Below are positions 1 to 64,000 of a stretch of 64,000 nt of DNA, in pieces; position 1 is the stretch's first letter; each line of letters begins with the position of its first letter. The DNA is from Aurantiochytrium sp. KH105 (lineage: Eukaryota; Sar; Bigyra; Thraustochytrida; Thraustochytriidae). The notes under the pieces were generated by a model that had not been told where the DNA came from, searched no databases, and saw nothing but the letters and a program-made list of their open reading frames with translations. Location of the stretch: the NCBI GenBank assembly GCA_003116975.1, contig BGKB01000064.1, positions 124,001-188,000 of the forward strand, given 5' to 3'. A program made the position numbers and the translations under genes.

Positions 1-68
1 TTTGAGCGCGGGCGACTCGATCGACAGCGGCCTTGTGACAGTCGAAAGGTCGCGATCATCTCACTTAC

Positions 69-145
69 GCCAAGGCCTTGTCGATTGAGTTGCATTCATT
101 CATGCAATCCATGCCACTTTCGATCCACGACGTCCTTCCCAACAT
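69..145 (-). CDS. Possible first exon of a gene running off the left edge (partial)
   Basis: On the minus strand an ATG at 145 opens a 25-codon reading frame (begins MLGRTSWIESG, then MDCMNECNSIDKAL). It runs into a good donor, GTAAGT, at 68-63, in phase 2. The codons look protein-like, but the next exon is not convincingly visible. An acceptor at about 32 would keep the frame open to the edge but would make a 37-bp intron, shorter than any other here. No family is recognised. It could equally be a chance ORF beside a chance donor. Confidence 0.3.
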
Positions 146-390
146 CTTTGCGCGCGGGCTTCGGTGCGGGCTACGGGTCCTTGTAACCAACACCGTATCT
201 CCATCTCGCAAGCACGGACTGCACTGCAAACTTCGAGGGCGGGCGGGCGGCCTCCTTTCGGTTCAACGGATTTATTTATTCTTCGTAGTTCTACATCAGA
301 GGTTTCCGGCTCTTGCTTGCTCGCGCGGGGCGCGTGGACTAACTAACCGTGGGGAAGACGAGCTCTCCGTCGAGGCCGAAGGCGAGGTCC

Positions 391-450
391 AGGTGCACGT
401 TGAGGTGCACGTCGAGGTGCACGTCGAGGTCCGCGTCGAGGTCCACGTCG
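391..450. repeat. 12-bp tandem minisatellite, five units
   Basis: Five units of a 12-bp motif of the form AGGTGCACGTCG or AGGTCCACGTCG sit head to tail with small substitutions. Read on the minus strand in one frame they encode alternating Leu-Asp-Val-His/Asp quartets, and that frame continues to a stop at 339 with good codon use. The block could therefore be the end of a minus-strand exon or a non-coding minisatellite. Confidence 0.75.
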
Positions 451-517
451 AGCTCGCGGTCCTTCGCAGGCCTGGGCCAAACGGAACGTCCGCTGGTGCG
501 CGCCCAGGCAGCGGCGG

Positions 518-763
518 CTAGCGCGAGGCGGGGAGCAGCACGCAGTGCTCGGGGCGCAGCGCCTCGGAGCGGTCGGCGAAGGCGGGCTTGTGCTGCGCCG
601 TGCTCACGAGCGCGAGCGGCGGCTTGGCGGCCGCAGAGGCCGGGCGCGCGGCGGAGGCGGCGCGCGCGCGCGGCGCAGAGGCGCGCTGCGAGGGCGGCGC
701 GGACGCCGGCGCGCGCGCGGGCGAGGCCGGCGCGCGCCGCGGCGGCGTGCGCGGCGGCGGCAT
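518..763 (-). CDS. Weak small ORF, 81 codons, Ala/Pro/Arg-rich
   Basis: The minus-strand ORF starts MPPPRTPPRR and ends EHCVLLPASR. The last 27 codons use almost only G/C-ending codons, as real genes here do, and the start lies in a divergent arrangement with the plus-strand gene at 935. Against it, the area is so GC-rich that such ORFs arise by chance, and the first two thirds is low-complexity. A splice from a GTGAGC near 604 to an AAG acceptor near 470 would join it in frame to the Leu-Asp-Val repeat ORF ending at 339. That model is speculative. No family is recognised. Confidence 0.22.
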   Translation of the reverse strand: MPPPRTPPRRAPASPARAPASAPPSQRASAPRARAASAARPASAAAKPPLALVSTAQHKPAFADRSEALRPEHCVLLPASR

Positions 764-934
764 GGAGGCGAGGCGAGGCGCGGCGGCGACGCCGATCTGC
801 GGTTTTGAATCGATCGCGGAGAGGAGAATAGAATAGAACGATCAGAGATGGAGGGAGGGAGGGCGTCGAGCAAAGCTGGTTTGCGCCCGGGACGCGCGGC
901 GCGAGCGAGCGGCCGAGCGGGGCGAGCGGAGACG

Positions 935-1774
935 ATGGACGCCGCGGCGGCACGCGCGGCGCGGGCAGCCGTGAGGGGGGCCCCGCCGTCTCGCGCGCTG
1001 CGGAACGTGCAGACGCGCGGGATGATGATGGCATCGCGGCCTCCGCCGCCACCACCGCCGCCGCCGCCGAGGAAAAGGACCGCGACGGCGACGGCGACGG
1101 CGACGGCGGTGCCGCCAGCGAGTCCAGCGGCGGGAACTGCTGGCGGCAGCGGCGGCGGCGGCGCAGCGCGGAAACGCGCCGCAGGCGGGCCCCGAAAGTC
1201 CGGAGGCACGGGCGGCTTCATCCCGCTCGTCCTGTTGGTGGGCGCGGGCGTCGGCGGCGTGCAGCTGCACAGGTACTGGAAGGAGTACCAGGCTGCTCGC
1301 GAGTACGAGCGAGATGAGGAGGATGAGGACGCGGAGCAAGGCAAGGGATCTGGGCTGTTTTCATGGTTTGACAGCGGCAAGGACAAGACGAAAGAGGAGG
1401 AGGTCGATAGCGGGAACTCCTCGCGTCTTTTCCTGCAGGAACTCGCCTCCAAGGGCGATGAACAGGCGTCCAAGATTCTTGACACGGAACAAGACAACGC
1501 AGACGGCTCTGGCGGCGCAGACGGTAACGCGGGGGATGGTCCTGCCTTTGGCAGTGATGAATTCCGCCTCGATGTCTCGCGCGAAGGCCTCATCCGTACC
1601 TTCACCATGATGCTTGACATGAAGCGTTTGCAAGAATCTCAAGAGATTGAACGGATACGCAAGCTGCCTATCTCGCGACGTCCGCTTGACTACGAAGAAT
1701 CCCTGCGCCAATTTAGACAGGAAAAGGCCGAGCTGAAGGAGCGTCTCAAGGCTCTACAAAAGAGGCGGTTCTGA
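935..1774 (+). CDS. Single-span membrane protein of unknown function
   Basis: A 279-residue protein if translation starts at the ATG at 935 (MDAAAARAARAA). An in-frame ATG at 848 would add 29 Arg/Ala-rich residues. From 935 the first 85 residues are Ala/Arg/Pro-rich with no acidic residues after the second position. They include a run of ten prolines and a (TA)n stretch encoded by triplet repeats, and resemble a mitochondrial presequence. One hydrophobic helix (GGFIPLVLLVGAGVGGVQ) follows at about residues 92-110, then an acidic segment and a charged helical C-terminus (EIERIRKLPISRRPLDYEES) likely to form a coiled coil. A role at the mitochondrial inner membrane is inference from the leader and single span. 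No family is recognised. The gene converges on the coiled-coil gene ending at 2035. Confidence 0.7.
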   Translation: MDAAAARAARAAVRGAPPSRALRNVQTRGMMMASRPPPPPPPPPPRKRTATATATATAVPPASPAAGTAGGSGGGGAARKRAAGGPRKSGGTGGFIPLVLLVGAGVGGVQLHRYWKEYQAAREYERDEEDEDAEQGKGSGLFSWFDSGKDKTKEEEVDSGNSSRLFLQELASKGDEQASKILDTEQDNADGSGGADGNAGDGPAFGSDEFRLDVSREGLIRTFTMMLDMKRLQESQEIERIRKLPISRRPLDYEESLRQFRQEKAELKERLKALQKRRF

Positions 1775-2034
1775 TCTTGAATATTCTGGCACAGATCAAT
1801 GTTTTCTTCTATTCTTTTTATTTCTTACGTTTTCACACAAACACAGAGGGCATGTCTTTTCTTTCTTTTCTTTTTTTCCCACATCGGCTACGATGCGTCT
1901 GCCTTCCACGGAAGCCTCAAAGAAGAGCTTGCCGCAAATGCCAATTCCAAAAGCTGCATTTCCTCTTCTCCACCTAAAAGTACCCATCAGCTGGCGCATC
2001 AACGTTCTTTTATATGAACAAGGGAGCTCAGAGG

Positions 2035-5000
2035 TCACCTGGCAAGCGAACTTAACCGACGAAATCTGTCTTGCGCAACCTTGAGCTGGTGTTTGTACCG
2101 TTGCGACTGTGGCGTATCCTGCCGCGCAGAGTTCTTGCGAATACGATCGACCTGATCAACCTTGTGCGCCGCGTCGCGCAAGCTTGATTCTAGGTCACTT
2201 GAAGGCCGCCTCTTGACCCGTGAGCGCGTCATCGTGTCGATCTGAACGCTCCCGTCCCTCGCCACGCGCACACGAGACGGGGACTGCGCACGACGCACGA
2301 TAATTTCGTCTGTGTCATCATCGTCGCCAGTCACTTCATCAAATTCATGCTCACGATCATATATATTGGACACGCCAACTCTCGGTCCCCTTGCCTCGCT
2401 GGTAAATGTGCGACTACCTGCGTCCAAATCTTCGTCTTCGAAGCGATTGCTTCGAATCCCAATTGAGCTTGCAGTCGCAAAACTGTGAGAGCGCAGTTCC
2501 TGCGGGATGCCACGACGCCCCTCGCGCTGAAGTTCAGTTTGTAGCTGCGCACGCGTGTCGTCCACGGCCTGCTGCGCTCGAGCGAGCGAATCGTTGAGTG
2601 CCTCGATACGGGCCACGCGCGCACGTTCTCGCTGCCGCACCGTAACGGAATGCGAGGACCGCGGTCGCGATGACGATGGCCCCGTTCTTACCCTCGTTCG
2701 CACCGTCGTGTCGAACTCCAGAACGGCCTCGATAAGTTCGCAAAGTGGCGTCACGGCGTCTTCCAGAGAACGATCGCCCTGATCGTGTTCGACAGGACCG
2801 CCGTCTGCAAAAAAATCGAGCACCGCCTCGTGCCCCGCACGATATCGGACAAAAATCCCCTTGAGAGTGGCGGTGACAAGCCGACGTGCCATGTCAGCGT
2901 CTTGCTGGCCCTCCTTGAGGCTGGTCTCCGCGTCCATTAGCTGAGCTTCGATCTGTTGCGTTACCTCTTCCTGTTCGCGCAAAAGAAGGGCCGCCTTTTC
3001 GAGATCCTCTTTGAGAGTCAGAACTTGTTCTGCCTGTTCTGAGGCCTGCTCGAGTCGAGATCGCATGTTGCGAACAGACCCACTTGCAGTCTCGTGCATG
3101 GCATTCTCATGCAGCGAATCTTCGAAGCCTGCGTTCGCATTCCCCGCGCCATGTTCAGCCTCGTGAACGCGCAGCTCAAGCGCCGCGCACTTTGTTTCAA
3201 GATCAGCGTGACGTTGTCGAAGGCGAGCAAGCTCACTTGGCGAGCCTCCGGTCTCGAGATTGCTTGCCGAGAGTTTGCGAGTCTCTTCTTGTACCCTTTC
3301 CACTTGGTTAAATTTCTGGCGTAACGCGTGGATCTCGTCATGCAAAAGCCGTTTTTCGACCTGGAACCGTTCGTCTTGACCCGAAACTTCTTTCTGCAGG
3401 CGTGCCACGTCCGCATGGCCTCGCGCAACCAGAGACTGGGCTGAGAATAGCAGCGAATTTAAGTGAGGCATGATGCTCTCGAGCACATTCGTCACTGTGG
3501 ATGACGCTTCCTCGTCCGCGCCACCCATGGCGCCCGAGGAGACGCGCTGCATAATGTCCTGTAGATTTGCTAGCCCAATCTCTGGCGACGTCCCTTCATG
3601 CCAGAGCGTGGCGATTGCCTTTTCAATCCGTTGCATTTTACGCTTGACGAGCCTGAGCTCTTTCGTCTCTGCACTGAGCACCTGCTGCTCTTCGCGGAGA
3701 TCCTCGCATGCTTTCTTGTGTGTACTAGACTCCTGTTTGGCCGCTGCGAGCTGCGTCTCGAGGGTTTCTACGACACCCTCGAGACGCTCGCGCTCTGTTT
3801 GCAATTTAGCGACGCGGTCCTGCAAATCCATGCGCACGACCTCGAGCTCCGAGTTTTTGGCCTCCAAGGCGGACCGTTTCTCCTCGGCGGCGACGAGTTC
3901 GCGTCGTTCGCAACGAAGAGTATTTTGCGTGTCCGTGAGCTGCTGAGCAATTTCGTCGACTTCAGCGCAGCGCGCTTGAGCACTTTCGAGCTCGGCATTG
4001 AGAGAATCAAGAGCCTGACGCTGTGTCTGCGCAGCCGATCGAGCGGTTGCAAGTTCAGCTCGGGTTTCCTCGAGCTCTGCGCGAGCCAGATCCCGCTCTT
4101 CTTCCGTGACAACGCATGCTTCGCGCGCAGCGTTCCATTCGACATTTGCCTGCGCCGCTTTCAAATTCGCCTCCTCGCAAGCTTGCTCGGTAGCAGACAG
4201 CTGCGATCGCAATGTGTCTTGCTCTTTGCGCACAGCGTCAAGTGAGGCCGCGGTAGCCTCTAGGGTTTCCTCAATCTCGGCCTTCTCGGCCTTGAGAGGT
4301 TCCACCGTCTCGCGGACGAAATCAAGGAGCGCCTCATTCTCCTGCTGCAGTTTGCGATTCGTTGCCTGCAAGTGCTGAACATTGCGGCCCGTCCCAGGCG
4401 ACTGGCCCACGCTTCGAGATCGATCGCCTCCCTTGGCCTCGGTTTCGTGAATAGTATCGGCAACGAGGTCGTCGTCCTCGCCACAGCCATCTCCCGAGCC
4501 TGGGCCGTCGACAGGTTCGTACAGCGAAAGACGCTTGCGCGATTGGCGCAAACGCAGCCCTTCAAGTCGAAGACGTTCCTGTAATACAGCAACAGTCTCG
4601 CGCAGATCGCTTTCATTACGCTCGAGGCGTGCAATTGCCGTTTTTGCTGCGAGAATGTCAAATTTTGCCCTTTCGGTATTGGCGACCTGGTCGGGGTCGA
4701 GACCAAGCTCTTCGGCCCGGGCCTTGAGTGCGCTCTGCAGGACATCGATGTAGACGCGTTGCTCCTCTGTGGCGCGTGATTCCTTTTCGAGTGAGGCGGA
4801 AAGCTTGAGTTTGTCTTGCTCGAGATCGCCCACGCGGGTTTGCAAGGTCTCAAGTTCCTCGGGCGTGACGCCGACGCTCGCGGGGGAGCCCCTGCGCAGC
4901 TGCAAGATCCGGGACTGCGCCTCGCCTAGCTTTTTACGCAACGCGGTTACGCGCTGCGCCGAGACCTCACGGGCATCCTTGTCGCGCGCCAGCTCGGCTT

Positions 5001-5493
5001 CGAGTTCCGCAATTTTCTCGCCTTGTTCGTTGATGCGCTTGCACGCCGACTCGTATTGGCGCGCGATTGTGGTCAAGGTGTGTCTGCTTGAACGGTTCAC
5101 GAAGGCGCCATCTTGGGCGTGTGCGCGGGTCTGGCGCGCGCGAAGCGCCGCAAGGTCCTCTTTGGCGAGAGGAAGCGGCTGGCTGGGCTCCAGGGACACC
5201 ACGAACTGCTCGCACAGGCGAGCGTACGCCTTGCGCTCCTCGACGTCGCCCTGGAGCTCTTCGAGCTGGGCCGCCTGGGTCCGGACCTTGGCCGCGAGTT
5301 TGTCCAGCAGGCCGTCGCGTGGCGCCAGCGCTGCCGAAGCGTCGGCGCTCTTGCCGCCCGGGATGGCGGTGGACTTGGTCTTGTTCTTCATGGTCGCCAC
5401 GGACAGCGACGCCGACGACGGCGGCGGCGGCGGCGGTGGCGGCGGCGGTGGCGGCGACGCTGCGCGTCTGCGCAGCCGCAGCCGCTCCGACAT
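2035..5493 (-). CDS. Large coiled-coil protein, 1152 residues
   Basis: An uninterrupted ORF of 1152 residues. The N-terminus (residues 1-35) is Arg-rich, then has a 12-proline run encoded by a GGC/GGT repeat at about 5424-5458. A second in-frame Met begins MKNKTKST at 5391 and could be the real start. From about residue 60 to 900 the protein is almost continuous heptad-like coiled coil (Leu, Glu, Lys, Gln-rich), interrupted by an acidic linker at about 340-360 and by Ser/Arg-rich segments after 930. A short conserved-looking patch (YARLCEQFVVSLEPSQPLP) precedes the first coil. The make-up suits a structural or centrosome/basal-body scaffold, but I cannot assign a family. It is divergent from the S74-ATAD3 gene at 6104 across a 610-bp spacer. 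Confidence 0.85.
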   Translation of the reverse strand: MSERLRLRRRAASPPPPPPPPPPPPSSASLSVATMKNKTKSTAIPGGKSADASAALAPRDGLLDKLAAKVRTQAAQLEELQGDVEERKAYARLCEQFVVSLEPSQPLPLAKEDLAALRARQTRAHAQDGAFVNRSSRHTLTTIARQYESACKRINEQGEKIAELEAELARDKDAREVSAQRVTALRKKLGEAQSRILQLRRGSPASVGVTPEELETLQTRVGDLEQDKLKLSASLEKESRATEEQRVYIDVLQSALKARAEELGLDPDQVANTERAKFDILAAKTAIARLERNESDLRETVAVLQERLRLEGLRLRQSRKRLSLYEPVDGPGSGDGCGEDDDLVADTIHETEAKGGDRSRSVGQSPGTGRNVQHLQATNRKLQQENEALLDFVRETVEPLKAEKAEIEETLEATAASLDAVRKEQDTLRSQLSATEQACEEANLKAAQANVEWNAAREACVVTEEERDLARAELEETRAELATARSAAQTQRQALDSLNAELESAQARCAEVDEIAQQLTDTQNTLRCERRELVAAEEKRSALEAKNSELEVVRMDLQDRVAKLQTERERLEGVVETLETQLAAAKQESSTHKKACEDLREEQQVLSAETKELRLVKRKMQRIEKAIATLWHEGTSPEIGLANLQDIMQRVSSGAMGGADEEASSTVTNVLESIMPHLNSLLFSAQSLVARGHADVARLQKEVSGQDERFQVEKRLLHDEIHALRQKFNQVERVQEETRKLSASNLETGGSPSELARLRQRHADLETKCAALELRVHEAEHGAGNANAGFEDSLHENAMHETASGSVRNMRSRLEQASEQAEQVLTLKEDLEKAALLLREQEEVTQQIEAQLMDAETSLKEGQQDADMARRLVTATLKGIFVRYRAGHEAVLDFFADGGPVEHDQGDRSLEDAVTPLCELIEAVLEFDTTVRTRVRTGPSSSRPRSSHSVTVRQRERARVARIEALNDSLARAQQAVDDTRAQLQTELQREGRRGIPQELRSHSFATASSIGIRSNRFEDEDLDAGSRTFTSEARGPRVGVSNIYDREHEFDEVTGDDDDTDEIIVRRAQSPSRVRVARDGSVQIDTMTRSRVKRRPSSDLESSLRDAAHKVDQVDRIRKNSARQDTPQSQRYKHQLKVAQDRFRRLSSLAR

Positions 5494-6103
5494 GCGAGCC
5501 TCGCGACGGCGCTCAGGCGTGGAAGCGCCCTGGGATCGCGCGCTGCTTAGAGAACTGCTAGGCCTTGCGCGCTTGCAGTCACTCTATAGTGCTTGCATGG
5601 CATTCTCTGCGCAAGCCTTGCTCGGAAAAAACGGCTCGACAGACTGAGTCGCGCATGTGAACAACCCAAAACCCGACACGCCCAGAAAGCCAAGCCTGAG
5701 GTTGGGCTCCACCGTCCGGCGTTGGAATCGTGACGGTGGCCAATGTGGAGTCCTTGCGGCCAATGATGACCGAAAGAACCGGACAAGCAAGCCGTCTCGT
5801 CGGCCAGAGGCGCGATTGGCTGGTCCGGTGCGCATGAACGAAACGCGGGAGCGAAGGACTCCGTTGACGACGGGCTCCCATAATCCTAACGTCCAAAGCT
5901 CTATTACAAGAAAAAGACGAAATTGTATCCCATTTATATTACGCAAAAGCGTGATCTGGTGGGAGATATTGCGAAAGACGTGAAAGACATCAAGAAGAGC
6001 GAAGCCAAGAAGGGCAGCAAAAAGGCATTGGCGCGCGCGACGGAGACCCGGGAGGCGGCTCCGCCGGCGAGGAGGAGGACGACGAAGCGCTCCGCTTGGC
6101 GAG
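5494..6103. other. Divergent spacer, coiled-coil gene / S74-ATAD3 gene
   Basis: 610 bases separating two divergently transcribed starts, so it should hold both promoters. Chance ORFs on both strands lack domain character. The segment 5890-5960 is AT-richer. I see no TATA box I would defend, no repeat and no RNA gene. Confidence 0.6.
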
Positions 6104-9100
6104 ATGGCGCGCAAGGCGCTCTGGGCGACAGCCATCGTCGCTGCGTGCGTCGTCGCGGGCGCAGCCAGCCTCGAGACGCTAGAGGGCCGCCATGCGGCAT
6201 CGTCAACGTCAACGGCGTCGTGGAGCGACGTGCTCGTCTCCGACGAGAGGCTCAAGACAAATGTAACAAAGGCAGACACCGCGACGCTTCTCGACGCGGT
6301 GAGCCGCGTGCAGCTGCGCGAGTTTGATTACGTGTATGAGCAATTCTATAACCCGATCTTCGGCAAGCGGCAGCTAGGCATCATCGCTCAGGAGATCAAA
6401 CCGCTGCTGCCAGGCTCCGTTGGAGTTATTCCCAAGCGGTCCGTCAGCCATGTAGATGACAAGGACCCCACAATCCTCACCAACGTTCACGTCTTTCATA
6501 GCGAAAACCTCTTTATGGCTCACATTGGCGCCACGCAGGAGCTCATTCAACGGACGCAAACAGCACGTAAAACCCTCGAGGACGTGCAGGACAGCTTGGA
6601 GCGTCTGGCGCAGGACGCTACGTCGGGCAAGGAGGCACATGCAGCGCTTAGCTCGATGCGGACCAAGCAGGACGAGCTCGAAAATCTCGCCAAGGCCGCT
6701 CACGAGCGAAGCGAGGGCGCCATTCGGCTCGAACATGTCCTCAAGTCGCTGGAAGACACGAGCCGAAAAGAGCAAGCGGAGCGCACGGCACTCACGCGGC
6801 GCGTACAGGACCTTCACGAAGACTTGCGCACTGAAGTTCGAGATCAGGCAACGTTGCACCGTGACGTGTCGAGTGAAATGTCGGTGCTGACCGAGGGACT
6901 CAAGCAGCTTGGGGCTCGCATCGACGAAAACCTTGTCCAGGTGCAAGCGGCGCAAACAAAAGCCAGCGAGAATATTGCTCAAGTTTCTCGCGAGGCCTCG
7001 GAGATTGCGCGAAAGCAAGTCGAGGAAGCTCGTACGAAGATTGATGCCAAGCTTGCTGATTCTGCGCGGGACATGGCCGCAAGCCTCGAGAATGTAGAAA
7101 AGAAGCTTGCAAGCGAGCGCAAGGACGCTGCAGCCGCTGTCTCTGCCTTGGAGAAAAGTGTCGCGGGCCTTAAAGCTCAGATTGAGGCCAACGTTGCAAA
7201 TGTAGACATCCTTTCGCGCGAAGTTGGTTCTCTTCAATCGAGTCTCGGCGCTGTGGCAGCAGATGCTGCACGTAATTTGAGCGAGGCACGAGGGGAAATC
7301 TCGCATGCTTTTGAACAAGCCAGCAGCGAGCTTGATGAATTACGGACGCGCATTGACGATCTAGAGACCAAGATCAATGCTCAAGCCGGCGCAGAGCTAA
7401 TCGAGCGTCGAAAGATCGCAGAGGCCGAGGCACGCACCGAAGAGGCCAAGATCGAGCTCGAACGAACGCGGACCGTGGAGGAGGAAAAGCGTGCGCGCTC
7501 GCTGGCAGCCATCGAAGTCGAACGTCTTGAGCGACAAGAGAATGCCACGCTTGCCCGCGTTGAAAAGGAGGAAGAGGCGCGCGCTGCGCGCGAGCTCAAG
7601 GTCGCCATAGCGCAAGAGGAGGCTGCGCGTCGCGAGTTCGAGCGTCGCGCCGACCACGAGTCGAGCCTTGTGCGCGCACAGGCTGACGCAGAGGTGTCAA
7701 AGATTCGAGCGCAGAGTGAGCTTGAGCGCGTGCGCGTCCTGGCACAGGGCGAGGCCGATGCACAGCAAGAACGAGCCAATCACGAGCTTCGCAAAGAAAT
7801 GGCCGCGCTCGAGTCGCAAAGTGCCCGTGAGAACACTGTAGCGGCGATTCAAGCCACCTTCCAGGAGACGATCGCAGCGATGCGCATGGCATCGCAGAGC
7901 CCTCAGGATGTTGCTGGTGCACTGGGGCTCTTTGTTCTCTTGGCCTTTGGCGTTTACGCAGGTCGTGAGTTCGTCATTTATTGGCGCAAGGTCTTTGAGC
8001 ATAGGCTCGGACAGCCTTCACTTGTGCGCGAAACCTCGCAGCGTGGGTGGCTACCTCTGGCTTATCTTGTCGAGGCGGTCAAGACTGCAACGAAGCGCAC
8101 TCGAGCGCTCGGGATGCGAATGTGGTCTCGTCAGCTCGGCCGCGGCAAGGATACTGATGCTGCAAGCACGTGCAAAAAGGCTTCCATCTCCTCTTCCTCC
8201 TCCTCATCATCAGCATCGTCGGGTAAGGCTGCTTCCTCGCCCCCCGGTCGGCCTGGAGCGAGAAGCAGCGGCCAGCCCACAGGCGAAGACTCATTTGTGA
8301 GCTTTATGACCGACGTGGTGCTACCTCCGTCGCAAGCCAAACAAATTGAACGGGTCGCGCGTGCAACGCGTGCTGCTCACGTGAATGGCACGCCACTGCG
8401 CCATCTTCTCTTCTATGGCCCACCGGGAACCGGCAAGACTATGGTCGCGCGACGACTTTCCAAATGGTGCGGTCTGGATTATGCAATCATGAGCGGTGCC
8501 GATGTTGCACCTCTCAAAGATCGCGCCGTCACAGAGCTGCATCAGCTCTTCGAGTGGGCCAAACGCACGCCTCGTGGCGTCGCGCTCTTCATTGATGAAG
8601 CTGATGCCTTTTTGGCAACTCGCGACGGAGGCTCGATCAGCGAGTCCCTTCGCAATGCGCTCACCGCGTTGCTCTATCACACGGGCGCGCCCTCGTGCCG
8701 CATCATGCTCATTTTGGCTACCAACCGCCCGCACGATCTCGACAGCGCCGTGTTAGATCGCGTTGACGAGTCTGTGCACTTTGATCTCCCATCGCTCGGC
8801 GAGCGTAGGCGAATTGTGCGACAGTACTTTGCTCAAACCCTCGTCGCGTCATTGGATGTTCCTCCTGAATTTGCGCAGGAAGAAGCGCTTGAGCGCACTG
8901 CCGAGCTCACGGATGGCTTCTCGGGCCGTGAGATTGCAAAGCTCATGACGAGTGTCCAAGCACACGTTTTTGGCAGCGCTGTCGTTCAGGACGACAACGT
9001 AGGCGAACCTCGTCGCGTCAAGCTTTCGCGAGCCATCTATGACCAAGTGCTCGACCACACTGTAAAGGAGCACGCTGCGAAGGCTCCAGTGCTCGAAAAA

Positions 9101-9124
9101 TTGTCCAAGGCGATGTCAAAGTGA
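6104..9124 (+). CDS. Peptidase S74-type chaperone domain fused to ATAD3-like AAA+ ATPase
   Basis: A 1006-residue single exon. Residues 1-22 form a hydrophobic leader (signal peptide or anchor). Residues 46-150 match the intramolecular chaperone (ICA) domain of peptidase S74, known from phage endosialidase tailspikes and MYRF. The motif SDERLKTN places Ser46 and Lys51 at the 5-residue spacing of the self-cleaving Ser-Lys dyad, followed by RQLGIIAQEIKPLLPG and a final helix. A coiled coil fills about 130-600. The C-terminal half is ATAD3: membrane helix at about 604-622, RLGQPSLVRETS, Walker A GPPGTGKT at 772-779, Walker B FIDEADAF with Asp831/Glu832, and a DRVDESVHFDLP segment. A Ser-rich linker lies at about 690-715. 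ATAD3 acts at mitochondrial inner membrane contact sites in nucleoid and cholesterol biology. The hydrophobic leader and S74 domain are not part of known ATAD3 proteins. Cleavage and the final location here are inferred. Confidence 0.93.
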   Translation: MARKALWATAIVAACVVAGAASLETLEGRHAASSTSTASWSDVLVSDERLKTNVTKADTATLLDAVSRVQLREFDYVYEQFYNPIFGKRQLGIIAQEIKPLLPGSVGVIPKRSVSHVDDKDPTILTNVHVFHSENLFMAHIGATQELIQRTQTARKTLEDVQDSLERLAQDATSGKEAHAALSSMRTKQDELENLAKAAHERSEGAIRLEHVLKSLEDTSRKEQAERTALTRRVQDLHEDLRTEVRDQATLHRDVSSEMSVLTEGLKQLGARIDENLVQVQAAQTKASENIAQVSREASEIARKQVEEARTKIDAKLADSARDMAASLENVEKKLASERKDAAAAVSALEKSVAGLKAQIEANVANVDILSREVGSLQSSLGAVAADAARNLSEARGEISHAFEQASSELDELRTRIDDLETKINAQAGAELIERRKIAEAEARTEEAKIELERTRTVEEEKRARSLAAIEVERLERQENATLARVEKEEEARAARELKVAIAQEEAARREFERRADHESSLVRAQADAEVSKIRAQSELERVRVLAQGEADAQQERANHELRKEMAALESQSARENTVAAIQATFQETIAAMRMASQSPQDVAGALGLFVLLAFGVYAGREFVIYWRKVFEHRLGQPSLVRETSQRGWLPLAYLVEAVKTATKRTRALGMRMWSRQLGRGKDTDAASTCKKASISSSSSSSSASSGKAASSPPGRPGARSSGQPTGEDSFVSFMTDVVLPPSQAKQIERVARATRAAHVNGTPLRHLLFYGPPGTGKTMVARRLSKWCGLDYAIMSGADVAPLKDRAVTELHQLFEWAKRTPRGVALFIDEADAFLATRDGGSISESLRNALTALLYHTGAPSCRIMLILATNRPHDLDSAVLDRVDESVHFDLPSLGERRRIVRQYFAQTLVASLDVPPEFAQEEALERTAELTDGFSGREIAKLMTSVQAHVFGSAVVQDDNVGEPRRVKLSRAIYDQVLDHTVKEHAAKAPVLEKLSKAMSK

Positions 9125-9463
9125 CCGGGAAAGAGAAAAGCCACCACTTCAAGTTGCTGGTTGCCTTCTTTCGAAGACAAGGAACAAGCAGGCGAAATAC
9201 ATGAGACCATTGGATGCCGTCCTATAGCTGAAAGCTGATAAAGGTAGGTGAAGCGAAGATGTTAACGTACCCGAGAGAATTCGTCTTCGTCGCAGCGCTC
9301 AAACTTGAAAATTTTATCCAGTAAGCAGTTGGCTGCCAGAGAGAACCGAACCATAAAACTCAATGGAAGAAGATTTCGTTTTCATTTCAAAGAATAAATT
9401 CGCGTCGCATCAGTCACCTCTTGCTGTCTCGATCTCTCGCACTCTCTTGACCACGCGAGCACG
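9125..9463. other. Convergent 3' spacer
   Basis: 339 bases between the stop of the ATAD3 fusion (+) and the stop of the thioredoxin-reductase-like gene (-). AT-richer than the flanking coding DNA and presumably the two 3' untranslated regions. No ORF, repeat or RNA gene is visible. Confidence 0.6.
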
Positions 9464-10423
9464 TCAGGCGAGGCCAGCCTCGGCCTTGATCTTGAACATT
9501 TTCCCGACGCAGAGCTCGAAGTTGACGAAAGCCGCTGCCTTGAAGCCGGCAGCAGCAGCAATGCCGACTGTATGAAAGGGAGTCTGTACGTCACCACAGG
9601 CGAAAACGCCCGGCACAGAGGTCTTTTGCTGGTCGTCAACCTTGACAAAGCTGCCCGACATTGGGTCAGCAGTTACCTCGCAGCCGAGGTCCTCAAGGAT
9701 CGACTTGCAGGCTGGCTCAGAGGAGCTGGCCACGAAAACTCCCTTGAGCTTAATCTCGTCGCCGGTCTCGGTCTTGACAGCGACGCCGTCACCGTCCTCG
9801 CCCATGCTGGAGATAGGGGAAGGATAGAACTCGTATCCGGAGGCCTTGAAGAGAGCCTGCGTGCCGTCGTCGACCTCGAGACCGTCGGCGAAGACAGTGA
9901 GCTTGTCGGACCAATTGGCCGTCTGCGCGATGAACATGGCAGCCACAGGTGGCGGCATACCCTTGCCCATGACGAAGCCAATGGGTTCGTTGCGCACCTC
10001 GTAGCCGTCGCAGTAGACGCAGTGAAAGGCACGCTTGCCCCATAGTGCCTCGAGGCCATCAATCTCCGGCAAGACGTCACGCGCGCCTGTGGCGAAAATG
10101 ATCTTGGCTGCCTCAAGCGAGCTGCCATCCGCGAGTTGCAGCACAAAGCCGGAGTCATCATCCTTGGGTTGCACCGCCTCCAAGCTGGCCTTGCGCACCT
10201 CCACAGTCTCGTACCGCTCCAGGTCCTTGAGGCCCGCCTCGCGCAGCGCCGGCGGCGGCACGTTGTCGCGCGTGAGGAACCCGTTCGAGGTCGCGGCCGC
10301 GTGGTTGTTGTACGTGCCGTTGTCCAGCACCACCGTCTTGCGAAGCGACCGTCCCAGCGTCAGCGCTGCCGACAGTCCGCTCGACCCGGCGCCCACCACC
10401 GCCACCTCGAAGGACGAGGCCAT
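9464..10423 (-). CDS. Thioredoxin-reductase-like FAD/NAD(P) oxidoreductase
   Basis: A 319-residue protein starting MASSFEVAVVGAG, the usual position for this family. The frame stays open 42 codons upstream but there encodes low-complexity Ser/Phe/Pro, so the internal ATG at 10423 is chosen. An FAD-binding GxGxxG (VGAGSSG) lies at residues 10-16. An ATG motif (FATGARDVLPEI) is at about 110-121. The redox pair is C135-VY-C138 in the context HCVYCDGYE. A second nucleotide-binding region holds FVMGKG, and the C-terminal FAD motif VFACGDVQTPFHTVGIAA is present. These define the low-molecular-weight thioredoxin reductase fold. CVYC instead of CATC, and the family's diversity, mean it may reduce something other than thioredoxin, as fungal GliT-type disulfide oxidases do. 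Probably cytosolic. Divergent from the P4-ATPase. Confidence 0.88.
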   Translation of the reverse strand: MASSFEVAVVGAGSSGLSAALTLGRSLRKTVVLDNGTYNNHAAATSNGFLTRDNVPPPALREAGLKDLERYETVEVRKASLEAVQPKDDDSGFVLQLADGSSLEAAKIIFATGARDVLPEIDGLEALWGKRAFHCVYCDGYEVRNEPIGFVMGKGMPPPVAAMFIAQTANWSDKLTVFADGLEVDDGTQALFKASGYEFYPSPISSMGEDGDGVAVKTETGDEIKLKGVFVASSSEPACKSILEDLGCEVTADPMSGSFVKVDDQQKTSVPGVFACGDVQTPFHTVGIAAAAGFKAAAFVNFELCVGKMFKIKAEAGLA

Positions 10424-10966
10424 CTCGTCGAACTTGTTCGGCCGCGCGCGCGGGGAGAAGGAGAAGGAGAAGGAGAAGGGGGAGGGGGGTTGCGACGTCC
10501 CCGTGCACGAGCGAGCAGGCGCCTGATGGAGGCAAGCGATGCAAGCCAAGCAATGCGATGCAAGCCGAGCGTGAGTCGTTTGGGATTTACTACGGAGTCT
10601 TCAAATTTCGCAAAGATTTGTGGGGTCACTCGAGGACCCCGCGTCCCGCCGCCATCAGCCACAACAACTGCTGCTTCTGCTCGCTGTCGCTGCAAATTCT
10701 TCCGCGCTGGCCGCGCCTGGCTGACCGACGCACATACAGGGACCCCGGGGAGTATGCATTTCCTCTCTCGTGCGCCGCGGCCCGCGCAGCCTGCAATCTG
10801 CGTCTGCGCGCGGTGTGCTGTGATTGCTCTCCAGGGCGCGAGCGCGATCTCTTCGGCGGCTCGGGCCCACGTTCGGGTGCCCCGTGGGCCCCCAAAACTC
10901 GTTCTTGTCGCGGGCCGATCGCAGCTCTCGCCCTGTTGATTCATTCAATTCAGAGCTAGAACCGCC
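10424..10966. other. Divergent spacer, oxidoreductase / P4-ATPase
   Basis: 543 bases holding both promoters and 5' leaders. A 6-bp GGAGAA repeat lies at about 10454-10480, immediately upstream of the oxidoreductase ATG. The rest is GC-rich without recognisable features. The P4-ATPase side ends in a strong initiator context, CCGCCATGG. Confidence 0.6.
10454..10480. repeat. GGAGAA hexanucleotide repeat in 5' leader
   Basis: About four perfect GAGAAG/GGAGAA units, purine-only on the plus strand, ending in a G-rich run (to about 10488). It lies in the 5' leader of the minus-strand oxidoreductase gene, where the transcript would carry a pyrimidine-rich CTTCTC tract. Confidence 0.8.
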
Positions 10967-13900
10967 ATGGGCGAGGCGCAGTCGCGCGAAGCCCGGCCGG
11001 GCGGGGCCCGCGAGGGGCCCGGCCAGGCGGAGGCGGCGGCGGCGGCGGCGGCGGAGCGGCAGCAGCAGCGGCCGCCCTCGCGCGAGCTGCGAGACGCGCA
11101 GCGGCGGCGAGGCGCGGGCGACGAGGATGCGACGTGCGAGGCGGACGATGGCTCGGCGTCGACTACCTCGACCTCGAGGACGCCAACTTCTGCTGGCGCA
11201 GAGGGCGCGGGCGCAGGCGGCGCGGGAGCGGAAGGCGAGAGTGCGGGCGACGACGCGGCCGGGGACGCGACGTCGAACGTCGAAGCCTCCATGTCCCTTG
11301 CGAGTGCTTCCGGGTCAACCCGGAACCTCGCCGACGCCGACAGGGAAGACCTGATGCCTCTGCCTCTCCCACCGCCATTAGTGGTGGAACCCGGGCCCGG
11401 AGATGCGCTAGAGGGCCGCGATCGAGTCGCTACTCTCGATGAAAACGATGTTTTGACGGCTTCAGAATCGGAAGATGAAGATCTTGACGCGAAGAACGCA
11501 AAAGGCATATTGGCCCACCACAATGATTCCTCCTCGGAGACAAGTTCCACGGGCAGCGACGACCTCGCAGAAGACCCGAACGAATCCTACAGAAGGGGAA
11601 TCGGTGCGATACCGAGTATGCAAGAGACGCCTCCGTCCTGGGCCAACGATACAGAAGGCTGGACCCGGACCATTGGCTTGGGTGACAATGCCACCATGCA
11701 TTCGAACGCGGTACATACCACAAAGTACACGGCCATGTCGTTTTTGCCGCGCTCCTTCCTGCTTCAGTACCGACGTGCAGGTAACATTTTCTTCACCGTG
11801 ATCGTTGTGGTGATGCTCCTCGGAACGTTCTCGAGACTCTTTGATTCACCACAAGCACCATGGGGTAACATTTTTGTCCTCTCGGTCATTTTTGGCCTGA
11901 ATATGACGAGCGAATTTCTCGACGATCGCGCTCGTGCGCGCAAGGACGACGAAACGAATGCGCAGCCGATCGAGATCCTTGACCCTGTCGACCGAAAATT
12001 TGCCACCAAAACCTGGCGGGAGGTGCGCCGTGGAGACCTTTTGCGCCTGGAGAAAAATGCAGTCTGCCCTGCCGACGTGCTCGTCCTCACAACGAGTGAT
12101 ATCGACACGGAACTGTGCTGCTATGTGCAGACCGCCAACATTGATGGCGAGACGTATCTCAAGAAGCGCCACTGTAAAAAGGAAATTGTCGACAACATCA
12201 TCATGTCTCCACCCGAGACCGCAGACTGGGTGGAAGGTCGCGAGTTCAGATACGAGCCTCCGTCCAGCTCGCTTTCAAGCTTCCGGATCGTCGCCATGCC
12301 CAAGAAGGGAGAGCGGCGGCAGGAACCACTTGCATTCACGAGCGAAAATGTGGTCTTACGCGGGGCCCAACTTCGAAACACGGAGTGGATCTTTGGCGTG
12401 GTACTTTACACAGGCAACGAAACCAAAACGCTCATGTCCATTGCGCCTGCTCGCATAAAGCAGTCCAAAGTGGATCGCATGGTAAACCAGGTCATTGTGA
12501 CAGTTCTGGTCATGCTTGTCTTACTTCTCGGGGCGTCAATCTTGTTGAGTACATACGCTTACAAGCCCACCACTGAACTCTGGTACATGATGTTCACGCC
12601 CGAGTCTTCCGGAAATTTGCTCCCGTCGGGACTGGCGCTCATCCTTACGTACCTGGTCTTGTATCGACAAATCCTTCCCATTCTTCTCTATGCCGTGCAG
12701 GAAGGCCTGAACGTGGCGCAAGCCAAGTACATTGGGTGGGACCTTAACATGTACGACGAGGCTTCCGGCAAGTTTGCCAGCTGCAACACAACCTCCTTGG
12801 CGCAGGAAATTGGCCAGGTCAAGTGGATCTTTTCGGACAAAACCGGCACGCTGACGCGCAACGAAATGCGTCTCGTGGCCATCTGTATCAATAATCGTGT
12901 GTACGGCCGTGCAACCAACAAGCAACTCGAAGAGTTGGCTCGTGAAAAGCTCTCTCCTCTCGACGCCTCGCGGTCTTGCTTCACTGACGTCCTCGACGTG
13001 CTCGCATCGAGCAGCGAACCCGGGGAGCGGGAGAAGCTGCAGCATTTTTTTACTGCCCTCGCGCTCTGTCACACTGTTCTCGTGGAAAGCTCGTCTGTAA
13101 ACCACCCTGTCAAGGACAGCACTCGTCTGTTACGTCGTTCGAGTTTGACTGCTCGCAGCGGAAGTATCATGCATGCGACAACGCTTGAGAGCGCCGTCGA
13201 TGCAGACGGCGTTCACGTGGCGAAGAAAAAGCGCTCGCCCAATCAACGTCGATTGCGCATGACGCTCAAATCGCGAAAACACGCTTCCGAGGTTGTCCTG
13301 CAAGCCCGCCAAAGCGAAGGCTTCCAGTCGGATCTCAATGAACCCAGCCCGGATGAAGCGGATGACAGCGAAAACCACGAGGACGACAGCAACCTCAGTG
13401 ACCCCGTCCCAACATACAATGCCGAGAGTCCTGACGAAGAGGCCCTCGTTCTTGGAGCTTGTGCGCTGGGCTTTGAGTTTGCTTACACTGAAGGCGAGTC
13501 AACTATTGGCTTACGCTTTCGGTCTCCGACCCTTGACCCGAACCGCACTACGTATGCAAATGAGGCCAATGGCGGGCCGCTTCAACCGGATGCAAGTGGT
13601 CGGAACATTTACCATTTCCATGACACTGCGTCCACTCGATATCAAGGTTATGAAGTTCTTGCCATCAATCCATTTACGAGCGACCGAAAGCGCATGTCTG
13701 TCTTGTACGCTGACCCAGACAACCCCGGCCGTAGAATTCTCTTTTGCAAGGGTGCAGACAACCAAATGCTAAGTGCCGCGAACCCGGACACAACTGACTA
13801 TGACAGCATACGTGCGAATCTAAAGTCATTTGCCGAGAATGGCTTGCGCACTCTCATTGTTGGTGAGCGGGAAGTTAGCGACGACGAGTATAGGGCCTGG

Positions 13901-15805
13901 AGCATATTGCACGAGGAGGCGTGTGCATTGACAGGCAAGGAGCGCAAAGCTCGACTTGATGAGGTGGCTCGAGAGATCGAGGTCAAACTCAGCATACTCG
14001 GGCTTACCGCGGTGGAAGATCGCCTGCAGGACGGCGTGCCACAGACCATTTCAATTCTTCGCGCCGCCAAAATCAATATTTGGCTCATTACGGGCGACAA
14101 GGTGGAGACAGCCATAAACATTGGCCGCTCAGCTGAGCTCATTAGTCAGAATTCGCGTGTCATCATGCTGACCGCGGAAGATCTTGGCATTTCGGAGGAG
14201 CAACAGCAAAAGCCTTCGCTTTCCCCTGCCCAACCTGAGAACAAGCGGCAAGGGTCCTCCTTCGCTGTCGAGGCCAATGGCCTCGCCCTGGAAGACATTC
14301 AGGATCATATTCTCAATGTTATCCAGGACCGCCTCGCTCGTATGAGTTCCGAGGACGATGGTCGACTCTCGCGACCGTCCATGTCGGGTATTTACGCAGG
14401 CGGCTACCAGAGCTATGTCATGACTCGCGACAACGAGGAACGAGGGATCAGCGGATTCTGTATGCGCTTGTTCTCGCGCCGCCGCGGCAAGACTGAAAAC
14501 GTGGAGGCCGATGCGAACTTGGCCCTCGTTGTGGACGGAGACACACTTCACTACATCATGTCGAAGAAACATCCCAACGCAGAACTGGAGGCAGCCTTTC
14601 TGCAGCTCGCGCGGGGGTGCGGCGTCGTCATTGCATGCCGGACATCTCCGGGTCAGAAAGCCGACCTGGTGGAACTCGTCAAGGCCAACGTGTACCCAAC
14701 GCCCACTACGCTCGCAATCGGCGACGGTGCCAACGACGTGCCCATGATCGAAAAGGGTCATGTTGGCGTAGGAATTTCAGGCAAGGAGGGCACGCACGCA
14801 GCCAACGCGGCCGATTTTACGATTGCGCAATTTAAATTTCTTGCGCCTTTGCTGCTCGTTCACGGCCGATTTGGCTACATTCGGGTGGCCAAGGCCATTT
14901 CGCTCACCTTCTTTGCCAATCTGCTCTTCACCTTTGTGTCCTTCTTTTACAACTTTATTTGCCGCTTCAGTGGAACTCCGGCCTTCAACAATGCGCAGTA
15001 CGTCATTTTCCAGGCCTTTATTGCCATCCCGGTATTTGTCATTGGCTGGCTCGACCGCGACACCAAGTGGGTCTACGACACGCTCCGTAATCCGCGCTTG
15101 TATGACATTGGGCGTCTCAACAGAATTTTGCACCCAGCCATCGTCGATGCGCAGATTCTTCGTGGGCTCGTCCACGGCGCCTTTGCTTTCCTTCTGGTGT
15201 TTTACAATGATTATGAGGCTTCCTATTTGGCGCTTTCGGGGTCGCTCTTTGTTGTCATTACATGCGTTCTTACTGTCCGCCAGGCCTCCGTGGCTTCGTG
15301 CTACACATGGGGGCTCCTCTTTGGCGTTTGCTTCAACATTGTCGGCTGCCTGGTGCTCGTGTCGCTTATTAACTTTTTTTACTCGGGAAGTGAGAGCAAC
15401 ATCTTTAATCTCGACAAGTGGGGTCGCTACTACTGGAATCAGCTGGTGGCCAGCGTCTTCATCATTTCCCTTTTGGACTACCTTGCTCCTCTGACCTACA
15501 CACAAATGCGCGATTTGATTAATCGCCTCAGATTGTCTTTGCACAAGGCGCGGCAGACGGTCGATGAAGATCCTCACGATGCACTTTTCGACGGACGACT
15601 CGTGGGTTCTCCCGCCACTGCGCATCCCACATCGGCAGCGTTCCTTGGGCCGCCCATTGCAACGGAACTGCAGTCGCCGTCAGATTTAAGACCAACCACG
15701 CCCCGCGGCCCGGGTCTCAGCGTTGTGTCGGAAGGTGAGGCGGAAGCCTCGGATCTCGAAAGCGTCCGGAGCACACAGGAACGCGACGTGGTCATGAGAT
15801 ACTGA
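10967..15805 (+). CDS. P4-type ATPase, phospholipid flippase
   Basis: A 1612-residue single exon with a near-perfect initiator context (CCGCCATGG). P4-ATPases flip phospholipids from the exoplasmic to the cytosolic leaflet, usually with a CDC50 partner. The first 230 residues are a low-complexity acidic/Ser-rich cytosolic extension. Visible signatures: actuator DGET at 393-396, phosphorylation site DKTGTLTRNE with Asp624, Mg-binding GDGANDV with Asp1253/Asp1257, an ITGDKVETAINI-type hinge, and about ten hydrophobic helices. Helices 1-2 precede the actuator, 3-4 precede Asp624, and six follow residue 1290. The TM4 motif usually written PISL reads PILL here (QILPILLYAV). A Ser/Lys-rich insertion lies in the nucleotide-binding domain (about residues 720-790). 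The membrane and lipid cannot be told from sequence. Confidence 0.96.
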   Translation: MGEAQSREARPGGAREGPGQAEAAAAAAAERQQQRPPSRELRDAQRRRGAGDEDATCEADDGSASTTSTSRTPTSAGAEGAGAGGAGAEGESAGDDAAGDATSNVEASMSLASASGSTRNLADADREDLMPLPLPPPLVVEPGPGDALEGRDRVATLDENDVLTASESEDEDLDAKNAKGILAHHNDSSSETSSTGSDDLAEDPNESYRRGIGAIPSMQETPPSWANDTEGWTRTIGLGDNATMHSNAVHTTKYTAMSFLPRSFLLQYRRAGNIFFTVIVVVMLLGTFSRLFDSPQAPWGNIFVLSVIFGLNMTSEFLDDRARARKDDETNAQPIEILDPVDRKFATKTWREVRRGDLLRLEKNAVCPADVLVLTTSDIDTELCCYVQTANIDGETYLKKRHCKKEIVDNIIMSPPETADWVEGREFRYEPPSSSLSSFRIVAMPKKGERRQEPLAFTSENVVLRGAQLRNTEWIFGVVLYTGNETKTLMSIAPARIKQSKVDRMVNQVIVTVLVMLVLLLGASILLSTYAYKPTTELWYMMFTPESSGNLLPSGLALILTYLVLYRQILPILLYAVQEGLNVAQAKYIGWDLNMYDEASGKFASCNTTSLAQEIGQVKWIFSDKTGTLTRNEMRLVAICINNRVYGRATNKQLEELAREKLSPLDASRSCFTDVLDVLASSSEPGEREKLQHFFTALALCHTVLVESSSVNHPVKDSTRLLRRSSLTARSGSIMHATTLESAVDADGVHVAKKKRSPNQRRLRMTLKSRKHASEVVLQARQSEGFQSDLNEPSPDEADDSENHEDDSNLSDPVPTYNAESPDEEALVLGACALGFEFAYTEGESTIGLRFRSPTLDPNRTTYANEANGGPLQPDASGRNIYHFHDTASTRYQGYEVLAINPFTSDRKRMSVLYADPDNPGRRILFCKGADNQMLSAANPDTTDYDSIRANLKSFAENGLRTLIVGEREVSDDEYRAWSILHEEACALTGKERKARLDEVAREIEVKLSILGLTAVEDRLQDGVPQTISILRAAKINIWLITGDKVETAINIGRSAELISQNSRVIMLTAEDLGISEEQQQKPSLSPAQPENKRQGSSFAVEANGLALEDIQDHILNVIQDRLARMSSEDDGRLSRPSMSGIYAGGYQSYVMTRDNEERGISGFCMRLFSRRRGKTENVEADANLALVVDGDTLHYIMSKKHPNAELEAAFLQLARGCGVVIACRTSPGQKADLVELVKANVYPTPTTLAIGDGANDVPMIEKGHVGVGISGKEGTHAANAADFTIAQFKFLAPLLLVHGRFGYIRVAKAISLTFFANLLFTFVSFFYNFICRFSGTPAFNNAQYVIFQAFIAIPVFVIGWLDRDTKWVYDTLRNPRLYDIGRLNRILHPAIVDAQILRGLVHGAFAFLLVFYNDYEASYLALSGSLFVVITCVLTVRQASVASCYTWGLLFGVCFNIVGCLVLVSLINFFYSGSESNIFNLDKWGRYYWNQLVASVFIISLLDYLAPLTYTQMRDLINRLRLSLHKARQTVDEDPHDALFDGRLVGSPATAHPTSAAFLGPPIATELQSPSDLRPTTPRGPGLSVVSEGEAEASDLESVRSTQERDVVMRY

Positions 15806-16193
15806 CTTGCAAATGATGAAATACTGACCCGTGAAGAACACTATATCCAAGGACCGTCTCGGGAAAAAAAAAGAAAAAAAGAAAAAAAAGGCGAGACCTG
15901 CGGCTAAAATTCTTTGCCACATTCATCTCAGGCACACTGATAAACTGAATTTTGCATTCTGACCATAACGACTTCAAAAGAGCAGACTAGGCATAGTTTG
16001 TTCACAACTCCTTATTCTCCTTGCGAAGACTTGTACTCGGAGAATTTCAAAGCACACACACAACACATTGATGACTCACGACGCTGACGCAGCAACCTGC
16101 TTGTATCGCATGGCTATTTCTGTTCCTAAAATTGACAGTGATTGAAAATCTAGCTCTATAATTGCACCTTAACCTTTCTGATCATCGTGATAT
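15806..16193. other. Convergent 3' spacer with A-rich tract
   Basis: 388 bases between the P4-ATPase stop and the NOL6 stop. It contains an interrupted poly-A run at 15863-15889 and otherwise AT-rich 3' untranslated-type sequence. No ORF of substance. Confidence 0.6.
15863..15889. repeat. Interrupted poly-A tract
   Basis: Three runs of seven to nine A residues separated by single Gs, about 55 bases past the P4-ATPase stop codon. It could be a simple slippage tract or part of the 3' untranslated region. It should not be taken as a retroposed poly-A tail, since no target duplication is visible. Confidence 0.8.
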
Positions 16194-19100
16194 CTATTGT
16201 TCGAGAGAAGTTGGAGAGCAGAGAATCTGCTCGATGATGCCCTCGCCGAGAGACGCAATATCAACTAGAATATCCGTCACGTTAGGCACCAGCTTGACCT
16301 CGCCTTCAGCCGCTTCCGCGCTGTCGTTTTTGGCAGGCTTTGCATGCGAAGTCGCAGCGACGCGTAGCGCAACAGGCTTGTGGATATCGGCATTCCAGCG
16401 AAGACCAATTGCCTGGCCTCGAAAAGGATCGCATTGAACACTGAATAAGTGTCCCAAATCCGAGACAAGGTCCGATGCAAAGCTGGACATCGGGTTGCAG
16501 CCAAGGAGAAGTCGTTCCTGGGACGCGGTGTTCTTGTAAAGCTTGGCGCGCGCGTGCACCGGCAGGCGGGCCTCGCGCAAGCTTGAGACCGGGTTCAACT
16601 TAATGACCACGTCGAAATCCTTGGGGCTCACGGACGACTTAAAGACGGCACCCCAAAGGCGCTGCATTGAACCGGCATCATATCGCCCAGACGCCTGCAG
16701 GGCAAAAAGTTGCTCCAAGAGCACGAGCGAGTCCTTGGCCACTGTAGTGACGCGTGAAAGCACGCGCGGACTTGGGTGGCTCCGGTCGGTCCACTTGGGC
16801 GTCCACTCGCCCGCCGCATCTCTGTCCTCGTTTGTGACAATGAACATAGATGCACCGCTGGCGCGCTCGCGAGTTGCGGTAAAGGATTTCATCAGAGAGG
16901 TGCGCAGGTCGATCTCCGAGGTTGCCGCGCCTTCGCGGACAACGCCGTCAGCATCGCTAAGGTCAATTAGGAGCGGCTCGAACTCCCAATCCCAAGTACT
17001 GAGAAGCTGCAGGAATCGCACAAAGCCACTCATGAGCGAGCGCGGGGCCTTATAAGGTTGTGGATGCAAAAAGAGCGAGGCAACAATAAGCTCGATAGCC
17101 TCCTCTGAAACATGCGACCAAAAGAGGTGACCGCTCATCCAGAGTTTGGCTAATCGGCTTACAGGACCCATTACGTTGGCGCCGCCCCTGTCGTCGCCAC
17201 GCCCGTGGATGGAATGGAGCATTGCATGCAAGTGCGGCTTGTCGACAGTGTCTCTCTCCAGTGCACTCGCCTGTTGCAGTGCGAGCTGCGTTGGGATGCC
17301 CTCGTCCCGAACGAGACGGTCCCCATCCTCACCGCGCTCAGCGCGAATACGGCGAGCAGCGACTGTGGACGCAGACCCAGTAAACGAGACGCGCGGGGAA
17401 CGAAGAAGTTGACGTTCTTTGTCCAGTCGAATGCGCAGTCTGAACCCATAGCCACCCGTGAGGACGTCGAGGCACGTCCGCGAAGGCTCACACCGCTGTT
17501 GCCCGGGATGACTCGCCTCGAGTTGCTCTGCAATTTGTACATAGAATGCCGTCTTCATGACACGAATTGCCTCGACATCGTCAGGCCACTGCCCGCTCGA
17601 CTCGAGCTCGACCACGAGATCGACGACGTCAACGAGACGGGAAATGCTGGTCGTAGATTTTTCGCCCTTGCTGCTTCCCCAAACCTTGCGCTTCTTGCGG
17701 TCCCCACCCTCTGCGTTTCCGCTGCCCATGATGGAGGACAATACAGCTGCGCCCTCCGTTTCTTGGGCACCAAACGCCAAGGGATGCTGTCCAGGCAGCG
17801 TCACGGATGAATACCGAAGACTCGGGTCTGCGACACGAAATCCAGTCACAGCCAAGGGCAACGACAGACCACGGAGTCGGCTCATGAGGTCCTCGGCGCA
17901 AGTTCGAAGCGCAGGGAACGGGACATCTGGCACGCTGAGCTGGCGAGCGCGTTGGCGGTCTTGGCGATCCAAGGTGCCGAGCATGACCTCGAGCTCACGA
18001 CCCACCACGGTGGCGCCCTTCTCCAAAGGCCAGCGGCGCCTCGCGACGAAGTCGGCAATCTTGTCGCATACATCGATATCGCGAAGGGATGTCGGTGCAC
18101 CCGACGCAGGACGTTTGTTTGACTTTTCGTGTTCGGGCCGCCAATCGAGAGTTTCCAGAATGGAACCGTCGCGAAATCTCCGCAACTCAGATTTGCTTCC
18201 CCAAAAGGCACGAAAGGCAGCAGTTGCGGCGACGTGGTCCGCATTGGGGCCCTTGTCGATCACGCGAAAGGCTTCCTCGCGGTCAAGTTGCATGCACACA
18301 AGAAGAGCCGTACGCTGGGGTGTCTCCTTTGGGTCCCAGCTTGCGCACTCCTTTGCGTTGACGCGCACGCGCACCACATGCGCGCGGTGTGTGTCGAGGA
18401 AGCCGCGGCGAAAGCTATGCTCTACACAGCGCTGCACATAGGCCTCCCATCCGAGGTCACAGATCAGAGCTTGCTCGCTGCGTTCGAGGCCAGCAGTCTG
18501 CCAACGGACCGGGTCCTTGGATGGAACAGCAATGCTGTAGTACTTGTCAAACTGGTGCCAAAGATGCACGGGGGCACTAAAAATAGACTCGAAGGCACTC
18601 CGGCCGCCAGATTGGCCGGCGGAGCCCTCCAATAGATCATACGTGAGCTTAGCTTGTTCCACCACCGCGGCCCACGCAGAAGCAGACACGCGCCACGCAA
18701 GGTTCAGGCGGCCGCATGGTCCCATGAGGGCCACATCGAATGCCTTGCGCACTTCTTCGTCCGACAGACCATTATGAATGACTGTGCGATGCAATGTGAT
18801 AAAATACGACGCAAGAGAAAACAAGCATGTTAAACATCGGTGGTCAGTAAACAGCTTCGATCTCGTCTTTTCCAGACACTTCTCTCCTTCAGTGCGGAAA
18901 TACAATGGCTAAAGAAAAAGAGTCACGGGCACCTCGGCGCGACCTTGCATCAGAGATTTTGATTTTCATGTGTTGACAGACACCGGGGCACTACTTTTTG
19001 CACCCCTTCCCGATCAAAAAGATTTGCATCCTTTGCCCGTCCCTTCCGAGCGCCCATGTTTCTCTTTCCAATTTCCGCTTTCGCACCGCCCTACCCCTCT

Positions 19101-20478
19101 TCCTCTTCCTATCCAAACAATACTTACCTGGGTTGCCTCCAGTCGATGGTCGCAGACGCGCAACAGGACCTCGACCAAGGTCAGTCTTGGCGATGACACC
19201 CATAAAATTTCGAAAGAGTTGTTGCACCGAAAGCATGCTGCTGATTCGCTTCTCGAGAAGCTGATGTGCGAGAAACGCGGTGAGCAAAAACTCGGAAAAG
19301 TTATCGGGACCGTCCGACGACGAAAACCCACGAACACGCGCCCAGATCTTCAGAAGGCACGAAACAGGTGCGAAAGACTGACAGCTCTCTTTCACTTCGT
19401 GAAAAAGCTCAAGGTGCGAACGAGGGCCCGAGCTCTCAATATCCTCAAGTACACGCATGTTGTAATGAGGGGTCGGCGCGGGGGTGAGTCCCGCCCTTGC
19501 CTGTCCCTCGCCCGATCCGGCCTCTGGCTCAAATCGGTTCAACGGGCGCACATTATTCTGGTCAAGCTGGAAGCGAGAAATGGGGAAAACATCCTCACTA
19601 ATGACCGGCAGAAAGCGAACCAGCATTTTGCCAACATTAGCCTCAGCAGAAGGCGTCACCAGCAATACGGGTTTGTCGAGATCGCTTGTAAAGGGGGCAA
19701 ACTGAGTGGCTGCCACCAAATCCTTCTTTTTGGCCAGAGACTTGGCCAAAACACCCAAGTAAAGCCGGCGCTTGTCCAAATAACGATGGTTTAGGTAGTC
19801 CTTGCGCTTAAAGCAATCGGCTGGCATGCGAATAGCGAGATCCACAGTGCGGCTTGGTTTGGTGACGGTGCCCAAAAGGTAGCTCCCCACAACGTCAACG
19901 GCCTCGGGGGCAGCAAAGGCCTCAAGCTCAACGGGCTTCTCGGTTTCCCAGTTTTCGAGAGGCACGCCCAGAACGGCTTCTGTCACGATACCCTTGTGCT
20001 TGGCTTTCATCACGGCGTCCTTGAGGGCAAACAGAAACGCGCGTTCCTTCTCGGCACGCTCGGCGCTCGCCGTCACGCGTGATTGCTCAAGCAACTCTCC
20101 CATTTGCAGGCGCAAAAGGTTACTCTGGAACAGCGTCTTGGTCTCGCGCAGGTACTCTTGTTCCTGGAGCGAAGGGAGTGCTGCGCGCCGGCCCTTGTTT
20201 GTTTTCATATTTTTCGCGCTGACGGGGCGCTCTTCAACATCGTCTTCCTCCTCGTCTTCGCCGTCATCAGAGTTGCCAAGTTCTTCGGAAGCGTCATCGC
20301 CGCTTTGGCCAATGTCGTCTTCGTCATCCGCCATGGCTGCAATATGCGCGGCCAGAGCGTCATCTCTGGCCTCCTGTCGAGCATCGTCCTTCTCCTGGAC
20401 GTCGGCCTCCGCCTTGGCCTCTGCCTCTTCGCGAGCCTTTTGCCGCTGGCGTTTCTGCGCGGCGGACTTGCGCGCCAT
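16194..20478 (-). CDS. NOL6: NOL6/Nrap/Utp22 nucleolar SSU-processome protein (2 exons)
   Basis: Two ORFs splice into one 1312-residue protein. Exon 1 is 20478-19128 and exon 2 is 18781-16194. The 346-bp intron has donor GTAAGT (19127-19122) and acceptor CGCACAG, phase 1, joining NP to a Val-Ile-His-Asn junction in frame. Family features include KDYLNHRYLDKRRLYL and KPVLLVTPS in exon 1, and FLDTHRAHVVRVRV, VIDKGPNAD, FRAFWGSKSELRRFRDG and SLPLAVTGFRVADPSLRY in exon 2. Nrap/Utp22 works with Rrp7 in the UTP-C part of the small-subunit processome, in the nucleolus, during 18S rRNA maturation. The N-terminus (residues 1-95) is Lys/Ala-rich then acidic, as in other family members. Length is a little above the human protein. 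Divergent from TMEM216. Confidence 0.92.
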
Positions 20479-21399
20479 CGCGGCGGTTCTGCGCGCGGGG
20501 CGCTCTTCACTTCACTGCAGCAGAGGCTATTTCCGCAGGCCCGTCGCGCGGACCTCGAGGCAATCCAGGCCCGTCGCGCTCTCTCCCGCCTCGGGCTCTG
20601 GTCGCCTCGCCTGGCCTGGCCCTGCCTTCGTGGTCGCCAGCCAGCGGAATCGGGTCTGCGCCGCGCCCGATCCCGTGGCTCTGGCGCGCTCGGCCGAGTT
20701 GGTGGCCCACGCACAAGCGGCCTATTTGCGCAACCCAGTTTGGTTGGGCCACTTCGGCACACACCCCATTGCGCCGCAATAGTGCCGTTGAGAGCGGGCA
20801 ACGCGCAGCAGCTCAGTCTCAACTGCAGTGACGACGTGGAGCAGAAAGAAGCAGGTAGTACCACCCACCCACGCCCGAATGGATGAACGAACTCGCCGGC
20901 CACGGCTGGAAAGGGGGAAAAGGAGAAGGCCCAAGGTGCCCACCGGGCTAGCCGAGTCGCTGGGACGCGACAATCCCAGTTTGTCGGGCAGACACGCAGA
21001 CAGACGGACGCGGAGCGAGGGGGAAGCGAGCAGGGGAAGGGAACGCTAGGAAGACGTTGCCTCGTCTGGCAGCTTGCTTTCAAGGCAAGGCGAGCTGGAC
21101 GAGCGTGTAAACCTAGGCTGACCTCCCTTGCGCACGAGAGGAGAGGACCAACACAGAGAAGCTGACCTCGCCCGTGCGTGTTGGGTCGCGTCGGCGGCGG
21201 CAACGACCTGCCTGCATTGTTTCTGCAGACAGTGCGGACAAGCGACTAGGCGCTGTACATTCCGCCTGTCCTGCCCTGAGTTGCCCTGCCTTTTCCAAAG
21301 GAGGGCGGCTAAACGTTTGTCTGCACTGTATCTAACGCGAGTGACTCAGCACAGGCGGGTGGACGACGGCGAGAAAGCGAGCGCTTTCCGGAGAATACA
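20479..21399. other. Divergent spacer, NOL6 / TMEM216
   Basis: 921 bases between two divergent starts. Chance ORFs on both strands are Arg/Pro-rich and lack domain character. I see no RNA gene and no convincing repeat. Both promoters and possibly a 5' untranslated exon of TMEM216 should lie here. Confidence 0.55.
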
Positions 21400-21819
21400 A
21401 TGGGCGACCAAATATTGTCCTCGCTGCCACTACAGATAATGCTCTTCTTCAATGGTACCTTTTCGTTACTCTTTGTGGCACTCGAGGCCATCTCCTTCAT
21501 CTACAAGGGAAACAACTTTTTATATCCAGATGGCGTGCTCGGAATGGAGATTTTCTTTCTCATCGTGTATCTTGGGCTGGAGAAAGCACGAATCTTCCAG
21601 GCATCAAAGGGAAATAAGATTGAGGAGGCAGGCCCTTTCGTGTGGGCCTTTGTTTTCTCTGGAGGTATTATGCTGATTCATTTGTTTTATTTTCAGCTGC
21701 AGACATATGTACTGCGCATGGACCGTATTCTTAACGGCATGGGCATGATCTTTGTTGCAATCGAGGTTGTTCTTATGATCTTTACCTCGCTCACATTTCT
21801 CCGATCAGCAAAAATGTAG
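21400..21819 (+). CDS. TMEM216: TMEM216-like ciliary transition-zone protein
   Basis: A 139-residue protein with four hydrophobic helices (about residues 8-34, 42-62, 76-100 and 108-132). It matches the Transmemb_17 (TMEM216/TMEM80) family. Diagnostic runs are SLPLQIMLFFNGTF at the first helix, IVYLGLEKARIFQASKGN after the second and FQLQTYVLRMDRILNGMG before the fourth, as in human TMEM216 (LPLQILLFFNG, YLGIEVIRLF, LQTYVLRLE). TMEM216 belongs to the MKS/B9 module that builds the ciliary transition zone, so its presence implies flagellated cells in the life cycle. TMEM80 is the alternative member, and the high identity around LPLQI favours TMEM216. Single exon. It converges on the UBX gene. 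Confidence 0.87.
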   Translation: MGDQILSSLPLQIMLFFNGTFSLLFVALEAISFIYKGNNFLYPDGVLGMEIFFLIVYLGLEKARIFQASKGNKIEEAGPFVWAFVFSGGIMLIHLFYFQLQTYVLRMDRILNGMGMIFVAIEVVLMIFTSLTFLRSAKM

Positions 21820-22038
21820 ATGCATGCGATCACAAATGAAACCAACGATTTTGTTTTCCCCTTTTCTCGTGAATCATTCCAGGTCTTTCCTTTGGCAACT
21901 GTGGTAATGGTGGCGGTGGTGGTGCTCTTGTCAATAATAGCAATGCTTGAGGGTAAGCATCAACATCTTGTCCAGCGCCAAGACCTTTTCCAATTCAAGC
22001 TCGAAGTAAATAAATAACTTGTGCAATCAAGATTACGC

Positions 22039-23745
22039 CTAGGACATGTAATCTTTTACATAGAGCACCGCATTTGGAACCCAGCCAGCCTCGCGCATCG
22101 AAAGTTCGCACCGAGATGCAAAGTCTCTGCCTCTTTCACCAGGCATGGCCGATCGCAACGAGAATTGACCAAATCGTAGCTTGGTAGCCGAGCAGCAAAG
22201 TAGCTGACACGCATCTGCGACAGTCTGCTCCGCATTGAGCTTAATCACGCAAGTCTGCGAATGCTCGTCTACGGTGAAGTGTACAAGTAATGACACGTTC
22301 AAAGGCTCCTGCAGACTACAAATTGTCTTGGGCACCTTGGCCAAAGGCGCTGATCTGTCGCAAGATGCGCCTTTGCTTGCCAACCCAGCGCTGTCATCAT
22401 TCTTTGCATTTCCAGAAGCTGCAAAGAATCGCTCCAAGCTTTCACGCGGCCGAACAATTTCGCCATCGCGAATCACATACTTTGGTACTTGCTGAGCCAC
22501 CTCCTTGGGCCCCAGTCTTCGGACGCCAGTTTGCCCGGCAATTAAAGTGCGCGTCGCTGGGTCATGGATCTCACCGCGATGATCTTGAATTGCAAAGGCG
22601 ACCCCAGCGGGATGAGACGTTTTGAACTCGCTTGGGAAATAGCCGTCTTCGACGTCGTGCATGAATGCTTTGCCACTCGGCTCGTCGAACGGACGGAAAA
22701 CTCCATCGCCGCTAAGAATACCGTTCTTGAACACCAAGAGGTCTAATGTTGTTCGACAATCACTAAGCCCAAACACGCGCGATTGACGATCTCGTTGGAT
22801 GACGCCACTGGGACCTGCCAATGCATTGAGTTCCTCGAGGGCGCGCAAAAGCCTGTCAAAGTTAATAGGAGCCGGCTCGCCGTCGCCGCCTCGCCACTCC
22901 ATGCCATAATCGCGAAGGAATCGTTTCATTTCCGCATTCTCGCGGCGCAGCTCATTGAGCTCCACGTCAGAGGCGCTGTCCGCTTGCGATTGGTTCTGCG
23001 CGAGCTCAACCATTTCAGAAGTACGAAGTCTATGGTTTTCGCGCGAGAGCCTCACAATCTCTTGCTCAAGATCTGCAACTTTTCGCGAAAGCTGTTTGCG
23101 CGCCGATTCGACTTGCGAGAGTCGCGAAGCCATCGAGGATACCAGGGCGGAGGATTCTTCATCCTTGGCCTCAGCCCGAGATAATTTTCTGGTGCTCGTG
23201 TTTGTAGATTTGAGCCCAAGCGAAGAGCGTGGCCTCCCGTCAAAAGAAGGGCGTCGCGAAATTTCGTCTTCCTCTCCCCGGAGAGGTAGGTCGCCCGCAT
23301 GTCGGTCGAGCATTCTTTCCAGAAAAGACTTGCTTGCGGTGGCGCTCCGGTCTAAGCGCAATTGAGGAGGCAGCATGGGCGCTGGGGCGGCTTTGCCATT
23401 GGCATTTGCTTCCATCATGGACGCGTGCGCGGCGAGACTGGATGATCCTGATGCTCTTCGCGCTGATGCGGCCGCGCCTGGAGATGATAGGCCCAAGCTT
23501 GACGGCGATTTGGTTTGCATCTTGGCTGAAGGAGAAGGAGAAGGAGAAAGAGAAGAAGTTGGTGATGATAATGATGATGATTTTGATGATGATAAAGATG
23601 CTGACGAGGATTTCGAAGAACCGCCAAGGGGCAGGGAGCCTGACTTATTCGCTGCTGCGACCATGGCCGCCTGGCGTCGCACAGCCTCGCGCTGCTGCTT
23701 GTATCTTCTCTTGCGCGCCTCGAAGTCACTCAGCGAGACCGACAT
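22039..23745 (-). CDS. SEP- and UBX-domain p97/CDC48 adaptor, UBXN11-like
   Basis: A 568-residue protein. The N-terminus is basic, followed by Ser/Pro-rich low complexity to about 190 and a coiled coil at about 200-280 (QVESARKQLSRKVADLEQEI). A SEP domain sits at about 330-395: LLVFKNGILSGDGVFRPFDEP, then MHDVEDGYFPSEFK. The C-terminal 95 residues have the beta-grasp pattern of a UBX domain (CVIKLNAEQTVADACQLLCC, then FSLRSAMPGERG). SEP plus UBX identifies p97/CDC48 cofactors. An N-terminal coiled coil and no UBA domain fit UBXN11 (Socius) better than p47/NSFL1C. The FPR-type loop of UBX that docks p97 is not obvious, so p97 binding needs testing. A GAGAAG repeat near 23530-23550 encodes part of the Ser-rich segment. 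Confidence 0.82.
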   Translation of the reverse strand: MSVSLSDFEARKRRYKQQREAVRRQAAMVAAANKSGSLPLGGSSKSSSASLSSSKSSSLSSPTSSLSPSPSPSAKMQTKSPSSLGLSSPGAAASARRASGSSSLAAHASMMEANANGKAAPAPMLPPQLRLDRSATASKSFLERMLDRHAGDLPLRGEEDEISRRPSFDGRPRSSLGLKSTNTSTRKLSRAEAKDEESSALVSSMASRLSQVESARKQLSRKVADLEQEIVRLSRENHRLRTSEMVELAQNQSQADSASDVELNELRRENAEMKRFLRDYGMEWRGGDGEPAPINFDRLLRALEELNALAGPSGVIQRDRQSRVFGLSDCRTTLDLLVFKNGILSGDGVFRPFDEPSGKAFMHDVEDGYFPSEFKTSHPAGVAFAIQDHRGEIHDPATRTLIAGQTGVRRLGPKEVAQQVPKYVIRDGEIVRPRESLERFFAASGNAKNDDSAGLASKGASCDRSAPLAKVPKTICSLQEPLNVSLLVHFTVDEHSQTCVIKLNAEQTVADACQLLCCSATKLRFGQFSLRSAMPGERGRDFASRCELSMREAGWVPNAVLYVKDYMS

Positions 23746-24012
23746 TGTTCGCAGCCTCTCCTCTCCCGTGCTTGCAGGTTATCCTACTTTGCAGCACTTG
23801 TCTCGCTTCGCCAAGCAGATCGCCACACGCAAAGAGCAGGCGCTGCCAATCTTGTTGCTGTGATTCCTTTTCGCGGGACTTTATTTACAACCTTGCGCGG
23901 CACCGCGTCGGCCGCGCCACATTCCCCTGAACGGATCATTTCATTTCATTTCCATTTATTTTCATTTTTATTTTTTTAGTCACTGTCAACGTCATAGTCG
24001 GGGTTCGTATAC

Positions 24013-27000
24013 TTAGCCGCCACCCGCAGCAGCGGCCTTTTTGCTTGCCTCCCACTTGGCGTAAAGGTCGCGAATCCGCATGTCAACGTAGCCATCCTGG
24101 TACTCTGCATTCTCCTTGGCAAGATAGATCTTGTAGCGGTAGGAAATGGTGTTACGGATGCACGAGGCCATCATCTCACGCGTGGGACGGTGCTTGCACG
24201 AGCTCCACTTCTTCTCAATGTACTTGTTGAGCTCGCGCTTATTGGCTGCGTGCCGCTTTTCGGCATAGTTGTGGAGCCAGGCATTCTTCAGAATGGATGC
24301 CTTGCTGAGCATGAGGTCACCCTTGAACTCCTCGCAGGGATCGTAGTCACTGGGGCGCTGTTTCTCTTCAATCTCCGTGAAAACCATGCGCCAGTCGCCA
24401 TATGAATCGCCGCGACGCATGCGCGCAAAGGCTTGCGGCATGTCGTTCACTTCCAAGACAAGACCCTTGAGGGATGTCAAAAAGGCCTCCTTCTCTTCCT
24501 TGAGCTCGTCCACAGCTGGAAAGGCGTCCTTGGGATTGATCCGACGCAGGCCGCTCAGATGAATTTGGTACTTTGTGTCGAGAAACATGTTGAGCGAGAC
24601 CAAGTGGTACGAATCGTGCGGCCGCGAGACGTTGCCATTCTTTTGGATCATGTGACGGCGCGCAGCACGAAAGACGAGCTCGCCGACCCGCTTGGCATAC
24701 GTATCAAAAACAGAGCTCAGGTAACGTGAGCCGAGCATGTTTGCAGAGGCCTGCTGATCTTCAAAGTCGTCAAACGTGCTGTAGTACTCATTGAGCAAAA
24801 AGCTGTCGCCCGTGTAGAACTCGTCGGGCTCCCACTTTTCGAGGGGTTCCTCCAGCAATCCGGCAGCAAGATCGCCAATGGGTGCTTCACCATCGGACGC
24901 CTCATCGTACGCGCCAAGGTCAGAGTCATCCGCGGCAGCAGCGGCAGGGTTACCACCGAGGACATCAGGACTTGCGCCCACTGCGGCGGTCGCAGCCGAG
25001 AGAGACGCGGCCGCATCGGCCTGCTCCTGCAACACAGCATCCAGCCCAAGGTCAACGTTGACAAGAGCATCATCATCGTCGTCGTCGTCATCGTCGTTGG
25101 CGGCAGCAGTTGTGGCAGCTGCTTCTTGGCCGGCGGCTTCTTGGCCCGCTGCGCCGTCCGCGCCCAGCGAGCCCGATGCACCTGCCTCCGAAGCAGTGTT
25201 CGTCGTGACCCGTGCCGCGCGAGGTGCACTTGCATCCTGTACGATTTTGGAAGAGCGCACAAAGCCACGGTGGTAAAAGACAAAGTACGGACGCGTCGTT
25301 GCGACCAGGAGAAACACCTTCATATCCCACCACTTGTTGTCAAAAAGCTGACGATTGTGGATGAACTTTTGCGCAATAACTTCACCCTTGCGTGACTTGC
25401 CGCACTCACCAAAGTCCTCGCGCAGCTCTTCAATGGTCGAGTAAAGGCGCACGTTATCACCTCCGACGCTGTCGATGGGCTTGAGCAGCCAGCGCTGCTT
25501 TGATTTGACCTGGAAAAAGGCCTTGCAGTCATCGTAATTGTAAAGCATGTATGTGGACGGCATGTACCGAAGTTTGCGCGCATCGCAGCCGTGGCTATTG
25601 AAAAAATCGACTTGAGCCATGACCGACTCGCCCTTGTGGCCAGCGAGCGTTTCGAGGCCCTCGACGCCGTTGACGTGATCGTTGAACTTTTCCAGCGAGC
25701 CGGTCTTGCCAGTGTACTTGGCAAAACGCCTGTTAGCAATCTTGAGGGGCGCACTGTAGTCGCGATTGTTCTTGAACTCTTGGCACGGGTTGTACACCAC
25801 GCGCGTTTGCTCCTCCTCCAATTCGTTAAAGATCATCTCGAAGCTGCCGTAGCGGTCACCATAGCGCATGAGCGTGTAGAATTGAGGGTTTTCGTGTGTC
25901 TGCTGCGCCAAGTTAAAGTACTCTTCGACCATTTGACGCGAATCAAAGTTAATACTCCAGGTAAAGCCAGGGTATCCGTTCGATTCGATGAACCACGTGT
26001 GGTAGGCGGCGTCAATCATGAAATCAATACCAAAGATGTGGAAGGTGCCCTTGCGCTTGATGAACTTGGGCCGCGCTGACTGGAAGATGAGGAGGGCCAC
26101 CTTTTTGATGTATGGATTAAGCATCGTCTCGACATAATGCGCACCGGTCTTGTCGTGCTCGCGGAGATGGTCTTGCATCATGGCAAATGGCCAAATATGG
26201 TCCGACAGCTTGAATCCCTTCTTCATACTCTGGAAATGGGTGTTGGTCAAATACACGCGGCGATCCTTTGACATGGGCGCGTACTCGGCGAGTGCGCGCC
26301 GCAGATAACCCTCGTGGTACCACACCAAGTAGGGGTTGCTCGAAGAGATGAGCATGTAAACGCGGACGTCAAACTTGCACTTTTTCAGCAAGAGCGGTTT
26401 CTCGAGGTACTCTTGCACGAGGTAGCGCTCTGTGGGCTTCCAGGTGGCTCTTTTGCAGGGGAAAAACTGCGGCACCTTGCTCATCACACTGGCCACCTCT
26501 GAGTGAAAGGTAATACCCTGACCCTGCGAACCCGTTTCGGGCTTGAGGAGCCAGGTAATTCCGTTGGCCTCGAGACGCGCCAAGTCGTGACACTCATCAT
26601 CGCGATACAAGCGGTACGACATGGGCGAAATACCGAGATCGTTGTACTTGCACCCGTATTTGCGCACAAAACTCTCCTTCACCTTGAGCTGCTGACCCTT
26701 GTTGCCACCAATCGCGTCACCACCTTGGAAGGCCGTCAGATAGCTCTTGCCCTCGTAGTCTTCGTAAATGTTCTTGTAGAGATCTGGCCGGATCTTTTGC
26801 ATGTGATTCAGCTGCGTCGTGTCTGTCATGAGAAAGGTCACGCGGTAGTTGATCGACTTGTACGTGTCACCGTTCTGAGCAGCGCGAAAGCGCATTTGCC
26901 AACCACGATCCAAAAGATCCTCGATGGCAAGACCACGGCAACCATCACGCAGACAGCCAAAAGTGCGCACAGCGCGCGTGTCTTCCGGTCGCATCTTACG

Positions 27001-29217
27001 CACGGCGGGCCTGCGAATCTGCACCAGATCGGCAGGCGTCTTTGACATGTACTGCGGAGGATCGAGGCCAGGCAAGCGCTTCACTTTGACGGTGCTCTCG
27101 TTGGTGATTTTGTGCTGGTGCACATGGATAAGGTCGAGCAAGTCCTCCGGCTCGATCGAAGACTGGACCCATCTTGGGTCATAGCTTGGTCCCGCAGCTG
27201 ACTTGCTGCGTCCCGAATGAGAACCAAGTGTAGTGACGAAAACGCCAACAAGACCCAGTACGAGGAAACCGGCGGTCAAGGCAATGATACCGAGCCTGGC
27301 AATGGCCATCTTCACGGCGCGCGGCATCGGGGCCGCGGCTGCGCCTTTCTTACCCTTTTTCCCCTTTTTCCCGGCTGGTGTCTTTTTGCCTTGTGCGGCG
27401 CGCCACCTTTGAATCTCTTCAATGTCCTTGCGAACCTTCAGAGAGAGTCCAGATGTTGCCACGCCTTGAAAGGCTTCCTTTGGAGCCGTGATGAGCTTCT
27501 TGAGGCCGCTAAAGCGACTCTCGCCGCCCTTGCGCTTTGTAGAACGTTTTGATGAACGTGATGCACGACCGTCTGTCTTTTGCGAGCTGGCTTTGCCATT
27601 TTTGCGATGCTTGAGACCGTCGCGGTTCGCAGCGAGCTTACCGCTTTCCATTCTGTCATCGAATTCACTTTCGCTGTCGGAGCCAGAACCACTCGAAGTA
27701 TCTTCGTCTTCGGAAGACGAGGACTGGGAGTCTGATGCCTCATCCTGCTGCGCTTCGATATCAAAGTCGGATCTCTCTCCGCCGGAAGTGCTTCCGTCCT
27801 CGCCACCCTCGCCGTCGTCCTCGCCCGACGAGAAGGAAGAGTCATCTGCGTCACCCTTGACAGGTACCTTGACTTCGTCCGCGTCTTCCAAAGATCTCGA
27901 CCAGTCCGAGACCTCGGCCTCCTCGTCTTCTTCGTTGTGGCTCTCCTCCTCCGCCTCTTCTTCCGAGCCAGATCCGGATTGTTCCTCTGACTCTTCGCCG
28001 GAAGAGCCACTTCCTTCTTCTTCCTCCTCTTGCTCTGAAGCATTTTCCGAGCCTTCTTCTTCTTCGGAGCCTTCCTCGGATCCTTCTTCTTCTTCGGATC
28101 CTTCTTCTTCTTCGGATCCTTCTTCTTCTTCGGATCCTTCTTCTTCTTCGGATCCTTCTTCTTCTTCGGATCCTTCTTCTTCTTCGGATCCTTCTTCTTC
28201 TTCGGATCCTTCTTCTTCTTCGGATCCTTCTTCTTCAGATCCTTCCTCGGATCCTTCGTCGGACCCTTCTTCCTCCTCAGATTCCTCAGATTCCTCTTCC
28301 TCTTCAGAGCCTTCGTCATCTTCGGATCCTTCATCAGATCCTTCGGATCCCTCTTCTTCCTCAGATCCCTCTTCTTCTTCGGATCCCTCCTCTTCTTCGG
28401 ACCCCTCCTCTTCTTCGGATCCGGATCCATCTTCTTCTGACCCTTCTTCTTCTTCTTCAGACCCTTCTTCTTCTTCGGATCCTTCTTCTTCTTCAGATCC
28501 TTCTTCTTCTTCAGATCCTTCTTCCTCTGCATCCTCCCCAGATTGCTCCTCCTCGTCGTCAGACTTTTCGTCTTCCTTAGCGTCGGAGTCGTCGTTGGCA
28601 TCATCGTTTTCATCTTCTTCCTCGGCACTTGCGTCGGAGGCTTCTTTTGCGTCCTCCTCTTCTTCGCGATCCACTTCTTTTTCGCCATCGTCCTGCTGTT
28701 CCTCTGCGTTGGCATTGTCATTGCCGGAAGGAGCAGTGTCGGCAGCTTCTTGGTCGCGAACAAGCTCAGAGGTTGCTGAGTTGTCAACAAGTCCTACGCT
28801 TTCTTCTTGCATGCCGGAGGCCGGGGCAGCGACCAACTCGGAATCATTGTCAGCATTTGCATGTGGGTTCTCGTCTTCCGCAGCGGACGAACCGGTAGCA
28901 ACAGCAGCAACCTCATCAAGAGGCGCGGCTTTGCTCTGAAGAACAGCGCCATCTTCTACGGGGATTTCCGGTGGTGTCTGTTCATCGGGAACTGGCGCGG
29001 CCGCGACTTGTGGCGTCGCGACGGACAGCTCCTTTTTCGTCGTCGATGCTGTTGAATCCGGGGTCTTCTTCTTCTTCTTCGTTTTGGCCTTGGTCTCGGA
29101 AACCTCCTTTGACATCTTGCTGCTGCTGCTCTTGGACGACGACGACTTGGACTTGACCTTGTCGCTCTTGGCCTTGGCCTGCGCACTGTCTTTGGTCTTG
29201 GACTTGCCCATCTTCAC
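24013..29217 (-). CDS. Giant acidic type II membrane protein with two TTL-like ATP-grasp domains
   Basis: A 1734-residue single exon. Residues 1-95 are Lys/Ser-rich and 100-560 extremely acidic, with tandem GSEEEE repeats at about 225-395. A basic segment (KKGKKGKKG) precedes one hydrophobic helix at about 636-660, so the positive-inside rule puts the C-terminal 1070 residues outside the cytosol. Domain A (about 690-1110) has tubulin-tyrosine-ligase family marks: WLLKPETGSQGQGI, YLVQEYLEKPLLLKKCKFDVRVYML, FGIDFMID and FIESNGYPG. Domain B (about 1190-1640) has WLLKPIDSVGGDN, IAQKFIHNRQLFDNKWWDMKVF and LVLEVNDMP, and is split by an acidic Ala/Asp insertion at about 1320-1440. The family ligates amino acids to protein carboxylates. 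The substrate here is unknown, and an exoplasmic location would exclude tubulin. Orientation is inferred, not proven. Confidence 0.88.
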   Translation of the reverse strand: MKMGKSKTKDSAQAKAKSDKVKSKSSSSKSSSSKMSKEVSETKAKTKKKKKTPDSTASTTKKELSVATPQVAAAPVPDEQTPPEIPVEDGAVLQSKAAPLDEVAAVATGSSAAEDENPHANADNDSELVAAPASGMQEESVGLVDNSATSELVRDQEAADTAPSGNDNANAEEQQDDGEKEVDREEEEDAKEASDASAEEEDENDDANDDSDAKEDEKSDDEEEQSGEDAEEEGSEEEEGSEEEEGSEEEEGSEEEEEGSEEDGSGSEEEEGSEEEEGSEEEEGSEEEEGSEGSDEGSEDDEGSEEEEESEESEEEEGSDEGSEEGSEEEGSEEEEGSEEEEGSEEEEGSEEEEGSEEEEGSEEEEGSEEEEGSEEEEGSEEGSEEEEGSENASEQEEEEEGSGSSGEESEEQSGSGSEEEAEEESHNEEDEEAEVSDWSRSLEDADEVKVPVKGDADDSSFSSGEDDGEGGEDGSTSGGERSDFDIEAQQDEASDSQSSSSEDEDTSSGSGSDSESEFDDRMESGKLAANRDGLKHRKNGKASSQKTDGRASRSSKRSTKRKGGESRFSGLKKLITAPKEAFQGVATSGLSLKVRKDIEEIQRWRAAQGKKTPAGKKGKKGKKGAAAAPMPRAVKMAIARLGIIALTAGFLVLGLVGVFVTTLGSHSGRSKSAAGPSYDPRWVQSSIEPEDLLDLIHVHQHKITNESTVKVKRLPGLDPPQYMSKTPADLVQIRRPAVRKMRPEDTRAVRTFGCLRDGCRGLAIEDLLDRGWQMRFRAAQNGDTYKSINYRVTFLMTDTTQLNHMQKIRPDLYKNIYEDYEGKSYLTAFQGGDAIGGNKGQQLKVKESFVRKYGCKYNDLGISPMSYRLYRDDECHDLARLEANGITWLLKPETGSQGQGITFHSEVASVMSKVPQFFPCKRATWKPTERYLVQEYLEKPLLLKKCKFDVRVYMLISSSNPYLVWYHEGYLRRALAEYAPMSKDRRVYLTNTHFQSMKKGFKLSDHIWPFAMMQDHLREHDKTGAHYVETMLNPYIKKVALLIFQSARPKFIKRKGTFHIFGIDFMIDAAYHTWFIESNGYPGFTWSINFDSRQMVEEYFNLAQQTHENPQFYTLMRYGDRYGSFEMIFNELEEEQTRVVYNPCQEFKNNRDYSAPLKIANRRFAKYTGKTGSLEKFNDHVNGVEGLETLAGHKGESVMAQVDFFNSHGCDARKLRYMPSTYMLYNYDDCKAFFQVKSKQRWLLKPIDSVGGDNVRLYSTIEELREDFGECGKSRKGEVIAQKFIHNRQLFDNKWWDMKVFLLVATTRPYFVFYHRGFVRSSKIVQDASAPRAARVTTNTASEAGASGSLGADGAAGQEAAGQEAAATTAAANDDDDDDDDDALVNVDLGLDAVLQEQADAAASLSAATAAVGASPDVLGGNPAAAAADDSDLGAYDEASDGEAPIGDLAAGLLEEPLEKWEPDEFYTGDSFLLNEYYSTFDDFEDQQASANMLGSRYLSSVFDTYAKRVGELVFRAARRHMIQKNGNVSRPHDSYHLVSLNMFLDTKYQIHLSGLRRINPKDAFPAVDELKEEKEAFLTSLKGLVLEVNDMPQAFARMRRGDSYGDWRMVFTEIEEKQRPSDYDPCEEFKGDLMLSKASILKNAWLHNYAEKRHAANKRELNKYIEKKWSSCKHRPTREMMASCIRNTISYRYKIYLAKENAEYQDGYVDMRIRDLYAKWEASKKAAAAGGG
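28078..28239. repeat. 18-bp coding tandem repeat (GSEEEE), nine units
   Basis: Nine consecutive 18-bp units beginning GGATCC followed by CTT/TCTTC triplets. The first eight are identical in DNA, encoding Gly-Ser-Glu4 on the minus strand. Related, more diverged units flank it from about 28040 to 28530. Because the unit is a multiple of three, all reading frames stay open on both strands, which creates long spurious ORFs. Perfect DNA identity rather than only protein identity points to recent slippage or unequal exchange. Confidence 0.95.
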
Positions 29218-29545
29218 GACGCCGGCACAGCCCTCCTCCCTCGCCGCCCTCGCTCGTCGCGCGGGCGCGGCAAGTCAAGTCCAGCCAAGTCAAGGCCCTC
29301 CCGTCCTTTTGCAGGCCGCCAAGGTTGTGGCCCGCCGGCTACCCGGTAAACCGCGGCCGGCAAGCAAGCGAGGGTCGCGCGGATTCGGCCTCGCGCGGCG
29401 GCGAGGGGCGGGGCGCGGGCGGCGTCGCGGGGCCTCACGGGCCTGCGCGCCTGCCTGCCTGCCTGCCTCCCTCCCTCCTCCCTGCGCCCGCGCCGCGTGC
29501 AGGCGGCGTGGACGTCGCTCGCGCCGCAGGACTCGCTCCGGGTTT

Positions 29546-29580
29546 GCTCTGCTCTGCTCTGCTCTGCTCTGCTCTGCTCT
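29546..29580. repeat. GCTCT pentanucleotide repeat, seven units
   Basis: Seven perfect GCTCT units in the divergent spacer between the tandem-TTL gene and SRP19. Pyrimidine-rich on one strand. Confidence 0.95.
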
Positions 29581-29625
29581 GCTCCTCTGCGATTCAAACC
29601 AGCTCCGCCGCCGGCGCGCTATAAC

Positions 29626-29698
29626 CCACTTGCGGCCGCGCCGCGCAAGTCGGCCCCGCCCCGCCGCAAGTGGGGGCCTCCGCCCGCGCCACTTGCGG
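29626..29698. promoter_or_regulatory. Cluster of three CCACTTGCGG sites
   Basis: The 10-mer CCACTTGCGG occurs at 29626-29635 and 29689-29698, and its exact reverse complement CCGCAAGTGG at 29664-29673. Each contains a CACTTG/CAAGTG E-box core (CANNTG). Three identical 10-mers within 73 bases of a divergent promoter suggest a transcription-factor binding cluster. The factor and function are unknown. Confidence 0.5.
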
Positions 29699-29880
29699 CC
29701 GCCCAGATAGTCGATAGGGCTCCCGCGCAGAGAACGGCCCCGCCGTCGCGGAGGGTCAGGGAACGGAGGCGAACGCGGGAGTGGAACGCGGAAAGGAACG
29801 ACCCGGCGAGAGCGGCGAGACGCGGCGGGACCTCGCTCGAGCAGGCGCGGCGCGCGGCGCAGAGCAGATCGGGAGCGCGG

Positions 29881-29944
29881 CGCGGCGCGGCGCGGCGAGG
29901 CGAGGCGCGGCGAGGCGAGGCGAGGCGAGGCGAGGCGAGGCGAG
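29881..29944. repeat. CGCGG/CGAGG pentanucleotide repeat
   Basis: About twelve 5-bp units alternating CGCGG and CGAGG, about 220 bases upstream of the SRP19 start codon, probably in its promoter or 5' leader. Confidence 0.9.
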
Positions 29945-30165
29945 CGGCGCGGAAAACGGACGCAGCGGCCCAGGTCTCGCAGAGGAGAAAAAGCGGTGAG
30001 AGACGGCCAGCCTGCCTGCCCAAGCACGGCGCACGCCAGCGTGGTGCAGCAGCTACAGCAGCTGGAGCAGCTTCGCAGCGGCGGCGGGGACGAGGCGAGA
30101 GGCCACAACCAGCGGAAGCGGAGCAGCCGCGTGAGAACGAAGCGAACTCGCAAGCTTTCGCCACC

Positions 30166-30896
30166 ATGATGCCAGGAATGCCGGGGATGCCCGGGATGCC
30201 CGGTATGGGCGGGGGCAAACCCATGTCGAACGAGGAGATGGCTGCGCAACTGGGCGTGCCTGCCGATGCCATGGAGGAGGAAGGCTTTGAGAGGGCGGCT
30301 GCTATTGAGCGACAACAGCGGATGCAGAAACAGGTCCAGGAGACCGATTTCACCACGGGCGAATGGTGCACGTTGTACCCGATCTACATTGACAAAGCCA
30401 AAACGGTGAGCCAGGGCCGCAGACTTCCGGTGGACCAGTGCTGCGACTTCCCGATTGCTGATGAGATGGCCTCAGTGCTCTTCGAAAAGGCAAAATTCAT
30501 GATTGTACTGGAGGTAAGTATACTTGAAGTCGGCACCGCGAATCTTTTTCACAACATGCTGACACGTGAGTGCCCTGCGTTTGAACACAGCGTGGCAAAG
30601 CGCATCCCCGGGACCCGACGCGGCGCACGGGCCGCATCCGCGTCAAGTACCGCAACCCCGACAGTGAAATCCCCGTTCATCTTGACTTTCCAACAAAGCG
30701 ATCTCTCTTGGAGTTTTGCGGACAGCATGTACCTTCGTGCAACATTCGCAAGCAACGCCTCGCGCAGCGTGCCGAGCACGAAAAGCGCTTGGCTGCGGCT
30801 CTTGCCAAACAAAACAAGGGAGGTAATGCCAAGGGGCCTGCCGGGTCTGCCACTGCTTCGGGCGCCAGCAAAAAGAAGAAGAAGGGCAAGCGATAA
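30166..30896 (+). CDS. SRP19: Signal recognition particle 19 kDa subunit, SRP19 (2 exons)
   Basis: Exon 1 is 30166-30513 and exon 2 is 30591-30896. The 77-bp intron has donor GTAAGT and acceptor AACACAG in phase 0. The spliced protein has 217 residues and starts in a GCCACCATG context. Family marks: WCTLYPIYIDKAKTVSQGRRLP (the RNA-binding start of SRP19), KFMIVLE joined to RGKAHPRDPTRRTGRIRVKY, then LDFPTKRSLLEFCGQHVPS. The C-terminus is Lys-rich (ending KKKKKGKR) as usual. SRP19 binds the tips of helices 6 and 8 of SRP RNA and primes SRP54 loading, in the nucleolus and cytosol. The N-terminus carries an unusual Met-Pro-Gly repeat (MPGMPGMPGMPGM) ahead of the conserved fold, which makes the protein longer than human SRP19. 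Confidence 0.93.
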
Positions 30897-30982
30897 AGAT
30901 ACATTTTTTACTTTTACTACATTGTCAATCACTCTGGTTATGCTCGTGCCGACCAAGCAAATATTGCGCTATCTTCACATTT

Positions 30983-31399
30983 TCACACACTAATGTATGA
31001 GGTGCGGCGGCATCGCCTCCACCAGAGCGCCACCGCGCTGGCCCGGTCAGCAAGGTATTGTTTGTATGCTTGACCTGGTTTGGCGGTGGTGCAATATATG
31101 CTGCCAGGACATGGTCCAAATCTGTGAATGAGACGCACGAGCTCGTAATAGTCTGCCTTGAGCTCTCGACGACGCAAGTCCTGTGAAAGAGCTTCCTCGT
31201 GTTTCATGGCAAGTCGCTCGGCGCGCTCTTCCGCTTTGCGTGCGCCATGTTCGGCACGAGCAAGGTCCTCGGTGGCATCAAAGCGGCACGCGAACCCCCA
31301 TAACTTTGACGCAAGCGGCTTGCTCTCTCCTCTTGGGCTCAAGGCCGAGGCAGAGGCCACGGCGTGCCCGGTCTCTTGCCGTCGCCGCCGGGACGCCAT
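30983..31399 (-). CDS. Small hypothetical protein, 138 residues
   Basis: The minus-strand ORF starts MASRRRRQETGHA with a G at +4. The middle (residues 45-80) is a charged amphipathic helix (EDLARAEHGARKAEERAERL). The end, with KADYYELVRLIHRFGPCPGSIYC, looks protein-like and has a CPGSIYC cysteine pair. Codon choice resembles neighbouring genes. It lies in a convergent position 86 bases from the SRP19 stop and diverges from the gene at 31837. No family is recognised. It could be an untranslated transcript or a chance ORF. Confidence 0.45.
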   Translation of the reverse strand: MASRRRRQETGHAVASASALSPRGESKPLASKLWGFACRFDATEDLARAEHGARKAEERAERLAMKHEEALSQDLRRRELKADYYELVRLIHRFGPCPGSIYCTTAKPGQAYKQYLADRASAVALWWRRCRRTSYISV

Positions 31400-31836
31400 C
31401 GCTTGCGCGCGCGAAAGGGATTGTCTTGTTTGTTCCTCACATGCGCTCTCAGTGGAGATCCGTTACGTGGTCTTGTACCGAGCCGGACGGCACTGACATC
31501 TTGCAAGTTTTTCGAGGCCTACACTCGAACTATTATCAAAACAGGCACGCTAATAGGGTACATTCCGCGCTCCGCTTCATGGCATGGGCCAGATCTTACG
31601 CGGCTATCGCGTTCAAGCGAGCGCGCGAGTGTGCGGGCTTGCAGCAGCATACTGTCAAGTATCAGGATTTCTGATGGGTTCACGAGGAAGAGGGTGGGAG
31701 GGGGGGGAGGGAAAGAGGATTCGAGAGAAGAAGAAGGGAGGCGAAGCAAATAACAGAAGACGCAGCCTTTCTCTGTCCTTCTCTACTTGGCGCCTGTTGT
31801 GACAAGTGAGGAGCAGATCCACAAACTAAGACAACG
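31400..31836. other. Divergent spacer
   Basis: 437 bases between the small hypothetical ORF (-) and the PPC-like gene (+). It has a G-rich purine tract at about 31687-31745 and nothing else I can name. Confidence 0.5.
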
Positions 31837-33446
31837 ATGGAGCTTGCCGACCTCACGCTCGCCAAGGTTGACATCGATCGCGCGGCTGACGCATCGATAC
31901 TGGTACGTAGAGGTTAGATGCAGAGACGGAAGAGTGTTAATTTTTTAAATCGCAAGCCAGCTGACACGATCAGAGGTCGACGTATATCCAATGATAGGGC
32001 GAAAATGAGCAGCTCGCGCACACCGAGCGACTCAAGACCAAAGCATCGGCAGCGCTCGCTAATGCATTGTCGATCACGACAGATAGGCGCGCCGTGGCTT
32101 CATGCACACAATCAATCGATGCAGAACTTGCCGCACGAATAGCAAAAGTCGAAGAGTCCAATCAAGAAGAAGCACAACAAGGCCTGGACGAAGTCATTGC
32201 AGCGCAAGGCAAAGCTGCCTGTCCAGAACTTACAAGGGAGCTGCTAAATCTCGCCAGTAAGCTCAAGACACTGAATGCAGAAATGAATCCCAAGCCGCCT
32301 CATGACCTCGAGAGCGGCTACGAAATTACAGACAATGCGCTCCAAGGCGAGACACGCATCTATCGACTTCCTTTTGAACCGGACAGCGTCGGCTTCAAAG
32401 TTGTCCTGCAGGCAACCGAGGGGGACCCGGATTTATATGTTTGTCAAACGCACCAAAAACCAAGCATGAGCCATCACACGTGGCGATCGGCCTCAGAAGG
32501 CAATGACGTCGTCCACGTGCAGCAAGGCGACCCCAAGTTCAAAGAGAGTAGCCTGTACATTGGTATACATGGCCACAGCAAATGCCACTTTCGCCTCAAG
32601 GCCAATTGGATTGAAAATCGCAACGTGAAACGAGGCAAGGACGCCCTGGAATTTCGACAGACAGCGGCAGGCCGTGTGTCGGAAAAAATTTTGAACTTTC
32701 GAGAGGCCCAAGACAGAAAGATGCGTACTCGCGCTGCTCTCGGCCCCGCTTCTTCCCATGGATCAAAGTCGGTGCCAATGAGAGATATCAAGCAAGATTT
32801 GAAGCACCTCTCAGAGGCCAGACTCGACAACTATAGCGTGAAGCGAAAACTCTTGCGAGATTTAGCCGAGCTTCGCAAACAAACCAAAGAGTCTTCGAAT
32901 GCCGTCAACGCGCGCAAATTGTGGGATAATGATAGCTGCCCTTCGGCAGAGGTGCAGCGAGCCTTTTGGATTGGCGTCGGTGACTTCACTGTGGGCAAAG
33001 TTCGAAATTGCAACTATTCCGACTGCACCAGTCAGGAGCTACCCGGTGTGCTTCGCTTTGGTCAGCGTAAATTACGAGAACGCGCCGCGCCTCGACTGAG
33101 TCTGCGCGCCGATAGACCCGCGCCGACATCGCGAACTCTGCACCAAGCGCATCTGGACATGATGGCCCGAATGCAAAGGCAAAAGGAATCCTTGAGCGAC
33201 GCTTTCGCCAAGGCCGCACCTGTTACAGAACTGGGTGGGCTCGCTCTCGAGGTGCCTGTGCGCAGCGCCGACGAGCGCACGCGCAAGGCCTTTGCGCGAG
33301 GGCTCGTCGTGTCTTCAAGTGTTCAAGCAGGGAACACCAGCTCGCACGCACTTGACATGGAAAAGGTCGGCCTGGCAAGGGCACAAGCTGTGAGTGATCG
33401 TCAGGTCGTGTCGTCTGCGCGCACATTCCGTGGATTTCGCCGGTGA
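31837..33446 (+). CDS. Protein with PPC-like beta domain and coiled coil, unknown function (2 exons)
   Basis: A short first exon (31837-31902, MELADLTLAKVDIDRAADASIL) joins 31998-33446 across a 95-bp phase-0 intron with donor GTACGT and acceptor GATAG. Two in-frame stops at 31992-31997 lie inside the intron, right at the acceptor. The spliced protein has 504 residues. Residues 25-95 form a helix or coiled coil. Residues about 120-205 show a beta-rich pattern (FKVVLQATEGDPDLYVC, then SSLYIGIHGHSKCHFRL) like the bacterial pre-peptidase C-terminal (PPC) jelly-roll. The remainder is basic and helical with an Arg-rich end (FRGFRR). No signal peptide, so it should be intracellular. I recognise no family for the whole protein. 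Confidence 0.8.
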
Positions 33447-33701
33447 AAGCGCTGCCTTGACAAGAAAATTCAAGAAAAAGACGAAGAGGGAAACGACAAG
33501 AGAAACGAAACAAAACCGTGTCTTCCGCGATGGCATCACGTGAGACTTTCGATGAGGATGCGGATGATAATGATAAAATGATGATTATGAGTGCATAATT
33601 GACCCCCAGGACGAGGCCTGGGCGTCCTAGCGCTGGGCTCTGTGATACTTGATCTACCGATACGGAAGCGCCATGCATGCGGAGTGGACTTTGGCTTCTT
33701 C

Positions 33702-34415
33702 TTACTCTTTCTTCTCCGCAAGGCGCGGAAAGGTGAGGTAGATGTCAATGGCACTCGCGAGAGCGCCGCAGGCACCGCAAATGGGCTCCGAGGACATGAA
33801 GAGCTCGCTAATATGGAGTGTGCTCACCACGGTGACGAGGTGCTTGACGAGATTCAGGCGGCGATGGAACTTTTGCTTCTTTACGGCCTCCTCGTCCTCT
33901 TTGGCGGACATTTGCTTACCTTCGAGTTGAATCTCGCTGAGCAAGTACGCCACGTTCAGAACAGCGGACACGACGAAGCCGGTAAAGCTGATGCGCTTCG
34001 ATCGCGCCTGGTCCCCAGGGACCCATCCGATTTGCTGCAGCCAGCGAATGTGGTCGCCCACATGCCACCAAATCATGCCCAATTGTGCAACGACATAGGC
34101 AGCGGTAGCATCCTCGCGCCAAGGGTATTTGGCCTTGCGCAGCGCGAGGATAATGCCCAGACTCGAGAGCCATCGGTTGGTGCGCCGCGAGTCCATGATG
34201 CGCACAAAGAGGGAGCGGGCGCGCTGGTGTACAAGGGCTACCTTGGCGTACTCGGGAGAGTCCTTGGGCAGGTTCTCCATCGACTGAGCCGCAAGACCGG
34301 CAACAGCTCGTGCACCATAGTGCACGAACTTGCCAACCTTGTCGCGCCCCACGCTAGTCGCCAGGAACTTGTTGGCGCCCGCAAGGCTCAAGTCAAAGGA
34401 CGGACCAGACGCCAT
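33702..34415 (-). CDS. PEX11: Peroxisome division factor PEX11
   Basis: A 237-residue protein matching the PEX11 family. It has an N-terminal amphipathic stretch (FLATSVGRDKVGKFVHYGAR), the conserved RARSLFVRIMDSRRTNRWL with its arginines, WWHVGDHIRWL and a hydrophobic C-terminal helix pair (CGALASAIDIYLTF), and ends in a short charged tail. PEX11 inserts its amphipathic helix into the peroxisomal membrane, elongates it and recruits the fission machinery. Length matches the family. It converges on the PPC-like gene and diverges from the K+ channel. A GCTTGCTTGT repeat lies directly at its start codon. Confidence 0.92.
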   Translation of the reverse strand: MASGPSFDLSLAGANKFLATSVGRDKVGKFVHYGARAVAGLAAQSMENLPKDSPEYAKVALVHQRARSLFVRIMDSRRTNRWLSSLGIILALRKAKYPWREDATAAYVVAQLGMIWWHVGDHIRWLQQIGWVPGDQARSKRISFTGFVVSAVLNVAYLLSEIQLEGKQMSAKEDEEAVKKQKFHRRLNLVKHLVTVVSTLHISELFMSSEPICGACGALASAIDIYLTFPRLAEKKE

Positions 34416-35817
34416 CTTGCTTGCTTGTTTGCTTGCTTGCCGGCCGCTGGGCCTCGCTCGACACGAGCTCTCCTTTTTGTTTCTTGCCTCTCTGTTCTAG
34501 ACTCTGATCCGCCTGCCGCGCTATGGTGGCACTCGCGAGAGATCTCGACGAATCTCGACGTCCACTTCTTGGTCTGCAGGACTCTTGCCGCCATGCGCGA
34601 CGCAATGCAATGGAATACCGGGTGAGTGCAAAGGAAAGGTGCGCCGCAATGGCTGAAAGTCCACGAATGAGTGATTTGAATCACAAATGACACATTTGTG
34701 GCTATAGTCAGCGGACGGCCGTCAGCGGACTGTGACTCTGAGAGTGGAATTGGTGTTCTGCATCCAGGTCTTCACAATCATTGGGCACCGCGTGCACACA
34801 GGAATCTTTCCGTCTTTGAGAAAAAGCTGATTTTAAAGTTTGACGGTCTTCACTTCTGGCGGTATCGATGGCGCCATTGCTGATGAGGGTATATACTCGC
34901 ATCTCGACGTGACCAAAGCGAACAAGTTTTTCCTCTCGGTATACTGTGTCAAAACCAGAATACGACAGACCACGCTGCTGGAATGCTATTTTTTACCTCG
35001 TGGGCCCAGGGCAACTCGGGAGGTCACGACTTTTACAAAATTCAAGTCAAAAAAAAAAATTGAAGACGCCAGCGAGAAAAGTCCCAAGTTCTTATGAGGT
35101 CTCTTTCCATTCCCAAGGTCGAATATCTGGGAGACACTTTCCAAGCTTCCGGCAGCTTACTTTCTCACGACCTGCTGCCTGCGCATAACCAACCTTGCAT
35201 ATATTTATATAGCATGGACGTAAGAATGATGGGCTTGCTAAATGCCATTGGACATGGTCTCTAACGGATAGTTACGAAGTAGGCTTCGCAGCTTCCCGGT
35301 TTTGACGCAAGCAAGTTGTCCACCACCTTACTGCTACTATGCTATGTATCAACACTTACCGGATACGCGGGCCTAATGCAGGGAGTGGACACAAGCCGTT
35401 GTTTAGGAAGGTGAGCAAGCAAGCTCTGGCTGACGTGACGTGCCGAAGCACTTGCCGGTATCTGACCAACTTTGCTGGCTTTCCTGCCTGCTTGCTTGCT
35501 CCCAGCCGGGGCAGAGCAGTGCAGTGCAGTGCAGAGCGTGGCAAAGCGGGGCAGAGCGAGACGGCGGTGCGCCGCTCGCTCGCTCTGTTCGCCATAGTGA
35601 GACAGACGGGAGAGCACATTCCTTAGACGCTCTCAATCAAGACCAGGTTGACGAACTCATATTTTTCCTAGGTCGTGTGCGCTCACCATTGCTCTGAGGC
35701 AGCAGCCACAAACATCTTGGTCTCGATTGAAATTAACGTGACAATACAGTCCTCAAAAGACCCTGGCGAGAGCGCACCTTTGCACGGGTGCGCATCTCGC
35801 TACTGTGCACAACAGAT
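34416..35817. other. Long divergent spacer, PEX11 / K+ channel
   Basis: 1402 bases, the longest gene-free stretch. It begins with GCTTG-type repeats (34416-34440). It contains a perfect 8-bp inverted repeat with a 3-bp loop (34682-34700) and a 10-bp direct repeat (34707-34730), an A-run at about 35049-35058 and an AT-rich TATATTTATATA-type box at about 35198-35210. No ORF has protein character. The box at 35200 could mark a transcription start for the channel, about 610 bases upstream of its ATG. Confidence 0.5.
34682..34730. repeat. Inverted repeat followed by a 14-bp-period direct repeat
   Basis: CACAAATG and CATTTGTG are perfect inverted repeats separated by ACA (34682-34700). Seven bases on, GTCAGCGGAC occurs twice (34707-34716 and 34721-34730), separated by GGCC. 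This is the only such structure in the long spacer and may be a regulatory site. Confidence 0.6.
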
Positions 35818-38800
35818 ATGCCCGAAGGCTCCATTAGCTCCAAGGTGATTGGCGGCTTTACGAAAGCGTCTGCATCAAACACAAAGGCGCACGATGGAGA
35901 CCACAATCGACTCAAACTGGAGCAACGCGCACAGACCTTCTTGCGAAGTATGCACACGGTCCCTGACCAGGCTCCGTCAATACCCAAAAGCTACCGAGAC
36001 TTCCCTGATAGCGAAGTTGAGGACGCCTCTTTAAATCGCACCAGCTTTCGCATATCCGAGATGGACACGGAAATGTCGAGCGTGGACGACATCGGCTCAG
36101 AGTCAGGCGCTCATAGCGAAGACGAATCTTTTGCTCTCGACGAAGAAGAGGAGCCTATGCCGCGATACATTATCCACCCGCAAAGCACAAACAAAGTCGT
36201 CTGGGACGTCTTTGTAAGCGTACTTATTTTCTACAGCGTCACTAACATTCCGTTCCGAATCGGCTTTGGTGTCGATTCTGAAGGCTTCGCGTATGGCTTT
36301 GACTGGTTCGTTGACGGCATGTTTGGCTTCGACATCATTCTCAGCTTCTTTACTGCCTATTGGCACAACGATGAACTGGAGACGTCGCGAAGACGCATCG
36401 TTGTGCATTACCTTCGTGGTTGGTTCTTAATCGATCTGGCGTCAACGCTGCCATTCGATCACATCGTCGCGGCCTTGATGCACAACGATAACGCAAGCGA
36501 CGTGAACTCCTCGCTGCGTTCCATCAAGCTCATCAAGTTCTTCCGTCTTGTCCGCTTGATCAAACTGGTGCGACTTCTCAAGCTAAAAAAGTTTGGCTCG
36601 AGCCTTGAAGGTGCCTTCAGCCTCAATCCTGCGCTCCAACGTCTTCTCAAGCTCCTTTTGCAGATCATTTTCATTTGTCACTTGCTGGCCTGCTTCTGGT
36701 ACTTTACTTCAACGCTCGACGATAGCTCCGACGACAACTGGGTCATGGCGCACGGTCTTTCGAGCGACAGTATTCCAACCCAATACCTGGCGAGTTTTTA
36801 TTGGACCGTAGCTACGATGATGGCTGTAGGCTACGGAGACATCCACGCTGTCAACGACATGGAGCGAATGTACTCGATCTTTGTGCAAGTGGTGGGAGCA
36901 ACCTGCTTCGGTTTCATTATTGCCAATATTTCAGCATTTCTGGAAACTTTTGACCCGCGCGCCTCTGCATATCGCTCGAGGATGGACCGTCTCAAGCAGT
37001 ACATGTGCGACCGCGACCTTCCTCGAAAACTGCAACGCCGCGTGCGAAAATATTACGACTACGTCTTGTCCAAGGAGTCCATCTTTGATGATGCGAACAT
37101 TCTTGCGCAGCTCCCTTCGCATCTTACAGAGACAGTCATTCTCCACATTCACGGCCACAAGGCTCGCACAATTAACTTTCTCAAGTACGAGGACAGCAGC
37201 TTTGTAGCTTACATCATGGCGCGCTCCAAGGTCCTTCTCGCCTTGTCGGGAGAAGTTATCTGCGAGCAAGACTCGGTCGGCACAGACATTTACATGGTCC
37301 TTAAAGGCAAAGTCGAAGCCATTGTTTTGGAGATCGATGAGACGGAGCACAAGCGCTTTCGCATCAATCAAGACGAGGAGGAGAACGCTTTAATGCGGAA
37401 AGGCGCAGAACGCATCAACAGTGCCAGCGGAACCCTTCGAATCAATGCACCCGCATTGGCGAGCGATGCCGACGCAGGCCGCGAAGCCCCCCCTATGCTC
37501 ACTGGGTCGACTGGGAACAGCTCAAGTCGTCTTGAACCTCCGCGGCCTCGCGATGTGCGTAACATGGTCAAGCAACAGCTCGGGGCCTCGAGTCGGAACG
37601 TGGTTAAAAAGGGCATAGCTTTTGGAAAAAAGGTCAAGCACGCCGTCGTCACAGGCTTGTACAATCGCGGATCGAATTTTGGCGAAGTCGGCGTCTTGCG
37701 AAATAAACCGCACGAAGTCACCTTTCGCGCAAATCAGACGTGTGACTTACTTTCCATCTCCAAAGAACATATGGAGTACGCAATCTACATGTACCCGACC
37801 AGTGCCTTGCGCTTTCGAAAGCGATGCGATAAGCACGCCGAGCTCCTCGAGAAATCCATCGCCTCGTCTACCGAGTACTTTCCGCACTCAGATCGCCATG
37901 TAAAGACGCTTGTGACGGTTGATGCCCGTATGCACCAAAGTGCGGCGACCGTGGAGCGTCGCATTGGGCGAATGGTCCTTTCCAATATGATTGCCTATGA
38001 CATCACCGGTCGCTTTCAGAGTCAGGCACAGCGAGGACGGAAAGTGAAGAAGAATCGCGCGAGGACGTTAGGACTTCGCACGAGCAGTGCGCCGTCCGAG
38101 TCGCATCCTGACAAGAGTCATCACGTTGCTGTAAAAACGTCAATTAAAGTACGCCGCGCATTGGTCAATCAAAAGAGTCGAGCCGGAAGCCTTCTCTTTA
38201 AAACCCCCGAGGTGACCGAAGAGCTCGCGATCCTTGGAACTGGGGCCTCCTCGACAAGCAGAGTGTTTCCGATGAGCGACGTGACAAGTCGAACCGAGAG
38301 CCTTAGTGTGTTGGACTCAGCCGTTCCATTCGATGCTCCATCAACGACCACGATCTTGCCCACTTCTCGCTCTGTGACCCGATCCAAGTCGAGGTCCCGA
38401 TACATTGTGGACGCCAAGCCAGACAGCGGACCCCTGAGCTTGCTACCAAGCCTTCTGAATCCAGCCCTCGAAAAGAAGACCCAAGGGGCTCGCTCACACA
38501 TTGCCTGGGGTTTCCGAACGGCTCGCTCTGCTGCTTCTGAAGCATCCTCCTCGACAGCGATGTCGACAGCACGGCATTTACTTCCGCATCAGCTTCGCCG
38601 GAAAGCAAAGAACAGCGGGGATGGACTTGAGATTCCAAAGAAAAGGCCAGGTGCAATATCAACTGACAGGTACGACGACAACGCTGCGACTAAGAAATCA
38701 GAATTGTTTTCGCCTGGAGCAAGCAGCGAGAGCGGAAGCGGTGGCGACGATGATAGCTCGCGAGCAGATCATACGAATTCCAGCGAAGCTCATGATGGCC

Positions 38801-40908
38801 AGCCAGTCTCCACTGCTGGGGTGCACAAGCTTTCGGATATGCCGGCGCGAAGTAATACCGGGCTGATGGTATCGCGCGTCGCTGGAAAGATTTGCGAAGA
38901 TGTTGAGATGGACCTCGATAGTGTTCTTCGCGAGCTGTGGATCGTCCCCCCGGGTCACGGCCTCAAGGTCAAGTGGGACTTGCTCATTGCGTTCTTTATT
39001 GTGTATTCTGTGCTCCTCGTTCCGTTTCGCATTGGATTTGCGCAAAGCTCAGAAGGGTTCTCCAAGGCGTTTGACATTCTCGTGGATATATTCTTTGGGC
39101 TGGACATGATTGTTGCATTTCGTACTGGCTTTGAAAGCTCGGATCAGGATGTGGTGATTGTTGTCCCGCTTGCCATTGCCAAACAATACCTCAAGGGTTG
39201 GTTCTTGGTTGACTTCATGTCCACTTTTCCCTTTGATGCGGTTCTTGCTGCGCTGCTTGCGAGCGCAGATGAAGAGGCATTGCGCAGCTTCAAGCTGATC
39301 AAGATCTTTCGAATGATCCGGCTTCTCAAGTTGATCCGCCTCTTTAAATTGCGAAAAATCCTGGGCGAGCTGGACTCAGAGATTGAACTGTCTTCAGGTT
39401 TCACCAAACTCGTCACTTTGTTTCTGCAAATCACCTTTGTAGCACACCTTTTTGCGTGCTTTTGGTTCTTTGCCGCCTCGAGTGAGGATGATATTCGCGA
39501 ACGATGGTATGTACGTCTCGGATTTTCCCCAGACGACGATCAAGATGTTTCGAGCAAATACATTTCAAGTCTATACTGGTCATTTACGACAATGACAACA
39601 GTTGGTTATGGTGACATTTCACCAACGAGCGATCCGGAGCGCATCTATGCCATTTTCATCATGATCATGGGTGCAACCATTTTTGGTTACGTGGTGGGCA
39701 GCATTGCCAATCTCATTTCGCAGCTTGATATCGCCGATGCGCTGTACAAAGCGAAGATGAACGAGCTCGACGAGTACCTCTCCGAGCAAGGCATTCCTCG
39801 CGACCTGCGTCGCGAGTGCAAGTCGTGCTATGCGTATTCGCTTTCGCTCAAGTCTGTGTTTGACGAGCGCGCGTTGCTGAGTGCGCTGAGCCCGTCGCTG
39901 CGCCAAGAAATTATCATCACCATTCACCAGGCCGCAGTCGATGCGATTCCGCTTTTCCGCGACCAAACTGCGACGTTTACGGCGGACCTGATCCAAGTCA
40001 TGCACCCTCAGTTGGCGCTCCCCGGGACGTTTATTGTGCGTCACAATAGCATTGGAGGGATGATCTACTTTATTGTCAACGGCGAAGTTCTTGTTTATGA
40101 GGACACGTGGCCGCAGCCTGACGAGCAAGGCCGCGTCGACTTTGAGCGAGCAAAGCTCTTTCGTCATCGAAATGGCAACTTTTTTGGACACCAAGCAGTG
40201 CTGTCGGGCAAGCGGCATGAAATTACCGCCAAGTGCACCAAGCTCACGCAATTGTATATTTTGAGCAAATCCGCGATTGGCGAGTTGGTCGACTCGGTGC
40301 CTCCCTTTGCTCTCTTGCTACAATCAGCCTTGCGCTCTGCCATTCGAAGACAAGACATGGCCTTTGGCAAGCTGCAGCGCGGCCGCGCTGGAAATAAAAC
40401 CAGCAAACTGTGGTCGCTCGTCCAGAACCATTTCAATGACATCCTGAACATGTCTCCAAACAAGTTCAAACGCATGTCTGTTGAAGCGAACTCGTGCACG
40501 AAACTCGAGGAGCTCATCGGTCGCATTGTTGGTGTCAATCTTGACACGCGAGTTGGTGAGCCGGGCGGGGCCGACTCGTTCACGGCAACCGTGCGTAAGA
40601 TTCGAGAAGCGAAGCGGAACGGCGGCTTTGACGTATCTTCTTCTTCGAGCATTGCAGATTTACCATCTGCAGAGGTGTCCGCCGAAATGCAGGCTCTTCC
40701 CGTCACGGGAGCGTGGAAGTTCAAGGCGTCACAAGTTGAGAAGAAAGTCGACAAGCGGGCATCGGATGGAAGCGTATCGGATACGAGCCTATGGGAGGCA
40801 AGCGAGCCAGGCGTGGTGACACCTGCAGAAAGCACTTCTGTGCTTTTCGATACCGCTGCTGATCCAGACAATGATGCCAGCGACGCTCGACCCATGCACG
40901 ACGAATAA
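35818..40908 (+). CDS. Two-repeat (tandem) voltage-gated K+ channel with cNBD-like domains
   Basis: A 1696-residue single exon starting at the first ATG (MPEGSISSKV). It contains two complete CNG/EAG-family modules. Module 1 (about 126-690): six helices, S4 with RLVRLIKLVRLLKLKK, filter VGYGD at 337-341, a C-linker and a cyclic-nucleotide-binding-like beta roll. Module 2 (about 1049-1510): S4 with FRMIRLLKLIRLFKLRK, filter VGYGD at 1262-1266, a C-linker and beta roll. Both filters predict K+ selectivity. The first beta roll is interrupted by about 115 residues, and its phosphate-binding stretch reads FGEVGVLRNKPHEVTFRA without the usual Arg. The second has FGHQAVLSGKRHEITAK and lacks the Glu. 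Cyclic-nucleotide gating is therefore doubtful. Two copies would make a four-module pore. The modules are joined by about 350 Ser/Lys-rich residues. Confidence 0.95.
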   Translation: MPEGSISSKVIGGFTKASASNTKAHDGDHNRLKLEQRAQTFLRSMHTVPDQAPSIPKSYRDFPDSEVEDASLNRTSFRISEMDTEMSSVDDIGSESGAHSEDESFALDEEEEPMPRYIIHPQSTNKVVWDVFVSVLIFYSVTNIPFRIGFGVDSEGFAYGFDWFVDGMFGFDIILSFFTAYWHNDELETSRRRIVVHYLRGWFLIDLASTLPFDHIVAALMHNDNASDVNSSLRSIKLIKFFRLVRLIKLVRLLKLKKFGSSLEGAFSLNPALQRLLKLLLQIIFICHLLACFWYFTSTLDDSSDDNWVMAHGLSSDSIPTQYLASFYWTVATMMAVGYGDIHAVNDMERMYSIFVQVVGATCFGFIIANISAFLETFDPRASAYRSRMDRLKQYMCDRDLPRKLQRRVRKYYDYVLSKESIFDDANILAQLPSHLTETVILHIHGHKARTINFLKYEDSSFVAYIMARSKVLLALSGEVICEQDSVGTDIYMVLKGKVEAIVLEIDETEHKRFRINQDEEENALMRKGAERINSASGTLRINAPALASDADAGREAPPMLTGSTGNSSSRLEPPRPRDVRNMVKQQLGASSRNVVKKGIAFGKKVKHAVVTGLYNRGSNFGEVGVLRNKPHEVTFRANQTCDLLSISKEHMEYAIYMYPTSALRFRKRCDKHAELLEKSIASSTEYFPHSDRHVKTLVTVDARMHQSAATVERRIGRMVLSNMIAYDITGRFQSQAQRGRKVKKNRARTLGLRTSSAPSESHPDKSHHVAVKTSIKVRRALVNQKSRAGSLLFKTPEVTEELAILGTGASSTSRVFPMSDVTSRTESLSVLDSAVPFDAPSTTTILPTSRSVTRSKSRSRYIVDAKPDSGPLSLLPSLLNPALEKKTQGARSHIAWGFRTARSAASEASSSTAMSTARHLLPHQLRRKAKNSGDGLEIPKKRPGAISTDRYDDNAATKKSELFSPGASSESGSGGDDDSSRADHTNSSEAHDGQPVSTAGVHKLSDMPARSNTGLMVSRVAGKICEDVEMDLDSVLRELWIVPPGHGLKVKWDLLIAFFIVYSVLLVPFRIGFAQSSEGFSKAFDILVDIFFGLDMIVAFRTGFESSDQDVVIVVPLAIAKQYLKGWFLVDFMSTFPFDAVLAALLASADEEALRSFKLIKIFRMIRLLKLIRLFKLRKILGELDSEIELSSGFTKLVTLFLQITFVAHLFACFWFFAASSEDDIRERWYVRLGFSPDDDQDVSSKYISSLYWSFTTMTTVGYGDISPTSDPERIYAIFIMIMGATIFGYVVGSIANLISQLDIADALYKAKMNELDEYLSEQGIPRDLRRECKSCYAYSLSLKSVFDERALLSALSPSLRQEIIITIHQAAVDAIPLFRDQTATFTADLIQVMHPQLALPGTFIVRHNSIGGMIYFIVNGEVLVYEDTWPQPDEQGRVDFERAKLFRHRNGNFFGHQAVLSGKRHEITAKCTKLTQLYILSKSAIGELVDSVPPFALLLQSALRSAIRRQDMAFGKLQRGRAGNKTSKLWSLVQNHFNDILNMSPNKFKRMSVEANSCTKLEELIGRIVGVNLDTRVGEPGGADSFTATVRKIREAKRNGGFDVSSSSSIADLPSAEVSAEMQALPVTGAWKFKASQVEKKVDKRASDGSVSDTSLWEASEPGVVTPAESTSVLFDTAADPDNDASDARPMHDE

Positions 40909-41764
40909 TTTGTCAAATTGACAGTGAGTTGAAGAATGCAAGATGCGATTTGTGTGATGCTATTGTTTTTTTTGTGAGTCTGCTCCAGTTGCTTTGTCTT
41001 TGTGTTGTCAGTTCACTGTGCGAGAAAGTCTATCGAACACAGATTCTCAGCAAATAAAAATAAAGGTCGTACTCTCGAGAACTCACTCACGCTGGCCACT
41101 TTTCCTGTTCTTTTTCGGTAAAGTAACACATAGGCTCTGACGTCTGACTCTACTGTCTTCGCGACATCGACCGTCTCCGTCCCGTCATGATCTATAGTTG
41201 CTGAGCCTTGTCTTTTCCCGTGTCAAATAGCGCGCGGAAAGACAGGCAAATCTTGCTTGCTCCTTTGACGGTGAATCTCATCCCCTCACTGTCAATCACA
41301 TCTCCTCGCCGACGTGAAAACGAGTGTCTCTGTAGCCGAGCACTAAGGGGTTTCTAGCCCGTCCGAGTCCGTCCGAGTGCTAGCTGGGCGCTAGCGGACG
41401 GTAGGTCGGGCAGCCAAACAAACGTTGACAGAGAGCAAGCGCGAGTCCAATTCCGATTCGCCTGCTAAACCTTGCGACCGCGCGCACCCGCCAGGCCCGC
41501 GCCGTGGAGCTCGCCGCCTGTACCGGCCCGCCGCCCGCGCGCCCGCCGCCCTCCGCGCGCGCCCCCACCTCTGCCCCGCGCCCGCGCCGCGCCCCCGGGC
41601 TCGCGTCGCCGAGGCGGCCGCAACGGCAACGAGCCCAGCGCCGAGACGCGGTCTTTCTTGCCGCCGCCGCCAACGACGACGTGTATCTCGAGGACGCCGT
41701 CCACGTCGCGGACCTTGTGAGCGCCGTCCACGCGGAGATCCGGCGTGCGCGACGAAGGAAAAGG
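40909..41764. other. Intergenic spacer and MAPK 5' leader
   Basis: 856 bases in a head-to-tail pair, so it holds the channel's 3' end and the MAPK promoter. AT-rich until about 41100, with AATAAAAATAAA at 41053-41064 that could serve in polyadenylation. A repeat cluster lies at 41354-41395. The last 260 bases are GC-rich and open in frame with the kinase from 41504. Confidence 0.55.
41354..41395. repeat. GTCCGAGT direct repeat flanked by GCTAGC palindromes
   Basis: GTCCGAGTCC and GTCCGAGTGC are adjacent at 41361-41380. CTAGC lies before them at 41354 and two GCTAGC palindromes follow at 41379-41384 and 41390-41395. Possible regulatory sites upstream of the MAPK gene. Confidence 0.55.
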
Positions 41765-43129
41765 ATGTCGCAGGCGCAGCCGGAGTCGGGCATGCCCCAG
41801 GGGATCCCCATCAACGGGGCGCCGTCGGGCGCAACGGCGCCCCAGCCCGAAGGCAACACGCATTCGTTCGTGGTGACCGGAACCAAGTTTGAGGTCGATC
41901 GGCGCTACGAGCTCATCAAACTCATCGGCCATGGCGCCTACGGTGTTGTTGTGTAAGTTTTTTTTAATTTGGTATCATCCTGAGTGCATGCGTGCGTGCG
42001 TGCTGGCTCGCTCGCTTGCCTGCGATGCTATAATGCGCACCGAGGGGTGGTATTGCGCAGAGAATCTGACCGTAGAAGGTTATACGAAACGATCCACAGG
42101 TCAGCGCTGGACAGGACGACGGGAGAAAAGGTGGCCATCAAAAAGGTCCCGCGCGCGTTTGACGACTTGATCGACGCCAAGCGCATTTTGCGTGAGATCA
42201 AACTTTTGCGACACTTTGACCATGAGAACATTATCGCCATGCGCGACATCCTCCAGCCGCCAAGCTTGGACGACTTTGAGGACGTGTACATCATCTCGGA
42301 TCTCATGGAGACCGATCTGCACCGGATCATCTACTCCAAGCAGAAACTGTCCGACGACCACGTCCAATACTTTGTGTACCAGATGCTGCGCTCGCTCAAG
42401 TACATGCACAGTGCTGGCGTGCTGCACCGCGATCTCAAGCCTTCGAACTTGCTTTTGAACTCGAACTGCGACCTCAAGGTGTGCGACTTTGGTCTCGCAC
42501 GTGGCGTCAATGACGAGAAGCTCGACCTTACCGAGTACGTCGTGACTCGCTGGTACCGTGCCCCAGAAATCATGCTCTCCTGCAAGGAGTACACCTTTGC
42601 CATTGATGTGTGGTCGGTGGGCTGCATTCTCGGCGAACTGCTGGGTCGCAAGCCCATGTTCCCTGGCGAGGACTACATTCATCAGCTCACGCTCATCAGC
42701 GACCTGCTCGGCAAGCCGTCCTCCGATGACCTGGCGTTCGTGACATCGGAGAAGGCTCGCCGTTTCATGGAGAAGCAGCCCGAAAAACCGCGTGTCCCAT
42801 TCAAGAACATTTACCAGCGTGCCAACCCGGCCGCGGTGGATCTTCTCGAGAAGATGCTCGTTTTCGACCCCACAAAGCGCATCACCGTCAAGGATGCTCT
42901 GGCACACCCTTACATGGCCTCGCTCGCGAATCCCTCGGACGAGCCGGATTGCCCCTCCGTTTTCGAGTTTGAGCACGAGTCCGTGGAGGACTTCAGCAAG
43001 CCCATGCTGCAGGAGCTCATTTGGAAGGAAATGGTTCATTTTCATCCGTCCGCTCAGGAAGCTCTCGACTTGCGAAAAAGCCAGGGCATTCTCGCCATTG
43101 ATGCTCTCGAGTCAAAAATGCAAATGTAA
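41765..43129 (+). CDS. ERK-type MAP kinase with TEY loop (2 exons)
   Basis: Exon 1 is 41765-41952 and exon 2 is 42100-43129. The 147-bp phase-2 intron (GTAAGT to CCACAG) splits the glycine-rich loop, so GAYGVV continues into [16 protein letters not shown]. The protein has 405 residues. Kinase landmarks: [28 protein letters not shown], dual-phosphorylation Thr207-Glu208-Tyr209, [10 protein letters not shown] and the MAPK insert. TEY marks an ERK1/2-like kinase activated by a MEK. The C-terminal [16 protein letters not shown] region resembles ERK and plant MPKs and may form the docking groove. The start MSQAQPESG is chosen as the first ATG ahead of an ordinary MAPK N-terminus. The frame is open 87 codons further up to 41504, but there is Arg/Ala/Pro-rich. 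Cytosolic and nuclear signalling. Confidence 0.94.
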
Positions 43130-43451
43130 ATCTGCGCTTTTCTTGCCCACTCCAGTCTCTCTTCTCCAATTCCGTTATCATCGCCCATCATCATCGTCAT
43201 CATCATCATTATCGAAATCTTCACTTTAAACCCCAGACAATCATCATTGAAGCCTCCTTTGATCACGCATACGCACGAAAGAGCCGCATATTCTCGTTCC
43301 CTCGATGCCTCATTGTTGTTTTGGATCACATCTTCTTTTCTTCTCAAAAAACAAGTGAGGCCTGGGTCTCTTGTCAATAGTTTGTAGAACCTCACAACAA
43401 AGAATCACTCGTTGCGACGAGCAAAAAGTAAGCAAGCAAGGTCATATAATA

Positions 43452-45677
43452 TTACAAACAGACATACCGACGCGAAAGAGCATGCAAGAGCTTGCGGCGG
43501 GTCTGGTGGGCATCTGGGGCATTGGCCACGACCTCGTCGATGAATTTGTCCCACAAACGAGCGCGAGCGCCTCCCTCGCAGGCATCGGGGTCAGGGTACA
43601 CGAGATGAAAGTTCTCTGCAGAAGCGGACTCGCGGTCTAGATTCATAAGATACATGAGCATGTCCTCATCTCGGGCGAGAGCGCGCACTTCGGCTTCCGA
43701 AACGCCACAGCGATGCAAAAGACGTGCCGCTGTGCGCGTAGGCAGACCGCGTCGTGCTTTGAGAGCGATTCGCGCGACCTCTTGCTGCATTTGGTTCTTG
43801 GTCGTATCGTAATGGGATTGTGCCGCACCGGACATTTTCATGCTCGGCTCTCCGTTCACTTCAATGACACGCGGCACAAGGTTAGCGTCGACAATAAGAT
43901 CCACGCCAAGCAGATGGTAGCAATTAGCACAACGAAAGCCTGGACTCAGACTTTCAAAATACTCTGCAAACGGCCTCTCTGCTGTGACGAGCAACATGCC
44001 GATCGCGCGGCGCATCCGCGCAAATAAAAGTTGGAAACGGTCAAAGCCCAGCGCGTTCTCCAGCTTGCCAAAGGACCACGTCAAGAGATCCATATCCTGC
44101 TGCTTCTTTTTGTTGACCGAAGTGTTGGTCAAATACTGGGTCTTGTTGCCTCCATGACGCGCATTCGGGTTGTAACGGTCCGTCGCAAGCCTTACCAGAC
44201 CATCGCGAAAGAGATAGCCTCGTGCGAACGGACTTACACTCGTCACGAGCACATAGGTCCGCAAGTCCCACTTGCGACCCTCGAGCAGATGCGGATGCAA
44301 GAGATAAGGCTGAACAATGAGTTTGCGCGAGTCTTGGGAAACAAGAGCTTGCAGCTCGGCGTTGGAGTCAAGTACAAAGATGCCCTTGCCTCCACCCTGC
44401 TTGAAGGGCTTGATAATCCATGCACTGTCGCCCACGGACGAGCCGCGGCGTAAATGCCTCTTCAGCGGCTCGCGTTCCGCGGGAAGGACCCAGCACGGAA
44501 ACGTGTACGCCGGTACCCACACTCCGCTTCGTTTAACCGTTGTGCAGTACTTGTCCTTGGACCAGAGAACTTCTTGTAGGCCAATCACTCGGTTCACGCG
44601 CGAAAAGGCGGCCTGGTCAGCCTCGAGGCGCAAAAAGTCCGCGTCGAAGAGGCATTTTTCCGTATTGAGTGAAAGACACAAAATGACGCCCCAGTCGCGG
44701 TTCCGGACAGACCGCAACGAGCCGGAAGCACGACCGTGCGCGACGGCGGTACTCAACTTTGACACTTCCTCAACTTTGAGGCCGAGCAGGCGGTATGCCT
44801 GAGAGACAGGTTTCAAGTCGCGCTGAATGATGCTCGAGGTGCCGACGATGATAGCCTCTTTGGGCCTTTGTCGAGATTTGCCTTCTACAGGGTCCCAATT
44901 TACTTTGTCGCGCACCGCTTTGCAAGCAAAGAGCAAAAGCTCTGCGCGTTGCTGCACGTCTCGCGGAGCGAACGCGTCGACAATTTGCGTCACTGGTCCG
45001 CCTGGTATTGATTCCGATGCGCTTGGTAGCGAGACTTCACCGGCTTGCCAAGCGCCGACGGGGGTGATGCGCTCTGCGTCGGCAGCATCGATAAACATTG
45101 CAACGGTTTCATCGAGAAGATGCCACTCCTTGGCCTCTGCGACGACCGGCTCGATCGCCCTTACTTGCTCCATAGTACTTGCTGGAGCATCGCGACTCGA
45201 AGGAGAAAGTTCGTTGCTTGCGACCTGTCCGGCCTTTTCATTTCGAGCGCGCTCGAAAGACGGCTTCTCATCTTCAAGCTGAGCGCCGTGGAATCCGGGA
45301 TCACCAAGAAATGCGTCTTGGCGGGCATCTTCTTTTTCTTCTTCTTCGCCATCTTTGTCTCGATCATCCCCATACGCAGGCATCTCGCGTCCGGCCAGAG
45401 CATGAGACGATGACTCGCGCGCGCTGTCCACGTCGGCCGGCTGCTGCATCTGCATCTCCGCTGCGCTGCGCGCGCGCAAGGCGTCGTGCACGAGCAAGAG
45501 GCCGGCGGACCATGCGGCGAGGCCGGCGAGGCCCAAGACGATCATCCTCCGCGTGCGGCGGCCGGGCGCGCCCTTGCGGCGCTTCTTGCGGCGCTTGCCG
45601 GAGGCGCTGGCCGGGGCCCCCGCCGCGTCCCCCGGCCGCGCCTCGCGCCGCCGCGTCGGCAGGAGTTCGCCGCCCAT
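43452..45677 (-). CDS. Membrane-anchored TTL-family (ATP-grasp) protein
   Basis: A 741-residue protein if the start is MGGELLPTRR at 45677. The frame is open 78 codons upstream but Arg/Ala/Gly-rich. Residues 1-43 are strongly basic (KRRKKRRKG), followed by one hydrophobic helix at about 45-66, which predicts a type II orientation with the rest outside the cytosol. A variable stalk with acidic runs follows to about 280. The TTL-type catalytic region covers about 290-620: AWIIKPFKQGGGKGIFVL at about 416, KLIVQPYLLHPHLLEGRKWDLRTYVLV, LLGVDLIVDANLVPRVIEVNGEPS at about 605. Nucleotide and metal ligands (Lys, GGGKG, Asp, Glu-Val-Asn) all look intact. Substrate unknown. Together with the gene at 24013 it makes two membrane-anchored TTL-like proteins in one window. 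They are not close copies. The orientation is inferred. Confidence 0.88.
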   Translation of the reverse strand: MGGELLPTRRREARPGDAAGAPASASGKRRKKRRKGAPGRRTRRMIVLGLAGLAAWSAGLLLVHDALRARSAAEMQMQQPADVDSARESSSHALAGREMPAYGDDRDKDGEEEEKEDARQDAFLGDPGFHGAQLEDEKPSFERARNEKAGQVASNELSPSSRDAPASTMEQVRAIEPVVAEAKEWHLLDETVAMFIDAADAERITPVGAWQAGEVSLPSASESIPGGPVTQIVDAFAPRDVQQRAELLLFACKAVRDKVNWDPVEGKSRQRPKEAIIVGTSSIIQRDLKPVSQAYRLLGLKVEEVSKLSTAVAHGRASGSLRSVRNRDWGVILCLSLNTEKCLFDADFLRLEADQAAFSRVNRVIGLQEVLWSKDKYCTTVKRSGVWVPAYTFPCWVLPAEREPLKRHLRRGSSVGDSAWIIKPFKQGGGKGIFVLDSNAELQALVSQDSRKLIVQPYLLHPHLLEGRKWDLRTYVLVTSVSPFARGYLFRDGLVRLATDRYNPNARHGGNKTQYLTNTSVNKKKQQDMDLLTWSFGKLENALGFDRFQLLFARMRRAIGMLLVTAERPFAEYFESLSPGFRCANCYHLLGVDLIVDANLVPRVIEVNGEPSMKMSGAAQSHYDTTKNQMQQEVARIALKARRGLPTRTAARLLHRCGVSEAEVRALARDEDMLMYLMNLDRESASAENFHLVYPDPDACEGGARARLWDKFIDEVVANAPDAHQTRRKLLHALSRRYVCL

Positions 45678-46164
45678 GCGCGCAGGCCGGCCGGCCGGCC
45701 GCCACGTAACTGCGGCATCCGCGGCGCGACCGCAGCAGCAACTCCATGGCGCGGCGCGCCGCGGTCCCACCCCTCCGCGGGGCTCCGGCGCCGCGGCGGG
45801 TCGCTGCCGCCCGGCGCCCGCGCGCGCAGGGCAGGCCACGCGTGCGCGCTCCCCGGCGGCGCGAGCAGGGTCTTGAAGGTACCCGTGGCGCGTGCCCGCG
45901 CTCCCCGGCACGCGGAGGCGGCATCGCCCTCGCCCTCGCCGCCGCCCTCGCCCTCGCCGCCGCCATCCCGTCCCGCGTCACGGTCTGTCTCATGGCGCCC
46001 GAGGCCGCCGCCCGCGAGGCTGCGGCCGCAGGCGGCGGGCGGGTTCGGGGTCTCCTCGCGCCTCGGGCTCGCGGGAGCGCGGCTCGACGCGCAGGCGGCG
46101 TCTGCTGCGCGCTGCTTCTGATGCGAGCTAGCTACAGCTGGAGACGCGATGAGCCTGGGAGATG

Positions 46165-46189
46165 AGAGGAGAGGAGAGGAGAGGAGAGG
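46165..46189. repeat. GAGGA pentanucleotide repeat
   Basis: Five GAGGA units, purine-only, in the divergent spacer, followed 25 bases later by a looser AGAGAT repeat. Confidence 0.85.
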
Positions 46190-46405
46190 AGACAGGGCGA
46201 GACGGGGTGAGATAGAGAGATAGAGAGATGGGAGGACGGTGAGAGAAGCGATGAGACCAGGGTGGAAGTAGTTAGGTAGTAAGGAGGAGAGGAGGGGCGG
46301 CCAGGTCACAGGCGCAGCCCGCGCACGCGGCGAGCAAATCCGCTTCGCAGGACCGGCCGAGACGAGCAAGCGAGCGAGCGAGCGAGATCGGTGTGCCTTG
46401 CGTCG

Positions 46406-46430
46406 CGTTGCGTTGCGTTGCGTTGCGTTG
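46406..46430. repeat. CGTTG pentanucleotide repeat, five units
   Basis: Five perfect CGTTG units about 110 bases upstream of the hydrolase start codon, in its probable promoter or 5' leader. Confidence 0.92.
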
Positions 46431-46539
46431 CGTGGCGTCTGGGGCGCTCGCAGACAGACTTGCTCGAGGCGGAGAAAGAAACGGCACCGAGGCGGAGCGA
46501 AGAAAGAGGTCCCAGCGGTGACTTTGGCGAGGTGGGAAG

Positions 46540-47979
46540 ATGCTCAGCGAGATGCTGCAAGAGTATGGTATGGAGGACGTGACCGTGGGACGCGCTGTCG
46601 TCGGCACGCTCCTCCTTCACATCGTGTGGCTGAGGCACAACAGTCTGTTGCCGGATCTTGCCCGCAATGCCGGTCGTTTGGCGCTTGTGGTCGCCCGGCT
46701 GGTCATGGTCATCCTCATGCTGGAGAACCTAGTCTCGCTGCTCGTACTCCCGGCTCAAGTCATCCACTCAACGGAGACCGCGGACGGTCTCGCAATGAAG
46801 GGCTGGGATATCTTGAACGTATCGGTGCCCGTTTCGCGTGGTCCGGCAATCCACGTCAGCGCGGGTGTTTTCACGCCTGCAGAGGAACCTGGCCACAAGG
46901 GTCTTACGATCATTCTGCTCCCTCCCAATGGCGCAAGTTTTGAGGAGTTTGCTGACTTCATGATTGCGTACGCCAAAGATGCTGGCGCGGAGCGCGTGGT
47001 CGGCATCAACTACCGCGGCGTTGGCCAGAGCGAAGGCGGGGCAACCTGTGCCAAGGACCTTGTCGACGATGCCGAGGCCGTCATCGAGTACCTTATCAAG
47101 GAGCGCGGATACGATGAGAAGCTCATGCTCGTGCATGGCTGGAGTCTGGGCGGCGCCGTTGCGCTCCAGCTGCGCCAAAAGAGGCCCCATCTTCTTGTGG
47201 TCAGCGACCGCTCCTTTCGCAGCCTCTCTGCGGCAGCGATTAGCATGCTCGAGGAGCCGATTCCCAGTGGCGCTGTTGGACTTTTTGCCGGCTTCGTCGC
47301 CGCCTTTGTTCTTTGCGGCGACTCGCTCAAACAATTCCGTTTTGTGTCCAAGTGGGGTGGCGCGGCCCTTGTAAGTTCTCCCTTCGATCTCGTTTTCTAG
47401 ATCCTTTCTCCTTTATTCCTTTTCGACTCAAGTGACTCACCCATCAACTGACCCATTGACTGACGCGACTGAAACTCTCTATAAAATGTCTCCTCGACGT
47501 TTACTCCACTTTGTCTCTCCATGTATGTATTTATCTATTTGTGCGGCGCAGGCGATTGTCTTTGCAATCGGTGGACTCAAGATGCTCGTGCCAGACGCCC
47601 TGCACCTCCTCAAGTGGGAGTTTGACATCCAAGCCCCCGAGGTCCTGTACAGCTCACCTCTCATTGTGCTTTTCCACCGAGAGGATGGCATCATTGCCTT
47701 CGATGACGTTTCGCTCCATCAGTCGCTCGACCTTAACCAGCCCATGGTGATTCCCATCGAGATGGAGCACGTCATCGTGGATAATCCGGCAGGATCACAC
47801 ATGTGTACGTTTTCTTGCAATTTCCGACTCGTTGAATGCTTGCTGTTACTGACGAATGAAGAAATTTGTCACCCTTTTCGTGAATTATGGCCCTCTCCAT
47901 CGCAGACGTGGCGAACAGCATCGAATCAGAATGGTCGCTGCTCATCAAGGCAATTCACGAGAATCTGCCCAAAGCTTAA
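46540..47979 (+). CDS. Membrane alpha/beta hydrolase (3 exons)
   Basis: Exons 46540-47370, 47552-47804 and 47906-47979 splice in frame through introns of 181 bp (GTAAGT to GCGCAG, phase 0) and 101 bp (GTACGT to TCGCAG, phase 1). The protein has 385 residues. One or two hydrophobic helices at about residues 20-70 anchor it. The hydrolase fold follows: TIILLPPNGASFEEF as the oxyanion-hole strand, GINYRGVGQSEGG, and the nucleophile elbow HGWSLGGAVAL with the catalytic Ser in GWSLG. A hydrophobic segment (PSGAVGLFAGFVAAFVLCG) follows. A late Asp and His of the triad probably lie in exon 2 (FHREDGIIAFDD, HVIVDNP) or exon 3. The substrate cannot be inferred. The YRGVGQS motif resembles bacterial and chlamydial membrane-associated hydrolases. 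Possible roles are lipid or ester cleavage. Confidence 0.85.
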
Positions 47980-48323
47980 AATGATAAGGATAATGATCTT
48001 CTTTTTGAGCGTGAACTAGGCCTAGGCCTATTGTCAAACTTTAGTTTCCAAACTAGTTCGTTCGTCCAGTTTTATTCCGCGCGATAGTTCGTTCGCGCAA
48101 GCACGCAGAGTTGGCAGAATTTATTTCGTAGCGACGCGATTCCAGTCGCGACTGCGCCCTTTGCTCCCCAGAGTCGTCGGCCTCGGGGCGGCCAGCTAGC
48201 TGGCCGCCAAAGGAATCTTGCGCCCTTGTGCGCCGCGCCAACGACGAAGGGAAACTTTCCCGTGTAAAAGCGGTGGGCAGGGAGGGAAGGGGAGGGGCGC
48301 GGGGCGCGAGGGCAGACAGCACC
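47980..48323. other. Intergenic spacer between two plus-strand genes
   Basis: 344 bases holding the hydrolase 3' end and the promoter of the PqiA-like gene. A CTAGGCCTAGGCCTA palindromic run lies at about 48018-48031. An open frame continues 32 codons upstream of the next gene's ATG but begins without an ATG. Confidence 0.5.
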
Positions 48324-50915
48324 ATGATGCTTGTGGTGGCTTGCGCGCTCGTCGCGTGCAGTGCGACGATGCGCGACGCGCTGCAGTCGCTCTTTGCGGT
48401 ACTCGTGTCCATCTTTGCATTTGACCTTGTGCTGCTCTGCACACTCACGTGCGCGGTCGGGGTCCTGGTGCTCATGTCTTCAGAAAAACCCTTCGCCTGG
48501 CCCTTTTCGCGCTCTTCCGAAGAGTCTACGATTCTCGACTCAAGCGAGGAGTCCACCAAAGCGCATGACTCCACAGAGGCGACAGCCGATGGCTCGTCAA
48601 CTCAACCTCGCGCAACGCGAAACCGCTCTGCGACGCGCCGACTTGCGTCACAGGCGCTTCTCGGCGCTCTCGTTGGCTCCACGCGTCCTGACGCGGCTCA
48701 TGGCCAGCAGATTACATCGCTTGGGGCGACACAGAGCGAGCTTATGCTCTGCAATGGAAAAAGTATTCGAGATTGGGCATTTCGCACCGACGAAGAGGGC
48801 TTTCAAATCGAATTGACCGATGTGGCCATTTCCTGTCCATGGTTAGTGGAGCCCATTATTGCGCTCAAGTCGATGCGGCTGCGCTGGACGCCAGCTCTTG
48901 ATAGCCAAATCGAATGTGATGCGCCTTTGGTCAAGCTCGGAAACAAGTCTGCCGATCCGTGTGCTCTCGCGCTGGCGAACTTGGATCCTCTGCGAAGAGC
49001 AATTTTCCTGAAAACCGAAGAAAAGGATGAGAATCCAGGCTCGCAGCCGGCACCTCCTAGAGATGAGTGGAAACAGGTTCTCATCTTTATTATTTGCTTT
49101 CTGGGCGCCGGAGCAATTCTGGAGGTGCTCATGATTGTTTTCATGCCGACCTCACTGACGCGCTGTCTCCGTGGCTCGGCGGAGGATGTGCCGGGATCCC
49201 GACGACTTCGCTCGACCTCAGCCACCTCGCCTTTGGAAGAATGTTTCGTGGCATCCTCCGGAGCGTCGACCTCATCCGTGATCCTCGAGCCTCAACACGA
49301 CGCATTAGCAAGTTTGCAGCGCATCCCGCTGCACGCACGGATCCTTGTGCCCTTTTTCACCGTCGCTTGCATCGCATTGTTCATTAGCGCAAACGTAGCT
49401 GTGGGCGCCAGCGTAGAGCTGACCGTAGAGTATGATCACAAATCCTTTTGGCCGCCATGGCGGCATCATGATACGTGGATTGAGCATCTATACGGTCCGT
49501 ACAATATCTTTGCCTTCTCTCTCGCCAACACAGTCACTGAAATGTACCAAGCTGGCGTTTACATTCTTGCCCTTCTCGTGCTCGTCTGGTCGGGAATTTG
49601 GCCATACCTCAAATTGGTTCTCCTTCTCGTGTGCTGGATCACTCCGCCCCGCTTCATTCCCGTCAAGGTACGAGGCGGGATGCTCGTTGTATTTGATGCC
49701 CTGGGAAAGTGGTGCATGATTGACATTTTCCTCATGGTGATGATGAGCGTTGCTTTTCGTTTTCATGTCGTTTCCTCGGAGGTTCCCTATCTATCGTGGC
49801 TGCTTCCGCACGAATTCGTCACCCTCGACGTCACGGTGGGGAGCCATTGGGGCCTTTTTGGCTTCATGCTCGCTGCAATCACCTCAATCCTCGTGGGTCA
49901 CGTTATACTTGGCTATCATCGCACCGCAGTTGCGAGCCAGGTCTCGCAACTGCTTCGTCAGAGGCTTTCGGTGATTGATGAGGAATATCGTGGGGCTTTC
50001 GACGCTGATTTTGGCGCAGTCATGGACGATGGAGACGCGGACGTGCTCATGCTCGCAGAGACCGAAGCCGAGGCGGCCGAGGCCGAACGAAGTGCCTTGC
50101 GCCAGGCAGAGACGGCGCGACTTGCTCAGCAACTTTTACGCAAGCCAAAGAGACGCAGGTATTGCTGCTCATGTCCGCAGGGCTCGTACTTTAACGTGGG
50201 TTCCGATGAGCTTCCCCTCTCCGGACGCGCTGCGGCTATGTTTGACCGCAAAGAAGCTGTTGCTGACGCCGCGGGCCTCTTTCCTAAAATCGCTGTTTCG
50301 TTTGCTCTGGTGGCTACCTTTGCCCTCATCCTGGCAGGGGCACTGGCGGACTCCTTCGAGTTCACATTTACGGGTACTGCGGCTAGGGCCATTCGCATCG
50401 TTCAGCCAGAGTCCTCCGTGCGAAGATATAGCCTCGTCTCGATTGCCCAGGCGATCGATCCTGGCGACGACGTCATTACGCCGCCGTGGCGCTTTGGTGT
50501 CATCTTCATGCAGGTTGTATACCTCCTCTTTGCAATGGTCATGCCTCTTGTGCAATGCTTCTTTCTCTTTGCGCTCTGGCTAGTCCCTATGCGTCTGCGC
50601 GATCAGAAAATTGTCATGATGGTCACCGAGCTCATTTCGGCATTTTCTGCGCTTGACTGCTTTATTGTTTCTATTATTGCGGCGTGCATTGAAATCAATC
50701 AGTTCGCCGTCTTTCTCGCCGGCGATCATTGCGACAAGCTCGAAGAGTACACCAAAGAGCCCTGTTTCGGCATTCAGACCACATTCTTGCCAGGTTGCTG
50801 GGTCACTGTTGTCGCTGCCGCAGCGCTCTTCACCGTCAATCAGTTTGTCGTCCGCATGTGTGACAAGATTCTTCGAGATCGCGAATTGGACCCTGTCCTC
50901 TTTGCTGTAAACTGA
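48324..50915 (+). CDS. Multi-span membrane protein with two PqiA-like domains
   Basis: An 863-residue protein starting at the first ATG, in an ACCATGATG context. Residues 1-55 contain two hydrophobic helices or a signal plus helix. Residues 60-260 are soluble, with a cysteine-containing stretch (MLCNGKSIRDWAF, ISCPWLVEP) likely exoplasmic. One helix at about 250-275 precedes a first PqiA-like block at about 332-535: IWPYLKLVLLLVCWITPPRF and DALGKWCMIDIFLMVMM, which echo the LGKWSMLDVF signature of bacterial paraquat-inducible protein A. A second, weaker block at about 660-860 (PLVQCFFLFALWLVPMRLR, FSALDCFIVSII) repeats the layout. A cytosolic linker carries CCSCPQG. PqiA works with MCE proteins in bacterial envelope lipid transport. 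A role in lipid movement here would be inference only. Single exon. Confidence 0.8.
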   Translation: MMLVVACALVACSATMRDALQSLFAVLVSIFAFDLVLLCTLTCAVGVLVLMSSEKPFAWPFSRSSEESTILDSSEESTKAHDSTEATADGSSTQPRATRNRSATRRLASQALLGALVGSTRPDAAHGQQITSLGATQSELMLCNGKSIRDWAFRTDEEGFQIELTDVAISCPWLVEPIIALKSMRLRWTPALDSQIECDAPLVKLGNKSADPCALALANLDPLRRAIFLKTEEKDENPGSQPAPPRDEWKQVLIFIICFLGAGAILEVLMIVFMPTSLTRCLRGSAEDVPGSRRLRSTSATSPLEECFVASSGASTSSVILEPQHDALASLQRIPLHARILVPFFTVACIALFISANVAVGASVELTVEYDHKSFWPPWRHHDTWIEHLYGPYNIFAFSLANTVTEMYQAGVYILALLVLVWSGIWPYLKLVLLLVCWITPPRFIPVKVRGGMLVVFDALGKWCMIDIFLMVMMSVAFRFHVVSSEVPYLSWLLPHEFVTLDVTVGSHWGLFGFMLAAITSILVGHVILGYHRTAVASQVSQLLRQRLSVIDEEYRGAFDADFGAVMDDGDADVLMLAETEAEAAEAERSALRQAETARLAQQLLRKPKRRRYCCSCPQGSYFNVGSDELPLSGRAAAMFDRKEAVADAAGLFPKIAVSFALVATFALILAGALADSFEFTFTGTAARAIRIVQPESSVRRYSLVSIAQAIDPGDDVITPPWRFGVIFMQVVYLLFAMVMPLVQCFFLFALWLVPMRLRDQKIVMMVTELISAFSALDCFIVSIIAACIEINQFAVFLAGDHCDKLEEYTKEPCFGIQTTFLPGCWVTVVAAAALFTVNQFVVRMCDKILRDRELDPVLFAVN

Positions 50916-51062
50916 TGATTCTCTCTCTATATAAAAATAATATGTACCTCTCTTTCTTAGCCTGGTGCTCTGTTCCCGAAGCTAAATCCCGACCACATAT
51001 GGAATACTATCTTTCCCGAGACAGCTTGTGGGACTAGCTTTGCTTGCAACAATTTCTAAATG

Positions 51063-53984
51063 TTACAAGTGCACGATGTCGGCATCTTGGTTTACCTCGC
51101 CAGAGCTGATGATGTGCACGCGCGCATCCGTGGCCTCGGTCCCCAAAGGCATTCGGAGTTTGTTGTGCGCGAGAGATACACTTTGCAGGAAGGAGTTTGA
51201 TTTCATACACGCCGCGAGCGCCTCCATAGCGCCCTCGTCGACGAGGTTTAAATCGAGCTTGAGCACGCAAAGGCATCGATTGTTCGCTGCCAGCTCCTTG
51301 AGCAAAGGCACAACGTCGGAACTCAGTAACTTGTTCCACGATAAATCAAGCGTCGTAATGTTAGCAGCCCCCTTGCGATTGGTGCATACAAGCGTAGCTA
51401 GCGCGCGGGCGAGAATGGATGAAGAGCCAAGCCCGTTTCCAGCAATATTTAACTCACGAAGTGCCCGGTGGCACGCGAGTACTTTCAGAAGGTCGGCCAT
51501 GGCGGCATTATCAAAACGATTGTTGGCCAAATGCAAAGTTGTGAGGTGCGTTGCAAGGGCAACCTCTGCCTGTTTCGCAAGCATCGTCGCGGTCATTGAG
51601 CCAGCTAGGTTACATGACAAGTCAAAAGTGGCCACTTGGTGCTGCTTTGCAATTGCGGCGACAATCATCGTGCAAGCTTCGTCGTTGAACTGGTTATCAC
51701 GAAGGCAGAGACTTGCAACCGGTTGTTGGTGCTTCCAAAGAGCTTCTGTCACAGTGCTGGCGTGTCTGGAACCGACCGCAAAGTAACCAAAGTTGAAAGC
51801 CGATGTGCTGCTCGAATGCGAATGTTTGAGGTGCATGGACTTGCCAGCTCCATGATCGCGAAGGGATGGCATCGTGGCGCTGGCCTGAAGTGTAGGAGAT
51901 AGGTGCTGTCGTTGCGTCTCTTGACGCCCTAGCGATTCAGGACTCTGCGGCTGCTCCGGGCCATCGCATGCTAAAGTGAGCCCTCCCCACTCCCAGTCCT
52001 CGTCCCAATCCCAGCGATTAAAGTCCCAGCGAAGAGCTTCTTTGTGATGATGCTCTTTTAGAATTTCCTGATACGCGACGCAAAGGTCTTCAGGTCGACG
52101 ATTGCGAAGGAAATGCAATTCCTTCTCCCGGCGCTGCGAATTTCGCGATTGCAGCGTCTGCCAGTCTTTGTGGGCTGCGTTCCGCGGCATTGTCTTGTGC
52201 CTTCCTTCTGCCAGAACTTCGCCGGCAAGATCCCACAAAATCTCCTTTTCATGTACAGTAAAGGGTCGCTCGCTCGCGGAACTTCGAATGTCAGCCCGGA
52301 TCTGTATCTCGCGCTGCTCCGCGGCGCGAAACTCAGCTTCGACACGTTCAAGATGGGAGAGTGTGCGTGCCCACTCCATAAGCCAAGCAGACAAGACGAA
52401 CTTGAGGACTGCGTCCAGCCCGGAGACGACGGTCACGTGTCTGGCTTTAGCGCGCGAAATTCCCATGGCCGAGGGTTCTACGGCAAGACTTGCCAAATGA
52501 TTGTCAAACGAACTGCGCGCAGAGGCATTCCAAGGCATTGGCGTCTTGAGTCGGGTACAATCCGCGTGTGCGACTTCAAGGAGCCACGCGTGCGACTTCG
52601 CGTCGAAGAGCTTTTCTGCCATGACCTCGACGCGCTCCTGAGGAACCCAGGAGGCCCCATCACCAGTGTCAAGACACTCGCACCAGTCGCGCGAGCTTTC
52701 GAAGAGCAGGGAAATGACTGCGAAGAGCACTTCGGAGAGCAAAGGTGTGTACATTTCAGGCTTGGTGAGCCCAAGCGCCATGCCAAAGAACGCAATACGG
52801 TCGCTTTGCCCCTCGAGCGCCTGAATACTTGCGACCAAATTGACGAGATGGTCGTCTGCCATGGTTTTCACGCCATATTGATCGGATGCAAACTTTTGCA
52901 CAAACTCTGCAAGTTCAATCGCTTTGCCTTGCTCCTTGGACTTGCGAACCCACTGTCCGAGGATCTCGTTTAGTTCCGGAATGACGAGCCGCACCGGAAT
53001 CTTGCGCACTGCTGGCTGAGCGACGGCGCCGCCGCGCGGTCTTCGCTTGGGCGCAGGAGCCTCACCATTGACCACACGAAGCATTTTGATGAGAGAGTGT
53101 GCTTTCACGCGACGGTAGTCATGGATCTCAATGTTGCTCACGATGGGATGTTGAGCAAACACAGTTTCCACGTCATGGTAACGCACGTCAAGGACCCCGC
53201 CAGAGAACGAAAAGGTGTACTTGTGCTCATCTCCACTCGCATCTTCCGTAGCCAGCGCGAGGCCGGTCTCGCTTGCGACTGCCAAGGAGACATCCACCGG
53301 AGAGAGGATCCCTGCTTCTTTTTCCGTGCAAGCATCCTTGGTGAATAATTCACCAGCATCGGTGCCTGACTTTGTCACGGCGCGTTCGGTGCTGTGCCCG
53401 CTATTTTTATCTACACTGGGTTTCTCTGTCACGGAATCGGAGCTCTTGCCGCCTTTTCGCGCACCTGACTTGCTCTGTTTTCGCTTTTTCTTTTCTCTCC
53501 CCGAGGTTGTCAGGGATCGCGACGAAGCCAGACTCGCGCTTTCCTGCAGAGCCTCGGCATGGAAAACGAGTCGAGCATATCGATCAAACAATGTTTCTTC
53601 CGTCCGACCAGGAAGAACTGTTGCCTGTTCGCAAATAATACATTGCGTAGCATCTTCGGTCATGAGTACCTCTCGCACGCTTTCGTTGAAACTGCATTCC
53701 TGGCAGATTTCACATCCGCCCTCGCAAAACTCGAATTGTGGTGCGTCGCTTTCGATCTCTGTTTCACAGATGCAGCACTGGCGCTGCAAGACAACAAGAT
53801 TTTCTTGGTCCACGACCGCGCTCGTGTCATCGGCTGCGCTTGTGTCATGTTCTGCATTGTTTTGCTGCAGATGATCTTGTATTCGCGACGCGTTCTCCAT
53901 CGTCTTTTTGTCAGAGTGCATCATGTCACGCTCTGCAGCAAGTTCCGTCCTTGGTCCTTTGCGAGAAGCGTGGCGGCTATCCAT
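51063..53984 (-). CDS. Protein with Cys-rich zinc-finger-like N-terminus and C-terminal LRRs
   Basis: A 973-residue single exon. Residues about 69-123 hold paired cysteines in a RING/PHD-like order: QCCICETE, CEGGCEICQEC, then QCIICEQA. This could bind two zinc ions, but no His of a canonical RING is evident. Residues 160-240 are Lys/Ser-rich. The middle (300-740) is helical without a known domain and includes a basic KRRPRGG. The C-terminal 200 residues (about 757-960) form six or seven ribonuclease-inhibitor-type leucine-rich repeats, for example LTTLHLANNRFDNAAMADLL and ITTLDLSWNKLLSS. A zinc finger with LRRs suggests an E3 ligase or scaffold. No E2-binding residues can be assigned, so this stays a guess. 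It converges on the PqiA-like gene and diverges from p31comet. Confidence 0.82.
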   Translation of the reverse strand: MDSRHASRKGPRTELAAERDMMHSDKKTMENASRIQDHLQQNNAEHDTSAADDTSAVVDQENLVVLQRQCCICETEIESDAPQFEFCEGGCEICQECSFNESVREVLMTEDATQCIICEQATVLPGRTEETLFDRYARLVFHAEALQESASLASSRSLTTSGREKKKRKQSKSGARKGGKSSDSVTEKPSVDKNSGHSTERAVTKSGTDAGELFTKDACTEKEAGILSPVDVSLAVASETGLALATEDASGDEHKYTFSFSGGVLDVRYHDVETVFAQHPIVSNIEIHDYRRVKAHSLIKMLRVVNGEAPAPKRRPRGGAVAQPAVRKIPVRLVIPELNEILGQWVRKSKEQGKAIELAEFVQKFASDQYGVKTMADDHLVNLVASIQALEGQSDRIAFFGMALGLTKPEMYTPLLSEVLFAVISLLFESSRDWCECLDTGDGASWVPQERVEVMAEKLFDAKSHAWLLEVAHADCTRLKTPMPWNASARSSFDNHLASLAVEPSAMGISRAKARHVTVVSGLDAVLKFVLSAWLMEWARTLSHLERVEAEFRAAEQREIQIRADIRSSASERPFTVHEKEILWDLAGEVLAEGRHKTMPRNAAHKDWQTLQSRNSQRREKELHFLRNRRPEDLCVAYQEILKEHHHKEALRWDFNRWDWDEDWEWGGLTLACDGPEQPQSPESLGRQETQRQHLSPTLQASATMPSLRDHGAGKSMHLKHSHSSSTSAFNFGYFAVGSRHASTVTEALWKHQQPVASLCLRDNQFNDEACTMIVAAIAKQHQVATFDLSCNLAGSMTATMLAKQAEVALATHLTTLHLANNRFDNAAMADLLKVLACHRALRELNIAGNGLGSSSILARALATLVCTNRKGAANITTLDLSWNKLLSSDVVPLLKELAANNRCLCVLKLDLNLVDEGAMEALAACMKSNSFLQSVSLAHNKLRMPLGTEATDARVHIISSGEVNQDADIVHL

Positions 53985-54511
53985 TCGTTTGTTTCTGTCC
54001 GCAAGGTCTCAAGCTTCTGGCCAATGTTCTCCTCGCATCGCACTTCGTCTGCTGTCCTCTGAGGGATCAGGTAAATTATCACGGACTTCAAGTCTGCCTC
54101 GAGCCGCCAAGTGGTTGGCTAGCCAGCCAGCCAGCCAGCCAGTTGGCCACCGTTTTGGCAGGGATTGAAGTAGATTGGCTTCTTCTATAAAGACGCTGTT
54201 CATCGCCATGATCGAAGCCAGCCTGCAGTCATGGTTCTCATGAATGGCATGCATAGTGCCGCTGCCAGTGCGGCGCAGGCCGCCTGGGTGTCACAGACTC
54301 TATTTGGTCTCACCGGATCTTTTTTCTCTCACATTGTCATGCGTCGTTGTGATACGTGAAAAACCGATAGCTCAGGGTTTTCTGGGACGCACGCAGAGAG
54401 GCGTAAGGGAGCGCAGAAGATTGATCAGAGGGAGGCAGCGGTCGACCGCTCGGCCAGTCGGCAGGCCGGCAGGAGCGCTGAGCGCAGTCACTTTGGCTTT
54501 CAGGTCTCAGG
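53985..54511. other. Divergent spacer
   Basis: 527 bases between the LRR gene (-) and p31comet (+). It has five AGCC units at 54121-54142 and no ORF of substance. Confidence 0.55.
54121..54142. repeat. AGCC tetranucleotide repeat
   Basis: Five AGCC units about 140 bases upstream of the LRR protein's start, in its probable promoter. Confidence 0.9.
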
Positions 54512-55542
54512 ATGGAGATTGACGAGGGGCGAAATGATGTCGACCAGGTAAAAGAAGCACGACGGCAAAAGCGAGTCGAGGCACGTGCGCGTGCAGAACA
54601 GGCGCGACGCGCAAGTCGTGCCGCCGCAGCACTAAGGAAAAAACATCCCTTGCGCAAACACTGTGCAAGAATTGTCGATGTCGTCTTCAAGTCGGTGATT
54701 TCACCAAGTCTCAAAGAGACTGTCGTTTCCTTCACGCTGCAATACCTGCTCTTTATTCGTGGCCAGACTCCGAGGTAAGTGCGAGAAAGAAGACAAAGGA
54801 AGAGGACCGCGCGTTGAGCAGAGCTTTTCCCTCGCGCACGCATTACAAATGACGTGACTGACGCTCAAATCAAATACTCGTCAGTTTGCTATCCGAACTG
54901 CGGAAAGCGCCAAGTCTGGGCGCGGAGGCTGGGTCGAAGCGACCCCGCGGCAACGCCATTCGAGACCAGCGCCGCATCCAGAGACTGCTTGATACGATTG
55001 AATGTTTTGATGCAAAGCTGGAGATCTTAATGCGTCAATGTACCGTCTTGAGTGCAGTTTTCATTTTTGGTCAGTCTCTCGCCTCGGCGCGAGAAGCCTA
55101 TTGGGTGCGCTTTCACAATAACGTCGCAGACACGCAAGAACAGACGAACAACGAGGAGATGGAATGGTCTCTCACTGACCACCAAGTGGGGCTTGTGCAA
55201 AAGAAGGTTGCGCGTCAATTTGTTCAAACGGCAAAGCTCACAAAGGACTGTCCACCAAAGACAAGAGTCTTCGTTTTGCTTCAGTGCCAAGGCTTAGATG
55301 TCCAGATTTCTGACTTCAACTTGCCTCCAGAACTGGCACTGCGACCTGACTTTTCTCTTGGCGACCTGCAGATTCGTGGAAACGCGTTGGCACTGCACAT
55401 CGTTGACTGTCGAAACCCTCGTGAGAGTGATTCAATGTCAGTTGAGCACAATTTAAACATTGAAGAAGCAGGTAAAGTTCTACCAGAAAAGGAGGCGGAA
55501 AAAAACCTTTGGGTCGCCTTTTTACCTCGTATCGCTCTCTGA
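54512..55542 (+). CDS. MAD2L1BP: p31comet (MAD2L1-binding protein)-like (2 exons)
   Basis: Exons 54512-54774 and 54885-55542 join in phase 2 across a 110-bp intron (GTAAGT to CGTCAG), giving 306 residues. The splice reunites FTLQYLLFIRGQTP with SLLSELRKAPS, which matches the p31comet core (an LxR-Q-P segment followed by a basic linker). RRIQRLLDTIECFDAKLEIL and LSAVFIFGQSLASAREAYWVRF then match the helix and strand ending in SxxxxYxLxF-type residues. A C-terminal strand region (FVLLQCQGLDVQISDFNLPPEL) completes the HORMA-like fold. The first 60 residues are a basic helix. p31comet binds closed MAD2 and delivers it to the TRIP13 AAA ATPase, silencing the spindle checkpoint. Identity is low in this family, so this is a probable rather than certain call. 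Confidence 0.75.
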
Positions 55543-55775
55543 GTCCTCTGAGCTCTATATAGAGTAGAAGCTAGCCGCTTACGGATCACGCGCATGATCC
55601 TCAAGTCAGATAAAGAGATATACCCTGGAGGTGAACCGAGCCGCAATGTAAGTAGTCAAGCAAGCTGGCAGGCGACAAAGAAAAAATACAAGGAAAAGAA
55701 GGAAGTTAACCAAGGAAGAAGAAGAAGGGAGCACGAGCGCCAATCAAGCAAATGAGCAAACAGAAAAGCAATAAT

Positions 55776-56678
55776 TCAACGAATTTCCTTGTTTCGGATA
55801 CGCTGATTGATGGACTGCACAATCTTCTTGAATCGATTGAGTGCCGCAGCGTCCTTTCCGTCGCAGGCATCTGCGGTGTATGGCGGCTTGATGATGATTC
55901 CTAGCTCAGAGACGATGTTTGGACCTTCCCAACGGAGATTGTATGTCTTGTCGAGAGCATTGAAAAGGAGCTGGGCCTCCTCGGTTACGCCTGTGCCCAT
56001 ACGCTGTGCATCCTTGGCCGCGCGCTCGAGGCCTTGGCGGGATCGACGGTTGACAAAATCCGCCGTCAGCGCAGGAATAGCCTCAACTTCCCGCGATCCT
56101 TGCAGTTTCTGTGCACCACGAATCTTGTTAGTATGGGTCAATCAATTCTTGCAGAGTTCACCGCTCCCTCCTCTACGCAAAGCAAAGCAAAGCAAAGCAA
56201 ACCTACCTCGATCTTTTCAATGAGACTCATCTTCACGAAGCGCACATCTTGCTTGAGAGTGCTCTGCGGATGCGGTTCCTCTGCGCATCATCATTTATTC
56301 ATTCATCATTCATTCATTCATTCATTCATTCACGAAGCGTTCTTGTCAGTCGTTTTGCGCTCTCAACACATTCTTGTTTTCTCGCGTGATCTAGAAAGCA
56401 CTTCTCATCTCAACGTAGCCGCGAGGCCGCTCGCTGCCGCCGTCCTCCGTCGCATTTGAATCAGAGCATCGCCATGGCATTCCAAGCCGTCGTTTTCCTC
56501 CTCGTCGTCTTCGTCTTTCTCTCCCATCCTCGTCGCCGTCGCCGTCGCCGGCCAACTCACCAATAATGACGAGGTCGCTCGCCTCGTCGCACGCGAAGAC
56601 GAAGCCGCGCGCAGAGGCGCCGCCGCGCAGGAGCAGACGCACCTCGCTGCCGAGCGCGAGCTCCGCCGCCGCGGGCAT
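55776..56678 (-). CDS. LSM12: LSM12-like RNA-binding protein (3 exons)
   Basis: Exons 56678-56561, 56280-56207 and 56123-55776. Intron 1 is 280 bp (GTGAGT to GCGCAG, phase 1) and intron 2 is 83 bp (GTAGGT to AACAAG, phase 0). The product is 179 residues. The LSM fold is split by intron 1: GSEVRLLLRGGASARGFVFA and DLVIIG in exon 1, DVRFVKMSLIEKIE in exon 2. Exon 3 encodes the anticodon-binding-like (AD) domain: GVTEEAQLLFNALDKTYNLRWEG, then IIIKPPYTADACDGKDAAALNRFKKIV, close to human LSM12. LSM12 is associated with Ataxin-2 complexes, translation and, in animals, NAADP signalling. Intron 1 holds a CATT microsatellite and intron 2 five GCAAA units. Divergent from TAPT1. Confidence 0.9.
56177..56201. 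repeat. GCAAA pentanucleotide repeat inside LSM12 intron 2
   Basis: Five GCAAA units overlapping the donor end of intron 2. On the transcript strand they read TTTGC and start at the last base of the GTAGGT donor (56206-56201), so their copy number sets intron length close to the splice site. Confidence 0.93.
56297..56332. repeat. CATT microsatellite inside LSM12 intron 1
   Basis: About eight CATT units with one interruption, just inside the acceptor end of LSM12 intron 1. The transcript reads AATG repeats. Confidence 0.9.
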
Positions 56679-57063
56679 GGCGCCCTCTCCCGCCGCTCCC
56701 TGCCGCTCCTCCGCCTGCCCGAGCAGCGGCGGCAGCTCCGGCTCCGGCGCGAACGAGCTCTGCCTTCGCCTTCCTCGCCTTATCTTGCCTTGATTTGTCT
56801 TGCCTTGCCTTATCTTGCCTTGCCTTCAAGTTACCTCGCCTTCTATGTCGCCTTGTTTATCTATCTTGCCTCGCTCCGCTGCAGCCGCAAAACAGGCAAA
56901 ACGCAGACACGAGCCAGAAAGAAAGCCCTGGCCGCGCAGACAGAGCTCGCGGAGAGCTCGCCGGGCCGAACCCCGGGGGCCAGCGGCAGCGCTCGGCGTG
57001 GGCCGCTCTCGAGCGACGCCACGCCCGGACCATCTATCCATCCATCCATTCGTCCATCCATCC
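56679..57063. other. Divergent spacer, LSM12 / TAPT1, with two repeats
   Basis: 385 bases. CTTGC/CTTAT-type 5- to 10-bp repeats lie at 56781-56826 and a CATC/CCAT tetranucleotide repeat at 57031-57064 runs directly into the TAPT1 start codon. Confidence 0.65.
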
Positions 57064-57064
57064 A
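57031..57064. repeat. CCAT tetranucleotide repeat abutting a start codon
   Basis: Seven imperfect CATC units whose last CCATGG supplies the probable TAPT1 initiation codon. Expansion or loss of one unit would move the 5' leader by four bases. Confidence 0.85.
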
Positions 57065-60000
57065 TGGCGCGAGGGTCTGCGAAGAAGCGCAGACAACGCC
57101 GCTCGCTCGCGGCCGCGTCCGCCGCGGCCGCGGGACACGATGGCGAGGCTGGGAAGCCTCGCCAGGATGCCGCGGATGTCGATGAAGACCACGGCGAGCC
57201 CGAGGCTGACCCGAGTAGCGGCGAGGTCGAACCATGCCTGAAAGAGGACGAGGCTGGACAGCGTGGCGACGACAGTACCGACGCCGACACCGATGGTACG
57301 AGGTCCGCAAAGGGAAACAGCAGCGCTGAGGCTAGCAAGACTTCTGAGGAAAAATCAAAAGAAGCCATGATTCACGAAAACGGGACAACAGAGAACGGGA
57401 ACGGCGCATTAACCCCGAGTACGCCGCCAATTGTAAACGTGCCCACAGATAAATTACAGGGACTCACGCCCGAAGACCGGGCAGGACTGCCTAACGCCGC
57501 GTCGAATTCGCAATCGCTGGCAGGAGCTCGCTCTGCATCCTCGTCCGTGTCATCTGCATCCCGTTCTCGTCCGCTTGGCGCAAGCTTCGACGCGGCAGAC
57601 GTTGCCAACGGAGGAGGTGCGACGGGCAACGGAGCACACTTTATTGGATCAATCTCCAGCAATCCCGGTTCCGGGTCTGTCCTCGTACCCCCGCTTCCCG
57701 CCACTGATGGCGATGCGGGGCTTTCACAAGCAAACGGCAAAGCGGCCAGCGGCAGCAGCAACTGCGGCGTGACGGGGGCCAAGGATCAGTCCATCGATCC
57801 TTCCGAAGTGAAGCCCTTGACCTCGCCTGTGTCCATGGCCTCTCGCTTCGTCCAGCCTAGTCCGTCTTCGTCCCTGGAGGCAATTTCGCATACAACTTCT
57901 GAAACGAGACGAGCTTCGCGATTGGTCGGACGGCCTCGTTCACGTTCATCAAACAGCGCATTGTCGCCTATAGACTTTGACCCACCGACGCGCGAAGCTG
58001 TGGAGCGCGAGCTGCTTCCGCATCTTCTCGCATCGGCTTCGCATGCACCGCCAGCACCCCGTCGCATGCGAGCAAGCCCTGTTGGAAGATCGCTTGCAGA
58101 CAGCGATCAGGATCCCGCCCCTGCGGAGGCAGCGATGACTGCCTCCTCCATGCTACAAACACTCACGCCTCCCCAGCACTCACCGGTGCCAAGCTCGACA
58201 TCCTCAACGCCCACAGGCCGTTCTTCTTCCCGAGGCCACGAATTGCGCAAGCGCGCGAGCTCAAATTGCTCGGAACCACGGCCCGGGGACTCCGCTGCGG
58301 AGAGCGCAATGTATGCTCAGAATTCGTGGGCGCCCCCGGCGCCGACCGTGACCTTACTCGACGCCGCGACAGCCTCGGCGCTGAATTCGGGAAAGGAAAC
58401 CGCCGCGGTGCACGCCGGCAGCCCGGCCGCTCCTGCCGTCGCGCCGGCTGCGAGGCCCCGGGAAACGAGCCGCTTTTCACGCGCCGACTCAACGAGCGAT
58501 CAAGGTCAATTTCCTTCTGGAGCGGGAAGTGCGAGTCTCGCCGTGGCCACTGAGGAAGTCATTGCAGCCCAGAACGCTGCAGCGGCTGCAGAAGCCGCTG
58601 CGGCCGCGGCAGTAGCTGCAGCTGGCGGTCCTGAAGCTGATGAAGCAGCAGCTGCCGCTGCGGCAGCTCTCCCCGAGGACGACTTCATCCGATACTATGT
58701 CAAAGAAGACGATCCTAGCGAAGATTTGGATGGAGGCAGCCCTGTGAGCTTCTTTGATTGGGTTTGGCAAGACCTCGGCTTTGAGACAGAGGAGGACCAG
58801 GCTTTCAGCTCGAAGAATGCATCAGTGGAGGACGATGTCTTCAACTTCATTCGCGTTCCTTTAGAGGTGGAGAAGCTCCTCATCTTTGGTTTCTTTCTCT
58901 GTTGCGACTCCCTCCTTTTTGTGCTCGTCTACCTTCCGGTGCGTGTCGTGCGCGCCCTTTTTCTTCTCGTATGCACACTTATTGTTCCGAGTCGCTATGG
59001 CGCACATTTCAAGTTTCATCGTACGCAGCTTTACGATCTTTTGCGCGCGAGCATCATTGCCATTGCTTTTGCGGTGCTTTTGCAGGTGCACATGTCACGG
59101 ATCTATCATTATGTGCGCGGACAGGCTTTCATCAAGCTGTACGTAATCTTCAATATGTTGGACATATTCGACCGACTCATGTGTTCCTTTGGGCAGGACA
59201 TCATGGACTCGCTCTTTTACATGACGAAAACCTCGCCTCGCGCGTACGGGCGCATCTTTTTTCGGTTCATTCTCGGCATTTGCTACGTGACCGCACACTC
59301 GCTGCTCTACTTTGTGCGCCTCATTACGCTCAACGCCGCAATCAACTCGACCAGCAATGCGCTCATGACGATTCTCATTTCGAACAATTTTGTGGAGCTC
59401 AAGGGAAGCGTCTTCAAGCGATTTGCGGAGCAGAACCTCTTTCAAATTACTTGCAGCGACATGGTCGAACGTTTCGAACTCTTTGTCTTTCTTGTCCTCA
59501 CGGGCCTTCAGAGCGCCGACACCTGGTTCGAGTTCATTTACAGCAGTGCGGCATACGTCTTTGTTTGCGAGTTCCTCGTCGACTGGATAAAGCATGCCTT
59601 TATCACCAAGTTCAATCGTATCCATTTCTCCTGCTACGGAAACTTTCTCGAGGCGCTTTGCCGGGATATCGCGCCGGTGAGCAACCACAAGCACCCGTAC
59701 GCGACGAGTCAGAGACTGGGTGGTCGACCCGTGGATGCTACGCAGGCTGTGGCGCAGCGCATCGGTCTCGCGACGCTCCCGCTCACCTGCATTGTCTTGC
59801 GTTTTGTCTTTGTCAATATGCCACACGATCTGAGGGAGAACCCTTTCACGGTCGCCAACATTCTTTTTGTGATTCTCTCGTATGGATGCCTGCTGGCGTT
59901 CAAGACCTTTATCAACATCGTACTCAAGGGCCGTGCCTGTGCGGTGCTCATGCATCGTGAGCGCAAAATTCTCAGCCGTAGTTCACCCCGACTTTCCAAT

Positions 60001-60123
60001 CTGCCGAGCACACCAACGGAGAAGGAGTTGCAAAAGGCATTGGTGGCCAAGCATTTGCAGCACATTGATCAGCTCAGCTCCATCCGCCGCTACCAGATCT
60101 TCAAGTCCAGAATTCCTACGTAG
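57064..60123 (+). CDS. TAPT1: TAPT1/Emp65-family multi-span membrane protein
   Basis: A 1019-residue single exon starting MARGSAKKRRQRR in a CCATGG context. Residues 1-595 are Ser/Ala-rich low complexity with a poly-Ala region at about 500-535. The conserved TAPT1 (DUF747) part fills about 599-960, with six or more helices: EKLLIFGFFLCCDSLLFVLV, YDLLRASIIAIAF, then the family hallmark KLYVIFNMLDIFDRLMCSFG with QDIMDSLFYM. ISNNFVELKGSVFKRF and DWIKHAFITKFNRI complete the pattern. The family includes human TAPT1 (centrosome and cilium base, Golgi) and yeast Emp65, an ER protein that with Slp1 protects soluble proteins from degradation. An ER or Golgi membrane location is expected. The very long disordered N-terminus is larger than in animals. 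Confidence 0.92.
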   Translation: MARGSAKKRRQRRSLAAASAAAAGHDGEAGKPRQDAADVDEDHGEPEADPSSGEVEPCLKEDEAGQRGDDSTDADTDGTRSAKGNSSAEASKTSEEKSKEAMIHENGTTENGNGALTPSTPPIVNVPTDKLQGLTPEDRAGLPNAASNSQSLAGARSASSSVSSASRSRPLGASFDAADVANGGGATGNGAHFIGSISSNPGSGSVLVPPLPATDGDAGLSQANGKAASGSSNCGVTGAKDQSIDPSEVKPLTSPVSMASRFVQPSPSSSLEAISHTTSETRRASRLVGRPRSRSSNSALSPIDFDPPTREAVERELLPHLLASASHAPPAPRRMRASPVGRSLADSDQDPAPAEAAMTASSMLQTLTPPQHSPVPSSTSSTPTGRSSSRGHELRKRASSNCSEPRPGDSAAESAMYAQNSWAPPAPTVTLLDAATASALNSGKETAAVHAGSPAAPAVAPAARPRETSRFSRADSTSDQGQFPSGAGSASLAVATEEVIAAQNAAAAAEAAAAAAVAAAGGPEADEAAAAAAAALPEDDFIRYYVKEDDPSEDLDGGSPVSFFDWVWQDLGFETEEDQAFSSKNASVEDDVFNFIRVPLEVEKLLIFGFFLCCDSLLFVLVYLPVRVVRALFLLVCTLIVPSRYGAHFKFHRTQLYDLLRASIIAIAFAVLLQVHMSRIYHYVRGQAFIKLYVIFNMLDIFDRLMCSFGQDIMDSLFYMTKTSPRAYGRIFFRFILGICYVTAHSLLYFVRLITLNAAINSTSNALMTILISNNFVELKGSVFKRFAEQNLFQITCSDMVERFELFVFLVLTGLQSADTWFEFIYSSAAYVFVCEFLVDWIKHAFITKFNRIHFSCYGNFLEALCRDIAPVSNHKHPYATSQRLGGRPVDATQAVAQRIGLATLPLTCIVLRFVFVNMPHDLRENPFTVANILFVILSYGCLLAFKTFINIVLKGRACAVLMHRERKILSRSSPRLSNLPSTPTEKELQKALVAKHLQHIDQLSSIRRYQIFKSRIPT

Positions 60124-60346
60124 ACTTCAATCTAGAACCTCCTGCATCAGGCAATGAGGAGCTGGTCTTTTTGGAGAAGGAGGGCCTGTACAATGACTCT
60201 TTTTACAACAAATTTAACGCTAGGTTTTAGTTTCATTTTTTCCTCGTCGTTTCGTTTCGTTTCCTTCGTTTCCTTCCTTCATTCGATCGTTCCTTTGTTT
60301 CATTCTATCTGACCTTGTTCGAGAGAATTGACTGACCTCTTTGGCC

Positions 60347-63015
60347 CTAGACGACTCGAATGAATTTGAGCTCGCCGCCCCGTGAAAGCTCTTGAAAAGA
60401 AAGATTGACGGGGCCGTTCGCCAGAGAGTGTGTTGCGCCACGCCATTGCACGGCGTCTGCCACACGTAGCGGACGGCCTGTGACATTGCTCGTTCGCAAA
60501 TGATGCTCGCGCGAAATAATTAGGGGCTCGCTGTCCGTATTTCCGCGATGTACGATGATCTTGCGGAAAACAGATGGTGCCCCGACTTGGTAATGGCCCG
60601 ATCCAGGCGCAAGTGCAAAGAGACCGAGCGTTGACAGCAAATACCAGCTCGACATTTCTCCGTTGTCTTCATCGCCGGCATAGCCAAAGGGGCCATAGGT
60701 GGTCTGCAGCGCGTGTTGAATCCATGCCTGGCCCTCCCGAGCACATGTAGCGCCAGCGTGAGCAAACATGTACAACATGTGGTGCACTGGCTGGTTATTG
60801 TGAGCGTACTGACCAAAGCAGTGGGCGCTCATTTCCGTCGCCTCGTGCACAACGTCTGGCAGGTGAAAGGTGGGGACCCCCGTGACAGCCTCTTGCAGCT
60901 TTGAACAAAGCACATCGCGGCCCCCATACGCCGCTGCAAGACCACCTGGATCATGGGGAACAGAAAATCGATACTGCCATGGCCCACCCTCTGTGTAAGC
61001 GTGGTCCCACGCGAACTCGTGAAAGGGCTCGACGAAAGAACCGTTCGCGTGTTTGGGGCGAAAAAAGAGAGTCTTCGGATCGAAAATGTGCCGCCAGTTT
61101 CCGGCGCGACGCGCAAGGTCTTGCTGGATATCCGTTCGCCCGCGATGCGCTGCTGCCTGCCCAATGGCATAGTCACATAGCGCCATGTCGAGCGTCTCGG
61201 AGACAAGTCTCGGGACAAAGCCTCGCGTTGCAAACTGTGTCAGCTGCTCGCCACGGCTGTTAGCTGCACCGCCGCCGTCGCGGTCAAAGGGTTCGTAGGC
61301 GTTGCGCAATAGTGCAGCAAATGCGGTGTCCGCATCTTCGCTGTCAAGTGCGTCGTTGACGATAGCTTCGGCAAGAACGACATCACCCATGGTAGATACC
61401 ATTTCGTTCCGCGAACCTGGGCTTGGCCACTGTGGAACGCGGCCCAGGTCGCGAAAGGCGTTCATCCACCCTCGGAGGACTTGTCTGGCGATCTCGGGAA
61501 AGACGAGATGTAAGAAGGGATACACCGCACGGTAAGCGTCCCAGAATCCACTGTCTGTGGCAACAGGCCCAGGCCGCAGTGCGGCGGGGCGCGTGTAGGG
61601 GGACATGTGAACAATCGAACCATCACGCTGCTCCTCGGCAATCAGTCGAGGGAAGAGCAAGGCGCGGTACATGCACGTGTACAGTTGCGTTTTCAGCTCG
61701 AGATCGTTCCACGGCGATGCGGGCATCTGCATCTCGGACTTGGACTCTGTCACATTGGCCATCGAATCCGTTTCGACCTGGACGCGAGACAAGAGAGCAT
61801 TCCACCGCATTGCCACATCCTTGGCGAGATGCTCTGCGCCAGCGAACGGAGCCAGCTCACGATCTGCGTTGAAGCGGGCTTGCTCGACACTGACAAAGGA
61901 GGTCCCTATGCGCAACAACGCCGTTTGCGCGATATTTACATTCTGTGGACTCCAAGCGATGGTTGCCACGCAAAAACCCTCGCCGCAGTTAACTTTGGTG
62001 CTAACGCCAGATACTTGAGGGTTTTCGTTTAGATCAAGCACTACGCTGAAATAGTTGCGAAAATTGGATTGCGCGTGGAGGCCGGCGCGTGTGAGCTTGA
62101 TATCCTCGTCTGCAACGCCCTTCTTATAGGACGCGGAAAACCCCTCGATACGCACCGCGCCGCCGACATCGCTGCCTTCGTCCTTGACACTGTGCACAGC
62201 AATCCATTTCACGTGAGATGTTGATCTTCATTTGTCTTTCCCAAGAGCTGCTCGGCCAGGACGAGGACTTACATGTTGATCTCGCCTTCATTGATGAGCA
62301 CGTTGATGGCTCGTGCACCATGCAAGTTGGCAGGAAAGCGGGTTTCGAGAAGGGCTCCAAGCTTGCTTGGCGCAAATACAACTTCCGCACAGCCTTCGCG
62401 CGAGCAATAGTTTATCAGATTGCCACGAAAGAGGTATGGCTTGTACGTGCTCTTGTGAAGACTGTAGATTGGATTTTTCAGTCCTTCGACTTCCGGTGCA
62501 ACCAGAAACTGGCCGTAATCACCAATCCAAGGTGATGGTTGGTGCGTGCATCGGAATCCATAGAATGTGACCTGGTGTGGATCGTGGAACCAGCGCGCCC
62601 GCAGATCTTTGGTGCTTGAGACGACCCAGTGTGAAATACCTTGAGGCGCACTCATGATGGGCAAGACGTTACCGCGGCTGAGCGCTCGTCCCAGTGGGAG
62701 AACGCCACGCTGTATGTCGACAAACTTCTCCACAAGCTCCAACGCGGTGTCATCTTGCGCTAGACATTCATCAGCGTCAACCGAAGGGACGTCCTTGAAC
62801 TTCGACGAAGCCGCCTGGCAAGCCACAGCACTCAAGCACAGTAGTATCGCCGCGCACAATCGCCACGCCAACGCCACGACTGATGTCCGCGTCAGGACAA
62901 CGGTCCTTTGCGCCAGGGGGCGCTTCCGGTCAAGGCCGCACGAGAGCCCGCGCGGCTCTCTGCGTTGCGTGCCTGTCTGCCATTCTTGGCCCGTCGACGC
63001 AGGCCTTGGCGGCAT
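60347..63015 (-). CDS. Glycoside hydrolase family 92 alpha-mannosidase (2 exons)
   Basis: Exon 1 is 63015-62273. Exon 2 runs from about 62189 to 60347. The donor GTAAGT is at 62272-62267. The acceptor TGCACAG gives an 83-bp phase-2 intron and 861 residues. An alternative AAG acceptor at 62226 would make a 47-bp intron and add 12 residues in frame. A hydrophobic stretch at residues about 46-68 is a signal peptide or anchor. GH92 marks: GVLPLGRALSRGNVLP at the N-terminal beta domain, SPWIGDYG, then in the catalytic barrel WDAYRAVYPFL, FAWDHAYTEGG, GDEDNGEMSSWYLLSTLGLF and YQVGAPSVFRKI. The DNGEMSSWY segment carries the conserved catalytic acids. GH92 enzymes are Ca-dependent exo-alpha-mannosidases, mainly bacterial and fungal. 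Secretory-pathway or vacuolar glycan trimming is inferred. Length fits the family. Confidence 0.9.
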
Positions 63016-63246
63016 TTGCGTTTCGTTTTGCGGCTTGCAAGGAAGGCTTCAAAGGTCAACTCATGGTCAATGTCAAGGTGTTGGCAAGGGGTAGTAGCCC
63101 GACCTAACTGTAGGAATACGGAGGATCGCGGAAAAAACACGATCCGGACAAGCACGATTTCAGGGCTGGGCGGGCTCTTAGTAGTAAGAAAAAGGAGACC
63201 AAGAGCGGCAACTTTCTTTCGTATGTGTCAAAAAGTCAATGAAAGT

Positions 63247-64000
63247 CTATTGGTTGTTGGCGCTTGCCGTGGCCTTGTCATTTGTGGCCTTGTTACTCGC
63301 GGCCTCGTCCTCGGCCTTTTTCGTCTTCGCCTCTCCTTCAAGCCACTCGAGCGAGTATACCGGGATACCCCACTCTCGAGCCTTTGTACACTTTGGTCCC
63401 GTGAGGTCGAGCGAAATAAGAAGCGTGACTGCTGGATTCCGGCGCGTAAGACGATCCGTAAAGCGAGCGCCAAGTTCCTTGGCCAGCGTCTCAACGCGCA
63501 ATCGCTCAGTGCCCACGTACCGACTGACGCAGATCAGCGCTCGCGAATAGTCGAAGGAGAGCACCTTCTTTGGACGCAGCCGCAAAGGGCCAGTTCTCGC
63601 TCGAGCGAGCCGCGAAGAAGCGGACGACGAGGTCGTCGTTGCCGTCGTTGTCGTCGTTTTCGTTGTGGGGGCCAAAGGTGGAAGCGCAGCGTTTGCGGAC
63701 GCTTTTCGTGACAAGGCTGGTTGCGGGTCGTCTGATCCGTTTGCTTGCACCTTGGTCGCTCCCGCAAGGGAGTGCTCCCTCGCCCTGCGAATGTTAGCAT
63801 CACGGTTTTCACTCGAGGATGGCAAACGTTTGCCGCCTTGCTTTGAGTCGGTGACGTCTCCACATCGCCTTCGTTTGCGCGGCGGGACCACGCCATCCTG
63901 TAGGCTGGCCATTATATCCGTGGTGGTGATTTCCTCCAAATCGGGTTGCAGTCTACGAAGCATGTCGAGATAGTCTGCGTTGGGACGATCGCCGACGACG
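63247..64000 (-). CDS. BRCT-domain protein, C-terminal part (cut by right edge)
   Basis: The frame is open from the stop at 63247 to the window edge. An ATG at 63963 exists but the reading frame continues upstream in good codons (RPNADYLDM), so the real start is probably outside. The visible 250 residues are Ser/Lys/Thr-rich low complexity up to about 150, including a Thr-rich run. A BRCT domain follows: ALICVSRYVGTERLRVETLAKELGA, VTLLISLDLTGPKCTKAREWGIPVYSLEWL. The GPKCTKA and Trp in SLEWL are BRCT hallmarks. An Ala/Lys-rich tail ends the protein. BRCT domains bind phosphoproteins or DNA ends in repair and checkpoint control. A single C-terminal copy cannot be assigned to a particular repair factor. 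Confidence 0.82.
   Translation of the reverse strand, partial: VVGDRPNADYLDMLRRLQPDLEEITTTDIMASLQDGVVPPRKRRRCGDVTDSKQGGKRLPSSSENRDANIRRAREHSLAGATKVQANGSDDPQPALSRKASANAALPPLAPTTKTTTTTATTTSSSASSRLARARTGPLRLRPKKVLSFDYSRALICVSRYVGTERLRVETLAKELGARFTDRLTRRNPAVTLLISLDLTGPKCTKAREWGIPVYSLEWLEGEAKTKKAEDEAASNKATNDKATASANNQ

Follow-up and report, generated by a model that had tools for sequence, protein, structure and literature searches.

An ATAD3-type AAA+ protein with an N-terminal MYRF-type ICA domain and its relatives in stramenopiles and alveolates

The locus described here raises the question of what a Peptidase_S74 domain, known from phage chaperones and from MYRF, does at the N-terminus of an ATAD3-type AAA+ protein. 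The window, i.e., the whole stretch of 64,000 nucleotides analysed, contains a gene with a single open frame of 1006 amino acids (6104..9124, + strand), which starts with ATG and has no internal stop. The same layout is displayed by the NCBI entry P0002, a 1006-aa gene model of Hondaea fermentalgiana, which is 100% identical at residues 20-170 with few differences elsewhere and carries the name 26S proteasome regulatory subunit 7-like. Hondaea belongs to the thraustochytrids within the stramenopiles.

The protein begins with a hydrophobic leader (residues 1-22, 6104..6169, +; end point set by eye), which appears signal-peptide-like and reaches a peak Kyte-Doolittle value of 2.56 over 11 residues. 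The Peptidase_S74 domain (residues 46-106, 6239..6421, +) scores 35.2 bits in Pfam against a cut-off of 22 and is recovered by a six-frame search as well. Next comes a stretch that according to the proline count is free of proline (residues 134-598, 6503..7897, +), in agreement with the coil of about 470 residues put forward in an earlier, sequence-only reading of this DNA. The ATAD3 half comprises an ATAD3_N match (residues 435-642, 7406..8029, +; 51.5 bits, cut-off 25, covering profile positions 64-265 of 265), a membrane segment placed by alignment and charges within approximate limits (about residues 605-623, 7916..7972, +), the RLGQPSLVRETS motif read from the translation and the alignment (residues 634-645, 8003..8038, +) and the AAA module (residues 768-894, 8405..8785, +; 83.8 bits, cut-off 21.2). 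Both Walker motifs, already called intact in that reading, were read directly from the translation, namely Walker A GPPGTGKT (residues 772-779, 8417..8440, +) and Walker B VALFIDE (residues 826-832, 8579..8599, +), the latter ending in DE at 831-832. Thus, ATAD3_N is followed by AAA with intact Walker A and B, as in an ATAD3. For the AAA part (residues 739-999), the best NCBIfam match is the model of the bacterial anti-phage ATPase IteA, at 67.1 bits far under its cut-off of 510.

A single-chain model of residues 40-175 (pLDDT 94.7) displays an ICA fold, as the sequence-only reading had anticipated, with MYRF as its nearest relative. As modelled, the full fold including its C-terminal helix spans residues 46-175 (6239..6628, +). 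A fold predicted from 5 sequences was set aside (pLDDT 47.9). The dyad positions (6239..6256, +), Ser46 (6239-6241) and Lys51 (6254-6256), align with MYRF S587, an Ala in the crystallised mutant, and K592, so the spacing typical of S74 peptidases, recognized earlier from the letters alone, is borne out; from the available part of the MYRF study, the cut would be expected immediately 5' of position 6239 (PMC8326128). The Pfam model MYRF_ICA stays below its cut-off in the window protein (13.9 vs 24.1 bits), and five of ten family fragments match it at E up to 1, the best at 1.2e-7.

Known systems differ from this arrangement. The chaperones of phage endosialidases and neck appendages belong to the same fold family (3gw6, 3gud) and the same Pfam family; theirs, however, is C-terminal and removes itself, whereas here the domain is N-terminal and stays attached to the rest of the protein. 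Unlike MYRF, the window protein has neither a DNA-binding domain nor an upstream beta-helical stalk: no DNA-binding family was found in its Pfam scan at E up to 1, and only 45 residues precede Ser46. Furthermore, the ICA domain of MYRF faces the cytosol, as described in the accessible part of PMC3742443, whereas the leader seen here suggests the opposite side of the membrane.

A search with the ATAD3 half retrieved 2034 proteins at E <= 0.001 among 8000 candidates scored. Among the best 120 of these 2034, the S74 domain is present in 82 of the 120 distinct ATAD3-like proteins when searched with a profile extended from a seed of seven Hondaea-type sequences (83 of 121 rows if the window protein and its NCBI copy are counted separately); this share applies to the best 120 matches, not to nature, and the family is spread at least this widely. 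The 38 rows lacking the domain are 30 canonical ATAD3 proteins and 8 N-terminally short models, which are placed among the carriers in the tree. Searches with the S74 region alone found the fusion in five proteins, Hondaea's own among them.

Carriers named among the matches listed come from Hondaea, the oomycetes Saprolegnia diclina, Aphanomyces (two) and Thraustotheca, from Noctiluca and from Amoebophrya (two), so the search for the same fusion in related genomes, proposed in the sequence-only reading, was answered positively; one further named carrier is P0004. The latter bears the label Durusdinium trenchii, but in the tree it falls among the Hondaea-type rows, apart from the dinoflagellate type, and it has Cys at the position of the catalytic Ser. 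Either contamination or a second paralogue may explain it, and it was left out as evidence for dinoflagellates. In P0073 from Thraustotheca, a PF13640 domain lies upstream and the S74-ATAD3 part begins only at residue 418, perhaps reflecting two genes joined by annotation. The gene model of P0006 begins within the S74 domain. Nine carriers among the best 120 of 2034 stem from the source mmetsp, a transcriptome project, and five more have TRINITY transcript names. These records therefore favour one transcript.

Hondaea, oomycete and dinoflagellate types were compared by profiles. With the seven-row seed alone, all ten oomycete-type rows are recovered at a whole-protein E <= 6.6e-8 within the small set of rows searched; for one of them, P0098, the best single stretch is not significant with this seed. 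In profile-profile comparison, the Hondaea type matches the oomycete type with a probability of 99.6 and the dinoflagellate type with 99.9, and canonical N-termini reach at most 0.2. Among the matches listed, carriers go under the name ATAD3 or 26S proteasome regulatory subunit 7-like, and the domain appears in none of these names. Within the open-access full-text literature, outside of which most subscription journals lie, no ATAD3 with an S74 or ICA domain is described, and ATAD3 and S74 combined with thraustochytrid, dinoflagellate, oomycete or chaperone of endosialidase returned nothing; papers using the Pfam family name are, among the matches listed and by title, mostly phage papers. On ATAD3 with a signal peptide and the ER in protists, this literature gave a single paper, on a myxozoan, and among the matches listed for MYRF, the ICA domain and these lineages none dealt with MYRF or the ICA domain. 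The statement that no such ATAD3 had been described stands for this literature; in stramenopile and alveolate sequence data, however, the combination is common.

The window protein shares with canonical ATAD3 the ATAD3_N region, the membrane segment with its P-x-LVRETS motif and the AAA module. In contrast, the ICA domain is absent from the 30 canonical rows among the best 120 of 2034 and from the second, canonical ATAD3 of Hondaea on C113/C104, which counts 598 aa from its first Met, has no hydrophobic leader and possesses a shorter coil than the carrier. PfATAD3 comprises 663 aa, and an ICA-type domain is not mentioned in the available part of its description (PMC13249166). In a mixture-model tree computed for 86 rows from the membrane and AAA part, one branch splits 76 carriers from 10 canonical proteins (support 93/78; present in 95% of 200 bootstrap trees). 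When all 121 rows are placed in a quick tree, the label has to change 9 times, 8 of these changes being forced by starred branches; we put them down to the 8 N-terminally short models plus one split. The canonical row of Hondaea sits on a very long branch of 3.74. An old separation of carriers from canonical ATAD3 is likely but not final, judged from these trees. The oomycete group adjoins canonical ATAD3 in the trees, and long branches meet there; due to this, no history of gain, loss or transfer is drawn.

How might such a domain serve a AAA+ protein? The C-terminal helix of the ICA domain (model residues 94-135) enters the 465-residue stretch without proline. Among the best 120 of 2034, 74 of 75 relatives have no more than one proline in the corresponding stretch, the median length of which is 290. 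Heptad periodicity is clear at residues 150-260 (0 of 500 shuffles as high) and weaker at 134-200 and 260-370 (16 of 500 each) as well as 370-480 (51 of 500); at 480-600 it is absent (199 of 500). For MYRF, the accessible part of the published work reports that three ICA domains join their C-terminal helices in a triple coil, which is the main driver of trimerisation, and that the trimer is required for cleavage (PMC8326128). Since the ICA helix is continuous with the coil, nucleation of a trimer by the ICA domain is likely, as far as the model and the analogy to MYRF reach.

On balance, we lean, although not heavily, toward the following reading as a whole: the window protein belongs to a distinct ATAD3-type AAA+ branch in stramenopiles and alveolates, in which the leader is followed at once by a MYRF-type ICA domain, and it works by the mechanism proposed here. 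Guided by the leader, the N-terminal half would cross a membrane, most probably the ER membrane. There, the ICA domain would fold as a trimer via its C-terminal helix, as in MYRF, and would start and cap a parallel trimeric coil, the anchors of which would carry the AAA modules across the membrane. A trimeric coil does not match a hexameric AAA ring unless an extra assumption is made; two trimers giving one AAA hexamer, the idea of the sequence-only reading, would fit and is plausible.

The compartment is the point at which this proposal departs from canonical ATAD3. The sequence-only reading had assigned the protein to mitochondria. By eye, however, the window protein and its relatives start with leaders that resemble secretory signal peptides, and a mitochondrial presequence is disfavoured for this reason. 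In the dinoflagellate type, all 55 rows that contain the NWLL..C..C.DQ motif show a permitted signal-peptidase site at the first residue of the motif or one earlier, by a loose rule of our own making applied without a control set. Both observations weaken the mitochondrial address. Peak hydrophobicity of at least 1.8 is found in 57 of 68 carriers and 17 of 31 canonical rows; N-terminal hydrophobicity does not separate the two and was rejected as a test for secretion. All groups including the canonical one carry more positive charge after the membrane segment than before it. As this asymmetry is common to canonical ATAD3, it informs the orientation, not the compartment.

Sequons ahead of the membrane segment number 17 in the Hondaea type (12.2 expected), 108 in the dinoflagellate type (72.7), 30 in the oomycete type (12.0) and 41 in canonical ATAD3 (29.0). 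After it, the respective counts are 6 (8.2), 82 (69.4), 5 (9.7) and 62 (35.9). The enrichment ahead of the membrane, present in two groups, is suggestive only, since the canonical control shows an excess after the membrane and the rows are related. The domain itself holds a sequon in two of eight Hondaea-type, 49 of 50 dinoflagellate-type and 10 of 10 oomycete-type rows. From these sequence features we favour the ER or secretory system over mitochondria and consider it about twice as probable.

Nevertheless, the protein could be anchored in the mitochondrial inner membrane so that its ICA cap and coil lie in the intermembrane space, the leader acting as a sorting signal and the ICA domain as a trimer cap only. 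This would retain the orientation of canonical ATAD3. Moreover, canonical ATAD3 proteins of plants, which are mitochondrial, likewise have short hydrophobic starts. Against this stand the carrier leaders, which by eye have no arginine-rich presequence, and the sequons, which occupy a fixed column in all 10 oomycete-type rows and in 42 of the 50 dinoflagellate-type rows tested, so that such a location appears unlikely.

The second question concerns self-cleavage. In MYRF, S587A and K592A block cleavage and R590A, Q639A and others do so partly, according to the available part of PMC8326128. Known ICA domains keep Ser and Lys absolutely, as stated in the accessible part of PMC3742443, whereas the ATAD3-borne family often has no Ser. 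Among the best 120 of 2034 matches, 75 rows are readable at the dyad: 31 have Ser and Lys, 27 Gly and Lys, 6 Ala and Lys and one Cys and Lys, and in 10 the dyad is lost; Ser is thus missing in 44 of 75. The eight Hondaea-type rows have Ser (seven) or Cys (one) and all keep Arg49, Lys51 and Gln96. The 57 dinoflagellate-type rows have Gly (27), Ser (24) or Ala (6), with Asp47 and Lys51 in all 57 and Arg49 mostly changed, and no oomycete-type row (0 of 10) has Ser. The retention of Asp47 and Lys51 without Ser suggests a structural use of these residues. Since Ser is absent in 44 of 75 relatives and S587A abolishes cleavage of MYRF, self-cleavage is weakened as the purpose of the domain. Judged by these residues, cutting is likely in the Hondaea type and doubtful or absent elsewhere, with the fold retained. 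Of the self-cleavage at Ser46 claimed earlier, the part that survives is a cut that looks possible in Hondaea, where the dyad is intact; a common function of the family it is not.

This bears on the idea of the sequence-only reading that, in a mitochondrial protein, the ICA domain assembles a trimer and then cuts away residues 1-45 and thereby frees the targeting leader in one shot. The intact dyad of Hondaea, the short stretch that alone separates the leader from Ser46 in the Hondaea type and the mitochondrial location of canonical ATAD3, reported in the available part of PMC13249166, would agree with it. It is at odds with the signal-peptide-like leaders and with the missing Ser of most readable relatives. 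Furthermore, all 48 rows with the strict form of the NWLL motif have it 15 residues ahead of position 46, whether Ser is there or not, so this segment is presumably retained in Gly and Ala rows. We consider a one-shot release improbable, even more so than the inner-membrane location. In the dinoflagellate type, a CxxC segment follows the presumed signal peptide, and an inter-subunit disulphide is possible.

In the mechanism favoured here, the intact dyad of Hondaea and its close relatives probably cuts before Ser46 upon trimer formation and trims the remaining N-terminus. If signal peptidase acts first (at about residue 22), this would remove only some 23 more residues. In many dinoflagellate-type and oomycete-type proteins, the domain would have turned into a non-cutting assembly cap.

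The own genome assembly comprises 76 Mb, and its S74 and ATAD3 loci have near-identical partners on other contigs, the pattern that two haplotypes would give. The two copies of the fusion gene differ by 17 non-synonymous and 70 synonymous codons and 5 gapped codons (dN 0.008, dS 0.105), and selection maintains the reading frame. Because the NCBI model of Hondaea, the second haplotype and independent records share the layout and domain order, the fusion is beyond chance. The earlier claim of one gene is upheld by the stop-free frame, the two haplotypes and transcript-named relatives spanning both halves.

A relic that folds and neither assembles nor cuts anything important would be in line with the at least 13 changes of the Ser state on the tree. 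However, the domain is retained in 82 of 120 distinct relatives (best 120 of 2034), residues 43-160 show 0 non-synonymous vs 7 synonymous differences between haplotypes, and all 57 dinoflagellate-type rows keep Asp47 and Lys51, those lacking Ser included, which renders a relic very improbable. A wrong join of two adjacent genes, for which nothing at the window locus speaks and only the extra N-terminal domain of P0073 offers a possible parallel, was rejected and is practically negligible given the single frame, the haplotype pair and the recurrence of this domain order in many records, some of them named as transcripts.

Two further S74 genes of the own genome (L001, 1375-3168, -; L003, 1348-2661, -) carry the domain close to their C-terminus, the position it has in phage proteins, with S-D-x-R-x-K intact. 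Open frames of 14,562 and 15,312 codons (G000:C159:155929-157917; G000:C208:24704-26692; L005-L008), probably two haplotypes of a single giant gene, hold two S74 domains each, which keep S-D-x-R-x-K and past the dyad resemble the ATAD3-borne domain by eye. Neighbours in the window are ordinary-looking eukaryotic genes for a pyridine-nucleotide disulphide oxidoreductase (9464-10549, -), a phospholipid-translocating P-type ATPase (10967-15805, +), a Nrap-like protein split over two frames (16194-20478, -), a cyclic-nucleotide-binding ion channel (35788-40908, +) and a PqiA-domain protein (48228-50915, +).

Tentatively, and with less confidence than for the window protein itself, a whole branch of ATAD3 in stramenopiles and alveolates might hold an ICA-capped trimeric coil in the lumen of the ER or secretory system, with one half of a AAA hexamer built by each cap, and self-cutting would be an assembly checkpoint in thraustochytrids that was repeatedly lost elsewhere. 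If this is true, one and the same machine exists in nature with and without self-cutting. Beyond MYRF, the ICA domain gains a second eukaryotic setting, and the machine is of quite another kind. Since some members keep the catalytic Ser and close relatives of theirs lack it, the chaperone and self-cutting roles of the domain can be told apart in this family. It also allows a direct test of how a trimeric coil feeds a hexameric ATPase. For ATAD3, which has been studied as a mitochondrial protein, these results suggest that a sister branch may have another address.
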